A stretch of DNA of 54,235 nucleotides from Pseudomonadota bacterium (GTDB lineage Bacteria; Pseudomonadota; Gammaproteobacteria; Burkholderiales; Burkholderiaceae_C): assembly GCA_021805825.1 (NCBI GenBank), contig JAJZEC010000021.1, forward strand, positions 1 to 54,235, read 5' to 3'. Positions 1-54,235 of this stretch are shown in pieces; the stretch's first letter is position 1; every line of letters starts with the position of its first letter. A model generated the notes under the pieces. That model had not been told where the DNA came from. It saw only the letters and a list, made by a program, of their open reading frames with translations, and did not search any database. The position numbers and the translations under genes were made by a program.

Positions 1-2
1 GG

Positions 3-1310
3 CCGTCGCGCCTGCGCCGCGCCTGGCAAGGCCTGGGCGCGGCCGCGCGCACGCAGTGGGCGGTGAGCCTGGCGCTGGCGCCACTCACCCTGTTGTTCTT
101 CCAGCAGGTGGCCTTGCTGTCCCCGCTGGCCAATGCGGTGGCCATTCCGGTGGTCACGCTGGCGGTGGTTCCGTTGGCCGTGGGTGCGCTGCTGCTGCCG
201 CCGCCGCTGGATGGGCTGGCCTGGAGGATCGCCGCGTGCCTGCAGGATCTGCTGCTGCATCTGCTGCGGCGCCTGGCGGCCTGGCCCTGGGCGCAGTGGC
301 AGGCTGGCGCGCCCGACGCGCCGAGCCTGGCGTTCGCGCTGCTGGCCGTGCTGGTGCTGGTGTGCGCCTGGCCATGGCGTCTGCGCCTGGCCGTTCCCGG
401 ACTGCTGCTGCCGCTGCTGCTGCCGGCTCCGCAGCGCCTGCCGCAGGGGCAACTGCAGGCCTGGATGGTCGACGTGGGGCAGGGCAGCGCGGTGATCCTG
501 CGCACGCGCGCGCACACTCTGGTGTTCGACACCGGGCCGACGCTGGGGCCACAGCAGGATGCGGCCTCGCGCTCCTTGCTGCCGCTGCTGCGCGAACTCG
601 GTGTGCGCCGCCTGGATCGCGTCGTGCTCAGCCATGGGGACAGCGACCATATCGGTGGCGCGCCCACGCTGGCCGCGGCCTTCGCGCGAACCAGCGCCGT
701 CGGTTCGCTGCGCACGCGGCGGCTGCGCGCATGGGGTTTCGTGCCGGCCGGGCGCTGCCTGGCCGGGCGGCACTGGGTCTGGGATGGGGTGCGCTTCGAA
801 TGGATGCACCCTCCTGCCGGCAGCCCGTTGCGCGAGGACAACGCCGGTTCCTGCGTGCTGCGTGCGCGGTCCGCTGGCGGCTCGCTGCTGCTCACCGGGG
901 ATCTGGGCCAGCGCGAGGAGGCGGCGATGCTGCGCCTGCCCCGTCTGGCGCGCCGCCTGCGCAGCGATCTGCTGGTGCTCGGCCACCACGGCAGCCGAGG
1001 CTCCAGCAGCGAGGCCTTCCTGGATGCCGTGGCACCCCGCGTGGTGGCCTTGCAGGCCGGGCTGCTCAACCGCTACGGCCATCCCCATGCGCAGGTGCTG
1101 CAGCGCCTTGGGCAGCGCGGGCTGCGTGCCTGGCGCAGCGATCGCGACGGCGCGCTGCTGTGGAGCGACCTGCAGCCCGCGCAGCTGCAATCCTGGCGGA
1201 GCGTGCACCGCCGATTCTGGCAGTTGCGCGGCTATGCGCTGGCGCCGGCGGCCCTGCCGGTGCCACGTCGCACACCGCGACCGCGCGCGGCGACGCAGAC
1301 CTTGGAATAA
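3..1310 (+). CDS. comEC: ComEC/Rec2 DNA-uptake channel protein, 3' part
   Basis: The gene enters from the left edge of the window, so its start and most of its membrane core are missing. The visible 435 codons hold the last hydrophobic helices of the competence domain (about residues 18-145 of the fragment) followed by a metallo-beta-lactamase-like domain. That domain shows VDVGQGSA, the metal-binding SHGDSDHIGG, TGDLG and the late GHHGSRGSSS motif, the standard ComEC arrangement. ComEC forms the inner-membrane channel that takes up single-stranded DNA during natural transformation; the C-terminal domain is thought to act as a nuclease. It ends 7 bp before the transporter gene. The assignment is secure; whether the cell is competent cannot be judged from here. 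Confidence 0.93.
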   Translation, partial: PSRLRRAWQGLGAAARTQWAVSLALAPLTLLFFQQVALLSPLANAVAIPVVTLAVVPLAVGALLLPPPLDGLAWRIAACLQDLLLHLLRRLAAWPWAQWQAGAPDAPSLAFALLAVLVLVCAWPWRLRLAVPGLLLPLLLPAPQRLPQGQLQAWMVDVGQGSAVILRTRAHTLVFDTGPTLGPQQDAASRSLLPLLRELGVRRLDRVVLSHGDSDHIGGAPTLAAAFARTSAVGSLRTRRLRAWGFVPAGRCLAGRHWVWDGVRFEWMHPPAGSPLREDNAGSCVLRARSAGGSLLLTGDLGQREEAAMLRLPRLARRLRSDLLVLGHHGSRGSSSEAFLDAVAPRVVALQAGLLNRYGHPHAQVLQRLGQRGLRAWRSDRDGALLWSDLQPAQLQSWRSVHRRFWQLRGYALAPAALPVPRRTPRPRAATQTLE

Positions 1311-1317
1311 TCGCGGG

Positions 1318-2283
1318 ATGTCCGCGCCCCGCAGCCTTTCTCCCTCCACCTTGCTGATGCTCAGCCTGCCGCCGTTGCTGTGGGCTGGCAATGCCGTCGT
1401 CGGCCGCCTGATGGTCGGGCAGATCGCTCCGCTGGCGCTGAGCTTCTGCCGCTGGTTCTTCGCGCTACTGGCGGTGTTGCCGTTCACGGTGGCGCCGCTG
1501 TGGCGCGGGCGCGCGCTGCTGCGCCGCCACTGGAAGGTGCTGGCCCGTCAGGGCCTGCTCGGCGTGACCTGCTACAACTCGATCCAGTACGTGGCGCTGC
1601 ACAGCACCACGCCGTTGAAGGTGTCGCTGATCACGTCGGCATCCCCGGTGTTCGTGACCCTGCTCGGCGCGCTGCTGTTCGGCGAGGCCATCGGGCTGTC
1701 GGCGTGGCTCGGCAGCCTGCTGTCGGTGGCCGGGGTCGCGGTGGTGGTCACCGAAGGCCACCTGCAGCGGCTGGCCGGGCTGCATCTGGCGCGCGGCGAC
1801 CTGATGATGCTGGTGGCGGTGTTCCTGTGGGCGCTGTACACCTGGGATCTGCGGCGCCATCCTGTGGCCCTGCCGAGGCTGAGCCTGCTGGCGGCGCAGA
1901 TGGCCTGGGGCACGCTGTTCATCGTGCCGCTGGCGGCCTACGAGCGCTGGGGGCTGGGCGAGGTAACGCACTGGACACCGCGGGTCGCACTGGCCGTCGC
2001 CTACGTGGCCCTGCTGGCCTCGGTGCTCGCCTACGCCTGCTGGGGGGCGGCGGTGGCCCGCGTCGGGGCGCAGATTCCCTCGTATTTCGGCAACCTGGCG
2101 CCGGTGTTCGCGGCCTTGCTGGCCTACGCCATGCTGGGCGAGCGCATTGCCGGCTACCACGTCGTGGGCGCACTGCTGATCTTCGCGGGCATCCATGTCG
2201 CGCTGCGCGGCCGCGCCAGCCAGCGCGTGGCCGCCCAGCCGGCCGGCGCCACGGGCGCGCAGGACGGGCAACGCAAGGAGTGA
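1318..2283 (+). CDS. EamA/DMT-family transporter
   Basis: Encodes about 321 residues with ten hydrophobic segments in two repeated halves, the EamA (drug/metabolite transporter) layout. The N-terminal half has the typical LLWAGNAVVGRL and SFCRWFFALLA segments, and the second half has YFGNLAPVFAALLAY and GERIAGYHVVGALLIFAGI. Family members export amino acids, metabolites or drugs, but the substrate cannot be read from sequence. The ATG at 1318 was chosen because it lies just after the comEC stop and precedes the first membrane helix. It is followed after 2 bp by the TauE/SafE permease gene, so the two are probably co-transcribed. Confidence 0.88.
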   Translation: MSAPRSLSPSTLLMLSLPPLLWAGNAVVGRLMVGQIAPLALSFCRWFFALLAVLPFTVAPLWRGRALLRRHWKVLARQGLLGVTCYNSIQYVALHSTTPLKVSLITSASPVFVTLLGALLFGEAIGLSAWLGSLLSVAGVAVVVTEGHLQRLAGLHLARGDLMMLVAVFLWALYTWDLRRHPVALPRLSLLAAQMAWGTLFIVPLAAYERWGLGEVTHWTPRVALAVAYVALLASVLAYACWGAAVARVGAQIPSYFGNLAPVFAALLAYAMLGERIAGYHVVGALLIFAGIHVALRGRASQRVAAQPAGATGAQDGQRKE

Positions 2284-2285
2284 GC

Positions 2286-3044
2286 ATGATCGTTGGCGCA
2301 TGGTTGCGGGGCGGCGTCCTGCTGGGGGCGGCGTTCTTCGGGGCGGCCCTGAACGCGGTGGCCGGCGGAGGCAGTTTCCTGACGCTGCCGGCGCTGCTGT
2401 GGGCCGGGGTTCCGGCGGTGGCGGCCAACGCCACCGGAACCGCGGCGCTGTTCCCCGGCTATGTCGCCAGCACCTGGGGCTTTCGCGAGGACATGGGCGC
2501 GCCGCGCGCGCTCGGAGTGTTCGGACTGCTCAGCAGTTGCCTGCTCGGCGGCCTGCTGGGGGCGCTGCTGCTGGTGTCCACCAGCAACCATGCCTTTCGT
2601 GCCCTGGTGCCGGTGCTGCTGCTGTTCGCCACCGCGCTGTTCGCCTTCGCCCCCTCGCTGCTGCGGCGGATCGGGCGCCAGGCGCATGCGCTGCCGCCGC
2701 GCTGGGTGGCGTGGATCGGGATGTTCGCCGTCAGCCTGTACGGCGGCTATTTCAACGGCGGGCTCGGGGTGCTGCTGCTGGCACTGTTCGGACTCATAGG
2801 CGAGACCGACCTCAACCGCATGAACGGGCTGAAGAACCTGGTTTCGGCCTTGCTTACGGTGTTCGCGCTGCTGATCTACGCCGCCGCCGGGACGGTGCAC
2901 TGGGCGGTGGCGGCGCTGATGGTGCCGGCGGTGCTGCTCGGCGGCTACTGGGGCGCGCGCGCCGCCCGCCTGGTGCCGCGCAACGTCATGCGCTGGGGCA
3001 TCGTGGCCATCGGCCTGCTGATGGCGCTGCTGTTCCTGCGCTGA
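2286..3044 (+). CDS. TauE/SafE-family permease
   Basis: A 252-residue integral membrane protein with about eight hydrophobic segments. The N-terminal pattern NAVAGGGSFLTLPALL and the second-half GGYFNGGLGVLLLALFG with LNRMNGLKNLVSAL are hallmarks of the TauE/SafE (formerly DUF81) family. Members have been linked to export of sulfite, sulfoacetate and related organosulfur anions, but many are uncharacterised, so the substrate is inference only. The start lies 2 bp after the upstream transporter stop, suggesting translational coupling. The gene ends against a strong hairpin shared with the convergent transglycosylase gene. Confidence 0.87.
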   Translation: MIVGAWLRGGVLLGAAFFGAALNAVAGGGSFLTLPALLWAGVPAVAANATGTAALFPGYVASTWGFREDMGAPRALGVFGLLSSCLLGGLLGALLLVSTSNHAFRALVPVLLLFATALFAFAPSLLRRIGRQAHALPPRWVAWIGMFAVSLYGGYFNGGLGVLLLALFGLIGETDLNRMNGLKNLVSALLTVFALLIYAAAGTVHWAVAALMVPAVLLGGYWGARAARLVPRNVMRWGIVAIGLLMALLFLR

Positions 3045-3051
3045 AGGCGGC

Positions 3052-3076
3052 GGCGCGCGGTGCTCAGCCGCGCGCC
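3052..3076. terminator. Bidirectional terminator-like hairpin
   Basis: A perfect 9-bp inverted repeat, GGCGCGCGG / CCGCGCGCC, with a 7-base loop lies between the convergent permease and transglycosylase genes and covers the stop codon of the latter. It has no T-tract, so it is either a weak intrinsic terminator or an mRNA 3'-end stabiliser. The inverted repeat is directly visible; its function is inferred from the convergent placement. Confidence 0.6.
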
Positions 3077-4194
3077 TCGAGCAGCACCCTGCTGCCCAGC
3101 TCCAGCACCGCCAGCGCGTAGAAGGCCGACTTGTTGTAGCGGGTGAGGGCGAAGAAGTTGTCGGTTCCGAGCACGTAGTCGGGCGCTGCGTCGGCGTTGG
3201 GCAACTGCACCACCGCCAGCTTGCCCGGGTAGGCCTGCGCCTCCGGCAGCAGCGCGATGCCGGCAGCGCGCAACTGCCAGGCCCGGAAGGTGGGAACGAT
3301 GTCGGGCGCCAGCAGCTCGCGCAGCACCGTGGGGTTCAGATGCTGCGGAAGCTGCAGCTGGAACCAGGCCGGCGCGCCTGCCACCCAGCCGTGGCCGGCG
3401 AGAAAATGCCCGATGCTGGCGATGGCGTCGGGCGCGCTGTGGATCAGGTCGACGGCGCCTTCGCCGTCGAATCGCGTTCCCCAGCGCAGGATGCTGCCCG
3501 GCATGAACTGCGGCATCCCGATGGCGCCAGCGTAGGAGCCTCGAATGCTCGCCGGGTCGATGCCTCCGGCATTGCACCATACGAAATAGTCGCCAAGCTG
3601 GGAACGGAAATAGGCACTGCGATCCAGCGGCGCCGCCGCCGGGAAGTCGAGCGACAGCGTGGTCAGGCTGTCGAGCACCGGGAAGTCGCCCATGCTGCGG
3701 CCGTAGATGGTCTCGACCCCCAGGATGCCCAGTACCACCTCCGGCGGAACGCCGAAGCGCTGCTGCCCGGCACGCAGCCAGGAATCGAAGGAGCGGGCGA
3801 AGCGCACGCCGGTGGCGATGCGCGCCGTCTGCAGGAAATGGCTGCGGTAGACCTGCCAGTTCTTCTGCTCCGGGCGTCCGGGGAGGATCAGGCGCGTCAC
3901 CAGCGGCTGGTAGTGCGCGCGCGCGACCTGCTTGCGCAGCCATGCCAGCGGCAGCGCGGTCTGGCGCGCCAGCAGCATCGCCAGGCGCAGCGCCTTCGGC
4001 GAGTGGGCGTAGCGCAGGGCCGGCGAGTCCTCGGCGCGCGAGGATCCGCCGACCGCCAGCAGGGCACCCGGCATGCCCAGTCCGGCGAGCAGGGCGCCGG
4101 CCCCGCGCAGCGCGGCCCGCCGGCCCGGCGCGTGCGGCGCTTGGTCGCGCGCGGCTTCGACGGACAGGGCGGAAGGGCTGACGGGACGGGACAT
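3064..4194 (-). CDS. mltB: Lytic murein transglycosylase B family
   Basis: Encodes about 376 residues. The body matches soluble/membrane lytic transglycosylase B: GVPPEVVLGILGVETIYGR carries the catalytic Glu, followed by TLSLDFPA, RSQLGDYF, GSYAGAIGMPQFMPGS and GHFLAGHGW. It cleaves the MurNAc-GlcNAc bond of peptidoglycan with formation of 1,6-anhydro-MurNAc. The N-terminus has a twin-arginine-like GRRAAL followed by a hydrophobic Ala/Leu/Gly stretch, so export (possibly by Tat) is likely; no lipobox cysteine is evident. I chose the ATG at 4194 over an in-frame one at 4248 because it gives a compact export signal. It is divergent from the flagellar operon, so a flagellar role is possible but unproven. 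Confidence 0.88.
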   Translation of the reverse strand: MSRPVSPSALSVEAARDQAPHAPGRRAALRGAGALLAGLGMPGALLAVGGSSRAEDSPALRYAHSPKALRLAMLLARQTALPLAWLRKQVARAHYQPLVTRLILPGRPEQKNWQVYRSHFLQTARIATGVRFARSFDSWLRAGQQRFGVPPEVVLGILGVETIYGRSMGDFPVLDSLTTLSLDFPAAAPLDRSAYFRSQLGDYFVWCNAGGIDPASIRGSYAGAIGMPQFMPGSILRWGTRFDGEGAVDLIHSAPDAIASIGHFLAGHGWVAGAPAWFQLQLPQHLNPTVLRELLAPDIVPTFRAWQLRAAGIALLPEAQAYPGKLAVVQLPNADAAPDYVLGTDNFFALTRYNKSAFYALAVLELGSRVLLEARG

Positions 4195-4423
4195 GCGGTG
4201 AAGGCGCTCCGGTGGGCACGCCGCCGGCATGGCCGGCAGGGGTTGCACGAATCTTGCTGAGCCAGGCTGGACGTGTACGGCGCGGCGCGGCTGCGGAAAC
4301 CGAGTGTAGCGACTGCACCGACGCCCAGGTACCGATCGGGGCCATTGCCGGGGTGCCGAAGTGTCAAGTCCCTGGCAGTGGTGGGTTGATTCGTCAAGAA
4401 AGCGTCATTTCCGAGTGCGTGCG

Positions 4424-4795
4424 ATGTCCGATCCCTTGTCCTGGTATTCGATGCTGCGGGTGCTGGCCGGCCTGGCGCTGGTGCTGGTGGTGCTGTTCCT
4501 GCTGCTGCGCGTGCTGCGGCGCCTGCAACCCGGGCTGGCGGGCTCGCGCGAGGACTTCCGCGTGCTGGCCAGCCTCGCCTTGTCGCCCCGGGAACGGCTT
4601 TTGCTGCTGCAACTGGGCGAGCAGCAGTTGCTGCTGGGCGCGGGGGTGCAGGGATTGCGCTGTCTGCATGTGCTGCCGCGGCCGCTGGCGCAGCGCCCGG
4701 GCGCCCCGGTGGCGCCGTCCTTCGCCGCGTGGTTGCAGCGCGCGGGCCAGGCTGCGCGCGTCAGCCCTTCTCCTTCCTCGGACGAGCATCGATGA
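4424..4795 (+). CDS. fliO: Flagellar export gate protein FliO
   Basis: A 123-residue protein with one strong N-terminal membrane helix (about residues 8-29) and a small basic cytoplasmic domain, SLALSPRERLLLLQLGEQQLLLG, of the FliO/MopB type. FliO helps assemble the FliP ring of the type III export gate. The start at 4424 was chosen because it places the membrane helix at the N-terminus. The stop overlaps the fliP start (ATGA), as in many fliO-fliP pairs. fliE to fliN are not upstream here, so they must lie elsewhere in the genome. Confidence 0.85.
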   Translation: MSDPLSWYSMLRVLAGLALVLVVLFLLLRVLRRLQPGLAGSREDFRVLASLALSPRERLLLLQLGEQQLLLGAGVQGLRCLHVLPRPLAQRPGAPVAPSFAAWLQRAGQAARVSPSPSSDEHR

Positions 4796-5544
4796 ACTTC
4801 CTGTATCGCCAGCGTGCCCTGATCGTCGTCGCACTGCTGCTGGGCCTGCCGCTGCTGGCGCAGGCCCAGGGCCTGCCTGCGCTGACCAGCACCCCGGCCG
4901 CCGGCGGAGGCACGCAGTACAGCCTCAGCCTGCAGACCCTGCTGTTCATGACGGTGCTGGTGTTCCTGCCGGCGATGCTGCTGATGATGACGGCCTTCAC
5001 GCGCATCGTGATCGTGCTGTCGCTGCTCAAGCAGGCCCTGGGGACGACCACCGTCCCGCCGTCGCAGGTGATCGTCGGGCTTTCGCTGTTCCTCACCCTG
5101 TTCGTCATGAGCCCGGTGTTCCACCGCATCGACCAGGTGGCGATCGAGCCGCTGATGGACAACACCCTGTCGCTGAGCCAGGCGATGCAGGCCGGCTCGC
5201 AGCCGCTGCGCCGCTTCATGATGGCGCAGACGCGCAAGGATGACCTGGCGCTGTTCGTCAAGCTGTCCGGCCACAAGCCCCTGGCCAGCCCGCAGGACAC
5301 CCCCCTCAGCCTGCTGATCCCGGCCTTTGTGACCTCGGAACTGAAGACCGCGTTCCAGATCGGGTTCATCGTGTTCATCCCGTTCCTGATCATCGACATG
5401 GTGGTGGCGGCGGTACTGATGTCGATGGGCATGATGATGCTGTCGCCGGTGACCGTGTCCTTTCCGCTGAAGCTGATGCTGTTCGTCCTGGTCAATGGCT
5501 GGGATCTGGTCATCGGTTCGCTGGTGCAGAGTTTCGTGCATTGA
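4792..5544 (+). CDS. fliP: Flagellar export gate protein FliP
   Basis: A 250-residue protein. It starts with a cleavable-looking signal peptide (residues 1-26, ending AQAQG), followed by the conserved FliP core: FMTVLVFLPAMLLMMTAFTRI, LSLLKQALGT, LTLFVMSPVF, LLIPAFVTSELKTAFQIGF and the C-terminal FPLKLMLFVLVNGWDLV. FliP forms the pentameric core of the export gate with FliQ and FliR. The start was chosen from the ATGA overlap with fliO and the signal peptide. Confidence 0.97.
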   Translation: MNFLYRQRALIVVALLLGLPLLAQAQGLPALTSTPAAGGGTQYSLSLQTLLFMTVLVFLPAMLLMMTAFTRIVIVLSLLKQALGTTTVPPSQVIVGLSLFLTLFVMSPVFHRIDQVAIEPLMDNTLSLSQAMQAGSQPLRRFMMAQTRKDDLALFVKLSGHKPLASPQDTPLSLLIPAFVTSELKTAFQIGFIVFIPFLIIDMVVAAVLMSMGMMMLSPVTVSFPLKLMLFVLVNGWDLVIGSLVQSFVH

Positions 5545-5554
5545 GGAGCAAGCC

Positions 5555-5827
5555 ATGAGTCCGGACGCCGTCATCGCCATCGGCCAGCAGGCGCTGTGGG
5601 TGATGTTCCTGGTTTCGTTGCCCATGCTCGGGGTGGCGCTGATCGTCGGCCTGCTGGTCAGCCTGCTGCAGGCGGCGACCCAGCTCAACGAGATGACCCT
5701 GAGCTTCGTGCCGAAGATCCTGGGCATCGGCATCGCGCTGGTGGTCGCCGGCCCCTGGATGCTGCACGTGATGATGGACTACACGATCGGCTTGCTGCAG
5801 AGCATTCCGCATCTGCTCGGTTCGTGA
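5555..5827 (+). CDS. fliQ: Flagellar export gate protein FliQ
   Basis: A 90-residue protein with two transmembrane helices and the conserved segment VSLLQAATQLNEMTLSFVPK, the usual FliQ size and pattern. FliQ packs around FliP and FliR in the export gate. A GAGGAGC Shine-Dalgarno sequence lies upstream of the ATG. It sits between fliP and fliR in the normal order. Confidence 0.97.
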   Translation: MSPDAVIAIGQQALWVMFLVSLPMLGVALIVGLLVSLLQAATQLNEMTLSFVPKILGIGIALVVAGPWMLHVMMDYTIGLLQSIPHLLGS

Positions 5828-5840
5828 CCGCCAGGCGCCG

Positions 5841-6659
5841 ATGATCTCCTTCTCGTCCCTGCAGCTGCAGCAATGGATCGGGGCCTTCTTCTGGCCCTTC
5901 CTGCGCATCCTGGCGCTGCTCAGCACGGCGCCGGTGTTCAGCGCCGCGCAGGTGCCGATCCAGGTGCGCGTGGGACTGTCGGTGCTCATCGCGCTGGCGC
6001 TGGCGCCGGCGCTGCCGGCCATGCCGCCGGTGCGCCTGGACAGCGCGCTGGACTGGATGCTGATCGTGCAGCAACTGCTCGTCGGCGGGGTCGTGGGGCT
6101 GGCCGTGTCGCTCATCCTGAGCAGCCTGCAGCTGGCCGCCAGCGTCGTCGGCCTGCAGATGGGGCTGGGCTTCTCGACGCTGTTCGACCCCTTGCAGGGT
6201 GTGGAGGTCACCAGCCTGGCGAGCTTTCTGAACATGCTCGCGTTGCTGCTGTTCCTGGCCGTCAACGGCCACCTGCTGTTGCTGGCGGTGCTGGCGCGCA
6301 GCTTCGCGCTGCTGCCGGTCGGCACGGCGCACGGCGTCGGCATCGGTGCCGGCAGCTGGCATGCGCTGGCGCTCGAGGGTGGGGCCCTGTTCAGCCTCGG
6401 CCTGGCCATGGCCGCGCCGGCGCTGGGGGTGCTGCTGATCGCCAACCTCGCTCTGGGCACGCTGAGCAAGCTGGCGCCCCAGCTCAATCTGTTCGCCATC
6501 GGATTCCCGCTGTTCTTCGTGTTCGGGCTGTTCGCGCTGTACCTGCTGGTTCCGGTGCTGCAGTCGGTCGTGCAGCACCTGACGAGCATCGGCGTGGATC
6601 TGGCCGGGCGCCTGTTGCAGCAGGCGGCGCATACGGCGGCAGTGCCGGCGGGAGCCTGA
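5841..6659 (+). CDS. fliR: Flagellar export gate protein FliR
   Basis: A 272-residue polytopic membrane protein with the FliR signature regions: PFLRILALLSTAPVFS near the N-terminus, GLQMGLGFSTLFDP in the middle and LAPQLNLFAIGFPLFFVFGLF near the C-terminus. FliR completes the FliPQR export channel and contacts FlhB. The start lies 13 bp after the fliQ stop. Confidence 0.97.
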   Translation: MISFSSLQLQQWIGAFFWPFLRILALLSTAPVFSAAQVPIQVRVGLSVLIALALAPALPAMPPVRLDSALDWMLIVQQLLVGGVVGLAVSLILSSLQLAASVVGLQMGLGFSTLFDPLQGVEVTSLASFLNMLALLLFLAVNGHLLLLAVLARSFALLPVGTAHGVGIGAGSWHALALEGGALFSLGLAMAAPALGVLLIANLALGTLSKLAPQLNLFAIGFPLFFVFGLFALYLLVPVLQSVVQHLTSIGVDLAGRLLQQAAHTAAVPAGA

Positions 6660-6662
6660 GCC

Positions 6663-7805
6663 ATGGCCGAGCAGGGCGCGCAGGATCGCGAACTCCCAGC
6701 CTCGGCCAAGCGCCGCCAGCAGGCGCGCGAGGACGGGCAGGTCGCGCGCTCGCGCGACCTCGGCTCCAGCCTGCTGCTGCTGGCCAGCGCGGCGGCCATC
6801 TACTACGGCGGCACGTGGTTCTTCGCGCATGGCACGCAGATCCTGCGCGACGCGCTGAGCATTCCGCAGGCGGCGGCGCGCGATCCGCGACAGATGCTGC
6901 ACTTCGCTTCCGTCGTCGCCGGCAACGGGGTGCTGCTGGGCCTGCCCCTGCTGCTGCTGAGCTTCGTCGTGGCCGCCGGCGGCAGCCTGGCGCTGGGCGG
7001 CTGGGTCTTCAGCCTGCAGGCGCTGGCCCCCGATTTCAGCCGCCTCGACCCGATTGCCGGATGGCAGCGCATGTTTTCCCTCGAGGGGCTCATGGAACTG
7101 CTCAAGGCCACGCTGAAGGCTGTGGTCATCGGCGGGCTGATGGCCGTGGTGCTGTGGGCGCAGCGCCGCCCCCTGCTCGCGCTGCTCGGCGTCGATCCGA
7201 TGCTGGCGCCGCTGCAACTGGGGGCGATCTGCGGCCATGTCTTTCTCTGGCTGGCCGCGGCCACGCTGCTCGTCGCCGCGGTCGACGTGCCATGGCAGAT
7301 CGTGCAGTGGAACAACAAGCTGAAGATGTCCCGCCAGGACGTGAAGGACGAAATGCGCGAGAGCGAGGGCAACCCGGAGGTACGCCGGCGACTGCGCGCG
7401 ATGCAGCGCGAGCGCGCGCGCAAGCGCATGATGGCCGCGGTGCCCAAGGCCGACGTGGTGGTCACCAACCCGCAGCACTACGCGGTCGCGCTGGCCTACG
7501 AGCAGGGCACGCGGCGCGCGCCGGTGGTGCTGGCGATGGGCGTCGACCAGGTGGCGCTGCGCATCCGCGAGATCGCCGCCGAGCATGGCGTGGCGGTGGT
7601 CGAGGCGCCGCCGCTGGCGCGCGCGCTGTATCGCTACGCCGAGCTCGAGCACGAGATCCCGGTGGCCCTGTACAGCGCGGTGGCGCTGCTGCTGGCCTAT
7701 GTCTACCAGTTGCGCGCGCTGCCGCAGCAGGCGCAGCTTCCCGCCGACTGGTCGATACCCCCTGAAATCGACACTTCGGCCGACCGGCCGATGCCGGTGC
7801 ATTGA
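6663..7805 (+). CDS. flhB: Flagellar export switch protein FlhB
   Basis: A 380-residue protein: a basic N-terminus, four membrane helices (about residues 33-215) and a cytoplasmic autocleaving domain. FlhB switches the export specificity from rod/hook to filament substrates after self-cleavage between Asn and Pro. The cleavage motif here, residues 269-272, reads NPQH rather than the near-universal NPTH. The Asn, Pro and His are kept, so cleavage is probably still possible, but the third position is unusual. The C-terminus extends past the conserved core by about 20 Pro/Asp-rich residues. Confidence 0.96.
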   Translation: MAEQGAQDRELPASAKRRQQAREDGQVARSRDLGSSLLLLASAAAIYYGGTWFFAHGTQILRDALSIPQAAARDPRQMLHFASVVAGNGVLLGLPLLLLSFVVAAGGSLALGGWVFSLQALAPDFSRLDPIAGWQRMFSLEGLMELLKATLKAVVIGGLMAVVLWAQRRPLLALLGVDPMLAPLQLGAICGHVFLWLAAATLLVAAVDVPWQIVQWNNKLKMSRQDVKDEMRESEGNPEVRRRLRAMQRERARKRMMAAVPKADVVVTNPQHYAVALAYEQGTRRAPVVLAMGVDQVALRIREIAAEHGVAVVEAPPLARALYRYAELEHEIPVALYSAVALLLAYVYQLRALPQQAQLPADWSIPPEIDTSADRPMPVH

Positions 7806-7807
7806 CC

Positions 7808-9916
7808 ATGGCGACCTCCTCTTCCACGGCATCCACGGCGCCACCGCGCGGCGCACTGCTCGCCCGCGTGGCAAGGCTGGACTGGCGCCTGCTGGCGGCG
7901 CCGGTGCTGGTGGTGCTGATCCTGATGATGCTGGTGGTGCCGCTGCCACCCTTCCTGCTGGACGTGCTGTTCACCTTCAACATCACGCTGGCGCTGATCA
8001 TCCTGCTCGTCACCCTGTACCTGACGCGACCGCTGGACTTCGCGGCCTTCCCGACGGCGATCCTGCTCACCACCCTGCTGCGGCTGTCGCTGAACGTGGC
8101 GGCGGCGCGCGTCATCCTGCTGCACGGGCAGGACGGTACGGGCGCCGCCGGGCAGGTGATCGAGTCCTTCGGGCAGTTCGTCGTCGGCGGCAACTACGCG
8201 GTGGGGATCATCATCTTCGCCATCCTGGTGGTCATCAACTTCGTCGTCATCACCAAGGGCGCAGGGCGCATCGCCGAGGTCAGCGCGCGCTTCACCCTGG
8301 ATGCCATGCCGGGCAAGCAGATGGCCATCGACGCCGACCTCAACGCCGGCCTGATCGACCAGGACGAGGCGCGCCGCCGACGCGCCGAGATCGCCCAGGA
8401 GGCGGACTTCTTCGGCGCCATGGACGGTGCCAGCAAGTTCGTGCGCGGCGATGCGGTGGCAGCCATCCTGATCCTGTTCATCGACCTCATCGGCGGCCTG
8501 GTGATCGGGGTGCTGATGCACGGCCTGAGCCTTTCGCAGGCGGCGCAGAACTACACCCTGCTGTCGATCGGGGACGCGCTGGTGGCGCAGATCCCCTCGC
8601 TGGTGATCTCCATCGCCGCCGGCGTGGTGATCAGCAACGTCTCCACCGGACAGGACGTGGGCCTGCAACTGGTGGAGCAGCTGTTCCGCCACAAGCGGGT
8701 GCTGGGCATCGCCGCCGGCGTGCTCGGGGTGATGGGCCTGGTGCCGGGGATGCCCCACCTGTCGTTCCTGTTTGCCGCGGCCGTGCTGGGCGGCGTGCTG
8801 TGGCTGCGCGGCCGGCGCGAGCAGCAGGCCGCGGCACAGCCGCAGCCCGAAGCGCCGGCGGCCGCCAGCAGCGAGCCGGAGGAGGTCAACTGGTCGCAGA
8901 TCGAGCCGGTGGACACCCTGTCCCTGGACGTAGGCTACCGACTCATCGCGCTGGTCGATCGCGCGCAGGGTGGCGAACTTCTGGGGCGCATCCGCGGGGT
9001 GCGGCGCAAGTTCGCGCAGGAGCTGGGTTTCCTGGTTGCCGCCGTGCACATCCGCGACAACCTGGAGCTGCGCCCCGGGGGATACCGCATCGCGCTCAAG
9101 GGGGTGGAAATCGGTTCCGGGGAGGTGTTCCCGGACATGCTGATGGCCATCAACCCGGGCCAGGTCAGCGCCACCCTGCAGGGCCAGCCGGCCACCGACC
9201 CCGCGTTCGGGCTGCCCGCGGTGTGGATCCAGCCTGGCCAGCGCGATGCCGCGCTGGCGCTCGGCTACACGGTGGTCGACCCGAGCACGGTGATCGCCAC
9301 CCATCTGCACCACCTGCTGCAGACGCACGCGGCCGACCTCCTCGGGCGCGAGGAGGTCGAGGGGCTGCTCAGCCACCTGTCGGAGCGCTCGCCCAAGCTG
9401 GTCGAGGATCTGGTGCCCAAGCTGCTCAGTGCCGACCGTCTGCGCAAGGTGCTGCAGAACCTGCTGGTCGAGGGAGTGCCGATCCGCGACATGCGCACCA
9501 TCGCGGAGGTGCTGGCCGAGCAGGCGCCGCAGATCAGCGACGCCGACGAGCTGACGGCCCGCGTGCGGCAGGCGCTCGGCGCCTTCATCGTGCAGACGCT
9601 GTCCGGCAACCAGGCCGAGTTGGCGGCGGCGGTGCTCGACGGCCAGCTGGAACAGATCCTGCTTGCCAGCCTGCGCGCGGATCCGGCGCAGGCAGCCGTC
9701 GAACCCGGGTTGGCGCAGCGGCTGATGGATCGCGGGCGTGAACTGATGCAGCGCATGGAATCGCAGGGCAGCAGCCCGGTGCTGCTGACCGCGGCGCCGC
9801 TGCGGCAGTTCCTGGCGCGTTTGCTGGCGCGCTCGGCGCCGCGCCTGCGCGTGCTGTCCTACGCGGAAGTCCCCGACCGGAAGCAGGTACGGATCGTGTC
9901 CACCCTCGGAGCCTAA
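7808..9916 (+). CDS. flhA: Flagellar export protein FlhA
   Basis: A 702-residue protein. Eight membrane helices occupy about residues 25-325 and include the FHIPEP-type region FVVITKGAGRIAEVSARFTLDAMPGKQ. A linker follows, then the cytoplasmic domain that docks chaperone-substrate complexes (about 360-700; RGVRRKFAQELGF, LVPKLLSADRLRKVLQNLL). FlhA forms the nonameric ring of the export apparatus. I use the ATG at 7808; a TTG at 7802, overlapping the flhB stop, is a possible alternative start. Confidence 0.97.
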   Translation: MATSSSTASTAPPRGALLARVARLDWRLLAAPVLVVLILMMLVVPLPPFLLDVLFTFNITLALIILLVTLYLTRPLDFAAFPTAILLTTLLRLSLNVAAARVILLHGQDGTGAAGQVIESFGQFVVGGNYAVGIIIFAILVVINFVVITKGAGRIAEVSARFTLDAMPGKQMAIDADLNAGLIDQDEARRRRAEIAQEADFFGAMDGASKFVRGDAVAAILILFIDLIGGLVIGVLMHGLSLSQAAQNYTLLSIGDALVAQIPSLVISIAAGVVISNVSTGQDVGLQLVEQLFRHKRVLGIAAGVLGVMGLVPGMPHLSFLFAAAVLGGVLWLRGRREQQAAAQPQPEAPAAASSEPEEVNWSQIEPVDTLSLDVGYRLIALVDRAQGGELLGRIRGVRRKFAQELGFLVAAVHIRDNLELRPGGYRIALKGVEIGSGEVFPDMLMAINPGQVSATLQGQPATDPAFGLPAVWIQPGQRDAALALGYTVVDPSTVIATHLHHLLQTHAADLLGREEVEGLLSHLSERSPKLVEDLVPKLLSADRLRKVLQNLLVEGVPIRDMRTIAEVLAEQAPQISDADELTARVRQALGAFIVQTLSGNQAELAAAVLDGQLEQILLASLRADPAQAAVEPGLAQRLMDRGRELMQRMESQGSSPVLLTAAPLRQFLARLLARSAPRLRVLSYAEVPDRKQVRIVSTLGA

Positions 9917-9919
9917 GAC

Positions 9920-11188
9920 GTGAAAATCAAACGCTACACCGGGTCCAGCACACGCGAGGTGCTGGCACGCATTCGTGGTGACCTGGGCCCGGACGCGGTC
10001 ATCCTGTCGAACCGCGAGATCGCCGGCGGGGTCGAGCTGATGGCCGCGGTCGACTTCGACGCCAATCGGCTGCCGGCCGAGACGGTGCCAGCCCCGGCGC
10101 CGGCGCCGGCCCCAGCCCCTGCGCCGCGCCAGTCGGCCGTCCTCTCCAGCGCCGGCAAGCCGGCGCCGCGGCGCCAAAGTGTCGCCGCCACGCCCTCTCG
10201 GGTGAGTTTCCCGCAGGCATCGGCGCCGGCGGCCGCACCCGCGCCGGCACCCGCGCCGACGGTAGCGCGGCCGGCCTCCGAGGCGCCGGTATGGGCCGGG
10301 GAGATCCGCACCCTGCGCGACGAGCTGCAGGCCCTGCGCGACTGGGTGCATGACAGCGTGGCCAGGGCGCCCATCGGCTCGCCCTCGGCCATCGAGCTGC
10401 GGCTGCAGGCGCTCGGACTGGACGCCGAGGGCGCGCGCCAGGCCGCGCTCGGAGCGCGCGACCTCGACAGCGCGCTCGACGCCTGGCTGGGCGGCCTGCA
10501 GTTGCCCGCGCAACCGATGCAGGAGCCCGGCGTGTACGCGCTGCTCGGTGCCACCGGAGTGGGCAAGACCACCACCATCGCCAAGCTTGCCGCGCGGCTG
10601 GTGCTGCGCCACGGCACGCAGGCGGTGGCGCTGCTCAGCACCGATACCTATCGGGTGGGTGGAGTCGAACAGTTGCGCATCTACGCGCGCATCCTGGGGG
10701 TTCCGGTGGCGGTGGCGCATGACGCTTCCGAGTTGCGCGCGCACCTGCAGGCCTTCTCCGGGCGCAGTTTCGTGCTCGTCGACACCAGCGGCCTGAGCCC
10801 GCGCGACACCCGGCTCGACGAGCAGTTGCAGGGGCTGCGCAGCCTGGGCGCGCTGGTGCGCCCGCTGCTGCTGCTGGGCGCGGGCATGAGCCTGGAGGTG
10901 TACCGGCAGGCCTGGCAGGTCTACCGCGGGCTGCCGCTGACCGGCTGCGTGCTGACCAAGCTCGACGAGACCTCGATGTTCGGCGCCGCGCTGCAATGGC
11001 TGCGCCAGCAGGGGCTGCCGCTGTGGTTTTGCACCGACGGCCAGCGCGTGCCGGAGGACCTGCACGTGCCGACCCTCGCTAAGATGAAGGCCTTGCTGCT
11101 CGGCGCGCCCGCTGCGGCGCCGGTTTCCGTTGGTGGCGCAGGCGCCGGGCGCGACGATGCGGCGCCGGCCGTCGCCAACAGTCGCTGA
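9920..11188 (+). CDS. flhF: Signal-recognition GTPase FlhF
   Basis: A 422-residue SRP-type GTPase that sets polar flagellar placement. It starts with GTG and the typical MKIKRYTG. A low-complexity Ala-Pro linker (about residues 57-70 and 102-114) joins it to the NG domain: P-loop GATGVGKTTT at 210-219, STDTYRVGGVEQLRIYA, DTSGLSPRD and TKLDET. The Ala-Pro tract is encoded by near-repeats of gcgccg and could be length-variable. It lies 3 bp after flhA and upstream of flhG, the standard polar-flagellum order. Confidence 0.96.
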   Translation: MKIKRYTGSSTREVLARIRGDLGPDAVILSNREIAGGVELMAAVDFDANRLPAETVPAPAPAPAPAPAPRQSAVLSSAGKPAPRRQSVAATPSRVSFPQASAPAAAPAPAPAPTVARPASEAPVWAGEIRTLRDELQALRDWVHDSVARAPIGSPSAIELRLQALGLDAEGARQAALGARDLDSALDAWLGGLQLPAQPMQEPGVYALLGATGVGKTTTIAKLAARLVLRHGTQAVALLSTDTYRVGGVEQLRIYARILGVPVAVAHDASELRAHLQAFSGRSFVLVDTSGLSPRDTRLDEQLQGLRSLGALVRPLLLLGAGMSLEVYRQAWQVYRGLPLTGCVLTKLDETSMFGAALQWLRQQGLPLWFCTDGQRVPEDLHVPTLAKMKALLLGAPAAAPVSVGGAGAGRDDAAPAVANSR

Positions 11189-11208
11189 AACGCGTGAACG
11201 GACTCGCC

Positions 11209-12066
11209 ATGGATCAAGCCGAAGGATTGCGCCGCCTGCATCGGCGAGCCACGCGGGTGATCGCGGTGGCCAGCGGCAAGGGCGGCGTGGGCAAGACCAA
11301 CGTCGTCGCCAACCTGGCGATCAGCCTCGCACGCAGCGGCCACCGGGTGATGGTGCTCGACGCCGATCTCGGGCTGGGCAACATCGACATCCTGCTCGGG
11401 CTGGCGCCGCGCTACAACATCTCCCATGTGCTGTCGGGGGAGAAGACCCTGCGCCAGGTGCTCGTGCGCGGCCCGCAGGACATCTGGGTGCTGCCGGCGT
11501 CCAGCGGAGTCAGCGCGATGGCCGAGCTCGACGCGCGCGGGCGCTCGCGGCTGATCGACGCGGTCAGCGCCATCGACCTGCAACTGGACTTCCTGCTGGT
11601 CGACTGCGCCGCCGGCATCGCCGGCGACGTGCTGACCTTCAGCCGCGCTGCGCAGGAGCTGATCGTCGTGCTGTCCAACGAGCCGGCCTCGGTGGCCGAT
11701 GCCTATGCGCTGATCAAGGTGCTGTCGACGCAGTACGGGCAGCGGCGCTTCCGCCTGCTGCCGAACATGGTGCGCGACGCCCGCGAGGGTCAGGCGCTGT
11801 TCGCCAAGATCGCCGGGGTCAGCGACCGCTACCTGGACGTCTCGCTCGACCTCGCAGGCAGCATTCCGCTGGATGCGGCGCTGCGCAGCGCGGTGCGTGC
11901 GCAGCGCGCGGTCGTCGAGTCCGCTCCCGACAGCGCGGCCGCGCGGGCCTTCGCCAGCCTGGCCGAACGGGTGCAGGCGTGGCCGCTGCCGGATGGCGCG
12001 GGCGGGCAGCTGGAATTCTTCATGGCGCAGTGGCTGCAGGCCGATGCCGCGGCGCCCTCGGCATGA
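11209..12066 (+). CDS. flhG: MinD-like ATPase FlhG/FleN
   Basis: A 285-residue ParA/MinD-family ATPase that limits flagellar number and works with FlhF. It shows an N-terminal QAEGLRRL motif (the FlhF-stimulating segment in this family), a deviant Walker A KGGVGKT at residues 24-30, DADLGLGNIDILLGL, and DCAAGI as the Walker B region. The ATG at 11209 is preferred; a GTG at 11194 would add five residues. Its C-terminus has a hydrophobic/Trp-bearing segment that could serve as the membrane-targeting end. Confidence 0.95.
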   Translation: MDQAEGLRRLHRRATRVIAVASGKGGVGKTNVVANLAISLARSGHRVMVLDADLGLGNIDILLGLAPRYNISHVLSGEKTLRQVLVRGPQDIWVLPASSGVSAMAELDARGRSRLIDAVSAIDLQLDFLLVDCAAGIAGDVLTFSRAAQELIVVLSNEPASVADAYALIKVLSTQYGQRRFRLLPNMVRDAREGQALFAKIAGVSDRYLDVSLDLAGSIPLDAALRSAVRAQRAVVESAPDSAAARAFASLAERVQAWPLPDGAGGQLEFFMAQWLQADAAAPSA

Positions 12067-12073
12067 ACGGGCG

Positions 12074-12805
12074 ATGAAGACCCTGGTCTACGCGCCGCAG
12101 GAGTCCCGCGAGCAGCGCCTGGGGCGCCATCTGCCGCTGGTGCGGAGGATCGCGTCGCAGATGGCCGCGCAGCTTCCGGCGTCGGTGGACATCGCCGATC
12201 TGGAGCAGGCGGGCATGATCGGCCTGTGGGACGCGCTGGAACGCGGCCACGAGCAGGCGCCCGCCCAGTTCGGCGCCTACGCGGCCATCCGCATCCGTGG
12301 CGCGATCTACGATGAGCTGCGGCGCCAGGACTGGCTGCCCAGACGCAGTCGCGCGCAGGAGCGCTCGATCCACAGGACGATGCAATTGCTGACGCAGTCG
12401 CTCGGACGGCCGCCGGAGGACTGGGAGATCGCCGCCGACCTCGGCTGGAGCCTGGAGCAATACCATGCGACGCTGGCGCAGACCAGCCTGCAGCTGCTGT
12501 CGCTCGACGACCTGGGCCCCGGCGAGGGACACGATTTCGCCGACGTGCATGCCGACGCCTCGATCGCCCAACCCGAACAGGCGCTGGAGGACGGCCAGCT
12601 CGAGCGTGATCTGCAGGCGGCGATCGCCGGGCTTCCCGAGCGCGAGCGCCTCGTTCTTTCCCTGTATTACCAGGAGGATCTGCAGCTGAAGGAAATCGGC
12701 GAGGTGCTCGGGGTCAGCGAGTCGCGCATCAGCCAGCTGATGAAGCAGGCGGTGATGCGCCTGCGCACCACCTTGCGCGCGCACGGCGCGGCGCCGGCGC
12801 GCTGA
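12074..12805 (+). CDS. fliA: Flagellar sigma-28 factor FliA
   Basis: A 243-residue sigma factor with regions 2, 3 and 4: LVRRIASQMAAQLPASVDIADLEQAGMIGLWDA (region 2 start), the RIRGAIYDELRRQDWLPR core-binding and -10 region, and the C-terminal helix-turn-helix LKEIGEVLGVSESRISQLMKQA that reads the -35 box. FliA drives late flagellar and chemotaxis genes and is held by FlgM until the hook is complete. It starts 7 bp after flhG. Candidate target promoters are annotated before cheY and flgM. Confidence 0.97.
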   Translation: MKTLVYAPQESREQRLGRHLPLVRRIASQMAAQLPASVDIADLEQAGMIGLWDALERGHEQAPAQFGAYAAIRIRGAIYDELRRQDWLPRRSRAQERSIHRTMQLLTQSLGRPPEDWEIAADLGWSLEQYHATLAQTSLQLLSLDDLGPGEGHDFADVHADASIAQPEQALEDGQLERDLQAAIAGLPERERLVLSLYYQEDLQLKEIGEVLGVSESRISQLMKQAVMRLRTTLRAHGAAPAR

Positions 12806-12826
12806 GGCCACGGGCATCGACAGGCC

Positions 12827-13570
12827 ATGGATTTCCTCAGCGTCCTCGGCTTGCTGGTGGCGATCGGATCGATCGTGCTCGGGCAGACCCTCGAGGGCGG
12901 CACCCTGGCGTCGATCCTGCAGCCCACGGCTTTCCTGATCGTCATCGGCGGCACCCTCGGGGCGGCCATGCTGCAATACCCCTTCCCGGTGTTCCTGCGC
13001 TCGCTGCGCATGCTGCCGTGGGTGCTGCGGCCACCCCGCCTGGATCCCCAGGCGGCCATCCAGAGCATCGTGCAGTTCGGCGACGTGGCGCGCCGCAACG
13101 GTCTGCTCGCGCTGGAGGTGCTGATCGACGAGGTCTCGGATCCCTTCCTGCGTCGCGGCCTGCAGCTGCTGGTGGACGGCGCCGATCCTGCCAAGATCCG
13201 CTGGTCGATGGAGCACGAGATCCAGGCCGTCGAGCACCACGACAATCAGGGGGCGCGGGTGCTGGAGTCGGCAGGCGGCTATGCGCCGACCGTGGGCATC
13301 CTGGGCGCGGTGCTGGGGCTGATCCACGTCATGCAGAACCTGAGCGATCCGAGCAAGCTGGGTTCGGGCATTGCGGTGGCCTTTGTCGCGACGATCTACG
13401 GGGTGGGGTCGGCGAACTTGTTTTTTCTGCCGGTTGCGAACAAGATCAAGAGTATCGTGCACGAACGTGCCCAGTTGCAGGAGCTGATCGTCGACGGGCT
13501 CGTGGCCATCGCCGAGGGCGAGAATCCGCGGATGATCGAAGGACGTCTGCAGGGCTATTTCGCGCGTTGA
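12827..13570 (+). CDS. motC: MotC/PomA-type flagellar stator A subunit, without adjacent B subunit
   Basis: A 247-residue MotA-family protein of the short MotC/PomA class: four hydrophobic helices, a cytoplasmic loop with the charged DPSKIRWSMEHEI-like segment (here DPAKIRWSMEHEI), and the channel region AGGYAPTVGILGAVLGLIHVM. Stator A subunits bind a MotB-type partner to form the ion channel that turns the motor. In pseudomonads motC is followed by motD; here no B subunit follows, only a tiny ORF and a DUF2802 gene. The sole B subunit in the window belongs to motA at 27 kb. The gene symbol follows the fliA-motC-DUF2802 neighbourhood of polar flagellates. Confidence 0.88.
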   Translation: MDFLSVLGLLVAIGSIVLGQTLEGGTLASILQPTAFLIVIGGTLGAAMLQYPFPVFLRSLRMLPWVLRPPRLDPQAAIQSIVQFGDVARRNGLLALEVLIDEVSDPFLRRGLQLLVDGADPAKIRWSMEHEIQAVEHHDNQGARVLESAGGYAPTVGILGAVLGLIHVMQNLSDPSKLGSGIAVAFVATIYGVGSANLFFLPVANKIKSIVHERAQLQELIVDGLVAIAEGENPRMIEGRLQGYFAR

Positions 13571-13616
13571 GCGTGCCTGGGGATGCGGGCCCGCGGCGGC
13601 AGGGGAGGGACGCAGG

Positions 13617-13817
13617 ATGAGCGAGGCGGAAGGTGGTGGCATCGATGGCGTAGCGCCTGCGCAGGCCCCGCGACCGGTCGGCAGGTCGGACGAGGATCCG
13701 GATGCGGCCCGCCGGCGCCGGCAGCCGCCCGGGCACCCGCAGGCGCCTGCACCGCAAGCACCCGCGCGACCGACTCCCGACGACGGGCCGCCGCATGCCC
13801 TGGACGAATACGCCTGA
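13617..13817 (+). CDS. Possible small Pro/Arg-rich protein
   Basis: A 66-codon frame between motC and the DUF2802 gene, in the position where motD would be expected. The sequence is dominated by Ala, Pro, Arg and Gly, ends in HALDEYA and has no membrane helix, so it is not a MotD remnant that I can recognise. A GGGAGGGACGCAGG stretch just upstream resembles a ribosome binding site. It may be a real small gene or a non-coding spacer. Confidence 0.3.
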   Translation: MSEAEGGGIDGVAPAQAPRPVGRSDEDPDAARRRRQPPGHPQAPAPQAPARPTPDDGPPHALDEYA

Positions 13818-13844
13818 ACCCCGACTGATTCCCGGAGCCCGCAC

Positions 13845-14276
13845 TTGACCATGGTCGCCGTCCTGCTCGCCCTCGGCTTGTTCATCGTGTTGCTGCAACT
13901 CGGGATGATGACCCTGGTGCAGCGATTGGCCCGCCAGATCGAGTTCGAGCGCTCGCGCATCGACGCGCTGGAGCGTGCGCAGACGGCCGACGAGCCCGCG
14001 CCGCCGCAGGAGGTCGTGCCGCCGTCGACGGCCGTATTCGCTGCGCCGGCGCCGGCGCCGCTTGCCCCGACCGGCGCTGCGACCGCACCGCTGCTTGCGC
14101 TGCCCGAATCGGACGCGCAGCGCGTCGATCCGGCGCAGTTGCGCGGGGAGATGCTCGGGCTGATGCGCCAGCTCGTCGAGCAGGGGCTGAGCGTGCGCGA
14201 CATCGCCGCGCGCTGCGGCCTCAGCGAAGGCGAGGCCGAGCTGATGCTCAGCCTGCAGGGCGGCGAGCATGGCTGA
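13845..14276 (+). CDS. DUF2802 family protein of flagellar/chemotaxis clusters
   Basis: A 143-residue protein with one N-terminal membrane anchor (about residues 5-25), a coiled-coil-like segment (RQIEFERSRIDALERAQ), an Ala/Pro linker and a C-terminal DUF2802-type helix-turn-helix-like segment, LRGEMLGLMRQLVEQGLSVRDIAARCGLSEGEAELM. The family is recurrent in the fliA-cheA-mot clusters of polar flagellates but has no assigned function that I know of. A TTG at 13845 has a GGAG at suitable spacing; an ATG at 13851 is the alternative. The gene lies immediately before the FliK-like gene. Confidence 0.75.
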   Translation: MTMVAVLLALGLFIVLLQLGMMTLVQRLARQIEFERSRIDALERAQTADEPAPPQEVVPPSTAVFAAPAPAPLAPTGAATAPLLALPESDAQRVDPAQLRGEMLGLMRQLVEQGLSVRDIAARCGLSEGEAELMLSLQGGEHG

Positions 14277-14309
14277 TCCGGGGCGCATCGCCTGAGCGGG
14301 CCGGCGCCG

Positions 14310-15605
14310 ATGGGAAACACCGCCGGACCGCTGCCGCCGATCCTGCCGGCCCAGGTCGGTGGGGCAGCTTCCTTTCCGGCACGCCTGGCCCCGCTGGCAG
14401 GCAGCCAGACCGTGGCACTGGCGCTGCCGGCAGGTGCCCGCGTGGTCGCCGAGGTCGTGCAGTCGCAGACCGACGGCCAGGTGCTGCTGCGCCTCGGCCA
14501 GACCCTGTTGGCAGCCACCTTGCCGGGCCAGCCGCAGGTCGGCGACAAGCTGCCCCTGATCGTGCTCAGCGAGCCGGGGGCGCAGCCGACGCTGCTGCTG
14601 GCTCCGCAGTCGGGCTCGGCGGCGACCCAGGCGGAGCTGTCGTCGACCGCGCAACTGCTTGCCCGCCTGCAGCAGCAGCCGGCGCAGCCGCTGCGCACCA
14701 GCGCGGTGCTCTGGCCGCAGCCCGATGGCACGTCCTCGCCGCAGCTGGCGCAGGCTCTGGCCGCCGGGGTGCGCAACAGCGGCCTGTTCTACGAAAGCCA
14801 TCTCGCCGCCTGGGTGCAGGGCGAGCTGCCGACGCAGGCCTTGCTGCAGGAGCCTCAGGGCAGCTTGTCGCCGCTGGCCCGGCAGGCGGCGTCGTCGGCG
14901 CCACAGGCTTCACAGGCAAGCCCGCAGGAGCCGCCGGGCAGCGCCGGCGTGGCGGTGACGCATCAGCCGCTGGTTCAGGCGCAGCCCGGCGCCCAGCCGC
15001 AGTGGGCCGCGCGCCCCGCCGAGCAGGTGGCCGGGCAGACGCCACCTCAGGCACCGGCTCAGACACCAGATCCGACGCCAGGCGCGGCGGGGCCGGGCGG
15101 GGGCGCCGCCGCGGCCGCGGCGGCCCCTGCGCCGCCCGCGCATGCAGCGGCGACCGCCTATGCCAGCATGCAGTCGCAGGCGGTCGCGCTGGGCGCGTCG
15201 ACGGCCGCGGGCACGGCAGCCAACATTCCGGCGCAGTTGCAGGCGCTGGTGCAACAGCAGCTGGCGACGCTGGCGCAGGGGGCCGTGGTGTGGGCCGGCC
15301 AGGCCTGGCCTGGGCAGGAGCTGGAATGGCGCATCGAGCCCGATGCCCAGCAGGCGGCGCAGGCGCAGCCGGCGTCGCGATCCTGGACTTCGGTGCTGCG
15401 CCTGGATCTGCCGCAGCTGGGGCCGCTGGTGGTCACGCTGCATCTCGGCGCCGGGCAGCACCTGCGCGTGCGCGTCGAGCACGCGCCGCAGGCCGGCGCG
15501 CTGCTGCAGTCGCGCGGTGCCGACTTCCGGCAGGCGCTGCAGGGCGCCGGGCTGCAACTCGACGAGCTCGCGCTGCGCGCGCGCAGCCCGCAGGCCGATG
15601 GCTGA
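14310..15605 (+). CDS. fliK: FliK-like flagellar hook-length control protein
   Basis: A 431-residue protein with a long Gln/Ala/Pro-rich region (about residues 150-310) and a C-terminal Flg_hook-type domain, SVLRLDLPQLGPLVVTLHL through RQALQGAGLQLDELAL (about 350-425). FliK measures the hook and triggers the FlhB switch. The N-terminal part (VVAEVVQSQTDGQVLLRLG, SB-fold-like) resembles the longer FliK-family proteins found beside FlhB-domain paralogues. Its stop overlaps the start of the FlhB-like gene, supporting a functional pair. Another canonical fliK may exist elsewhere. Confidence 0.78.
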   Translation: MGNTAGPLPPILPAQVGGAASFPARLAPLAGSQTVALALPAGARVVAEVVQSQTDGQVLLRLGQTLLAATLPGQPQVGDKLPLIVLSEPGAQPTLLLAPQSGSAATQAELSSTAQLLARLQQQPAQPLRTSAVLWPQPDGTSSPQLAQALAAGVRNSGLFYESHLAAWVQGELPTQALLQEPQGSLSPLARQAASSAPQASQASPQEPPGSAGVAVTHQPLVQAQPGAQPQWAARPAEQVAGQTPPQAPAQTPDPTPGAAGPGGGAAAAAAAPAPPAHAAATAYASMQSQAVALGASTAAGTAANIPAQLQALVQQQLATLAQGAVVWAGQAWPGQELEWRIEPDAQQAAQAQPASRSWTSVLRLDLPQLGPLVVTLHLGAGQHLRVRVEHAPQAGALLQSRGADFRQALQGAGLQLDELALRARSPQADG

Positions 15606-15891
15606 GCGCGAGCCGCCCCCGCAGGCGCGCGAAGCGGTGGCGCTGCAGTACCAGCGCGAGGCGCAGGGCGCACCGCAGGTCGTGGCCAAAGGGCGCGGCC
15701 TGATCGCCGAGGCCATCATCGCGCGCGCCCGCGAGGCGGGGGTGTACGTGCACGAGTCCCCCCAGCTCGTGCAACTGCTGATGCAGGTGGATGTCGATGC
15801 GCAGATCCCTCCGGCTCTGTACGTTGCGGTGGCCGAGCTCCTGGCCTGGCTGTGGCGCCTGGAGCACGACGCGCAGCCGCCCGCGGCCTGA
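15598..15891 (+). CDS. FlhB C-terminal-domain paralogue (FhlB-like)
   Basis: A 97-residue cytoplasmic protein matching the C-terminal domain of FlhB: AVALQYQREAQGAPQVVAKGRGLIAEAIIARAREAGVYVHESPQLVQLLMQVDVDAQIPPALYVAVAELLAWLW. It lacks the NPxH cleavage motif and all membrane helices. Such stand-alone FlhB C-terminal homologues occur next to fliK-like genes in several proteobacteria and can substitute for the cleaved FlhB C-terminal piece. The 8-bp overlap with fliK suggests translational coupling. Confidence 0.85.
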   Translation: MAEREPPPQAREAVALQYQREAQGAPQVVAKGRGLIAEAIIARAREAGVYVHESPQLVQLLMQVDVDAQIPPALYVAVAELLAWLWRLEHDAQPPAA

Positions 15892-15978
15892 GGCGCCGAG
15901 GCATCCGCGCGCAGACGAGCACCCCGGATTGCCGCGTTACAGGCAGGGCTTTACCATCGGGCCATCGACCGCCCCGCC

Positions 15979-17856
15979 ATGCCCGACACCGCCTCCGACC
16001 CCCTGATCGCGCGCAATGCCGGCATCCTGGCCACCTTGCAGGGTGGGAAGGCCCGGCTGCCCTCACCGAACGCGGTGGCCTTGCAACTGATGCGGCTGGT
16101 GGAGCGTCGCGACGTCGGGGTGTTCGAGGTCTGCCGGGTCGCCAAGGGCGACCCGGTGCTGGTCGGCAAGGCGGTGCAGTTGGCCAATTCGGCGCTGTAC
16201 GCCGGGCTGCGCCCGACCGCGGCCCTGGAGGACGCGGTCATGCGCATCGGCGTGTCCGGCCTGGGGCGGCTCGCGGTCGGCCTGAGTGTGGTGCAGGGCT
16301 CCGCCCCACGCCTGGGCGACCTCGATCTGCAGGGCTACTGGCGGCGCGCGCTGGCCTGCGCACTGGCCTTGCAGCACCTGGCGCGGCGGCGCCATGCATT
16401 GGCCGTCTCGGAGGCCTTCAGCCTGGGTCTGCTCGCCGACATCGGGCAGTTGGCGATGCTGGCGGCGCTCGGTGCGCAGGCGCTGGGCGATGCCCCGGCC
16501 AGCGCGCAGCGCCTGGGCTGGCAGCGCCGGCGCTGGGGCTTCGACCAATCGCAGGCCAGTGCAGCCTTGCTGTACCACTGGAATTTTCCGCGCGCGCTGT
16601 GGACGGCGCTGCTGCCCGCCGACGCCGAGGATCGACCGGGCGAACTGGCGGCGATGGTCGACGTGGCGCGCGGTCTGGCCGCGGCGCTGGATACGCGGCG
16701 GGCCCTGGAGGAGATTCCCGCGCTGTGTGCCAGGGCCTTGCGCATCGGCTTCGACGACCGCGCGCTGCGTGATCTGGCCGAGGCGCTGCAGTCGGATGTC
16801 GGCGATCTGGTGTCGGTGCTCGACATGCCGGTGTCGGTGCAACTCGCGCGCGACGAGTTGCAGCGCCTGCGGCAGAGCCTGGATGTGCCGGCCGAAGAGC
16901 CTGGCGCCGCCGACACCGGCGTGCTGCTGGCCGGGCCGCTGGCGGCGGCACGGCCGGATCTGCAGCGTGCGCTGCGTGCCGAGGGCCTGAGCCTGCAGGC
17001 AGAGCCCGACCTGGCGGCCGCTTTCGAGCGCGCCCGCTCCTGGCTGCCGCACGCGGTGGTGCTCGATGCCGACGAGCTGCAGCCGGCGGCCGCGGAAGCC
17101 TGCGCCCAGCTGCGCGAGCGCCTGGGCGCGCGGGTGTACCTGCTGCTGCTCGGAGATCAGCCCGACGCCGACCAGCTTCCGCAGTTGCTGCGCGCCGGCG
17201 CCAACGACGTGCTTCCGGCGGCGGCCAGCGCGGAACTGGTGGCGGCCAAGCTGCGCGCCGGGCTGCGCATGCTGCGGCTGATCGAAGCCCTCGAACGCGA
17301 GCGCGCGCAGGCCTGCGGTCGCCAGCGCGAGCTCGCTGCGCTGAACGCCCGGCTGCGCGAGGAGGCCTACAGCGACGAGCTCACCGGGCTGCCCAACCGG
17401 CGCGCGCTCGACGCCTTCCTGGCCCACGCCTGCGAGCACGCGGTGGCCAGCGGCGCGCCGCTGAGCTGTGTGCTGCTCGACCTGGATCACTTCAAGGCCA
17501 TCAACGATACCCACGGGCACGATGTCGGCGACGAGGTGCTGCGCGCCGTGGCCCGTGTGCTGCAGCAGCACAGCCGGGTCGACGACATGCTGGCGCGCTG
17601 GGGTGGCGAGGAGCTGGTTCTGGTATGCCCCGGCGTGGCTGCGCAGGGCGCGGCGGCGCTGGCCGAGCGCATGCGCGCCGCGGTGCAGGGCCTGCGCGGG
17701 GAGCTGCCGTCGCTGACGCTGTCGGCCGGCGTGGCGCAGGCATCGCCCGGGCAGAGCGAGGCGGCCGGTGCGCTGCTGCGCGCTGCCGACCGCGCGTTGC
17801 TGCGCGCCAAGCGCGAAGGGCGCAACCGGGTGGTCGTCGACGACCACCCGGGCTGA
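15979..17856 (+). CDS. HDOD / receiver-like / GGDEF diguanylate cyclase
   Basis: A 625-residue multidomain signalling protein. Residues about 20-220 form an HDOD domain (LMRLVERRDVGVFEVCRVAKGDPVLVGKAVQLANSALY). Residues about 313-430 resemble a receiver domain with a candidate phospho-accepting Asp363 (VVLDADEL). A short coiled coil (435-465) leads to a GGDEF domain (465-620) with DLDHFKAINDTHGHDVGDEVL and the active-site GGEEL at 542-546. An intact RxxD inhibitory site (RVDD, 533-536) lies exactly five residues before it. The protein should make c-di-GMP with product inhibition. Its 3' end contains a 26-bp perfect palindrome and faces the chemotaxis operon. Confidence 0.88.
   Translation: MPDTASDPLIARNAGILATLQGGKARLPSPNAVALQLMRLVERRDVGVFEVCRVAKGDPVLVGKAVQLANSALYAGLRPTAALEDAVMRIGVSGLGRLAVGLSVVQGSAPRLGDLDLQGYWRRALACALALQHLARRRHALAVSEAFSLGLLADIGQLAMLAALGAQALGDAPASAQRLGWQRRRWGFDQSQASAALLYHWNFPRALWTALLPADAEDRPGELAAMVDVARGLAAALDTRRALEEIPALCARALRIGFDDRALRDLAEALQSDVGDLVSVLDMPVSVQLARDELQRLRQSLDVPAEEPGAADTGVLLAGPLAAARPDLQRALRAEGLSLQAEPDLAAAFERARSWLPHAVVLDADELQPAAAEACAQLRERLGARVYLLLLGDQPDADQLPQLLRAGANDVLPAAASAELVAAKLRAGLRMLRLIEALERERAQACGRQRELAALNARLREEAYSDELTGLPNRRALDAFLAHACEHAVASGAPLSCVLLDLDHFKAINDTHGHDVGDEVLRAVARVLQQHSRVDDMLARWGGEELVLVCPGVAAQGAAALAERMRAAVQGLRGELPSLTLSAGVAQASPGQSEAAGALLRAADRALLRAKREGRNRVVVDDHPG
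17826..17851. repeat. 26-bp perfect palindrome at the 3' end of the GGDEF gene
   Basis: The last codons of the HDOD-GGDEF gene form a perfect 26-bp palindrome with centre GTC|GAC and arms CCGGGTGGTCGTC and GACGACCACCCGG, ending 2 bp before the TGA. In RNA it would give an 11-bp GC-rich stem with a four-base loop. With the second inverted repeat just downstream it probably forms a transcript end between convergent genes; a protein-binding site is an alternative. Confidence 0.6.
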
Positions 17857-17870
17857 GCCGAGGTCGTCCC

Positions 17871-17891
17871 CCGGCTGTCCCGATCAGCCGG
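17871..17891. terminator. Inverted repeat between convergent genes
   Basis: A perfect 7-bp inverted repeat, CCGGCTG / CAGCCGG, with a 7-base loop lies in the 27-bp gap between the convergent GGDEF gene and the end of the chemotaxis operon and covers the latter's stop codon. There is no T-tract. It is likely a bidirectional terminator or mRNA-stabilising stem. Confidence 0.5.
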
Positions 17892-18294
17892 TGTAGGAGG
17901 ATCGAGGGGCCTGCGGCCGCAACTCGAGCAGATGGATGTGCCGCGCGGCGTCCCCGGTGCGGCTGCCCGGTCGGCAGACGAGCACCTGGCACGCGTCCCA
18001 GTGCGCGCCCAGATCGTTGCCAGGCTGCAGATCGACGGCCACCAGATCGCCGGGGCGCAGCGCTTTGTCGTACAGCAGACGCAGCACGCTATCGGGGCCT
18101 TGGCCGACGAGCAGCGCCGGGCGGTGCGCGCCCTCGGGCCTGCCGCTTCGCAGATGCACCAGCCGCGCCGGGCGCGCACCCCGATTGTCCAGCCGCAGGG
18201 TGTCGGTGGCGGCCAGCAGACTGCTGAGCTCGGGGGTGCTCCAGTCGGCTCCGGTGATGCGGTCGCGTGTCGGATCCTCGTCCCTGCGCAGCAT
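17884..18294 (-). CDS. Unknown protein, last gene of the chemotaxis operon
   Basis: A 136-residue soluble protein that I do not recognise. It has predicted beta-rich stretches (RPARLVHLRSG, RPALLVGQGP, GDLVAVDLQPG) and ends in VLVCRPG followed by a short hydrophobic IHLLEL strand. The same ending (VRLCRPG ... VFIAYLA) closes the protein encoded just upstream, so the two share a C-terminal domain. A diverged PilZ-like barrel is possible, but the RxxxR and D/NxSxxG signatures are missing. It lies 21 bp after its neighbour and should be co-transcribed with the chemotaxis genes. Confidence 0.65.
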   Translation of the reverse strand: MLRRDEDPTRDRITGADWSTPELSSLLAATDTLRLDNRGARPARLVHLRSGRPEGAHRPALLVGQGPDSVLRLLYDKALRPGDLVAVDLQPGNDLGAHWDACQVLVCRPGSRTGDAARHIHLLELRPQAPRSSYTG

Positions 18295-18315
18295 GATGCG
18301 CTCCCTCCTCGATGT

Positions 18316-19092
18316 TCAGGCCAGGTAGGCGATGAACACACCCTCGTCCTGCGCGCCGCGCTGGCCGGGGCGGCACAGCCGGACCTGGTAGGCGCGGGGC
18401 GGGGCGTCGGGGCGTTCGTCGTGGCGCACCAGCACCCGCGTGGACGGCGACAGCATGCGTTCCAGCGAAATCGTGAGCTCCGCCTCGTCCGGCGCGCCAC
18501 CGAGGATCGCCGCATCGATCCATTCCCGGCTGCCTTCGATGCACAGCTGCAGACCCACCGCTTCGCGCGGCAGCCACAGGGCCTCCAGCAACTGGTTGAC
18601 GCGGCGCGCGGCGTAGCTCCAGGCGCCGCGGCCGGGCTTGAGCGCGTCGGCGACCGGGGTGCGCTGACCCTGGTTGGCGAGGTCGATCAGGCGCGCCAGC
18701 TCCTGGTGCCAGTGGTCGTGCCACATGCGCAGGTCATCCAGGGCGTCGGCCATTCCCGGCAGGTCGACGAAGCGCAGCCAGATGCCGACATCGCAGGCGA
18801 AGGATCCGGCGGCCTGCCCGGGGTCGCCGTAGTCGGTGACGCCGTCGATGATCTCCTGCAGGTGGCGCTTGGCACGCAGGCGTTCGCGCGCCCACATCTC
18901 GGCCACCTCGTAGTAGCTCTTGCCCTGCTGGTCTCCGATCATCGGCAGCATGATCGTGCGCCGGTCGATGGCGCCGGTCTCGGCGAAGGCGCTGCGGTCG
19001 ACGGCCTCACGGCCGAACCAGCCGCGCAGTCGTGCGAGCAGCCTGCCCAGCAGGGTGGAATCGTTGGTGCTGCGGGACGTGTTGCGGCTCAT
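18316..19092 (-). CDS. Unknown protein in the chemotaxis operon
   Basis: A 258-residue soluble protein with an N-terminal basic segment, a helical middle (YYEVAEMWARERLRAKRHLQEII, then WHDHWHQELARLIDLANQG ... RRVNQLLEALWL) and a beta-rich C-terminus ending VRLCRPGQRG ... VFIAYLA. The helical part recalls the chemoreceptor zinc-binding fold in spacing, but the expected Cys is absent. The C-terminal strand pair matches that of the next gene. It starts 38 bp after the receptor gene on the same strand. Function unknown; context points to motility or chemotaxis. Confidence 0.65.
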   Translation of the reverse strand: MSRNTSRSTNDSTLLGRLLARLRGWFGREAVDRSAFAETGAIDRRTIMLPMIGDQQGKSYYEVAEMWARERLRAKRHLQEIIDGVTDYGDPGQAAGSFACDVGIWLRFVDLPGMADALDDLRMWHDHWHQELARLIDLANQGQRTPVADALKPGRGAWSYAARRVNQLLEALWLPREAVGLQLCIEGSREWIDAAILGGAPDEAELTISLERMLSPSTRVLVRHDERPDAPPRAYQVRLCRPGQRGAQDEGVFIAYLA

Positions 19093-19130
19093 GCCGCAAG
19101 CATACGCGAACTGCGCCGTCCGATCGCCGT

Positions 19131-20627
19131 TCAGCGGAAGGCCAGCCGCACCGCACCCCAGTGTCGCCCGCCCACGCGTACCGGACGCGACAGTTCCCGC
19201 ATGATCTCCCCGGTATCGCGGGCGTAGACCTGCAGCAGGAAGTCGCGGGTATTGCGTGCCGAGGCCAGCCCGACCGGATCGTTGAACAGGCGGCGCGAGC
19301 GGTTGCCTGTGAGATCGCGCTGGGCATCCCCGGTCAGCGGCTGGTCGAACTGGCTGTTGTGCGCCGCCGCATAGCCGTTGCGGTCGACCAGCAGCACGTA
19401 GACATAGCGATCGGACAGTGCCAGGTAGCGATCCTCGATGGGCTGGATCTCGCGCTTGAACCAGGTCGTGAAACGGGTGTCGTATTTCTGCGGCTGGGTG
19501 CCGGCGACCGGCCGGTACTCCTCGTCGAACAGATCGGACTCGGAGAGTTCGCCGCGCGACAGCGCCTGCTCCAGCCGCCGCTGCAGCTCGTCGGTCACCT
19601 GCTCGATGCTGCTCAGCACCTCGCTGGCCTGCGATTCGGTACGGAAGGTGGTGGCGAATTCGAACAGGTGCTGGGTCTTGCCCAGGGCGAGGTCGAGGGC
19701 CTCGGTGATGCGCGCGCCGCGCTCGACCGAACTGGAGGCGTCGCCGCGCACCTGCTCGGCCATCGCCTGGAAATGCTGGTTGACGCGTTGCAGATGCGCC
19801 GACTGGTGGGACAGGTGTACGGTGGTGGCGCCGCTTTGCTGCGCCACCTCGCTGACACCGCCGGCGATATGGGCGAAGTGCTCAGCGATCTGCTGCATGC
19901 GCTGCTGGCTGGCGTCCATGCGCGTCGAGAAATCCTCGGTGCCGCGCCCGACGGTCTGCAGGGCCTTGCCGATGGTGTCCACCGCCTCGCCGATGCTGGC
20001 GGCCGACTTGTCGGCGCTTTGCGCCAGCTTGCGGATTTCCTCGGCGACGACCGCGAAGCCGCGGCCGGCCGCCCCCACGCGGGCGGCCTCGATGTTGGCG
20101 TTGAGCGCCAGCAGGTTGGTCTTCTGCGCGATGTCGCGGATTGCCGCCATGTGGCGCACGACGTCGCCGAAGCGCTGCTGCAGGCGCTCGACCTCGGCAC
20201 GGTTGCTGGCGTTGTGCGCGACCAGTTCCTCGAACAACTGCTGCATCGCATGCGTCTGTTGCGAGCCCTCGCCGGCCAGGCTGTCGATGCGCGAGGCACT
20301 GGCATCGACCTCGCGCAGTTCAGCCACCAGCTGCTCGGTGCCGCGCACCAGTTCGTCGAGCTCGCCTCCGACTTCGCCGAGGTGCTGGGCATGCTGCTGC
20401 GCCTGCTGCTGCCCGGCCTGCACCGCGGCCTGGGAGTCGAAGCGCACGCGGGCCACGGCATAGGCGACCTCGGTCGATCCGTCGGTCACCAGGTCGGCGA
20501 ATTCGCGCTGCAGTTGCAGCAGCTTCTGCTCGGCGGCCGGCAGCGCGGCAAGGGCTTGCGGGCGCAGATCCAGCGGGCGCCGCTCGAGCCAGCGCGCGAG
20601 ATCGGAGGCGGAGGGGTCGGAATTCAT
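19131..20627 (-). CDS. Soluble chemoreceptor with C-terminal Cache-like sensor
   Basis: A 498-residue methyl-accepting chemotaxis protein without membrane helices. The signalling hairpin tip lies in the first half (about residues 160-205: [18 protein letters not shown] ... [16 protein letters not shown]), flanked by long coiled coils. The C-terminal 130 residues form a Cache-like sensor ([62 protein letters not shown]). The sensor therefore follows the signalling domain, the reverse of classical receptors, and must detect a cytoplasmic cue. It lies 15 bp downstream of cheV in the same operon. Confidence 0.9.
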
Positions 20628-20642
20628 CGTGGCCTTCCCGGG

Positions 20643-21608
20643 TCAGGATTCCCGCGCGGTCGCCAGAGCCTTGCGGATGGCCGCACCGAGTTCGTCGGCG
20701 GCGAACTTCGCCACGTAGCCCTCGGCGCCCACATGGCGCGCGTGGTCCTCGTTGGCCTGCCCGGTCAGCGAGGAGTGGATGACCACCGGGATCCGGCGCA
20801 GGTGCTCGTCCTGCTTGATCTGCCGCGTCAGCGTGAAGCCGTCCATCTCCGGCATTTCCAGGTCGCTGAGCACCACGGCCACCTTGTCGGTGATGGCCTT
20901 GCCCTCGGCCTGGGCTTCCTGCGCCAGCATGCGCAGCCGCTCCCAGGCTTCCTTGCCGGTCTTGGTCATGATGTAGGGCGCGTGCATCGCCTGCAGCACC
21001 TTCTCGATCTGGCTACGCGCGACGAAGGAGTCGTCGGCGGCGAGCACGATCGAACCCGCCGGCAGCTCCAGCCGCGCGCCCACGCGCGCCGGGTCGACGT
21101 CGGCGACACGCGAGGGCAGCACGTCGCGCAGGACGCGCTCGACGTCGAGCACCAGGGCCAGGCGGCTGTTCTCGGTCTGCGTGTCCAGGCGCGCGATGCT
21201 GGTGACCATGCCGCCGACCGCGTTGGCCTCGGCCGACAGCACGCGGCTCCATTCGAGACGGGTGATCTCCTCGACTTCCTCGACCGCGAAACCCTGCACC
21301 GAGCGCTCGTATTCGGTGACGATGAGGATGTTCAGCTTCTTCGGCTTGCAGCCGACGACCGCCGGCAGGTCGATCACCGGAACGATCTGTCCCCGGATGT
21401 TGGCCACGCCCAGCACATGCTGGGGCGCCCCGGGCATCGACGTGACCTGGGGCATGACCAGCGCCTCGCGCACCTTGAAGACGTTGATGCCGAAGATCTC
21501 GCGGCGTCCCCCCGAGTCGTCGCCGAGGCGGAACAACAATAGCTCGAACTTGTTCGTCCCGGCCAGGCGGGAGCGTTCGTCGACTTCCTGCAGCACGCTG
21601 TTCATCAT
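20643..21608 (-). CDS. cheV: Chemotaxis coupling/receiver protein CheV
   Basis: A 321-residue protein with a CheW-like domain (residues 15-165; [41 protein letters not shown]) and a receiver domain (about 185-310) with phospho-acceptor Asp in [13 protein letters not shown] and the [10 protein letters not shown] and YVAKF elements. CheV couples receptors to CheA and can act as a phosphate sink or adaptation factor. Two ATG codons stand in tandem (21608 and 21605); a GGAG lies 5 bases before the first. The start overlaps the short receptor stop. With no cheW in the window, CheV may be the local coupling protein. Confidence 0.95.
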
Positions 21609-22300
21609 GCATTCTCCGTGGATCGGGGGAGGGCGCCAGCCTGCCCGCGCGCGTCGACGCCAGCCTGCGCCAGCACGGCACGCACTTGCAGCACCAGCGT
21701 GCCCAGGTGTTCGATGCGTTGCACGGCCGCCTGCATGTCGCGCTCCAGCGCGCCGGAGTCGCGGCGGATCGACAGCGTCAGCTCCTCGATGCGCCCGGTG
21801 ATGGAGGCGGTCTTGCGGGCCAGGTTGCGCACCTCGTCGGCGACCACCGCGAAGCCCCGCCCGGCTTCGCCCGCGCGCGCGGCCTCGATCGCCGCGTTCA
21901 GCGCCAGCAGGTTGGTCTGGCTGGCCACTTCCTGAATGCTGGCCGTGAGCTGCTCGACGGTGTTGACCGACTCGACGAAGGATGCGAGCTTGCCGTGGGT
22001 CGAGGTGACGAAGCCACCGAGGTCGGCGGCCTCGCGCTCGACGCCCTGCAGGGCCTCATCGCCGCGCCGGGCCGCCTGCCCGGTGCCGGCATCGGGCGGG
22101 CGAGCGGTCGCCTGGGTCAGCCGCTGCAGGCGCGACACCCAGGCCTCGCCGTCGATCAACTCGACGGCGCGCAGCGCCTGCTCGTCGCCCTGCAGCAGGC
22201 TGCATACCGCCTGCAGCACGGCCTCGCGGTCGGCCTTCAGGCGCGCCAGCAGGCCGTCGGCCTCTTGCCCCGGCGTCTCGGGCGGTGTCGGTGCGTGCAT
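21605..22300 (-). CDS. Short soluble chemoreceptor
   Basis: A 231-residue protein with the chemoreceptor hairpin tip at about residues 122-165 ([38 protein letters not shown]) but no membrane helices, no HAMP and no recognisable sensor. Residues 1-95 are helical and could bind a partner. Its start lies 6 bp after the stop of the diiron-protein gene and its stop overlaps the start of cheV, so all three are probably made together. By analogy with known ODP-receptor pairs, the diiron protein is its likely sensor subunit; this is inference. Confidence 0.88.
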
Positions 22301-22306
22301 GACGGC

Positions 22307-23065
22307 TCAGGTGGATTGCAGCGCCGCGCCCACGTCGAGCGCGGCGAACCAGTCGATGAAACGCTGCACGTTCGCGCCGGAGTAGATGGCGCCGTGCTGC
22401 GGGCAGAGGAAATCGATGTCCATGCGCGATACGCGCTCGCACCATTGGCGCTTGGCCTGGTTGCTGGGCATCCAGCGACGGTGGAAGTACTCGGCGTGGC
22501 GGATGTGCTCGTCGAAGGCCTTCGGCGAGTCGACCTCGCGGCGGCTGACGAAGGCTTCGTGCCCGGGCGGCAGCAGCGCCGCGCCGACGTCGCCGCTGAA
22601 CAGCACCTTGGCCTGCGCGTCGTAGAGCTGGAAGTTCGCCGAGGAGTGCAGGTAGTGCGCGGGGATGGCCTGCATGCGCACCGAGCCCAGTGCGATTTCC
22701 ATGCCTTCGTCGGGAATGCCCTGGATGTTGGCGTCGAGCGCTCCGTAGTGGCGGATGAACCCCACCCACAGCCTGGAGGTGTACCAGGTGATGCCCGGGG
22801 TGCAGGCGTTCCACAGCGGCAGGCTGGAGGCGATGTCCGGATCCTGGTGGCTGACGAAGGCCGCTTCGATCCCCGACGGAGGAACCACGTCGACGAGGGC
22901 CGCGAACACCTGCGGGAACACCTCGAAGCCTCCCGGATCGCACAGCAAGGTGTGTTCATCGACCTGGCAGGCGAAGACATTGGAGTCGACGACCCTCGTT
23001 TCCTCCTGGTCGTAGACGATGTACCAGTGGTGCGAACCTTCGGAATAGAACTTTTCGGCTTTCAC
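22307..23065 (-). CDS. Diiron metallo-beta-lactamase-fold sensor, ODP-like
   Basis: A 252-residue protein with the metallo-beta-lactamase fold of flavodiiron proteins but no flavodoxin domain. The ligand set is complete: His73, Asp75 and Asp77 (SHQDPDI), His140 (LHSSANFQLYD), Asp159 (FSGD) and His224 (CPQHG). This matches the oxygen-binding diiron proteins (ODP) that control soluble chemoreceptors in spirochaetes and Thermotoga. In that family the centre binds O2 and modulates the receptor. The start overlaps the preceding gene (ATGA) and the stop is 6 bp from the short-receptor start. An NO- or O2-reducing enzyme role is less likely without FMN. Sensor function is inferred from family and context. 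Confidence 0.85.
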   Translation of the reverse strand: MKAEKFYSEGSHHWYIVYDQEETRVVDSNVFACQVDEHTLLCDPGGFEVFPQVFAALVDVVPPSGIEAAFVSHQDPDIASSLPLWNACTPGITWYTSRLWVGFIRHYGALDANIQGIPDEGMEIALGSVRMQAIPAHYLHSSANFQLYDAQAKVLFSGDVGAALLPPGHEAFVSRREVDSPKAFDEHIRHAEYFHRRWMPSNQAKRQWCERVSRMDIDFLCPQHGAIYSGANVQRFIDWFAALDVGAALQST

Positions 23066-23700
23066 GGCAGGACCTTCTCGATGTGTTCGACGTACTGCCG
23101 CAGCAGGTCGCGCACCTGCGTCACGGCGTTGTCCATGTCGGCCGACACCTGCGCCAGCTGGGCGCGGGCATCTCCCTTGAGCGCGGCCTCGATGCGGCCG
23201 TTGACCACCACGTACTCCAGCTCCGCGACCACCGCCTCGAAGCGCGCCAGCGCCTGGCGCAGACGTATGCCGGCGTGCCGGCTCTGCTCGTCGCGCGCCT
23301 GGCGCTCGGCGCGCAGCCGGCGCAGGGTCTGCTGCAGCCCCGGGGCCCGCTCGCGCACGGCCGCCGGCAGCGCCTGCAGCTTGTCGACCTGGGAGTCGTC
23401 GCGCAGGGTCTGCATGAAGGCCAGCAGCAGAGGGTGGATGGCCCGCTGCACCTCGCCGGCGGTGCTTTGCAACTGCTGCGCGCCTTCGCGGAAGGACTGC
23501 GCGACCACGCCGTAGCCGGCGAGTTCCTTGCCGTGGCGCTTGACCAGCACCTGGGCGTTGAGCGCCTTGCGGTCGATCTCGCGCAGGCGGCGCTGCAATC
23601 GGGCCTGGAACGCGAAGGTGGCGTCGGCGACGCCGAGGAAGCTCCGGCGCAGCCGTTCCTGGGCCGGCGACGCCTGGCTGGGGGCGGGGCTCGTGCTCAT
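23062..23700 (-). CDS. Receptor-like helical chemotaxis protein, unknown
   Basis: A 212-residue all-helical soluble protein. Two segments echo the tip of a chemoreceptor: residues 45-74 (ALNA ... GYGVVAQSFREGA, comparable to ALNA ... [13 protein letters not shown]) and 167-173 (NGRIEAA). The first lacks the conserved Glu and Ala-rich stretch, so canonical CheA/CheW binding is doubtful. It may be a coupling or scaffold protein or a degenerate receptor. It lies between cheA (15 bp gap) and the ODP-like gene (4-bp overlap), so it belongs to the same module. No family name is recalled. Confidence 0.7.
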   Translation of the reverse strand: MSTSPAPSQASPAQERLRRSFLGVADATFAFQARLQRRLREIDRKALNAQVLVKRHGKELAGYGVVAQSFREGAQQLQSTAGEVQRAIHPLLLAFMQTLRDDSQVDKLQALPAAVRERAPGLQQTLRRLRAERQARDEQSRHAGIRLRQALARFEAVVAELEYVVVNGRIEAALKGDARAQLAQVSADMDNAVTQVRDLLRQYVEHIEKVLP

Positions 23701-23715
23701 CGCGGTTCCTCGGTT

Positions 23716-25653
23716 CTACGCGGGCTGCGCCACGCGCATCGCGCGCGTGAGGGCGGCAATGTCCAGGATCAGCACCACATCGCCGCCGCCGGAGATGGTG
23801 GCTCCCTGGTACCAGGAGGTCTGGGAGGAGATGTCGAGCGGCTTGACCACCGAATCCTCGGTGCCCAGCGCTTCGGAAACGATCAGCAGCCCCTGCTCGG
23901 TGAGGATGCCCTCGCAGGGGTCGTGCCCGATGCGCAGGCTCGACCCCTGCAATTGCTGGCCGAGGTCGATGAAGGGAACGATGCGCTCCGCCCCGACCTG
24001 CACCATCAGCCGCCCGGAGATGCTGTGTACCTGCCCGGGGTCGATTTCCATCAGGTTGTCGACCACCGACACCGGCAGCGCGTAGGTGTCGCGCCGCAGC
24101 TTGAAATACAGAACCGGCAGCACGGCCAGGGTCAGCGGCAGTTCCAGCGCCAGTTGCGTACCCTGGTTGGCGCGGGTGCTGATGTCCACGCGCCCGCGCA
24201 AGCCCTGCACCGCGGAGCGCACCACGTCCATGCCCACGCCGCGCCCGGACATCTCGCTGACCTGCTCCTTGGTCGAGAAGCCGGGGAGGAAGATCAGGTC
24301 GAGCATCTCGCGCTCGGACAGGCGCGCGGCATCGCCTTCGGCGATCAGTCCCTTGGCCAGCGCCGTCTGCAGCAGACGATGGCCGTCGATGCCGCGACCG
24401 TCGTCGTGGACCAGGATCTGCACCTTGTCGCCCAGGTGCACCGCCTCCACCCGCAGCAGGCCCTCGGAGGGCTTGCCCGCGGCCTGGCGCTGCTCGGGGG
24501 TCTCCAGTCCGTGGTCGAGCGCATTGCGCACGAGGTGGATCAGCGGGCCGGCCAGCGCGTCGATGACCGTCTTGTCGATCTCCACGTCCTCTCCGCCGAG
24601 CTCCAGGCGCACCTTCTTGCCCAGCGCGCGGCTGGCGTCGCGCACCACGCGGGGCAGGGCCTGGAACAGGCGCTTGCAGGGCTGCATGCGCAGGCGCATG
24701 ACGGTGTTCTGCAGGTCGTTGACCGCGAGATCCATTTCCCGCGCCAGACGGGCCATCGCGTCGTCGACCTGCCCGATGCGGCTCACCGCGGCCGACAGCC
24801 GGTTGCGCAGCAGCACCAGTTCGCCAACCTGGTTCATGGCCTGATCCAGGCGCGCCGAGTCGACGCGGATGGTCGTCTCGGGAGCATCGCCGGCGCCGGG
24901 CGCGGCAGCCGCCGGAGCGCGCGGCGGCGGTGCACCGGTTCCGCCGCCCGCAGCGGCGGTCGCCGACGGGGCATGCGGGGCGGAGCCGGTGGGTGCGGGG
25001 GCCGGCGGCGCCGCCGCCGGCATCGTTCCCGGCGCCACTCCGGGCCCGTAGACGGCGTCGAGCATGCGTTCGAATTCGGATTCGAGATCCGCTCCGGCGG
25101 TTCCCGTCGCGGCGCCGTCCGGACTGCGCTTGCTGGCGAACAGGCCGGCGGCGCCGTCCTGTTCACGGGCTTCGACCCAGGTGCCGTTGTCCTGCTCCGG
25201 CGCCGTCGCAGCCGCGGCCACCAGCACCTGCGGGCGCGGGCTGTTGTCCACCCGCAGTGGCTGCGCCGCCGGAGCCTGGCCGTTGGCGTAGGCCTGCACC
25301 AGCGCCCCCAGTTCCTGCGGCCCGGGGGCCGGGTTCTCGCCCTGGCTCATTTCCGCAAGCATGCGCTCGATGACATCGGTGGAGCGCAGGATGGCGTCGA
25401 TCATTCCGCCGTCGGCCTGCAGGCGGCCGGCGCGCAGCTTGTCCAGCAGATCCTCCAGGTGGTGGCACCACTCGACCATGTGCGCCGCCTCGAGGAAGCC
25501 CGCGCCCCCCTTCAGGGTGTGGAAGGCGCGGAAGATCGCACCCAGTACCGCGCCATCGTCGGGCGCGGCTTCCAGGCGCAGCAGCTGCGTTTGGGCGTCG
25601 CTGAGCAATTCGCGGGACTCGGCGAGGAATTCCTGCAGGATGTCGTTGTCCAT
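23716..25653 (-). CDS. cheA: Chemotaxis histidine kinase CheA
   Basis: A 645-residue kinase. P1 (residues 1-105) carries the phospho-accepting His45 in FHTLKGG. A long Ala/Pro-rich linker (about 130-270) replaces a clear P2 domain. Dimerisation and ATPase domains follow: MNQVGELVLLRNRL, then the N box HLVRNALDHGLE, G1 DDGRGIDG and G2 GRGVGMDVV. The CheW-like P5 domain closes the protein (YALPVSVVDNLMEI, VPFIDLGQQL). CheA phosphorylates CheY when receptors signal. The local operon has cheY, cheZ and cheV but no cheW, cheR or cheB. Confidence 0.96.
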   Translation of the reverse strand: MDNDILQEFLAESRELLSDAQTQLLRLEAAPDDGAVLGAIFRAFHTLKGGAGFLEAAHMVEWCHHLEDLLDKLRAGRLQADGGMIDAILRSTDVIERMLAEMSQGENPAPGPQELGALVQAYANGQAPAAQPLRVDNSPRPQVLVAAAATAPEQDNGTWVEAREQDGAAGLFASKRSPDGAATGTAGADLESEFERMLDAVYGPGVAPGTMPAAAPPAPAPTGSAPHAPSATAAAGGGTGAPPPRAPAAAAPGAGDAPETTIRVDSARLDQAMNQVGELVLLRNRLSAAVSRIGQVDDAMARLAREMDLAVNDLQNTVMRLRMQPCKRLFQALPRVVRDASRALGKKVRLELGGEDVEIDKTVIDALAGPLIHLVRNALDHGLETPEQRQAAGKPSEGLLRVEAVHLGDKVQILVHDDGRGIDGHRLLQTALAKGLIAEGDAARLSEREMLDLIFLPGFSTKEQVSEMSGRGVGMDVVRSAVQGLRGRVDISTRANQGTQLALELPLTLAVLPVLYFKLRRDTYALPVSVVDNLMEIDPGQVHSISGRLMVQVGAERIVPFIDLGQQLQGSSLRIGHDPCEGILTEQGLLIVSEALGTEDSVVKPLDISSQTSWYQGATISGGGDVVLILDIAALTRAMRVAQPA

Positions 25654-25740
25654 CGCGCTTTGACTGGTTCGTTCTTCGGCTTCGACGAAGGCTGTTGCGG
25701 CTGGCGCCCGGCGTGACGCGCCCGCGGCCGTTGCCGCGGA

Positions 25741-26259
25741 TCAGATCCCCAGTTGCGAGAGCAGGTCGTCGACGTTGTCCTGGTTGAGCCGGTCGGTGCC
25801 TGCGCTGTCGACGGCCGCTGCTGCGTCCGGCACCGGTGCCGCAGACTCGAAACCGACGCTGCCCAGCTGCTGCAGCGCCTCCTGGATGCGTGCCTCCACC
25901 GCTTGCAGCAGCGTGATGGTCTTGAGCAGTCGCTGGCCAGCCAGATCCTGCCCCTGCTGGGTGGTCAGGATGGTCTGCAGGTGCCCGTCGAGGCGCTGCA
26001 GTCGCTGGTCGATGAAACCTCCGTCGGTGGCGCGGATCGCCTGCAGCTCGGCCTGCGCGGCCTCCACCGCCTCCAGGGTGCGCATGGCCTGCTGTTCGCT
26101 CAGGCGCAAGGCTTCCTGCAGCGGATGACTGGCACCCGGCAGGTCGCTGGAGGCGTTCAGGATGCGCTGCACCCCCTGCGTCAGCAGGGCGTCGGCCTGG
26201 CGCAGGTTGCGCAGCGCCTGGTCGCCCGCGTCGGGCGCGCATTCGTCGAAGGCGCTCAT
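25741..26259 (-). CDS. cheZ: CheY-P phosphatase CheZ
   Basis: A 172-residue helical protein, shorter than the enterobacterial form (about 214). The active-site helix reads [12 protein letters not shown] at about residues 104-115, with Asp105 and Gln109 matching the catalytic Asp and Gln of CheZ. The C-terminus [14 protein letters not shown] is the CheY-binding peptide. It dephosphorylates CheY-P to end the tumble/reversal signal. The start overlaps the cheY stop (ATGA). Confidence 0.93.
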
Positions 26260-26696
26260 GATGCCTGCCCCGGGTGGCCTTGCGCGGCCGCCTGCGCGCC
26301 TTGCAGGCGCTGCAGGATGGCGTCGATCTTGGCCTTCAGTACGTCGGCCGGAAAGGGCTTGACGATGTAGCCGTTGACCCCGGCCTGCGCGGCCGCCAGG
26401 ATGTTGTCCTTCTTGGCCTCGGCGGTGACCATCAGCACCGGCAGGCTGCGGATCTGGGGATCCGAACTGGCGCGGATTTCGCGCAGCAGGTCGATGCCCT
26501 GCATGTTGGGCATGTTCCAGTCGGTGACCACGAACTCGATGCCGCCGGCCTGGATGCGCTTGAGCGCCTGCACGCCGTCCTCGGCCTCGTCGATCGTGCC
26601 GGTCACATGCCCGGTCTGCATCAGCAGCCCGCGCACGATGCGACGCATGGTCGGGAAATCGTCAACTACGAGAAACTTCAAGGGAGGCTCCGGCAT
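26256..26696 (-). CDS. cheY: Chemotaxis response regulator CheY
   Basis: A 146-residue single receiver domain: acidic pair [16 protein letters not shown], phospho-acceptor Asp59 in [10 protein letters not shown], Thr in [12 protein letters not shown] and the conserved Lys in GYIVKPF. CheY-P binds the flagellar switch. Past the core there is a 15-residue Gln/Ala tail. The ATG at 26696 is given, but a TTG at 26681 would give MKFLVVDD, the usual CheY start, and is preceded by GGAG at good spacing; the ATG has no ribosome binding site and sits beside a hairpin. It heads the long chemotaxis operon behind a sigma-28-type promoter. Confidence 0.95.
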
Positions 26697-26698
26697 GA

Positions 26699-26717
26699 CG
26701 GAACCATCGAGGTTCCG
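26699..26717. promoter_or_regulatory. Perfect inverted repeat in the cheY leader
   Basis: CGGAACC and GGTTCCG flank a 5-base loop, two bases upstream of the cheY ATG. The predicted transcription start of the sigma-28-like promoter falls at about 26717, so the mRNA would begin with this stem-loop. It could stabilise the 5' end, hide the start, or act as an operator. Confidence 0.55.
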
Positions 26718-26723
26718 CAACAT

Positions 26724-26750
26724 TTGACGGCACAGTGGGCGCCGACTTGA
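26724..26750 (-). promoter_or_regulatory. Sigma-28 (FliA) promoter for the cheY operon
   Basis: Read on the minus strand the site is TCAAGTCG, exactly 11 bases, then GCCGTCAA. The FliA consensus is TAAAGTTT-N11-GCCGATAA, so the -10 box matches 6 of 8 and the -35 box 5 of 8 with ideal spacing. A similar site lies before flgM. The match is visible; activity is inferred. Confidence 0.65.
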
Positions 26751-27036
26751 GATCTGAAGCGTTCCCGCGCCGACGCGCGCCGACCCGGCCCGCCATTGTG
26801 CTCGGGCGCCGGCAACTCGCCCAAGCCCGCGCGCGGATCCTGTCGCAAGAATGCCGCAGGCGCGCGCCCCGAGACCGCAGCGACGTGCGCGCCGCGCCCT
26901 GCGGCCGGCGCTGACGGTACCATACCCCTGTCTACACGCTCTGCCATCGAGTCCTCCGCTCCCAGCGGCTGCGCTCGCACCGGCGCTCCGGCCTGGCTGG
27001 ACGCCGGGGCGGCGGTCTACCCGGAATGCATTTCCC

Positions 27037-27897
27037 ATGTTTCTTCTGATTGGCTATGCGCTGTCGCTGGCAGCGATTTTCGGGGGTTATGTCGCCGAAG
27101 GCGGGCACATGGGTGCCCTGGTGCAGCCCTTCGAACTGTTGATGATCGCCGGCGGCGCCTTCGGCGCCTTCTTCGCATCCACCTTCCCCAAATCCTTCAA
27201 GGCCACGCTGAAGGCCCTGCCGATGGCCATGAAGGGTTCGGTGTACTCGAAGGCCGCCTACCTGGAACTGCTGTCGCTGCTCAACGACTTGTTCACGCGC
27301 ATGCGGCAGAACGGGCTGATGGCGATCGAAGGCGATGTGGAAGACCCTCAGAATAGCGAAATATTCAAGAAGTATCCGCACATTTCATCAGATCACCATG
27401 TACTCGAATTCATCACCGACTATCTGCGGCTGATGATCGGCGGCAACCTCGGGGTCATGGAGATGGAGAACCTGATGGATGTCAACATCGAGACCCACCA
27501 CCGCGAGGCGGAGATCCCGGTGCACGCGCTGACGCGCACCGCCGACAGCATGCCGGCCTTCGGGATCGTCGCCGCGGTGATGGGGGTCGTGCACACCATG
27601 GCTTCGGTGGACAAGCCGCCGTCGGTGCTGGGCGAGCTGGTGGGGGCGGCGCTGGTGGGCACCTTCCTCGGTATCCTGATCGGCTACGCCATCGTCTCGC
27701 CGGTGGCCGCGCGCATGGAGGATCGCGCGCAGGAAGGCACCAAGATGCTCGAGTGCATCAAGGTCGCGCTGCTGGCGACGATGAACGCCTATCCCCCGCA
27801 GGTGGCGGTGGAATTCGCGCGCAAGGTGCTGTTCACCAACGAGCGCCCGAGTTTCACCGAACTGGAAAGCCACCTGCGCGAAGCCAAGGGGAAGTGA
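27037..27897 (+). CDS. motA: Flagellar stator subunit MotA
   Basis: A 286-residue protein of the long MotA class with four membrane helices, the cytoplasmic loop and the channel segments [20 protein letters not shown] and [22 protein letters not shown]. With MotB it forms the ion-driven stator. The ATG at 27037 gives the usual [11 protein letters not shown] start. It is followed after 3 bp by motB. It is only distantly similar to the MotC-type protein near fliA. Confidence 0.97.
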
Positions 27898-27900
27898 GCG

Positions 27901-28980
27901 ATGGCCGACGCGAAGGCCCAGCCGATCGTCATCAAGCGGGTGAAGAAGGTCGTCGGCGGCGGCCACGGAGCGGCGTGGAAGATCGCCTACGCCGACTTCG
28001 TCACGGCGATGATGGCCTTCTTCCTGCTGATGTGGCTGCTCGGCTCGTCGACCAAGGCGCAGTTGGCCGGAATTTCCCAGTATTTCCAGCAACCGTTGAA
28101 GGTCGCCCTCGAGGGCGGCCCCGGAGCGGGATCGGCGACCTCGGTGATCCAGGGCGGCGGCACCGACCTGACGCGCACCGTCGGCCAGGTGCGCAACGGC
28201 GCGACTCCGGGACACGTGGTGCGTCCCAACGCCACCGTCGTGGTGCATACGCAGGTGGTGCGCGCCGAGCAGATCGACCGCGCCAACCTGGAGGCGCTGA
28301 AGAAGGCGCTGGATCATCAGATCAAGATCAATCCGCAGCTGAGCGCCTTTCGCAACCAGTTGCTGATCGACATCACCCGCGACGGCCTGCGTATCCAGGT
28401 CGTGGACAGCGAGAAGCGGCCGATGTTCGCCCTCGGCGGCGCGCAACTGCAGAGCTATGCGCAGACCATCTTCCGCGATATCGCGCCGACGCTGAACAGC
28501 CTGCCCAACATGATCAGCATCACCGGCCACACGGATGCGCTGAACTACCAGGATCACGGCAAGGGCTACAGCAACTACAACCTGTCGGCCGACCGCGCCA
28601 ACGCCGTGCGCCAGGTGCTGGTGCGCTCCGGGCTCGTCGAGGCCAAGGTGCTGCGCGTGGTCGGCATGGCCTCGGTGGCTCCCTTCGACCCGCACGACCC
28701 GAATTCCCCGCTGAACCGCAGGGTCAGCGTGCTGGTGTTGACGCACCGCGCCGCGGCGCGCATCCTGAAGGAGCAGGGCGCGGAGCAGACCGCTTCCAGC
28801 TCGGCGCAGGCGGATCGGAGCATCCGTTCGGCAGCCTCGGTGCCGACGTCCGCGGGCTCCATGCCGTCGGTTGCTGGAGCGCCGCCCGCGCTGCACATCG
28901 GCCCGCCGGCGCTTCCGGCACCCTTGGCCAAGCCCGGGCTGCCCGCGGCCCCCCTTGCCAAACATCCCGGCAAAGGGTGA
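27901..28980 (+). CDS. motB: Flagellar stator subunit MotB
   Basis: A 359-residue protein: a short cytoplasmic N-terminus, one membrane helix (AYADFVTAMMAFFLLMWLLG) with the ion-carrying Asp32, a periplasmic plug/linker and an OmpA-like peptidoglycan-binding domain (ITGHTDALNY, YNLSADRANAVRQVL). The Asp32 context and overall class fit a proton-driven stator. The last 80 residues are Ala/Pro/Ser-rich beyond the OmpA domain. It is the only B subunit in the window. Confidence 0.97.
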   Translation: MADAKAQPIVIKRVKKVVGGGHGAAWKIAYADFVTAMMAFFLLMWLLGSSTKAQLAGISQYFQQPLKVALEGGPGAGSATSVIQGGGTDLTRTVGQVRNGATPGHVVRPNATVVVHTQVVRAEQIDRANLEALKKALDHQIKINPQLSAFRNQLLIDITRDGLRIQVVDSEKRPMFALGGAQLQSYAQTIFRDIAPTLNSLPNMISITGHTDALNYQDHGKGYSNYNLSADRANAVRQVLVRSGLVEAKVLRVVGMASVAPFDPHDPNSPLNRRVSVLVLTHRAAARILKEQGAEQTASSSAQADRSIRSAASVPTSAGSMPSVAGAPPALHIGPPALPAPLAKPGLPAAPLAKHPGKG

Positions 28981-28989
28981 AATCGGCCC

Positions 28990-29016
28990 TCAAGTTCCGC
29001 TCCACCGTGTCGTCAG
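28990..29016 (+). promoter_or_regulatory. Candidate sigma-28 promoter for flgM
   Basis: TCAAGTTC, 11 bases, GTCGTCAG. The -35 box matches the FliA consensus at 6 of 8 positions and the -10 box at 4 of 8. It shares TCAAGT and CGTCA, with the same spacing, with the stronger site before cheY. It lies between the motB stop and the flgM start. Confidence 0.45.
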
Positions 29017-29043
29017 AGAGACGAGTGGATCCATCCGTCGACC

Positions 29044-29412
29044 ATGAACCCCATCCGGCAAACCCTGTCTCCCGGCGCCAACAGCCTTGCGCAGCGCGCC
29101 GATTCGGCGCAGCCGCAAGCCAAGGGCGCGCATGCGGCACAGGTCGCGGGCGCGCAGGGGACGTCGCCGCAGGCAGCGTCCGGCCAGGGCGGGACGGCCT
29201 CCGGCGGCACGGAAACGGTGTCGATTTCCCCATCAGCGCGTCAGTTGCTGCAGTCCCAGCAAGGCGCCAGCTCGGCCTCGCCGCAGCGCCTGGCGGCACT
29301 GCGCCAGGCCATCGCGTCCGGAAGCTACACCGTCAATCCGCGCCAGATCGCGCAGGGCTTGCTGCGCGACAGCCAGGCGCTGGCCGCGGCGGCCGGTGGC
29401 GCGGGCTCCTGA
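29044..29412 (+). CDS. flgM: Anti-sigma-28 factor FlgM
   Basis: A 122-residue protein with a disordered Ala/Gln/Gly-rich N-terminal half and the FliA-binding C-terminal half: VSISPSARQLLQ, then SPQRLAALRQAIASGSYTVNP and IAQGLLRD. FlgM holds FliA until the hook is complete and is then exported. It is longer than the usual ~97 residues owing to the N-terminal low-complexity part. It is followed by flgN. Confidence 0.92.
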   Translation: MNPIRQTLSPGANSLAQRADSAQPQAKGAHAAQVAGAQGTSPQAASGQGGTASGGTETVSISPSARQLLQSQQGASSASPQRLAALRQAIASGSYTVNPRQIAQGLLRDSQALAAAAGGAGS

Positions 29413-29428
29413 ACGGGCCGCACGCAGC

Positions 29429-29827
29429 ATGAACGCGCCGCAACCGGTCGACCCCACGTCCGCGGCGGCGCGCAGGCAGCAGTTGCTGGAGCAACTGGCC
29501 GAACTGCTGCAAAGCGAGTTCGACACCCTGCTGCAGGCGCACGACGCGCGACGCATCGAGGAAATCGCCGAGCGCAAGCGCGAACTGTGCGCCCGCATCG
29601 AAGCCCTGCCGACGACAGGCGACGAGACCCTGGAACAACCGCTGCGCCTGCTGGCGCAGGAGGTGGCGCGCTGCAACCAGCGCAACGGTGCGGTGCTTTC
29701 GGCGCTGATCCGCAACACCCGCGGCGCGCTCGACGTGCTGCGCGGCACGCCCGCCCGCACAGCGGTCTACGACCCGCGCGGCCGCACGCAGGAAGCCGCG
29801 GCAGCCCGGCCGCTGGGCAGCGCCTGA
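29429..29827 (+). CDS. flgN: FlgN-type export chaperone
   Basis: A 132-residue helical protein with heptad-rich segments LLEQLAELLQSEFDTLLQAHDARRIEEIAERKRELCARIEAL, typical of FlgN. FlgN escorts FlgK and FlgL to the export gate. Its order after flgM is conserved in many flagellates. The C-terminal part (TAVYDPRGR) is a common FlgN ending. Confidence 0.85.
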   Translation: MNAPQPVDPTSAAARRQQLLEQLAELLQSEFDTLLQAHDARRIEEIAERKRELCARIEALPTTGDETLEQPLRLLAQEVARCNQRNGAVLSALIRNTRGALDVLRGTPARTAVYDPRGRTQEAAAARPLGSA

Positions 29828-29887
29828 GCAGGCGCAGGCCTCGCCCATGCTCGCCTGGCCGATGCCCGCGCCGCCGATGTCCGACGC

Positions 29888-30136
29888 ATGCTGATCCTCA
29901 GTCGCCGCAGTGGAGAGGCCATCCGGATCGGCAAGGACATCCGCATCGTGGTCGTGCAACTCGGCGGCGGCAAGGTGCGCCTGGGGATCGAGGGCCCGCG
30001 CGACCTGCGCATCCTGCGCGAGGAACTCTACGACATGGTGGCCGGGCTGAACCAGCACGCGCAGGCCGGCGATGCGGCAGCCCTCGAGCAGTGGCTGCAG
30101 CAGCCGCCCGCGGGCAAGCCCGGAGGGATGGCATGA
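29888..30136 (+). CDS. csrA: Carbon storage regulator CsrA
   Basis: An 82-residue RNA-binding protein: MLILSRRSGEAIRIGKDI, the KVRLGIEGPRDLRILREELY RNA-contact strand, and an extended 25-residue Gln/Ala tail. CsrA binds GGA motifs in mRNA leaders and controls flagellin or motility translation. The adjacent fliW gene encodes its protein antagonist in other bacteria. Arrangement flgM-flgN-csrA-fliW on one strand suggests direct flagellar control. Confidence 0.96.
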   Translation: MLILSRRSGEAIRIGKDIRIVVVQLGGGKVRLGIEGPRDLRILREELYDMVAGLNQHAQAGDAAALEQWLQQPPAGKPGGMA

Positions 30137-30170
30137 AGCGTCGTCGTGGATCGGCATGGGCGGGATCCTC

Positions 30171-30662
30171 ATGAGCGTATTCCCGACACGCCTCGGCCCG
30201 GTGGAGGTCGCACCGGAGCAGCGCTGGATCTGCGCCCAGCCCCTGGCGGGCTTCGAATCCCTGCAGGCCTTCGTGCTGCTGCACGTGGCCGCGCAGGGGC
30301 CGTTCCTGTGGCTGCAGTCCCTGGAGGTGCCCGAACTGGCCTTCGTCGTCTGCGATGCCGGCTGCTTCGGCCTGAGCTACCCGGCCGTCGAGGGCTTCGA
30401 CCCGCAGGCCCTGCTGGCGCCGCCCTGCGTGCTGGTGATCCTGCCGCAGTCGCCGCAGCAGTCCCTGCAGGTGCACCGGCAGGCGCCGCTGCTGTTCGAT
30501 GCCGACGCGGGAAGCCTGCGCCAGCAGGTGTTCGAGGCCGATCAGGTGCGCGGCGACGGCGCCTGGGTGGGGCCGGCGGGCGCAGCCAGGGTGACCCCGC
30601 AATGGGCGCGGCGCATCATCAGCGTGCAGCCGCTGCAGCCCGTGCAGGCGGCTGGCGGCTGA
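30171..30662 (+). CDS. fliW: Flagellar assembly factor FliW
   Basis: A 163-residue protein with the FliW pattern: LGPVEVAPEQRWICAQPLAGFESLQAFVLL, then PFLWLQSLEVPELAFVVCDA, FDPQALLAPPCVLVIL and the C-terminal partial repeat before the end. FliW binds CsrA and flagellin, coupling flagellin translation to secretion. The ATG at 30171 is preferred over 30156. FliW is best known in Firmicutes and epsilonproteobacteria, so its place here is notable. The stop codon lies in the first unit of a 14-bp tandem repeat. Confidence 0.85.
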   Translation: MSVFPTRLGPVEVAPEQRWICAQPLAGFESLQAFVLLHVAAQGPFLWLQSLEVPELAFVVCDAGCFGLSYPAVEGFDPQALLAPPCVLVILPQSPQQSLQVHRQAPLLFDADAGSLRQQVFEADQVRGDGAWVGPAGAARVTPQWARRIISVQPLQPVQAAGG

Positions 30663-30712
30663 TCAGAGGTGGCTGATCAGAGGCGGCTGATCAGAGGCGG
30701 CTGATCAGAGGC
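30657..30712. repeat. Four-copy 14-bp tandem repeat with TGATCA core
   Basis: Four head-to-tail copies of GGCTGATCAGAGGC (first copy ends in T) sit at the convergent ends of fliW and the PilZ gene. Each unit carries the palindrome TGATCA, so it contains TGA on both strands. Because 14 is not a multiple of 3, successive copies put stops in different frames. The fliW stop lies in copy 1 and the PilZ-gene stop in copy 4. Confidence 0.9.
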
Positions 30713-31442
30713 GGCTGTCGAGCACCAGTTCGCGGTCGCGGCGGTTGACGTAGCGCTGCAGCTGCATTTCCTGCCGCGGCTGCAACTGCTGGAACTGCAG
30801 GCCCAGCATGCGCGCCGGGGGGTGATTGGGCAGCGCCCGCAGCGGGTGGATGAAGCGCACCAGCGCCGCGCAATGCACGACCTGGCCGTCGATGCGGAAG
30901 GACAGTCGGTCGATCCAGTCGTTGAGCGCCAGCGGTGTGTCGTCGCTCGACGGCACCTTCACGCGCATGCCGCCGATGCTCAGATCCAGGCATTCTGCGC
31001 GCATGCTGCGCTTGCCGCGACGCTGCAGTTCGAGCCCTCCGACTTCTCCGCTGCCCACCGCGACCCGGAAATGCGAACGCCTCTGCAGGTGGTACACGGC
31101 GTGCGGCCAGCGCAGCTGCAGCGCATCGGTTCCGTCCCACTTGTGCAGTCCCTCGGCCAGGCAGCGCAGCCCGGCATGCACGCCGGCCGCGCGCCCGATG
31201 AAGAACACCTCGCTGCCCGGGCGCAGCGGACTTTCGATGCGCGGGCTGGGTTGGTCGAGGAGGATGTACCTGCGGGACGAATCCAGGTAGAGCAGGGTGG
31301 ACATGCGCTCGGTGTCCTCCCCGGACAGGAACAGCGTCAGCCACTCGCGCCCGCGCTGCAGGCGCTCCAGCGTGTGGTACGAGCGGGAGTGCACCCGGAA
31401 GTTCTCCTGGAACAGGGTGCGCACCATGCTGCCCAGACTCAT
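30705..31442 (-). CDS. YcgR-like PilZ flagellar brake protein
   Basis: A 245-residue protein with an N-terminal YcgR-type domain (about residues 1-115) and a C-terminal PilZ domain carrying RRSHFRV (the RxxxR motif) and DLSIGGM (D/NxSxxG), both needed for c-di-GMP binding. YcgR-type proteins slow the motor when c-di-GMP is high. It is the second gene of an operon with the EAL-HDOD gene 15 bp upstream. Its stop is within the 14-bp repeat. Confidence 0.87.
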   Translation of the reverse strand: MSLGSMVRTLFQENFRVHSRSYHTLERLQRGREWLTLFLSGEDTERMSTLLYLDSSRRYILLDQPSPRIESPLRPGSEVFFIGRAAGVHAGLRCLAEGLHKWDGTDALQLRWPHAVYHLQRRSHFRVAVGSGEVGGLELQRRGKRSMRAECLDLSIGGMRVKVPSSDDTPLALNDWIDRLSFRIDGQVVHCAALVRFIHPLRALPNHPPARMLGLQFQQLQPRQEMQLQRYVNRRDRELVLDSRL

Positions 31443-31457
31443 CGCATCCGCCCGCCT

Positions 31458-32735
31458 TCAGATACCCAGGTTTTCCGCCCAGGCCAGCGCCTCCAGGTGC
31501 GACATCGCCACCTTGCGCTGGCTCAGCCCGAGCAGTCCGGCCTGCAGGTCGATCGCATCCCAGTCCTCGCGCTCGCAGGCCAGCACGACCTGCAGGTAAG
31601 GCCCGAACATTCCATGCTGCTCGCGCAGCGCAAGCATTACCGGCTCGGGCAGGGAGATCTCCCCGAGGGCCCTGTCCATGCTGACGCCGAGCATTGCGTC
31701 GAGCATCGAGAACACCCCGACGACGAAGGCGTTGTCGCCTTCCTCGGCCGGCAGCGTACCCTGGCACAGCAGCTCCATCATGCGCCCGCGGGTGATGGCC
31801 ACCCGCGCCTGGCTCGAGGCCTTGCTGCTGCCCGGGGTGGTGGCCAGCAACAGCACCAGCCAGCGCAGCAGCTTCTGGTAGCCCAGGATGACCAGTGCAT
31901 GGCGGAAGGAGGTGATCTCGCTCATCAGGCCGAAGCCCGAGGAGTTGATGTAGCGCAGCAGCTTGAAGGACAGCGTGGGGTCGTGCTTGAGCACTTCCTC
32001 GATGCGCGGCACCTCGGCCTGCTTGTTCACCAGGTCGATGAGCTGCAGCACCGTGGCGTAGGCCGGGTTCGATACCTTGGCGCTGACCGTCTGCGGGCGC
32101 GCGAAGTAGTAGCCCTGGAACAGGTGCAGGCCGGCATCGAAGTATTCCTGGAAGGCCTCCTGGGTCTCGACCTTCTCGGCCAGCAGCCGCACCCCGTTCA
32201 GCGCGGACACGCGGCGCAGCACCGCGGGCAGCACCCCGGCCGGCAGCGCCTGCACGTCGATCTGCAGGAAGTTCAGCAGCGGCAGCCATTCCAGGTAGGG
32301 AGCGGTCAGCGCCCACACCCCGGCAGCCAGCCGGAAGCCCTTCTCGCGCAGCAGCCGCAGCTGGTCGCGCGCCTCGGCGATGCGCGCGGCATCGTCGCCG
32401 GCGGCGCGAGGCAGCTCGAGCACGATGCGCTGCGGGAACACGATCTCCAGGTGTTCGCCGTCCAGATCCTCCAGGCGCACGTTGAGGAAAGCCAGCTTGT
32501 CGCCGAACAGGTTCTCCGCCGAAATGCTCGACAGCGCATGGAACAGCAGCGCGCTGTCCGAGGCGCGGCTGTGCTGCGCCGGCGCCTGCGTGCTGGTGGC
32601 GCTTTCGCGCGCCAGCAGCTCGTAGCCGACGATGCGCTGCTGGCGGTCGAGGATCGGCTGGCGCGCGATAAAGACGAATGCCTCGGCCGTGTCGTCGGGG
32701 TCGCTCGCGGCCCGGGAGGATTCTGCAACGCTCAT
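31458..32735 (-). CDS. EAL-HDOD protein, EAL domain probably non-catalytic
   Basis: A 425-residue protein with an EAL-like domain (about 20-200; ARQPILDRQQRIVGYELLAR, FLNVRLEDL, LLAEKVETQ, GYYFARP) and an HDOD domain (about 215-410; VEEVLKHDP-like EEVLKHDPTLSFKLLRYINSSGFGLMSEITSFRHALVILG). The DDFG segment needed for phosphodiesterase activity is replaced (AGVWALTAP) and the EAL motif reads ELL, so it is probably a regulatory c-di-GMP-related protein of the YuxH/CdgJ type. The ATG at 32735 was chosen for its GGAGG ribosome binding site. It precedes the PilZ gene. Confidence 0.88.
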   Translation of the reverse strand: MSVAESSRAASDPDDTAEAFVFIARQPILDRQQRIVGYELLARESATSTQAPAQHSRASDSALLFHALSSISAENLFGDKLAFLNVRLEDLDGEHLEIVFPQRIVLELPRAAGDDAARIAEARDQLRLLREKGFRLAAGVWALTAPYLEWLPLLNFLQIDVQALPAGVLPAVLRRVSALNGVRLLAEKVETQEAFQEYFDAGLHLFQGYYFARPQTVSAKVSNPAYATVLQLIDLVNKQAEVPRIEEVLKHDPTLSFKLLRYINSSGFGLMSEITSFRHALVILGYQKLLRWLVLLLATTPGSSKASSQARVAITRGRMMELLCQGTLPAEEGDNAFVVGVFSMLDAMLGVSMDRALGEISLPEPVMLALREQHGMFGPYLQVVLACEREDWDAIDLQAGLLGLSQRKVAMSHLEALAWAENLGI

Positions 32736-32758
32736 GCGGCCTCCATCGAGAGAACTGG

Positions 32759-32766
32759 GTATCGGC
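32759..32766 (-). promoter_or_regulatory. Possible sigma-28 -10 element before the EAL-HDOD gene
   Basis: On the minus strand GCCGATAC matches 7 of 8 bases of the FliA -10 box and is placed so that transcription would start about 17 bases before the ATG. No -35 box is present at the expected distance, so this may be chance. Confidence 0.3.
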
Positions 32767-32809
32767 ATCCTATCGCCGCGGCGCACGACTGACCACCCAT
32801 GCGCTTGGC

Positions 32810-33619
32810 TCAGTCGAGGTACACGGTGGGAACCTGGAACGTTGTCAGCCGGTTGGCGAACAGGAAGAAGGGGTAGTAGCGCTCCGCCAGGTAGCCGATC
32901 CAGCGATCCGTCTTCATGCGCGCGTTCGGGTCGACGACCACGAAGGGGCGTTCCGCGCGCTGGCACATCAGCGAGACGATGCGTGCATAGGAGTCGGCGT
33001 ATTCCTTGAAGATGCCAAGGGGCGTCATGCCCATCGGTCCGCAGAAGGACGCGGTGAAGGTCAGGTCGAACCAGGGCAGCAGGTGACGGTGTTCGGGAAC
33101 GACCTCGGCTACGCAGTCGATGAACAGATCCCAGGTCGATTGCAGTTGCTCCTCCAGGTACTGGTCGCGCACCGACAGCGGATGCGTCAGGGCACGCGGG
33201 ACGATCACGTCATGCACCGCCAGGATGGATTCCATCACCGCGATGTGGGCGTCGCTGCCGATGGCCTGAAGGTTTTCCGGCGTGGGCCTGGCAGGGATGA
33301 CCGGGCGCACGTCGCAGCGATCGTGCGCAAACAGCGGGTAGCGTCGGTACCCGGTTACGCCGACATAGCGTACGTCGCGCAGGTGGTGCAGGATCCAGTA
33401 CTCGGTGGCGATCGTCTGCGCGAGGTAGCCCACGCGGAAGGGGTCGACCTGCTCACCGCCGGGCAGCAGTTCGGCAATGTTGGGAGCGAACTCGCTGGTG
33501 CAGATGTAGTCCCCGCCAAGATCGAGCTGTGGCTCGTAGGCGGCACGTGCCTGCCAGGAGCTGTCGGCATGGAACGGGAAGGCCTTGTGGAAGGTGACGA
33601 AGAGCTTGAAGTTTTCCAT
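32810..33619 (-). CDS. DUF4422-type glycosyltransferase
   Basis: A 269-residue soluble protein with the DUF4422 pattern: an N-terminal LFVTFHKAFPF strand, YICTSEFAPNIAE, and the characteristic EYWILHHLRDVRYVGVTGYRRYPLF. Members occur in capsule and O-antigen clusters and are predicted glycosyltransferases. The ATG at 33619 was chosen because it places the first strand at the N-terminus. It points away from the heptose operon across a 245-bp gap in which I see no clear promoter, and it begins the sugar island next to the c-di-GMP genes. Confidence 0.75.
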   Translation of the reverse strand: MENFKLFVTFHKAFPFHADSSWQARAAYEPQLDLGGDYICTSEFAPNIAELLPGGEQVDPFRVGYLAQTIATEYWILHHLRDVRYVGVTGYRRYPLFAHDRCDVRPVIPARPTPENLQAIGSDAHIAVMESILAVHDVIVPRALTHPLSVRDQYLEEQLQSTWDLFIDCVAEVVPEHRHLLPWFDLTFTASFCGPMGMTPLGIFKEYADSYARIVSLMCQRAERPFVVVDPNARMKTDRWIGYLAERYYPFFLFANRLTTFQVPTVYLD

Positions 33620-33864
33620 GTCGGGCAAGGCCTGGAGCGGGCGGCGTGAACCGGTCTCCCTCCTGGGCTTGTCGGTATGATTGCTTCGCGGCGTGCGCCT
33701 TACCATGTACAGACACAGGCACGCAGTGTCCGGTGCGCAGGCGAGGGCCGCCCTGCTGCAGCGGATACCTTGCGGCTGCCCTGGTGTGCGCCTTGTTGGG
33801 CATGCCGGCGCTGCAGGGTTCCAGGCGCGCGGTTCGGAGGCTGTGATCGACCAGGAAATGATAG

Positions 33865-35391
33865 ATGGATGTGCTGTTGGTCAACCCCGATTCCTCCGCG
33901 CAAGCGTATCAGAGCCTGGCGGGAACCTATTCCGCCATCGAGCCCCCGACATGGGCGCTGCTGCTGGCGCAGAGCTGCCGCAGCAAGGGATTCGAAGCGG
34001 GCATCCTCGACTGTGATGCCGAGCGCCTGTCGCTGCACGATGCGGTGGCGCGCATCGAAGCCGCGCGGCCCCGCCTGCTGTTGATGGTGGTGTACGGGCA
34101 GAACCCCAATTCGGGCACGACCAGCATGATCGGTGCGCTGGCGCTGGCGCGCGCGGTGAAGGAGGCGGGGCTGGCGGCTCCGGTGGCCTTCGTCGGTTCC
34201 CATGTCAGCGCGCTGCCGCGGCAGGTGCTGGGCTACGACGCCGTGGACATCGTGCTGCTCAACGAAGGCGTATACGCGCTGCACAACCTGCTGCGCAGCG
34301 ACCTGCGGGACGATCTTGCGCGTATCCGCGGCATCGGCTACAAGGCCTCGGGGCCCGCCGGATTCGCGGTGCCGACGCTGAACCCGCCCGAGAAGGTGGT
34401 GCCGCAGGATCGCATGGACGAGGATCTGCCCGGCTACGCCTGGGATCTGCTGCCCTGCCGCGAGCGCCCGCTGGATCTCTATCGCGCCCACTTCTGGCAC
34501 GCCGGTTTCGACCACGCGCAGCGCACGCCGTTTGCCGCCATCTACACCTCGCTGGGCTGCAACTTTGCCTGCAGCTTCTGCATGATCAACATCGTCAACC
34601 GGGTCGACAACGCGGACGGGGTCAGCGCCGCCGATTCGCGCGGCATGCGCTTCTGGAGCCCGGCCTGGGTGATGCGCCAGATGCGCGCGCTGGCGGATCT
34701 GGGCGTGCGCACGCTGCGGATCTCGGACGAAATGTTCTTCCTCAACCGGAAATATTATGCGCCGATCCTTCAGGGGGTGATCGACGAGGGTTTTGATTTC
34801 AATATGTGGACCTATTCCAGGGTCGACACCGTGCGCAAGGATTCGCTGGAGCTCTTCAAGCGTGCAGGGGTCAACTGGCTGGCGCTGGGGGTCGAGGCAG
34901 GCAACCAGTTCGTGCGGCAGGAGGTGTCGAAGGGTTCGTTTCGCGAGATCAATATCCGGGACGTCTGCGCATCGATCCACGATGCTGACATCCACATCAT
35001 CTCCAATTACATATTCGGCTTCCCGGACGATGATCTGCAGACCATGCAGGAAACCCTCGACCTGGCGCTGGAGCTCAACACCGAGATGGCCAACATGTAC
35101 CCCTGCCAGGCGCTTCCCGGAAGCCCGATGTACCACACTGCCAGGCAGCAGGGATGGGCGCTGCCGGAGGATTTCGAGGGCTATGCCTTCCTGAGCTACG
35201 AAAGCCAGCCGCTGCCGACGCGGCACCTGAGTTCGGCCGAGGTTCTGCGTTTCCGGGACGAAGCCTGGCGCACCTACTTCAGCAACCCGGCCTATCTGGA
35301 TCTGGTGGAGCGACGCTTCGGACAGGATCAGCGGCGAAATGTCGAAGACATGGCGAAAATCCGGCTGAAACGCAGGCTTCTCGGGGATTGA
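33865..35391 (+). CDS. B12-binding-type radical SAM protein
   Basis: A 508-residue enzyme with an N-terminal Rossmann-like cobalamin-binding-type domain (about 1-145) and a radical SAM barrel with the 4Fe-4S cysteines Cys232, Cys236 and Cys239 (CNFACSFC). Later motifs are ISDEMFF, GVEAGN and NYIFGFPDD. The DxHxxG cobalamin signature is not evident. Relatives methylate unreactive carbons or rearrange substrates. It heads the heptose operon, 29 bp before the kinase gene, so a sugar substrate is likely; the reaction cannot be named. AGGAA lies before the ATG. Confidence 0.85.
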   Translation: MDVLLVNPDSSAQAYQSLAGTYSAIEPPTWALLLAQSCRSKGFEAGILDCDAERLSLHDAVARIEAARPRLLLMVVYGQNPNSGTTSMIGALALARAVKEAGLAAPVAFVGSHVSALPRQVLGYDAVDIVLLNEGVYALHNLLRSDLRDDLARIRGIGYKASGPAGFAVPTLNPPEKVVPQDRMDEDLPGYAWDLLPCRERPLDLYRAHFWHAGFDHAQRTPFAAIYTSLGCNFACSFCMINIVNRVDNADGVSAADSRGMRFWSPAWVMRQMRALADLGVRTLRISDEMFFLNRKYYAPILQGVIDEGFDFNMWTYSRVDTVRKDSLELFKRAGVNWLALGVEAGNQFVRQEVSKGSFREINIRDVCASIHDADIHIISNYIFGFPDDDLQTMQETLDLALELNTEMANMYPCQALPGSPMYHTARQQGWALPEDFEGYAFLSYESQPLPTRHLSSAEVLRFRDEAWRTYFSNPAYLDLVERRFGQDQRRNVEDMAKIRLKRRLLGD

Positions 35392-35420
35392 CGAACGCGG
35401 CCGAAGCACGGAACGATCGG

Positions 35421-36422
35421 ATGATTATTACAAGAACACCTTTCAGGATCTCGTTCTTCGGCGGCGGAACGGATTATCCGGCGTGGGCCAGGGAACATGG
35501 GGGCGAAGTCCTCGCGACGACCATCGACAAGTATTGCTATATTTCCTGTCGGCGCCTGCCGCCGTTTTTCGAGCACAAGCATCGCATCGTCTATTCGGTG
35601 ATCGAGAACGTGCATGCGATCGAGGAGATCCGACACCCCGCGGTGCATGCGGTGTTCGCCTTCAAGGGGGTCGAGGACGGACTCGAGGTGCACCATGACG
35701 GGGATCTGCCGGCGCGCAGCGGTCTCGGTTCCAGTTCCTCGTTCACGGTCGGCCTGCTGCATGCCCTGGAGGCGCTCGATGGTCGCATCATCAGCAAGGC
35801 GCAGCTGGCTGCCGACGCGATCCACGTCGAGCAGGATCTGATCGGCGAGACCGTGGGGTCGCAGGATCAGATCTCGGCGGCCTACGGCGGTTTCAACCGC
35901 ATCGAATTCCCGCCCGACGGCGGTTTCACGGTGGAGCCGCTGATCGTCCGCGAGGCGCGCAAGGCCGAGTTGCACGCCCACCTGATGCTGTGTTTCACGG
36001 GGCTCTCGCGCATTGCCTCCGAGGTCGCGAAGGCACAGATCAGCAACATGCCCAGGCGCGAGGCCGAATTGCACGCGATGCGCGCGATGGTCGGCGAGGC
36101 GATCGCGATCCTGCGTGACGAACGCCGCCCGATCGAGGACTTCGGGCGCCTGCTGGACGAGGGCTGGAGGCTCAAGCGCACGCTGTCGAGCGCGGTGTCG
36201 ACGCCGATGGTCGACGCGATGTACGAGGCGGCATGCGCGGCCGGCGCGCTGGGGGGCAAGCTGCTGGGCGCCGGCGGCGGAGGATTCCTGCTGCTGTTCG
36301 TGCCCCCGGCGCGCCGACATGCGGTGCAGGAAAGCCTCAAAAACGCCGTGCATGTGCCGTTCCGGTTCGAGAACGCCGGCAGCCGGGTGGTGATGTACGA
36401 ACCTACCGATTTCCATGATTGA
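35421..36422 (+). CDS. hddA: D-glycero-D-manno-heptose 7-phosphate kinase (HddA-like GHMP kinase)
   Basis: A 333-residue GHMP kinase: TRTPFRISFFGGGTDYPAW at the N-terminus, the nucleotide loop PARSGLGSSSSFTVG (97-110) and the C-terminal GGKLLGAGGGGFLLLFVP. This pattern is that of HddA, which phosphorylates C1 of heptose 7-phosphate on the way to GDP-D-glycero-D-manno-heptose. The presence of an HddC-like guanylyltransferase and a GDP-heptose dehydrogenase-like gene in the same operon supports this. It overlaps the next gene by 8 bp. GmhA and GmhB are not in the window. Confidence 0.85.
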   Translation: MIITRTPFRISFFGGGTDYPAWAREHGGEVLATTIDKYCYISCRRLPPFFEHKHRIVYSVIENVHAIEEIRHPAVHAVFAFKGVEDGLEVHHDGDLPARSGLGSSSSFTVGLLHALEALDGRIISKAQLAADAIHVEQDLIGETVGSQDQISAAYGGFNRIEFPPDGGFTVEPLIVREARKAELHAHLMLCFTGLSRIASEVAKAQISNMPRREAELHAMRAMVGEAIAILRDERRPIEDFGRLLDEGWRLKRTLSSAVSTPMVDAMYEAACAAGALGGKLLGAGGGGFLLLFVPPARRHAVQESLKNAVHVPFRFENAGSRVVMYEPTDFHD

Positions 36423-37293
36423 GGTATCCGCCCTGCAGGCCGGTGGGGAGCCGGTGCCGGGCACGACGAGGGTGGAGGCGTTGATGGATCTGCAGGAGCG
36501 CGCCCGCTGGGCCTGGCGCGAGACATTGGCCGTGCACCGCAGCGCGCCGGAGACGCGGCTCGCCTCGTCGTTGTCGGCGGTCGAGATCTTTGTCGCGTTG
36601 TACTACGGAGGCGTGCTGCGGCACGATCCGCGCGAGCCCCGGGCCGTCACCCGCGACCGCTGCATCGTGAGCAAGGGCCATGGGTCGATCTGCCTCTATC
36701 CGATCCTTGCCGACCTGGGCTATTTCGGGCGCGAGGAGCTGGCGCGCGTCGGCGTCGCCGGGGGCATTCTCGGGGGCATTCCCGACCCCGTGATTCCCGG
36801 CTACGAGACGGTCAACGGCTCGCTCGGCCACGGCCTCGGCGTGGGCAGCGGCATCGCCCTCGCGCTGCGGCGTCGCGGCGCACCGCAAAGCGTGTTCGTC
36901 GTGTGCGGCGACGGCGAGTTGCACGAAGGCGCGAACTGGGAGGCCATCATGTTCGCCGCGCAGCACGGACTGGACAACCTGCACCTGGTCGTCGACGACA
37001 ACGCGATCACCATGCTCGGGCATACCGCCGGCATCGTCAGCCACGGCGACCTCGCGGCGCGGCTGAGCGCCTTCGGCTGGCACTGCGCGCAGGTCGACGG
37101 ACACGACGTGCTGGGCGTGCGCGACGCACTGCTGGAATTGAAGGAACGCCGCGCGGGTGCGCCCAAGGCGCTGATCGCGCGCACCCTGAAGGGCCGCGGG
37201 GTTCCAGGGCTGGAGGATGCGCCGCTGTCGCACATCATGAACCCCAAACCCGAGCTGCTCGACCAGCTGCTGCGCGAGGGACGGCCGCAATGA
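36415..37293 (+). CDS. Transketolase N-terminal subunit
   Basis: A 292-residue thiamine-diphosphate-binding subunit: SKGHGSICLYPILADLGYF, GSLGHGLGVGSGIAL and the cofactor motif GDGELHEGANWEA ... VVDDN. Split transketolases consist of this and a second subunit encoded next. They move two-carbon units between sugars. In this operon it could supply sedoheptulose 7-phosphate or add a two-carbon branch to a keto sugar (inference). The gene overlaps both neighbours, so it is translationally coupled. Confidence 0.9.
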   Translation: MIEVSALQAGGEPVPGTTRVEALMDLQERARWAWRETLAVHRSAPETRLASSLSAVEIFVALYYGGVLRHDPREPRAVTRDRCIVSKGHGSICLYPILADLGYFGREELARVGVAGGILGGIPDPVIPGYETVNGSLGHGLGVGSGIALALRRRGAPQSVFVVCGDGELHEGANWEAIMFAAQHGLDNLHLVVDDNAITMLGHTAGIVSHGDLAARLSAFGWHCAQVDGHDVLGVRDALLELKERRAGAPKALIARTLKGRGVPGLEDAPLSHIMNPKPELLDQLLREGRPQ

Positions 37294-38285
37294 GCGCCAA
37301 GCCGCTGGCCATGCGCGACGCCCTGCTCGCGCGCATCCGGGACGCGATGGCCGAGGATCCCTCGATCTTCTTCGCCTGCGCCGATTTCGGTTCGCCGGTG
37401 CTCGACAGCATCCGCGCCGAACACGCCGACCGCTTTGTCAATGTCGGCATCGCCGAGCAGAACCTGATCAACATCTCGGCGGGTCTGGCCCTGGAGGGTT
37501 ACAAGGTGTTCGCCTACGCGATCGCTCCCTTCATCACCATGCGCTGCTACGAGCAGATCCGCGTCAGCCTGGCTCTGCTGTCGACGGTGCGGCCGATGAA
37601 TGTCAACCTGATCGGCGTCGGCGCGGGCTACAGCTACGTCGTTTCGGGGCCGACGCACCAGTGCTACGAGGATCTCACGCTGATGCGCGCGATGCCCAAC
37701 ATGCAGGTGCTGTCGCCGGCCGATCACGTCGCCGCGGCAGCGGTCTTCGATCGCTGCAGTACCCAGGGCGGACCGAAGTACGTGCGGCTGGATGCCCAGG
37801 TGCTTCCCGTGCTGTATGCCGAGCAGGCGCCGGACTGGAACCTCGGATTCTGCGCCCGCCGCAGCGGCGGATCGCTGTGCCTGCTGGCCACCGGCTACAT
37901 GGTGCACACGGCGGAGAAGGTGGCAGCGAAGCTGGCCGACGAAGGCCTGCAGACGGGGGTGATCGACCTGTTCGATCTCGGCGCCTTCTCCCGCGAGGGT
38001 CTGCGCGCGGAGCTTGCCGGCTATGCCGGGGTGCTGTCGCTGGAAGAGGGTTTTCGCGGCCGCGGCGGCCTGGATGCCATGCTCGGAGCCTTCCTGCGCG
38101 AACAGCTTCCCGATCTGCGCTACCTGAACCTCGGCGTCGAGGGCAGCTACCGCTTCGAGCTCGGAACGCGTGCGCAGCTGCACGAGGCGGTCGGCATCGG
38201 TGAGCAGGTGGTTCTGCAGAAGGCGCGCGCGTTCGCATCGACACTGGCGGCCGACGCAGGCGCGCAAGCATGGGGCAAGCAATGA
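37290..38285 (+). CDS. Transketolase C-terminal subunit
   Basis: A 331-residue subunit with the pyrimidine-binding domain (FVNVGIAEQNLINISAGLALEGYKVFAYAIAPF; the Glu activates thiamine diphosphate) and the C-terminal transketolase domain (RLDAQVLPVL, LATGYMVHTAEKV, LSLEEGFRGRGGLDAML). It pairs with the preceding subunit to form one active site. The start overlaps the previous stop (ATGA) and the stop overlaps the next start (ATGA). Confidence 0.92.
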   Translation: MSAKPLAMRDALLARIRDAMAEDPSIFFACADFGSPVLDSIRAEHADRFVNVGIAEQNLINISAGLALEGYKVFAYAIAPFITMRCYEQIRVSLALLSTVRPMNVNLIGVGAGYSYVVSGPTHQCYEDLTLMRAMPNMQVLSPADHVAAAAVFDRCSTQGGPKYVRLDAQVLPVLYAEQAPDWNLGFCARRSGGSLCLLATGYMVHTAEKVAAKLADEGLQTGVIDLFDLGAFSREGLRAELAGYAGVLSLEEGFRGRGGLDAMLGAFLREQLPDLRYLNLGVEGSYRFELGTRAQLHEAVGIGEQVVLQKARAFASTLAADAGAQAWGKQ

Positions 38286-39469
38286 GCATTCGATTTCCAC
38301 TGATGCGCAACAACATCCTGCGTGAGGATCTGGATGCGGTGATCGCGCACCTGCAGGGCGACGACCCGATGCTCACGCATGGAGCGCAGGTGCGCGCCTT
38401 CGAACAGGAGTGGTCGGAGTGGCTCGGCGTGCGGCACAGCGTGTTCGTCAATTCCGGCGCTTCGGCCAACCTGCTCAGCATGGCCGTGCTGCGCGCTCGT
38501 TTTCCCGAGGGTGGCGAGGTCATCGTGCCCCCGTTGACCTGGGTTTCGGATATCGCTTCGGTGCTGCAGCATGGGTTCCGGCCGGTGTTCGTCGACATCG
38601 ACCCGGCTAACCTGGCCATGGATGCGCGCCAGGTCGTGGACAAGCTCAACGAACATACGCGCGCCGTCTTCCTGACGCATGTGCAGGGCTTCGACGGGCT
38701 GACCGACGCCCTGATCGACACCCTGCGCGCGCGCGGGGTGGCGTTGATCGAGGACGTGTGCGAGTCGCATGGGGCGACGCATGGCGGGCGCAAGCTCGGA
38801 ACCTTCGGCTGGATCTCGAACTTCTCCTTCTACTACGCGCACCACATGAGCACGATCGAGGGCGGCATGGTGTGCACCGACGATCCCCAGGTGTTCCAGC
38901 AGCTGCGCATGCTGCGCTCGCACGGCATGGTGCGCGAGGCCACCGATGCCGCGCTGCGCGACGCCTACGCCCGCGACCACGCGGATCTGAACCCGGACTT
39001 CATCTTCGCCCATGCCGGCTACAACATGCGCAATACGGAGATCGGGGGCATCCTCGGGCGCAGCCAGCTCAGGCGCCTGGACGCGAACGTGCGGCGGCGC
39101 ACGCAGAACCTGCACCGCTTCCTGTCGCGCATCGACGCCAGACGCTACCGCACGGACTTCAAGCTCGAGGGCAGCAGCAACTACGCCTTCAACGTGGTTC
39201 TGCGCGAGCCCGACGATGCCTTCGCGCAGCGCCTGATGGCGCGCATGCGGGCGCACGGAATCGAATTCCGGCGCGGCAGCGCAGGCGGCGGCAACCAGCT
39301 GCGCCAGCCCTACCTGCGCGGCCTGCTGGAGGAGGGCTCCCACCTGCGCTTTCCCGAGGTCGAGCACATCCATTTCTATGGCTTCTACATCGGCAATTTC
39401 CCGGACTTGCGCGATGAGGAGATCGACCGCATCTGCGAGGTGCTGAACACCGCGGATCAGGGCGCATGA
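38282..39469 (+). CDS. ColD-type PLP-dependent sugar 3-dehydratase (DegT fold, His replaces Lys)
   Basis: A 395-residue protein with the DegT/DnrJ/EryC1 aminotransferase fold: NSGASANLLSM, VPPLTWVSD, Asp158 in IEDVCESHGA and SNFSFYYAHHMSTIEGGM. The lysine that normally binds PLP is replaced by His187 of the HH pair, as in ColD and the E1 3-dehydrases, which remove the C3 hydroxyl of 4-keto sugars. The 2Fe-2S CxCxC cluster of E1 is absent, favouring a ColD-like, ferredoxin-free mechanism. A 4-keto substrate would be provided by the SDR at the end of the operon. A plain aminotransferase is unlikely without the lysine. Confidence 0.85.
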   Translation: MSIRFPLMRNNILREDLDAVIAHLQGDDPMLTHGAQVRAFEQEWSEWLGVRHSVFVNSGASANLLSMAVLRARFPEGGEVIVPPLTWVSDIASVLQHGFRPVFVDIDPANLAMDARQVVDKLNEHTRAVFLTHVQGFDGLTDALIDTLRARGVALIEDVCESHGATHGGRKLGTFGWISNFSFYYAHHMSTIEGGMVCTDDPQVFQQLRMLRSHGMVREATDAALRDAYARDHADLNPDFIFAHAGYNMRNTEIGGILGRSQLRRLDANVRRRTQNLHRFLSRIDARRYRTDFKLEGSSNYAFNVVLREPDDAFAQRLMARMRAHGIEFRRGSAGGGNQLRQPYLRGLLEEGSHLRFPEVEHIHFYGFYIGNFPDLRDEEIDRICEVLNTADQGA

Positions 39470-40212
39470 CGACCGCGATCATCCTGGCCGGTGGCCGCGG
39501 CACGCGGCTGCGCGCAGTCGTCGCGGATCGACCGAAGCCGATGGCCCCGATCCTTGGCAGACCCTTTCTCGAACACCTGATGGACTACTGGATCGGGCAG
39601 GGCGTTGCGCGATTCGTGCTGTCGCTGGGCTACATGGCCGAGTACATAGAGGATCACTTTGGCGCCCAGTACCGCGGAGTGCCCCTGGGCTACGCCGTCG
39701 AGCCAGAACCCCTGGGAACCGGGGGCGGCCTGCTGCTTGCAATGCAGGGGCTGGACGACTGCGTGCTGGTGCTCAATGGCGACACCTTCTTCGAGGTCGA
39801 GCTTGCGGCGTTGCGCGCCTTCCATGAGCGCGCCGCGTCGCGCTGGACCTTCGCGCTGCATCGGCATGCCGATACCGATCGCTACCTGGGCATGCAGCTC
39901 GATGCCGACGGCAGGATTGTCGGTCTGCGCGCCGCTGACCAGCGGGGTGCACTGGTCAACGGCGGCGTGTACCTGCTGGCCCCGCAGGAGCTGCGCGGGC
40001 TTGGCCTGTCCTGCGGGCAACGCTGTTCGTTGGAAGATGAGTTGTTGCCGCGCTTCGTCGCCGCCGGCCATCGCGCCTGCGGCCTGGAGTGCGCCGGGCG
40101 TTTCATCGACATCGGCATCCCGCTCGATTACCAGCGCGCTGGCGGTCTGCTGGGCGGCTCGCCCGGGCCCGGCGGCGAGGGCGCCGATGCGGGCCTTGAA
40201 TCGTCAACCTGA
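39466..40212 (+). CDS. hddC: HddC-like sugar-1-phosphate guanylyltransferase
   Basis: A 248-residue nucleotidyltransferase: ILAGGRGTRLRAVVADRPKPMAP, EPEPLGTGGGLLLAM, LVLNGDTFFEVEL and FIDIGIPLDYQRA. It is typical of D-glycero-D-manno-heptose 1-phosphate guanylyltransferase in size and motif spacing. It would make GDP-heptose for the later enzymes. A mannose- or other-sugar specificity cannot be excluded by eye. It overlaps the preceding gene by 4 bp. Confidence 0.83.
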   Translation: MTTAIILAGGRGTRLRAVVADRPKPMAPILGRPFLEHLMDYWIGQGVARFVLSLGYMAEYIEDHFGAQYRGVPLGYAVEPEPLGTGGGLLLAMQGLDDCVLVLNGDTFFEVELAALRAFHERAASRWTFALHRHADTDRYLGMQLDADGRIVGLRAADQRGALVNGGVYLLAPQELRGLGLSCGQRCSLEDELLPRFVAAGHRACGLECAGRFIDIGIPLDYQRAGGLLGGSPGPGGEGADAGLESST

Positions 40213-40228
40213 TCCATCTGGAGAAGTC

Positions 40229-41167
40229 ATGTCCCACCGCATCCTGGTGACCGGCGGCGCCGGCTACCTCGGCTCCACCCTGGTGCCGGATCTGCTGGCC
40301 GAAGGGCACAAGGTGACCGTGCTCGACAATTTCATGTTCAGGCAGGCCAGCCTGAACCATTGCTGCCACCATCCGAATTTCTCGGTGGTCAAGGGCGACA
40401 TCCGCAACGAGTCGACCGTTGCGCCGCTGTTGCGCGACGCGGACGTGGTGATCCCGCTCGCCGCGCTGGTCGGAGCGCCGCTGTGCAGCCTGGATCCGGT
40501 CGGCGCGACCAGCACCAATCGTGATGCGATCAGCCTGATGATGCGCCTGCTGTCCAAGGAGCAGATCGTGCTGATGCCGACGACCAACAGCGCCTACGGC
40601 ACCGGCGACGAGAACCACCATTGCACCGAGGAGTCGCCGCTGCGGCCGATCTCGCAATACGCGATCGAGAAGGTCGCGGTCGAGAAGGAACTGATGCAGC
40701 ATCCGAACGCCATCAGCTTTCGGCTGGCCACCGTGTTCGGCATGTCGCCGCGCATGCGCATCGACCTGCTGGTCAACGACTTCAGCTACCGCGCGGTGCA
40801 TGACCGCTTCGTCGTGCTGTTCGAGAGCCACTTCAAGCGCAACTATGTGCATGTGCGCGACGTCTCACGCGCCTTCCGGCATGCGCTGCGCAACTTCGAC
40901 ACGATGAAGGCCAACATCTACAACGTCGGACTGTCGGACGCGAACGTGTCGAAGCGCGAGCTCTGCGAGCACATCCAGCGCCAGGTTCCGGATTTCGTGT
41001 TCGTTGAAGCCCCGGTCGGAAAGGATCCGGATCAGCGCAACTACATCGTTTCGAATGCCAAGATCGAGGCGACGGGCTTCAAGCCGGAGTTCGGGCTGGA
41101 TCGCGGGATCGCCGAATTGATCAAGGGATTCACGATGCTGCGCAATTCGGTGTACGGCAACGTCTGA
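40229..41167 (+). CDS. NAD-dependent SDR, GDP-heptose 4-dehydrogenase-like
   Basis: A 312-residue extended SDR: GGAGYLGS at 9-16, IPLAALVGAPLC, TTNSAYG, and the catalytic YxxxK (Tyr144, Lys148). From memory it closely resembles Campylobacter jejuni Cj1427, which oxidises C4 of GDP-D-glycero-D-manno-heptose (shared HHPNF/HHKNF, LVGAPLC, NYVHVRDV). That activity would create the 4-keto substrate for the ColD-type enzyme. TGGAGAAG precedes the ATG. A 4-epimerase role is the alternative. It is the last gene of the operon. Confidence 0.8.
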   Translation: MSHRILVTGGAGYLGSTLVPDLLAEGHKVTVLDNFMFRQASLNHCCHHPNFSVVKGDIRNESTVAPLLRDADVVIPLAALVGAPLCSLDPVGATSTNRDAISLMMRLLSKEQIVLMPTTNSAYGTGDENHHCTEESPLRPISQYAIEKVAVEKELMQHPNAISFRLATVFGMSPRMRIDLLVNDFSYRAVHDRFVVLFESHFKRNYVHVRDVSRAFRHALRNFDTMKANIYNVGLSDANVSKRELCEHIQRQVPDFVFVEAPVGKDPDQRNYIVSNAKIEATGFKPEFGLDRGIAELIKGFTMLRNSVYGNV

Positions 41168-41180
41168 TCCGCCACCGCGC

Positions 41181-41235
41181 GCGCCGATCACTTGCCCATG
41201 CCGGGCGAGTGCGTCGCCCTCGCGGTGATCGGCGC
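41181..41235. terminator. Nested inverted repeats between convergent glycan genes
   Basis: A perfect 11-bp inverted repeat (GCGCCGATCAC / GTGATCGGCGC) encloses a second perfect 6-bp hairpin (GGGCGA / TCGCCC, loop 5) in the 120-bp gap between the convergent SDR and glycosyltransferase genes. It would fold into a strong structure in RNA from either strand. A bidirectional terminator is the simplest reading. Confidence 0.6.
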
Positions 41236-41287
41236 CAAGGCCTCGGCCCATGCCGGGGCCGCCGGAAGCAGCGATGCGGTGTTGCGC

Positions 41288-44200
41288 TCAGGCCGTCCAC
41301 GCGCGCAACCAGCGGTCGAGGTGATCCTCCATGATCCATTCGGAGAGCACCTTGGCGCGCAGTGCGTCGCCCTGCGCACGCAGTGCCTGGGGCTCAGCCA
41401 CCGCGTCTCGGATCGCGCGCACCCAGTCGCGGAAGCGGTTGGCCACCCGCACCACCGGAAAGTCCCCCTGGTACGGGGTGATGTCCGAGCAGATCACCGG
41501 GTAGCCGAGGATGCCGTATTCGAGCAGCCGCAGATGGCTCTTGGACTCGTTGAAGGCATTGAACTCCAGCGGGGCGACGGCGAGATCCAGATCCAGGCTT
41601 GCGAGCTTGGGGGCATACTGATCCAGCGGCACTCCGCCGTGCAATTCCTTGACCACGCCCTTGAGCGATTCGGGGCACAGGCCGAAGAACACCCAATCGA
41701 CCTCGGCGGCGGTCTCGCGCACGACGTCGACGATGAGTTCGAGGTCGCCACTGTGCCCTACGCCGCCCGCCCAGCCCACGCGTGGGCGTTTGCGCTCGGC
41801 ACGCGCCGGTTGCAGCGCCTTCCAGCGCGCGCCTTCGAGGTAATTCGGGCACACCACCACCTCGTCGCTGAAACCCGCATAGGCCTTGGCCAGCGGCTCG
41901 GTGGCGACGACCAGGCGGTTGCACAGCCCGGCGGATTTGCGGAAGCGCTTGGCGATGTCCTTGTGGATCTGTGCCTTGTGCACGCTCTTCACCGGCAGGT
42001 TGGTGATCAGGTCGTCGATCTCGAATATCCGGAAGGCCTTGCTGTAGCGCGCATGCCGCTGCAGGGCCTCGATCTGCGGCCATTCCATCTGCCGCTGCAC
42101 GACCAGGCTGTCGGCGTCGATGCGTTCCATCTCCGCTGGATCGAACAGCCGCATGGTTTCCCAGCCCTGCGTCACCCCGGCGCGGTTGAGCGCGCGCATC
42201 GGCGCGATGATGCGGTACTCGCCGCAGCCTTCGCGGTCGGCCGGGTGCACGAGGATGCGCGGACGCGGCCGCCACTCCGGATCCCAGGCCAGGCACGGTT
42301 GGTCGTCGAGCAGAAAGTCGGTCGTGACCAGGCTCAGCTGGCGGTTGTAGGCGGGGTCGCGTGCGAGCATGGGCAGCCAGCGGTCGTACATGGCCTGCGC
42401 CCCGGGCGAACTGACAGGCGCGGGCTGCACCGGTGCCTTCTCGCCCGCGGGCTCGGCTTGGGCAGTGCCTTCGTGGAGCAGCAGCGCATAGGGCGTGAAC
42501 ACCACGCGCAGTCCGGCCCGGCGTGCGCGCAGGCAAAAGTCGACATCAGGCCAGTAGCCTTCGCCAGCGCCTTCCTCGAATCCCCCCAGCTGTTCGTGCA
42601 GCGACTTCCGCACCAACATGCAGGAGGCGCTGACTGCCGACAGTTCCTGCGTGAGTTGCGCACGCCCGAAGTAGCCACGATCCTCCGGGGGGCGCCCCAC
42701 GAAGGCGTGGCCCGCGATCCCGCGAATCCCAAGGATCAGCCCGGAATGAGCGATCGTGCCGTCGGCGTGCAGCAACTTGGCGCCGACGACGCCTACATCG
42801 GGGCGCAGGGCATGCCCCATCATTTCATCGAGCCAATCCTCGTGCAGCGCGGCCGCAGCGCCGTCGAGCATGAGCAGGTACGCGCCACGCGCCGCGCGCG
42901 CCCCGGCGTTGAGCAGAGCAGGCAGCCGGCTCGGCGCGTCCGTCTGCAGCACCCGCAGGCGCCCACCCAGCTCGGCCTCCCGCGATGCGATGGCCTGCAG
43001 GTAGCGCCGGCGATCCTCGTCGCCGCTACCGTCGTGCACGATCAGGATCTCGTAGGCGGGATAGCGGGTCTTGTCGATGATCGATTCGACGCAGCGCTGC
43101 AGCTGCGGCTGCGGCGCCAGTGCCGTGAGCACGATGCTCACCGCCGGACGATCCTCGGGCAGCGGCCAGCGCACCCGCCATGCCGGCGCGAACGGCCCCG
43201 GCTGCGCCTGGGCTGCGATCCCCAGGCGTTCGAAGTGGGCCTGCAGCGCCTGCTGCGCGGTGGCCAGCAGCGCTGGCACGTCCTTGCGCGTATGTCCCGA
43301 ACCGACCCGGCGGTGGTAGAGCACTGCGGGTACATGGCCGATCGCGGCTTCACCGGCCCCGCTGCGCTGCAGATGCTCCCATGCGCGCAACAGCAGGTCG
43401 TAGTCCTCGGCGCCTTCGCGCTCTGGATCGAAGCCGCCGATCGCCTCGAACAGATCGCGGCGCAGCAGCAGCAGGCCACCGACGTAGGGCAGGCTGCGCA
43501 GGTAGTCCAGGTTGAAGTCGGGCTTGCAATGCGGATTGAGGTGTTCTCCCTGCTCGTTCAAGGTGTCTTCGTCGGTGTACAGCAGCTGCCACTGAGGGTG
43601 CTCGCGCAGGGCCATGGTCACGCGGAACACTGCGTCGTCGGCCAGCAGGTCTCCGGCCTCGATGCAACCCACCCAGTCGGCCTGGCTGTCCAGCAGAGCC
43701 GAATTGGCCGCTGTCAGCACCCGTTCGGGATTGTCCAGGGCGGGCAGGTCGAGCCATTGCGCGTCCACCCAGGGATGTGCGACCGGCGCCGGGCCGGGCG
43801 TTGCAGGCGGCTTCGCGGGGGGCAGGCGCAGCAGCACGATGCGGGCATTCGGCGCGGCGCCCACCGCTTCGGCCTGCTGCAGCGCCTGCTCCGCCCATTG
43901 CTGCTCGCCCGGCAGCCAGCGTGCCTCGCCCAGCCAGGGTTTCAAAGGGGGCGGGCTTGCCTGCGTGGGCGCCGCGGCCGCCTGGGCGACCGGCGGGCGC
44001 AGTTGATGGATCGCGCTGGCCAGCAGTTCGACCAGATCCTGGCGGCCGACATGGGCGGCGTCGAGCAGGCGCTGCGCATACAGCGCGCGAACACGCTGTG
44101 CTGCCTGATCGGCGCTGAGCCCCGCATTGTGGGGATGCGCGGGGTCGCTCAATCCGCCATGAAGCCGGTAGTCCAGCAGGGGTTCGGGAATGTAGTGGTA

Positions 44201-44836
44201 GGCGTTGCGCAGCATGGCGCGAAAGCCGAGCACCAGATCCTCGAACACATCGGTGTAGGCGATGCCACCGAAATCGTTCCACAGCGAACGTGTCAAGGCG
44301 CAGGTGGCCCCGATATGCAAGGCCTGCGCCAGCGCCGCGGCCTCGATGCCCAAGCCCTGCTGAACCACCGGTGGCACGAACACCGGGTGCTGGGGATGGT
44401 CGATGACCCGGGCCTGCGTGTGCACCAGGAAGTCGCGCGGGCGGCCGAGGCTGAGATACAGATCGACGATGCGCTGCAGGCGATGCGGCAGGGACGAGTC
44501 GTCTCCGGCGTGGCCCAGGAAGAGTTCGTTGCGAGCCAGCCCGAACAGCATGCGATTGTGCTCGATCAGTCCCAGGTTCCGAGGGTTGCGGCGCAGGACG
44601 ATTTCGGTGCACCATTCGTCAGGAAGGGTGAATCGCTCGAAAAAGCCCAGGATGCACGCCCAGGTGGCATCCTTGGAGCAGTCATCGCTGACGATCAACT
44701 GGTCGATCGGATAGCTCTGCTTCAGCAGCGAGTCAAGAGCCTGCTCGATGGTTCGCTCCTGTTCGTAGGCAAGCAGGGCCACGGTGACGGGAACGAAATC
44801 CGGTTGCCGCGCATGGGAAACAGCAGATCGGGACAT
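41288..44836 (-). CDS. Four-module glycosyltransferase
   Basis: A protein of about 1,180 residues. Module 1 (about 15-250) is a GT2 domain (VTVALLAYEQERTIEQALDSLLKQ, VSDDCSKDAT, HAGDDSSLP). Module 2 (about 330-520) is a GT2-like segment with YTDEDTLNEQG and GGFDPEREGAEDYDLLLRAWE. Module 3 (about 555-790) is a second full GT2 domain (VSIVLTALAPQPQLQRCVESI, LMLDGAAAAL, GEGYWPDVDFCLRA). The C-terminus (about 850-1180) is GT4-like (VGWAGGVGHSGD, LRLLEYGILGYPVICSD). It probably adds several sugars to one glycan. A TTG at 44860 overlapping the upstream stop is an alternative start. Confidence 0.85.
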   Translation of the reverse strand: MSRSAVSHARQPDFVPVTVALLAYEQERTIEQALDSLLKQSYPIDQLIVSDDCSKDATWACILGFFERFTLPDEWCTEIVLRRNPRNLGLIEHNRMLFGLARNELFLGHAGDDSSLPHRLQRIVDLYLSLGRPRDFLVHTQARVIDHPQHPVFVPPVVQQGLGIEAAALAQALHIGATCALTRSLWNDFGGIAYTDVFEDLVLGFRAMLRNAYHYIPEPLLDYRLHGGLSDPAHPHNAGLSADQAAQRVRALYAQRLLDAAHVGRQDLVELLASAIHQLRPPVAQAAAAPTQASPPPLKPWLGEARWLPGEQQWAEQALQQAEAVGAAPNARIVLLRLPPAKPPATPGPAPVAHPWVDAQWLDLPALDNPERVLTAANSALLDSQADWVGCIEAGDLLADDAVFRVTMALREHPQWQLLYTDEDTLNEQGEHLNPHCKPDFNLDYLRSLPYVGGLLLLRRDLFEAIGGFDPEREGAEDYDLLLRAWEHLQRSGAGEAAIGHVPAVLYHRRVGSGHTRKDVPALLATAQQALQAHFERLGIAAQAQPGPFAPAWRVRWPLPEDRPAVSIVLTALAPQPQLQRCVESIIDKTRYPAYEILIVHDGSGDEDRRRYLQAIASREAELGGRLRVLQTDAPSRLPALLNAGARAARGAYLLMLDGAAAALHEDWLDEMMGHALRPDVGVVGAKLLHADGTIAHSGLILGIRGIAGHAFVGRPPEDRGYFGRAQLTQELSAVSASCMLVRKSLHEQLGGFEEGAGEGYWPDVDFCLRARRAGLRVVFTPYALLLHEGTAQAEPAGEKAPVQPAPVSSPGAQAMYDRWLPMLARDPAYNRQLSLVTTDFLLDDQPCLAWDPEWRPRPRILVHPADREGCGEYRIIAPMRALNRAGVTQGWETMRLFDPAEMERIDADSLVVQRQMEWPQIEALQRHARYSKAFRIFEIDDLITNLPVKSVHKAQIHKDIAKRFRKSAGLCNRLVVATEPLAKAYAGFSDEVVVCPNYLEGARWKALQPARAERKRPRVGWAGGVGHSGDLELIVDVVRETAAEVDWVFFGLCPESLKGVVKELHGGVPLDQYAPKLASLDLDLAVAPLEFNAFNESKSHLRLLEYGILGYPVICSDITPYQGDFPVVRVANRFRDWVRAIRDAVAEPQALRAQGDALRAKVLSEWIMEDHLDRWLRAWTA

Positions 44837-44856
44837 GGACAACGACTTCGTGGGTT

Positions 44857-45966
44857 TCAAGACAGGACGCGCAGCGCCTGGGTGAGGGCTTCGATGACGC
44901 GCTGCTCCTGCTCGGGACGCAGGTGCGGGCCGAAGGGCAAGCTGAGCAATTCCCCGCAGAGCCGGCGTGTCACGGGCAGCTCCTCGGCTTCGTAGGCCTC
45001 GGCGTAGGCCTGCTGCAGGTGCGGGGCGATCGGGTAATGGACGAGGGTTTCGATGCCCCGCGCGCTAAGGGCATGCCGCAGCTCTTCACGACGGGCATGG
45101 CGAATGGTGTATAGATGCCAGGCGGATTCGACATGCGGCGCAGGCTCCGGAAGCCGCAGGCCGGGCAGGCCGGCCAGCGCCTCGTTGTAGCGTCGAGCCA
45201 GCGATCGGCGGCGCAGGTTCCATGCGCGCAGGTACGGCAGCTTGGCGCGCAGCACGGCGGCCTGCATCGGATCCAGACGGCTGTTGAATCCCTGTAGTTC
45301 ATGCACGTACTTGCGTGACGATCCGTAGTTGCCGAGTTGGGCGATGCGCCGGGCGAGTTCGGGGTCGTTGGTCGTCACCGCGCCCGCATCGCCAAGCGCG
45401 CCGAGGTTCTTCCCAGGGTAGAAACTCCAGGCGGCCAGATCGCCCAGGCTGCCCACTTGGCGGTCGCGAAAGCGCGCGCCGTGGGCCTGCGCCGCGTCCT
45501 CGACGACAAGCAGATGGTGGCGGCGGGCGATCGCGACAATGGCGTCCATTTCCACCGGCCGTCCGTAGAGGTGCACGACCACGATGGCTCGGGTCTTCGG
45601 CGTGATCGCCGCCTCGATCCGTGCAGGGTCGATGTTCGCGCTGTCCGACTCCACATCGACCGGCAGGGGACGGGCACCGCAGTGGCTGACGGCCAGCCAG
45701 GTGGCGACAAAGGTGTGCCCGGGCACGATCACGTCGTCTCCAGGGCCGATGCCCAATGCGCGCAGCCCCAACGTGAGGGCATCAAGCCCGTTGCCCGTGC
45801 CCACGCAATGGCTGCAGCCGACGAATGCGGCCCACTCCTGCTCGAAGGCCTCGACCTCCGCGCCCCCGATATAGCGCCCGCTCGCAGCAACACGCCCCAA
45901 CGCGGCGTCGATGGCGTCGCGTGCTTCCTCGTAGGCGCCGCGCAGGTCGAGAAACGGGACGTTCAT
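44857..45966 (-). CDS. fdtB: dTDP-3-amino-3,6-dideoxyhexose transaminase, FdtB-like
   Basis: A 369-residue DegT-family aminotransferase with an intact PLP lysine (Lys186 in [15 protein letters not shown]) and Asp157 in [11 protein letters not shown]. Together with the adjacent FdtA-like isomerase it should make dTDP-3-amino-3,6-dideoxy-D-galactose (Fuc3N) or the gluco isomer (Qui3N). The starting dTDP-4-keto-6-deoxyglucose would come from RmlA/RmlB encoded elsewhere. It overlaps fdtA by 4 bp. No N-acetyltransferase (FdtC) is present. Confidence 0.85.
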
Positions 45967-46373
45967 CCGGCCAGCGCCTGCTTGATGAATTGGGCGTGGT
46001 CGCGGATGTAGTCCGCCTCGTCGTAGTGCGCGGACGCAAGCACCATGCAGACTGCTCCGGACGAGAAGTTGTCCAGGGAGCGCCAGTTCATCGAACTGAC
46101 GTACAGGCCGAAGTAGGAGCGATTGAGGTGGAATCGGCGGGTTGCGATGCCGTCGTCAAGAACGACGTCGAAACTTCCCGACATCGCGACGATGAATTGC
46201 TGCAGCGTACGGTGCGCGTGCCCGCCCCGCTCGGCTCCTCCAGGGACGTCGTACAGGTAGTACACCCTGCGAATATCGAAGGGCACATGCCGATCCGCCT
46301 CGACGAAGGTGAGGTTCCCGCGACGATCCTGGATCTTGGGAAGGGTGATGATGCGGCAGTCTTGGAGAGCCAT
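45963..46373 (-). CDS. fdtA: dTDP-4-keto-6-deoxyglucose 3,4-ketoisomerase, FdtA-like
   Basis: A 136-residue cupin of the WxcM/FdtA/QdtA family: [27 protein letters not shown], then [26 protein letters not shown] with the catalytic His52 and His54, and the C-terminal [15 protein letters not shown]. It moves the keto group from C4 to C3 so that FdtB can transaminate it. The stereochemistry at C4 (FdtA or QdtA) cannot be decided here. It is coupled to fdtB by an ATGA overlap. Confidence 0.88.
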
Positions 46374-46424
46374 GGCGAGGGCTTTTGACGATACAGGATG
46401 CGGTGTGGAGTAGCAACTGCCTGC

Positions 46425-47546
46425 TCAGGGTGTGCAATACAGCACGGTCTCTTCCCAGCCTTCCGTGTAATGGCGCATGCGCAGCGTGTAGTCCGGATGC
46501 ATGTCCAGTACCTTCGCCGGCACGTCAACGAAGTCTGCGGCCCGGTGGTACACGCAGATGGCCAGCGCCGGGTGCCACCGCGAGATGAGCTTGCGCGCAC
46601 CCTCCAGAGCGCGAACCTCGTAGCCCTCCAGATCGTATTTGAGCAGATGCGCGTGCCCGGAGAGCATCTCGTCTAGTGCGGCAACCTCGATTACGCTGCT
46701 GCCTTCTTCGCTGATCCTGGATGCATTCGCCGCAGATCCATCAAAGTGCAGTTGCGATCGTCGTTCGCCCAGCGCGCAGGAGTGGAAATGGATGTCGCGC
46801 AGATCGCGCAATCGATTCCGCGCCACCTGCATGGATGCGGCATTGGGCTCGAAAACGTGCACCGCCCCATACCCGGGATGCAGGCGACAGAATTCCTCGG
46901 TGGTTTCGCCGCAGTACGCGCCGCCGTCGACGAAGACCGCTCGATCTTCCGGAAGCCCAAGATCGATATCGAAGTACTGGCGCTGGCAGCTCAGGCTGTA
47001 GCACGTGGTGAAGTCCGGGTCGCCGGTCAATCGGTACAGGAATACGTCCTGCAGGCAGCGCGCGGATTCGGCGTCTGCCAGACGAGATGCAAGGGTCTCC
47101 AGTTCCTGGCCGCGCGAATCGAGCAGGTCGCGTGCCTCCTGCACGAAGGGTAAGGCAGGAAAACGCTCCGGGTCGATGCGCATGCAGTGCGCATAGTCGA
47201 GCAATTCTGGACGACCCGGCAGTTGGGCAAGCTTGGCGCGGGCTGTGTGTGGACGCTTGTGAAGCACGGCGTTGAGCACGACCGCACCAGGAGCAAGTTG
47301 CGCACTGCGGACAACCCGAACGCCGCGCCAATCGCCCGGCGTATCGACGAAGTCGTCGATGACACCCTGGACGTCAAGTCTGCGCACCATCCAGGCGCTG
47401 TGCTCGTTGCGGCCGAGCACGTAGCACGGGCGTCGTCCATGCAGTACGTCGTCGAGCAGCACCTCGGCCCGGCGATCGGTCGCCGAACTCCATGCTGCCA
47501 ATGATTGCGCCAACGAGGAGATACGCGACATGGCCCGGCCCTTCAT
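46425..47546 (-). CDS. FkbM-family methyltransferase with N-terminal extension
   Basis: A 373-residue protein. The C-terminal half is an FkbM-type methyltransferase: FVDGGAYCGETTEEF (SAM-binding), VHVFEPNAAS, FHSCALGERRSQLHF and LLKYDLEGYEVRALEGA. The N-terminal 150 residues include a nucleotide-binding-like strand (CYVLGRNEHSAWMVRRLDVQGVIDDF) seen in some polysaccharide FkbM proteins. It probably O-methylates a sugar of the glycan. The ATG at 47546 overlaps the preceding stop; an ATG at 47531 with GAAGGG upstream is an alternative. Confidence 0.82.
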   Translation of the reverse strand: MKGRAMSRISSLAQSLAAWSSATDRRAEVLLDDVLHGRRPCYVLGRNEHSAWMVRRLDVQGVIDDFVDTPGDWRGVRVVRSAQLAPGAVVLNAVLHKRPHTARAKLAQLPGRPELLDYAHCMRIDPERFPALPFVQEARDLLDSRGQELETLASRLADAESARCLQDVFLYRLTGDPDFTTCYSLSCQRQYFDIDLGLPEDRAVFVDGGAYCGETTEEFCRLHPGYGAVHVFEPNAASMQVARNRLRDLRDIHFHSCALGERRSQLHFDGSAANASRISEEGSSVIEVAALDEMLSGHAHLLKYDLEGYEVRALEGARKLISRWHPALAICVYHRAADFVDVPAKVLDMHPDYTLRMRHYTEGWEETVLYCTP

Positions 47547-48733
47547 GCGTGGAATGGTTCGAGGTCGTTCGCTGGCTCGACCGCGCGTGCCTCGCCTAGT
47601 CCGTTGGCGGCCGATTGCGCCATGGCCTGCAAAAGCCGCAAGCCCTCGCCCGCCATTTCCGATCCGAACACTTCCGGCGACTGCCAGCGGCCCGCGCTGC
47701 GCCATTGCTCCAGAGCGTCCGCGATGTCCATGTACAGGTTCGCGAAGGCCTCGATGTATCCGGCCGGATGGCCCGCCTTGAAGCGCGTGTAGCGCGGCAG
47801 CCCGTAGACCTCTCCGGCGACCGAACGATCGGCGAGGACGATCTGCCCTCGATCGTCCGCCAGTACGAGTTGTTCCGGTTGGCTCTGCTCCCACGCGGCG
47901 CTGCCGCGCGTGCCGAAGACTTCGATGCGCAGGCCGTTGCGATGACCCAGCATGGATTTGCCGAATCGCAGGCTGGCCTCGATGCCGTCGGTGTAGCGCA
48001 CATGCGCATGCGCGTAATCGATCACCTGCGGGAAGTGTCCGAAGGATCCGTGGAATGCGTTCACCTGCAAGGGCTTGGCTCCGGTGACATAGTCGATCAT
48101 CTGATGCAGGTGCACCCCGAGATCCAGGTACAGGGTCGGGATCGGCCCATCGCGCAGGCGCCAGTCCTGGGGACGAATCGGCTGGCCGTGCGCATCCACG
48201 CGCAGGTAGCCTTCCTGGGGCATCTGCGCATGCACGTGGGCAATGCGCCCGAACCTCCCGCGACGAACCAGGCTGCGCAGCTCGCGCAGCGCCGGGTAGC
48301 CCGTGTAGTTGTAGGTCACGGCCAGGAAGCCCGCGCTGCGCTGTTCGGCGGCGCGCACGGCCTGCCACTCCTCCAGCGTGGCGCCCAGCGCCTTCTCGCA
48401 GATCACCGGGGTGCCGGCCTGCAGCGCTGCCAGGATCGGCGCCACGTGAAAAGGCGTGGGCGTCAGCACGATTACCGCGTCCAGGCGGCCCTGCTCGGCG
48501 GCGAGCAGACTGTCGAAGTGGGCATGGCTTCGCGCCGCCTCGACGCCGTAGAAGGCGGCGCTGCGCCGGTTGATCTCGGGATCGCGGCTGAAACTGCCCG
48601 CCACCAGCCGGAAGCGGCCATCGAGCTGCAGGGCGTTGAAGTGCGCACGTCCCACGGCGGAGTTCACGCCGCCGCCGATGAACGCCACCTGCAGAGCGCT
48701 TTGCGCCGAAGGGGAGTTGTCCGAAAGGGTCAT
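47543..48733 (-). CDS. Gfo/Idh/MocA-family sugar oxidoreductase
   Basis: A 396-residue NAD(P)-dependent oxidoreductase: VAFIGGGVNSAVGRAHFNAL as the cofactor-binding site, DAVIVLTPTPFHVAPILAAL, and CEKALG (the EKP motif with Ala for Pro). The C-terminal domain has YLDLGVHLHQMIDYVTG. Such enzymes oxidise or reduce sugar nucleotides or hydroxy acids in glycan pathways. It starts 4 bp after the ATP-grasp stop and overlaps the FkbM gene by 4 bp. Confidence 0.87.
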   Translation of the reverse strand: MTLSDNSPSAQSALQVAFIGGGVNSAVGRAHFNALQLDGRFRLVAGSFSRDPEINRRSAAFYGVEAARSHAHFDSLLAAEQGRLDAVIVLTPTPFHVAPILAALQAGTPVICEKALGATLEEWQAVRAAEQRSAGFLAVTYNYTGYPALRELRSLVRRGRFGRIAHVHAQMPQEGYLRVDAHGQPIRPQDWRLRDGPIPTLYLDLGVHLHQMIDYVTGAKPLQVNAFHGSFGHFPQVIDYAHAHVRYTDGIEASLRFGKSMLGHRNGLRIEVFGTRGSAAWEQSQPEQLVLADDRGQIVLADRSVAGEVYGLPRYTRFKAGHPAGYIEAFANLYMDIADALEQWRSAGRWQSPEVFGSEMAGEGLRLLQAMAQSAANGLGEARAVEPANDLEPFHA

Positions 48734-48737
48734 GTCT

Positions 48738-49901
48738 TCAAGGATCCCTGTGTACGTGGAAGCAGTCGACCAGTTTCGGCGTCAGCTCCCGCATGCTTGC
48801 CGCGCTGCCCAGTCGGGCGAACACGATCGCCGCCTTGTCGAAGGGCGCCGGTTCGATGCGCGCGCCGCTCGGGCTCAGGCCAAAGACGCGCAGTTGTTCG
48901 CAATCCAGCCTGGGTTCGATGGACCACACGACCGCCGGCTGTGTCAGCGATACGGTGTGGCGCACCCACGGCGTCTGCTGCCGGCCCTGCACGGGCAGGG
49001 TCGAGTCGTCGACAAAGGGACGCAGGTAGTCCTCGATGTAGCTCGCGCCCGACGAATACGACACCAGGTGGTAGAACAGGTCGCCCGGACAGCGACGCAT
49101 GCACTCGATCACGTAGGCCGACCCATCGCGCACCAGGAACTGCGTGTGCAGCAGGCCGTCGGCGAGTTGCAGCAACGCGCTCATGCGCGCGACGTGTCCG
49201 CGCATCTGCTCGCGCACATCCTCGCCCAGGAACGACGGGGAGTTCGAGCAGTTCACCTGGTAGGGATGCACGGTGCAGAACTCGTCGACGAAGTAGTCGC
49301 TGGCGATGCGCTGCCCCCGCAGGAAGGCGGAATGGCTGTGCAGGGTTCCCTCGATGAATTCCTCCACCACGGCGGCGCCGCTGCGTGACTCCGCGCGCGC
49401 GACATCCAGCGCAGCGCCTAGATCCGCGGGCGCCTCGACCCGCGTCATGCCACGGCCGCTGAAGCTGTCGACCGGCTTGACCAGCACCGGGTAGGCCGCG
49501 CCGGGCGGCTCCGGGTCGTGCCCCGTCCAGGCGCGTGGGACGCGAATCGATTCCTGCATGCAGAAGGCGCGGAAGGCGGCCTTGTCATGCAGGGTGCGGG
49601 TCACGCTCGGCGTGTCGAAGCCCGGGAAACCGCGCGTGGCCGCCACCGCGGCGGCGGCCAGGTAGCCGAAATCGTTGCAGCTCGGGCAGAGAAAGTCGAA
49701 AGGCTCGCGATCCACCAGAGCGGCCAGAGCCCGTGGATCGGAGTAGTCGATCGCGTGGTACGCATCGGCCCACGCCACGCAAGCGTCGTGCGGGTCGTTG
49801 CCGCAGACGGCAACCCGCAGGCCCAAGCCGCGCAGGGCCTTCAACAAGGGCGCGGCACTGAAGCTGGTTCCGATCAGGAGGGCGCGTTTTCGCTCGGTCA
49901 T
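48738..49901 (-). CDS. ATP-grasp ligase of the glycan island
   Basis: About 387 residues with an N-terminal Rossmann-like domain (LLIGTSFSAAPLLKALRGLGL), the ATP-binding YPVLVKPVDSFSGRGMTRVE, VVEEFIEGTLHSHSAF and the metal/ATP segment VIECMRRCPGDLFYHLV. ATP-grasp ligases join an acid to an amine or thiol through an acyl phosphate. In this island it may acylate the amino sugar made by FdtA/FdtB, which lacks an N-acetyltransferase; this is inference. The ATG at 49901 is preferred, but one at 49952, 3 bp after the flgL stop, is possible. Confidence 0.8.
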   Translation of the reverse strand: MTERKRALLIGTSFSAAPLLKALRGLGLRVAVCGNDPHDACVAWADAYHAIDYSDPRALAALVDREPFDFLCPSCNDFGYLAAAAVAATRGFPGFDTPSVTRTLHDKAAFRAFCMQESIRVPRAWTGHDPEPPGAAYPVLVKPVDSFSGRGMTRVEAPADLGAALDVARAESRSGAAVVEEFIEGTLHSHSAFLRGQRIASDYFVDEFCTVHPYQVNCSNSPSFLGEDVREQMRGHVARMSALLQLADGLLHTQFLVRDGSAYVIECMRRCPGDLFYHLVSYSSGASYIEDYLRPFVDDSTLPVQGRQQTPWVRHTVSLTQPAVVWSIEPRLDCEQLRVFGLSPSGARIEPAPFDKAAIVFARLGSAASMRELTPKLVDCFHVHRDP

Positions 49902-49955
49902 CTCGGATGCGGAGGATCGTGCTGCATCGGGTCGCGGCAGCGCAACGTCCATGCG

Positions 49956-51221
49956 CTAAATGTACTTGAACAGACTCAGCCCCTGCACCTGCGCGAAGGC
50001 GCTCTCCGCCGCCTGCAGCGCCGTCAGGCTCTGCTGGTACTGGGTGATCACCTGCGGATAGTTGATGTTGGAAATGCTGGCCTGTTGCGTCTGGAACTGC
50101 AGCGTGAGGCTGGCGTTCTGCGTCTGCACCGCCTGCACCTGCTGCAAGCGGCTGCCGATCGCAGACTGCGTGCCGAGCAGGGTGGTCTGCGCCTGCCCGA
50201 GGCTGGCCAGGGCATTGGAAATGGCCTGCGCGCGCTGCGCGGCTGCGCCGCTGGTCTGTGCCGTGGCGGAGAAGGCCTGCTGCAGCGACTGGAAGGTGGC
50301 GAACAGGCTCTGCGAAGGTGAGGCGGCGATCGTGAAGCTGTCGCCAGCGGCCGGCGTGCCATTCACCGGAACCTCCACGGCAGGGCTGCTGCCCGGGGGA
50401 AGGCCGATGCTCATGCCGGCGGTGAAGGCGCCGCTGGCCACCACGCCGGAGGCTGCGAAGCCGGCGCCGCTGCCGCTGCTGACGCTGTAGTCCAGGCCGC
50501 CGCCTGATGCCGCGGTGCTGAAGCTGATGTGGTACCGGGTTCCCGCGACCAGCAGCACCTGCTGTGCCAGCGAAGGGTTGGACACCGTGCCCGGGCCGAG
50601 GGCCGCGCCGCCGGTGTTGCCCGAGGCGGCCGACACGCTGAAGCTGCCGTTGCCGCCGGCTATGTTCATGAACACCGCGCTGCCGGCGTCGCCGATCGCG
50701 GTGCTCAGGCTCGGCCCCAGCGCGAGCTGGTTCTGCCCGCCGTCGCCCTGGTAGCTGACCTGGCCGTTTGCCTGCAGCGCGAAGGGCTGCGTCTGGTTGC
50801 GGCTGCCGGCGAAGACATAGTTGCCCTGGCCGTCCTGGGTGTTGGCGTATTGCACCAGCTGCTGCAGGTAACCCTGCATGGTGCTGCTGGCGTTCTGCAG
50901 ATCCTGGGCATTGGCCGTGGCGTTGTTCATCTGCAACGCCAGCTGGCGGACCTGGTCGAGCAGGGTTCCGACGCTTTGCAGGGTGGAGCTTTCCAGCTGC
51001 AGCGACTGCTGGGCGTTGCTGCCGTTCTGCGTGTAGCCTGCAAGCTGCCCGATCTGCGCAGTGAGCTGCGCGTTCTGCGCCGCCGCCACCGGCTGCGCGG
51101 ACGGGTTGACCAGGCTGCTGCCGGTCGACAGCTGCTGGCTGAGATTGCCGAGCAGGGTCTGCTGCTGCAGCATGCCGCTGAGCCCGGCGCCGTAAAACTG
51201 ACTGCTGCTGATGATCTGCAT
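49956..51221 (-). CDS. flgL: Hook-filament junction protein FlgL
   Basis: A 421-residue flagellin-family protein with conserved N-terminal (MQIISSSQFYGAGLSGMLQQQ, LSQQLSTGSSLVNPS) and C-terminal (AQTTLLGTQSAIGSRLQQVQ, YQQSLTALQAAESAFAQVQGLSLF) coiled coils and a Gly/Ser-rich middle. FlgL links FlgK to the filament. It ends immediately before the ATP-grasp gene on the same strand. Confidence 0.93.
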   Translation of the reverse strand: MQIISSSQFYGAGLSGMLQQQTLLGNLSQQLSTGSSLVNPSAQPVAAAQNAQLTAQIGQLAGYTQNGSNAQQSLQLESSTLQSVGTLLDQVRQLALQMNNATANAQDLQNASSTMQGYLQQLVQYANTQDGQGNYVFAGSRNQTQPFALQANGQVSYQGDGGQNQLALGPSLSTAIGDAGSAVFMNIAGGNGSFSVSAASGNTGGAALGPGTVSNPSLAQQVLLVAGTRYHISFSTAASGGGLDYSVSSGSGAGFAASGVVASGAFTAGMSIGLPPGSSPAVEVPVNGTPAAGDSFTIAASPSQSLFATFQSLQQAFSATAQTSGAAAQRAQAISNALASLGQAQTTLLGTQSAIGSRLQQVQAVQTQNASLTLQFQTQQASISNINYPQVITQYQQSLTALQAAESAFAQVQGLSLFKYI

Positions 51222-51249
51222 CGAGGGCTCCTGCGCGCGGCTGCCGGCT

Positions 51250-53253
51250 TCAAGCCGCCTGCACCGCGCTGATCAGCGACTGGAAGAGGCTGTTGCCGAC
51301 CTGGATCGCGGTGGCGGCCGCCTGGTAGGCCTGCTGGTACTGCACCAGCCTGGCAGCCTCCTGGTCGAGGTTGACTCCGGATGTCGACTGCTGGGCGCTG
51401 CCGGCCTGCTGGGCCACCGCAGTGGCCGCGTTCAGCGTGCTTTGGGCCTGCGCGCCCTGCGAGGCCACCTGGCCCACCAGTTGGGTGAAGGAGCCCTGCA
51501 GCGACAAGGTGCCGCCCGCAAGCAGCTTGGCGCTTTGCAGCGCGTCCATGGACTGCGCGTTGCCGCCGTTACCGGGCCCGGCCGCGGACAGACTGAAGGC
51601 ATCGCCCGATACGGCCAGGCTGCCGCTGAGGTTGACCGTCCAGTAGCCGCCGGGCGGGTTGGCGGCATAGGGGATGGCCAGCGTGGTGCCACTTCCGCCG
51701 AGGGTCAGGCTGCCGCTGGCCAGTGGAGTCGACGAGCCCGGCTGGGTCACGACGAACCCCACGCTCGAGCCGCTGGTACCGCCGCTGCTCAGGGTGACTT
51801 GCAGCGCGCCCGGCACGTTGACTCCGCTGACCAGCAGCGCCCCCGCGCTGCCCGATGCGTATTGCCCGGCCGACAGCACCAGGTTGCCCAGGTTGGAGTT
51901 CACCACGCTGCCGGAGACGATGGCGCCGGTGCTGGAGACATAGGGGGCGGCCGCGGCGATGGCGCGCGGGTCGGTGAGCAGGGAGCGCAGGTCGGTGGCG
52001 CCCAGCCGCGTGGGCAGCACCTCGAAGCTGTTGCCCGACACGGCGTTGCTGACGCTGAGCTGCAGCCCGCCGAAACTCAGGGTGGTGGTGCTTCCGGAGG
52101 TGCTCGCGCTCAGGCTTACCGGCTGTCCGGTCGACAGGTTGGTGGCGCTCCAGCTGCTGCCGTTGTACTGCAGGCCGTAGTTCGACGTACCGAGTTGCGA
52201 CAGACTCGCGATGGAAGCGCTGATGCTGGCGTTGCCCTGGTTGCTCGCATTGGCCAGCACCTGCACCGGCGCGCTGGCGAACATCGGCGAGCCCAGGTTG
52301 CCGTAGAGATCGAGTCCCTGCGCCTGCTGGGTGTTCACCGCCTGCGCCAGGGTGTCGGCGATGGTGCCCAGCGCGTCCTGCGCCGGCTGCAGGGACTGGC
52401 TGCGGAACTGCAGCAGTCCGCCCAGCGCGCCACCCTGCAGGCTTTGCGAGATGATCGCCCCGCTGGCCGCGTAGGCCACCTCGGTCTGCGAGGGGTCGTA
52501 GGGGTTGGCGGTGGTCTGCAGCTGGAAGGCCTGGTTGCCAGCCACCAGCACCTGGCCGCTGCTGGTGTAGACGTTGAGCTGGGTTCCTTGCTGCAGCACG
52601 CTCACCCCAAGCTGGGCGGAAAGCTGGGTCACCAGCTGGTTGCGCTGGTCGAGCAGGGTGTTGGGCTGGTTCGTGCCGGTCGTGAGCGAGTTGATCTGCA
52701 CGTTGAGCTGGGCGATCTGCCCGCTCAGGGAGTTGATGGCGTCCACGCTCTGCCCGATCTGCTGGTTCACGCCGCTGCCCATGGCCTGCAGCTGCTGGCC
52801 GGCGCTGCTCAGGCTCTGCGCCAGGCCCTGTGCCTGGCTGATCAGGGCCTGGCGCGACGGGATGTCGGCAGGGTTGGACGCCACCTGCGCGACACCGCTG
52901 GCGAAGAACTGGTTGATCGAGGTGGCGAGCCCCGAGTTGCTGCCACTGATGAGCGACACCAGCGACTGCAGTTGATCGTTCACCGTGTTGGCGCCGCTGG
53001 CGCTGGCGGTGGCGCTCCACACCTGGGTCTGCAGGAAATTGCTGTAGCTGCGCGTGACCGTCGTCAGGTCGGTTCCGTTGCCCAGATAGAGCCCGCCGGT
53101 GGGCCCCGGAGGCTGTGTGACCTGCACCGCCTGCTCACGGCTGTAGCCCGGGGTGTTGACATTCGAGATGTTGTTCCCGGTGACCTGCAGCGCATCCTGC
53201 GCCGCCTGCAGCCCGGTGAGGGCCGTGCTGACCAGACCGCTGATACCCGACAT
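51250..53253 (-). CDS. flgK: Hook-filament junction protein FlgK
   Basis: A 667-residue protein with the FlgK N-terminus (LVSTALTGLQAAQDALQVTGNNISNVNTPGYSRE), the LSGQIAQLNVQI and DQRNQLVTQLSAQLG segments, a long Ser/Gly/Thr-rich variable region (about 250-560) and the C-terminal GVNLDQEAARLVQYQQAYQAAATAIQVGN. It is the first junction protein on the hook. Its order flgJ-x-flgK-flgL on the minus strand is standard except for the inserted small gene. Confidence 0.96.
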   Translation of the reverse strand: MSGISGLVSTALTGLQAAQDALQVTGNNISNVNTPGYSREQAVQVTQPPGPTGGLYLGNGTDLTTVTRSYSNFLQTQVWSATASASGANTVNDQLQSLVSLISGSNSGLATSINQFFASGVAQVASNPADIPSRQALISQAQGLAQSLSSAGQQLQAMGSGVNQQIGQSVDAINSLSGQIAQLNVQINSLTTGTNQPNTLLDQRNQLVTQLSAQLGVSVLQQGTQLNVYTSSGQVLVAGNQAFQLQTTANPYDPSQTEVAYAASGAIISQSLQGGALGGLLQFRSQSLQPAQDALGTIADTLAQAVNTQQAQGLDLYGNLGSPMFASAPVQVLANASNQGNASISASIASLSQLGTSNYGLQYNGSSWSATNLSTGQPVSLSASTSGSTTTLSFGGLQLSVSNAVSGNSFEVLPTRLGATDLRSLLTDPRAIAAAAPYVSSTGAIVSGSVVNSNLGNLVLSAGQYASGSAGALLVSGVNVPGALQVTLSSGGTSGSSVGFVVTQPGSSTPLASGSLTLGGSGTTLAIPYAANPPGGYWTVNLSGSLAVSGDAFSLSAAGPGNGGNAQSMDALQSAKLLAGGTLSLQGSFTQLVGQVASQGAQAQSTLNAATAVAQQAGSAQQSTSGVNLDQEAARLVQYQQAYQAAATAIQVGNSLFQSLISAVQAA

Positions 53254-53256
53254 CGC

Positions 53257-53616
53257 TCACCCCCTTCCCAGGCTGCCGCGCGGCGCGGCGGCTGCCGATC
53301 GCCCGTAGACCGGGGCGGCGGCACGCTGCGCGGCCTTGTCGCGGGCCACGCGCAAGGCGTCGCTCCACACCTGCAGGCTGTGCTGCAGTCCTTCGTACTC
53401 CTCGCGCAGTGCCTGTGCCTGCGCGCGCAGCCGGGCGTCGGCCTGCGCGGCGGTGCCGTCGGCACGGCGCGCGGCAAGCTGCTGCAGGCGATCCAGCAGC
53501 GGTTGCCACAACGGGGCCAGCGCCTGCGCCGACATGTCGCCCTGCAGGAGCGACTGGCGCTTGGCGCGCAGCATCGCCGTCAGCGCGGCCAGCAGCGCGC
53601 CTTCGTCGCTGGGCAT
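53257..53616 (-). CDS. Small helical protein between flgJ and flgK
   Basis: A 119-residue, mostly helical protein (LLAALTAMLRAKRQSLLQGDMSAQALAPLWQPLLDRLQQLAARR, then a second long helix) that I cannot assign to a family. The size and helical character resemble export chaperones (FlgN/FliT), and it lies 3 bp upstream of flgK. A second FlgN-type chaperone is a reasonable guess. The ATG at 53616 was chosen because it begins the first helix; a longer frame would run into flgJ. Confidence 0.65.
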   Translation of the reverse strand: MPSDEGALLAALTAMLRAKRQSLLQGDMSAQALAPLWQPLLDRLQQLAARRADGTAAQADARLRAQAQALREEYEGLQHSLQVWSDALRVARDKAAQRAAAPVYGRSAAAAPRGSLGRG

Positions 53617-53689
53617 CGCGGGCTGGGACGGATCGGAGAGGCGGCTTTGCACGGCTGTAAGGGCAAGGGTAAATATGCAGGGAGTAACG

Positions 53690-54235
53690 TCACGGAATCG
53701 CCGGGCTTGAGGCATTCGCGATGCCCGCGCCTCCCAGCGATGCGAGGGTGTCGCGCATCAGCGGGCTGTTGGCCACCTGCAGCAGCTTGCCGGCGTACTG
53801 GGGGTCGGTGGCGTAGCCGCTGGCCTGCAGGGCCTGAGCGAAGGCCGCGAGGTTATCGCCGTGGCCGCGCACCGCCGCGTAGCGCGGCGACTGCAGCAGC
53901 GATGCATAGTCGCGCACGCTGGCCGCGGCACTGCGGTAGGCGCGGAAGGCGGCTTCTCCCAGCTGACGCAGGCCGTCGCGGACTTCGCCGGTCATCTCCT
54001 GCAGCGACGATCCCTGCCAGCCCGGCAACGCCTTGATGCCGAACAGGTTGTTGCCCGGCGCGTGGCGCCCCCAGCCGGTTTCCAGCGCCGCCTGCGCCAG
54101 CACCCCCACGGGGCTGACGCCCAGCGCCTGCGCCGCGGCACGCGCGCTGGGCAGGATGGCGGCGATGAAGCTGCGCGCCTGCTGCTCCAGGCCGCCGGAA
54201 AGTTCGCCGGCGGCAGCCTGCGTGGCCGCGCCGGA
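53690..54235 (-). CDS. flgJ: Peptidoglycan hydrolase FlgJ, 3' part
   Basis: The gene runs off the right edge; the reading frame is open to the last base and has no start in the window. The visible C-terminal glucosaminidase domain includes ARSFIAAILPSARAAAQALG, VLAQAALETGWGRHAPGNNLFGIKA with the catalytic Glu, FRAYRSAAASVRDYASLL and ATDPQYAGKLLQVAN. FlgJ caps the growing rod and opens the wall. The 73-bp gap before the next gene includes an AT-rich patch (TAAATATG on the plus strand). Confidence 0.92.
   Translation of the reverse strand, partial: SGAATQAAAGELSGGLEQQARSFIAAILPSARAAAQALGVSPVGVLAQAALETGWGRHAPGNNLFGIKALPGWQGSSLQEMTGEVRDGLRQLGEAAFRAYRSAAASVRDYASLLQSPRYAAVRGHGDNLAAFAQALQASGYATDPQYAGKLLQVANSPLMRDTLASLGGAGIANASSPAIP

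What the first reader, a model, noticed from the sequence alone, without database searches (positions are those of the whole stretch)
33865..41167. Seven-gene operon predicting an unusual GDP-linked deoxy, possibly branched, heptose
Seen: radical SAM, HddA-like kinase, split transketolase, a DegT-fold enzyme with His in place of the PLP lysine, an HddC-like guanylyltransferase and a Cj1427-like SDR; apart from the 29-bp and 16-bp gaps after the first and before the last gene, adjacent genes overlap. Known: HddA and HddC make GDP-heptose, Cj1427 makes its 4-keto form, ColD-type enzymes remove O3 of 4-keto sugars, transketolases add two-carbon units to carbonyls. Inference: the pathway gives a GDP-3-deoxy-4-keto-heptose that the transketolase could extend at C4 to a nine-carbon branched sugar, with the radical SAM protein modifying it further. 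I know of no described pathway with this set. Alternative: the transketolase only supplies sedoheptulose 7-phosphate.
Basis: partly seen in the sequence, partly recalled or inferred. Interest (0 to 1): 0.85.

Follow-up and report, generated by a model that had tools for sequence, protein, structure and literature searches.

The report
Widespread branched GDP-heptose biosynthesis cassette
Seven adjacent genes beside the flagellar genes of this bacterium look like a pathway that turns a seven-carbon sugar into a rare branched sugar, and the same gene set, with interchangeable carbon-carbon-bond-forming enzymes, occurs in several bacterial phyla.

Summary
The seven genes are real and exactly placed. 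The set is not a local oddity. A scan with the radical SAM protein returned 80 loci (the cap) from several phyla. In all 54 with at least 7.5 kb on both sides, one ThDP enzyme sits near the HddA-like kinase (53), ColD-like dehydratase (53), Cj1427-like dehydrogenase (50) and HddC (49). It is a split transketolase in 28 and an E1-type pair in 26, never both, with at least 7 changes on the radical SAM tree. Many cassettes also carry GmhA. It argues against sedoheptulose-phosphate supply. One point changes: cassette transketolases have lost the donor histidine (Ile in 35 of 37) and two residues recalled as phosphate-binding, so I infer a pyruvate-derived acetyl branch rather than hydroxyacetyl. 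The radical SAM protein folds like AprD4 and cobalamin-dependent enzymes; its reaction is open. A link to bradyrhizose was tested and failed. No enzyme or product was assayed. Verdict: an undescribed (within my searches), widespread variant of branched nucleotide-sugar biosynthesis.

The parts
33865..35391 (+). B12-binding-domain radical SAM protein (508 aa), CX3CX2C; reaction unknown, sugar-acting inferred
35421..36422 (+). HddA-like GHMP kinase (333 aa): heptose 7-phosphate 1-kinase (inferred)
   Evidence: NF049969 HddA 142 bits, below 600 cut-off; PDB 4usm/4usk, 3k85, 4n3o best hits
36415..37293 (+). split transketolase N subunit (292 aa); Ile at the donor-specificity His100 site (E. coli TK numbering)
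   Evidence: PF00456; 6yak best PDB hit; Ile in 35 of 37 cassette TKs
37290..38285 (+). split transketolase C subunit (331 aa); catalytic Glu kept, two recalled phosphate-binding positions lost (Gly, Ala)
   Evidence: PF02779 + PF02780; 6yaj best PDB hit; Gly 36 of 36, Ala 35 of 36
38270..39469 (+). ColD-like PLP/PMP-dependent sugar 3-dehydratase (399 aa), His for Lys (inferred function)
   Evidence: ColD 2gms E 8.7e-52; His in all 73 cassette orthologues found among the 80 loci
39466..40212 (+). HddC-like heptose-1-phosphate guanylyltransferase (248 aa, inferred)
   Evidence: NF049965 160.7 bits, below 300 cut-off; 6jq8/5xhw
40229..41167 (+). Cj1427-like SDR (312 aa): GDP-heptose C4-dehydrogenase (inferred)
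   Evidence: 6vo6 E 1.1e-111, 53% identity over 306 compared residues
41291..44860 (-). 1190-aa family-2 glycosyltransferase, convergent neighbour; possible user of the sugar
   Evidence: PF00535, two stretches; position only
49959..51221 (-). flagellin, a possible acceptor of the sugar
   Evidence: PF00669; position only

Best explanation
The operon makes a GDP-activated, 3-deoxy, 4-C-branched heptose-derived sugar (nine carbons before any radical SAM step). Steps: sedoheptulose 7-phosphate is isomerised by GmhA, phosphorylated at C1 by the HddA-like kinase, dephosphorylated at C7 by a GmhB-type phosphatase and coupled to GMP by the HddC-like enzyme (GmhA and GmhB are not in this operon; they lie in or near it in part of the relatives). 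The Cj1427-like SDR oxidises C4; the ColD-like enzyme removes O3, giving GDP-3-deoxy-4-keto-heptose. The split ThDP enzyme then adds a two-carbon unit to the C4 ketone, most likely an acetyl carbanion from pyruvate, as in yersiniose-type pathways. In relatives a GDP-fucose-synthase-like SDR (absent from this operon) could reduce or epimerise; the radical SAM/B12 protein modifies the sugar further. The sugar is probably used for a surface glycan, here perhaps on flagellin. Nothing is shown biochemically for these proteins; gene set, conservation, exchange and residue losses are shown; the reactions are inferred from homologues.
For: Gene set and families. Conservation in 80 loci; of 54 with full flanks: kinase 53, ColD 53, SDR 50, HddC 49, ThDP genes 54 (28 split TK, 26 E1-type, 0 both), GmhA 22, GFS-like 33. 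In a search by SDR instead of rSAM (12 of 369 genomes), 9 carry ColD-type and ThDP genes, among them G348 without rSAM; 2 (G114, G079) carry neither in the stretches read. At least 7 TK/E1 changes on the rSAM tree. Donor site: His100 is Ile in 35 of 37, phosphate-site positions lost; H100F and H100L in another TK raise pyruvate activity (PMC7661550, passages). Cj1427 + HS:5 C3-dehydratase yield GDP-3-deoxy-4-keto-heptose in vitro (PMC10680097, passages). Named example of the distant version: Solidesulfovibrio magneticus pDMC1.
Against: No enzyme or glycan data. HddA, HddC, RfbH and GmhA hits lie below NCBIfam's equivalog cut-offs. Split TKs acting on keto sugars have only been proposed (PMC12247030 section 2.3). 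Ile at His100 suggests but does not prove pyruvate. The ColD-ThDP link is not absolute: L042 (G291), L043 (G232), L095, L106 and L116 have ThDP-like genes without ColD above threshold in the stretch held, and an Azospirillum plasmid has a split TK with no ColD annotated nearby. Loci were selected by rSAM and many are near relatives (e.g. Nitrospira).
Confidence: 0.55

Rival explanations
1. One reading: the split transketolase moves a hydroxyacetyl (glycolaldehyde) unit from a ketose phosphate or hydroxypyruvate to C4 of GDP-3-deoxy-4-keto-heptose.
For: Overall TK family membership; ThDP motif, catalytic Glu and the other donor residues kept; hydroxyacetyl transfer by split TKs proposed for miharamycin and amipurimycin.
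Against: His100 is Ile in 35 of 37 and the H416/R474-equivalent positions are Gly/Ala in 36 of 36 and 35 of 36; E1-type enzymes, whose best family models are pyruvate dehydrogenase E1, take its place in 26 of 54 loci.
Confidence: 0.2
2. The transketolase only supplies sedoheptulose 7-phosphate for the heptose pathway.
For: GmhA, which consumes sedoheptulose 7-phosphate, is in 22 of 54 full-flank loci.
Against: E1-type enzymes, not expected to do this, occupy the same slot in 26 of 54; the genome has a full-length transketolase on another contig, E 1.9e-158; recalled phosphate-binding positions lost.
Confidence: 0.04
3. The ThDP enzyme acts on another carbon or another acceptor (for example it builds a side chain), and the 4-keto-3-deoxy sugar is finished by reduction or by the radical SAM protein.
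For: No direct evidence on the acceptor; position of attack is by analogy only. ThDP-like genes occur without ColD above threshold in L042, L043, L095, L106 and L116. GFS-like reductase candidates occur in 33 of 54.
Against: A 3-deoxy-4-keto sugar is the acceptor of the ThDP branching enzyme YerE (PMC12247030 passages); ColD and ThDP genes occur together in 53 of 54 full-flank loci and are both absent beside two SDR carriers (G114, G079).
Confidence: 0.15
4. The cassette makes bradyrhizose, the ten-carbon bicyclic sugar of photosynthetic Bradyrhizobium.
For: Cassette found in three Bradyrhizobium records (L058, L064, L074), and one of these genomes (G427) has a photosynthetic reaction centre. 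The 2016 paper calls the bradyrhizose genes unknown and proposes an 11-gene cluster that is not listed in the text held (PMC4743980, passages and section 15).
Against: Of 242 Bradyrhizobium genomes 24 have the reaction centre and 4 have the radical SAM gene; only 1 has both. Of 21 of those 24 searched, only that one has a close SDR (74%; the others 36% or less, or no match at E 1e-30).
Confidence: 0.02

Closest known systems
Campylobacter jejuni capsular GDP-heptose modification (GmhA/HddA/GmhB/HddC, Cj1427, HS:5 C3-dehydratase, C4-reductases; PMC10680097, PMC10440746)
   Same: Nucleotide, sugar, C4-oxidation and C3-deoxygenation enzymes
   Different: C. jejuni then epimerises and reduces C4; in PMC10440746 the terms 'thiamin' and 'radical SAM' do not occur, and in PMC10680097 'branched' does not occur. 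There the 3-deoxy-4-keto-D-glycero-heptose was made by mixing enzymes of two serotypes
Yersiniose A pathway (3-dehydratase, YerE, reductase)
   Same: 3-deoxygenation of a 4-keto sugar followed by ThDP-dependent addition at C4 (YerE: PMC12247030 passages)
   Different: CDP-hexose, not GDP-heptose; YerE is of the decarboxylase class, here TK or E1 types; no radical SAM protein (recalled)
Split-gene transketolases of miharamycin/amipurimycin clusters (PMC12247030 section 2.3)
   Same: Split TK proposed to attack a keto sugar
   Different: Secondary metabolism; the 13 listed all from Streptomycetes. A Streptomyces plasmid split TK (not shown to be one of the 13) keeps His where cassette TKs have Ile and Gly
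AprD4 / HpnJ-type radical SAM proteins
   Different: 18-19% identity to AprD4; HpnJ cut-off 577.6 not met; substrate and reaction unknown

Membership tests
GDP-heptose biosynthesis (HddA/HddC) | HddA and HddC models matched above curated cut-offs | tested here: not met
   Best matches in the library, 142 and 160.7 bits, but below cut-offs 600 and 300
GDP-heptose biosynthesis (HddA/HddC) | sedoheptulose-7-phosphate isomerase GmhA available | tested here: inconclusive
   GmhA-like in 22 of 54 loci; the one from L058 scores 172.7 bits, below 209.45; one GmhA-family gene elsewhere in G000, 204.9 bits, also just below
GDP-heptose biosynthesis (HddA/HddC) | GmhB phosphatase available | tested here: inconclusive
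   GmhB-like hit in 17 of 80 loci, some far from the cassette; the L061 protein is above the NCBIfam cut-offs NF006506 and TIGR00213. Not searched in G000
Cj1427-type C4-dehydrogenase | full-length close homology to Cj1427 | tested here: met
   6vo6, residues 1-311, E 1.1e-111, 53% identity; that 6vo6 is Cj1427 is recalled
Cj1427-type C4-dehydrogenase | ping-pong oxidation of GDP-heptose with alpha-ketoglutarate | not testable with these tools
   needs enzyme
ColD/RfbH-type 3-dehydratase | DegT fold with His in place of PLP-binding Lys, ColD nearest | tested here: met
   AHHMSTIEGG; ColD best PDB hit; His in all 73 orthologues found (72 by pattern, L097 by eye)
ColD/RfbH-type 3-dehydratase | NCBIfam RfbH cut-off | tested here: not met
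   187.1 against 423 bits
Transketolase | ThDP motif, catalytic Glu, H66/G114/H473-type residues | tested here: met
   Window has all; in the family Glu 36 of 36, H473-type 36 of 36, H66-type 36 of 37, G114-type 37 of 37
Transketolase | donor His100 and phosphate-binding His/Arg (positions recalled: human H416, R474) | tested here: not met
   Ile 35 of 37; Gly 36 of 36; Ala 35 of 36. The other two recalled phosphate-site positions (R318, S345) are kept in 35 of 36 each
YerE-type branching enzyme | decarboxylase-class ThDP architecture | tested here: not met
   Best Pfam families are Transketolase_N and Transket_pyr/Transketolase_C; only a weaker TPP_enzyme_C hit, 28.4 bits, on the N subunit
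B12-dependent radical SAM methyltransferase | B12-binding domain and CX3CX2C radical SAM motif | tested here: met
B12-dependent radical SAM methyltransferase | methyl transfer to substrate | not testable with these tools
   AprD4, a sugar diol dehydratase, is the nearest fold

The most novel reading that the evidence does not exclude
A cross-phylum, horizontally spread pathway makes a family of GDP-linked C4-branched 3-deoxy heptoses (nine carbons, ten or more if the radical SAM protein methylates or otherwise extends them). The branching enzyme has been replaced repeatedly by different ThDP classes that converge on pyruvate, including transketolases re-tooled from ketose phosphates to pyruvate.
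Probability: 0.4. Interest if true: 0.85.

Novelty: new variant of a known kind. Interest (0 to 1): 0.7.

Why it matters
If right, it adds a class of surface sugar present in many environmental bacteria, joins heptose and branched-sugar biosynthesis, gives a genomic set of split transketolases outside Streptomycetes with a plausible ketone acceptor, and points to a sugar-modifying B12 radical SAM family. It also explains two interchangeable ThDP enzymes in one slot and gives exact masses to look for.

Tried and rejected
Bradyrhizose origin: rejected on distribution. Sedoheptulose-phosphate supply: disfavoured. Aminotransferase function of the DegT protein: disfavoured by His for Lys. Flagellar context as a general rule: tblastn of window flagellin and FlgK hit only L037 of the 89 other sequences searched; recurrent neighbours elsewhere include KpsM-like exporter genes and glycosyltransferases. 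Literature: ten searches, of which 17, 43, 78, 84, 96 and 97 asked for this enzyme set or this kind of sugar; no description of the pathway was seen in their listings. Only an open-licence library was searched and listings were not read through, so this is weak evidence of absence. PMC3905653 was opened for donor residues and held none of the terms.

My ORF-picking script missed genes (counts); I recounted by tblastn with thresholds I set, so counts depend on those thresholds; in particular NTP, GFS and E1 hits of 60 bits or more were accepted, and two of the 33 GFS hits (L075, L094) are on the opposite strand. Five of 80 loci without a ThDP gene (L079, L082, L085, L091, L103) are short on one or both sides of rSAM and are not among the 54. 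L046 and L021 appear to be the same contig (same length, three proteins 100% identical). The tree is a quick one with SH-aLRT support only. ORFs first called around the G000 GmhA (92 protein 3, 102) were on the wrong strand or frame; the gene was then read by eye on the minus strand.
Full report
What is there. Families are as stated: B12-binding radical SAM protein, HddA-like kinase, the two halves of a transketolase, a ColD-like DegT enzyme with His for the PLP lysine, an HddC-like nucleotidyltransferase and an SDR that matches 6vo6 (recalled as Cj1427) over its whole length with 53% identity. The HddA, HddC and RfbH hits are best in their library but below the curated cut-offs.

Where it is. 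Upstream are motA, motB and fliW and a gene that reads as csrA (by eye). A DUF4422 gene is divergent. On the other strand, downstream, lie a 1190-aa glycosyltransferase, a DegT aminotransferase, an FdtA-like protein, a Gfo/Idh oxidoreductase, an ATP-grasp protein, flagellin and FlgK. Flagellin as the target is inferred from position only. Among 60 genomes searched (own included), none of the 27 others of the genus has a close ColD orthologue (best E 2.4e-38), and one genome of another family in the order has one at 74%, so the set is accessory.

Conservation. The nearest relative found there, G037, has rSAM 78%, kinase 69%, ColD 74%, HddC 59%, SDR 76%, but in place of the transketolase it has a GDP-fucose-synthase-like SDR and a small E1alpha/E1beta pair of 208 and 178 aa. 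In 369 genomes of the class 9 besides the window's own have an rSAM relative at E 1e-60 or better. By record titles they come from Pseudomonadota, Nitrospira, Chlorobiaceae, Verrucomicrobia, Planctomycetes, Flammeovirgaceae, Acidobacteriota and a cyanobacterium, many of them MAGs.

Counts (tblastn, my thresholds). Of 80 loci, 54 have at least 7.5 kb on each side of rSAM. Of these 54: kinase 53, ColD 53, SDR 50, HddC 49, GFS-like 33, GmhA 22; split TK 28 (27 with both subunits over threshold), E1-type 26, both 0, neither 0. Of all 80: 34, 41, 0 and 5. Full-flank loci lacking one or more of kinase, ColD, HddC and SDR: L064, L106, L107, L119, L121, L122. A GmhB-like hit occurs in 17 of 80 loci, in several of them (the Nitrospira ones) many kilobases from the cassette; the L061 protein is above NCBIfam's GmhB cut-offs. 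On an rSAM tree of 85 rows the TK/E1 label changes at least 7 times, 5 of them forced by well-supported branches; the label is still strongly clustered (0 of 500 shuffles as low). So the slot has been refilled several times.

Control without rSAM selection. Searching the same 369 genomes with the SDR gave 12 with E 1e-60 or better, the window's own included. Nine have ColD-type and ThDP genes: G000, G200, G348, G092, G136, G263, G366, G075 and, on two contigs, G091. Of these G348 has kinase, tktN, tktC, ColD, HddC, GmhA and SDR in a row, 48-77% identical, with no rSAM in the stretch read or at E 1e-60. G114 and G079 have SDR, kinase and HddC-like genes but neither ColD nor ThDP genes in the stretches read. 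G232 has an E1-like hit but no ColD above threshold. Against a strict ColD-ThDP link stand also L042 (G291: rSAM, kinase and a split TK at 40-41%, no ColD or SDR hit in 14.7 kb), L095, L106 and L116 (E1-type, no ColD above threshold).

Chemistry. [quoted passage not shown] a PLP C3-dehydratase acting on a 6-deoxy-4-keto GDP-heptose is also described (PMC10440746, abstract and passages). The ThDP enzyme YerE attacks such a ketone in yersiniose synthesis, and split TKs have been proposed, without in vitro proof, to do so in two Streptomycete pathways (PMC12247030, passages and section 2.3).

Donor. A paper on a split TK gives H66, H100, G114 and H473 as donor residues and reports that H100F or H100L in another TK raises activity with pyruvate, DXPS having Phe there (PMC7661550, passages). 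In the cassette N subunits H100 is Ile in 35 of 37 and His in 2 (the distant L042 and L107, by the printed rows); H66 is kept in 36 of 37 and G114 in 37. In the C subunits catalytic Glu is kept in 36 of 36, but two positions that I recall as phosphate-binding (human H416, R474) are Gly in 36 of 36 and Ala in 35 of 36; the other two (R318, S345) are kept in 35 of 36 each. A split TK on a Streptomyces plasmid keeps His at the H100 and H416 sites; one on an Azospirillum plasmid has Gly at the H416 site but an Arg near the R474 site. I infer a non-phosphorylated donor, most likely pyruvate, which would also explain the exchange with E1-type enzymes.

Named examples. Solidesulfovibrio magneticus RS-1 plasmid pDMC1 carries rSAM, NUDIX, kinase (56%), E1alpha, transketolase-C-domain protein (E1beta type), GDP-L-fucose synthase, DegT (AHIISTIEGG, His kept), SDR (58%) and nucleotidyltransferase (37%) in one run. 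Carriers of the close version among isolates include Methylobacter tundripaludum and Methylomonas sp. LW13.

Own genome. A full-length transketolase is on another contig, and one GmhA-family gene, just under the cut-off, on a third. GmhB was not searched in the genome.

Bradyrhizose. Considered because Bradyrhizobium records carry the cassette; rejected because only 1 of 24 photosynthetic genomes among 242 has the rSAM gene.

Judgement. GDP-3-deoxy-4-keto-heptose as intermediate: about 0.82. C2 branching at C4 by the ThDP pair: about 0.75. Pyruvate as donor given branching: about 0.73. Role of rSAM: unknown.

Noticed in passing
window 41291-49952, minus strand: A second sugar cluster: large glycosyltransferase, DegT aminotransferase, FdtA-like protein, Gfo/Idh oxidoreductase and ATP-grasp protein next to flagellin; looks like a dTDP-amino-deoxy-sugar flagellin glycosylation set (function inferred).
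   Followed up: partly
window 32810-33706, minus strand: DUF4422 protein divergent from the operon. No homologue found at E 1e-6 in the 89 other sequences searched.
   Followed up: partly
L021 2726-3898: Very small E1alpha (208 aa) and E1beta (178 aa, no Transketolase_C domain by Pfam), with GEM where the usual ThDP motif has GDG: a minimal ThDP enzyme worth its own study.
   Followed up: partly
L154 (G114): Cj1427-like SDR, GmhA, HddC and HddA-like kinase with a protein 42% like one in L035 that I take by eye for a sugar C-methyltransferase, and no ColD or ThDP genes on the contig: possibly a different branched GDP-heptose.
   Followed up: no
L160 6995-16370 (Azospirillum sp. B510 plasmid pAB510f): NUDIX, kinase, split transketolase, SDR, aldo/keto reductase, methyltransferase and glycosyltransferase together, no ColD annotated: a distant variant.
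   Followed up: partly
L063 17892-18485, L159 11734-12357, L162 10494-10973: NUDIX hydrolases recur beside the cassette; role unknown.
   Followed up: partly
L037: Distant cassette (full-length E1 type) on a contig with flagellin- and FlgK-like hits, the only other sequence of the set with them.
   Followed up: no
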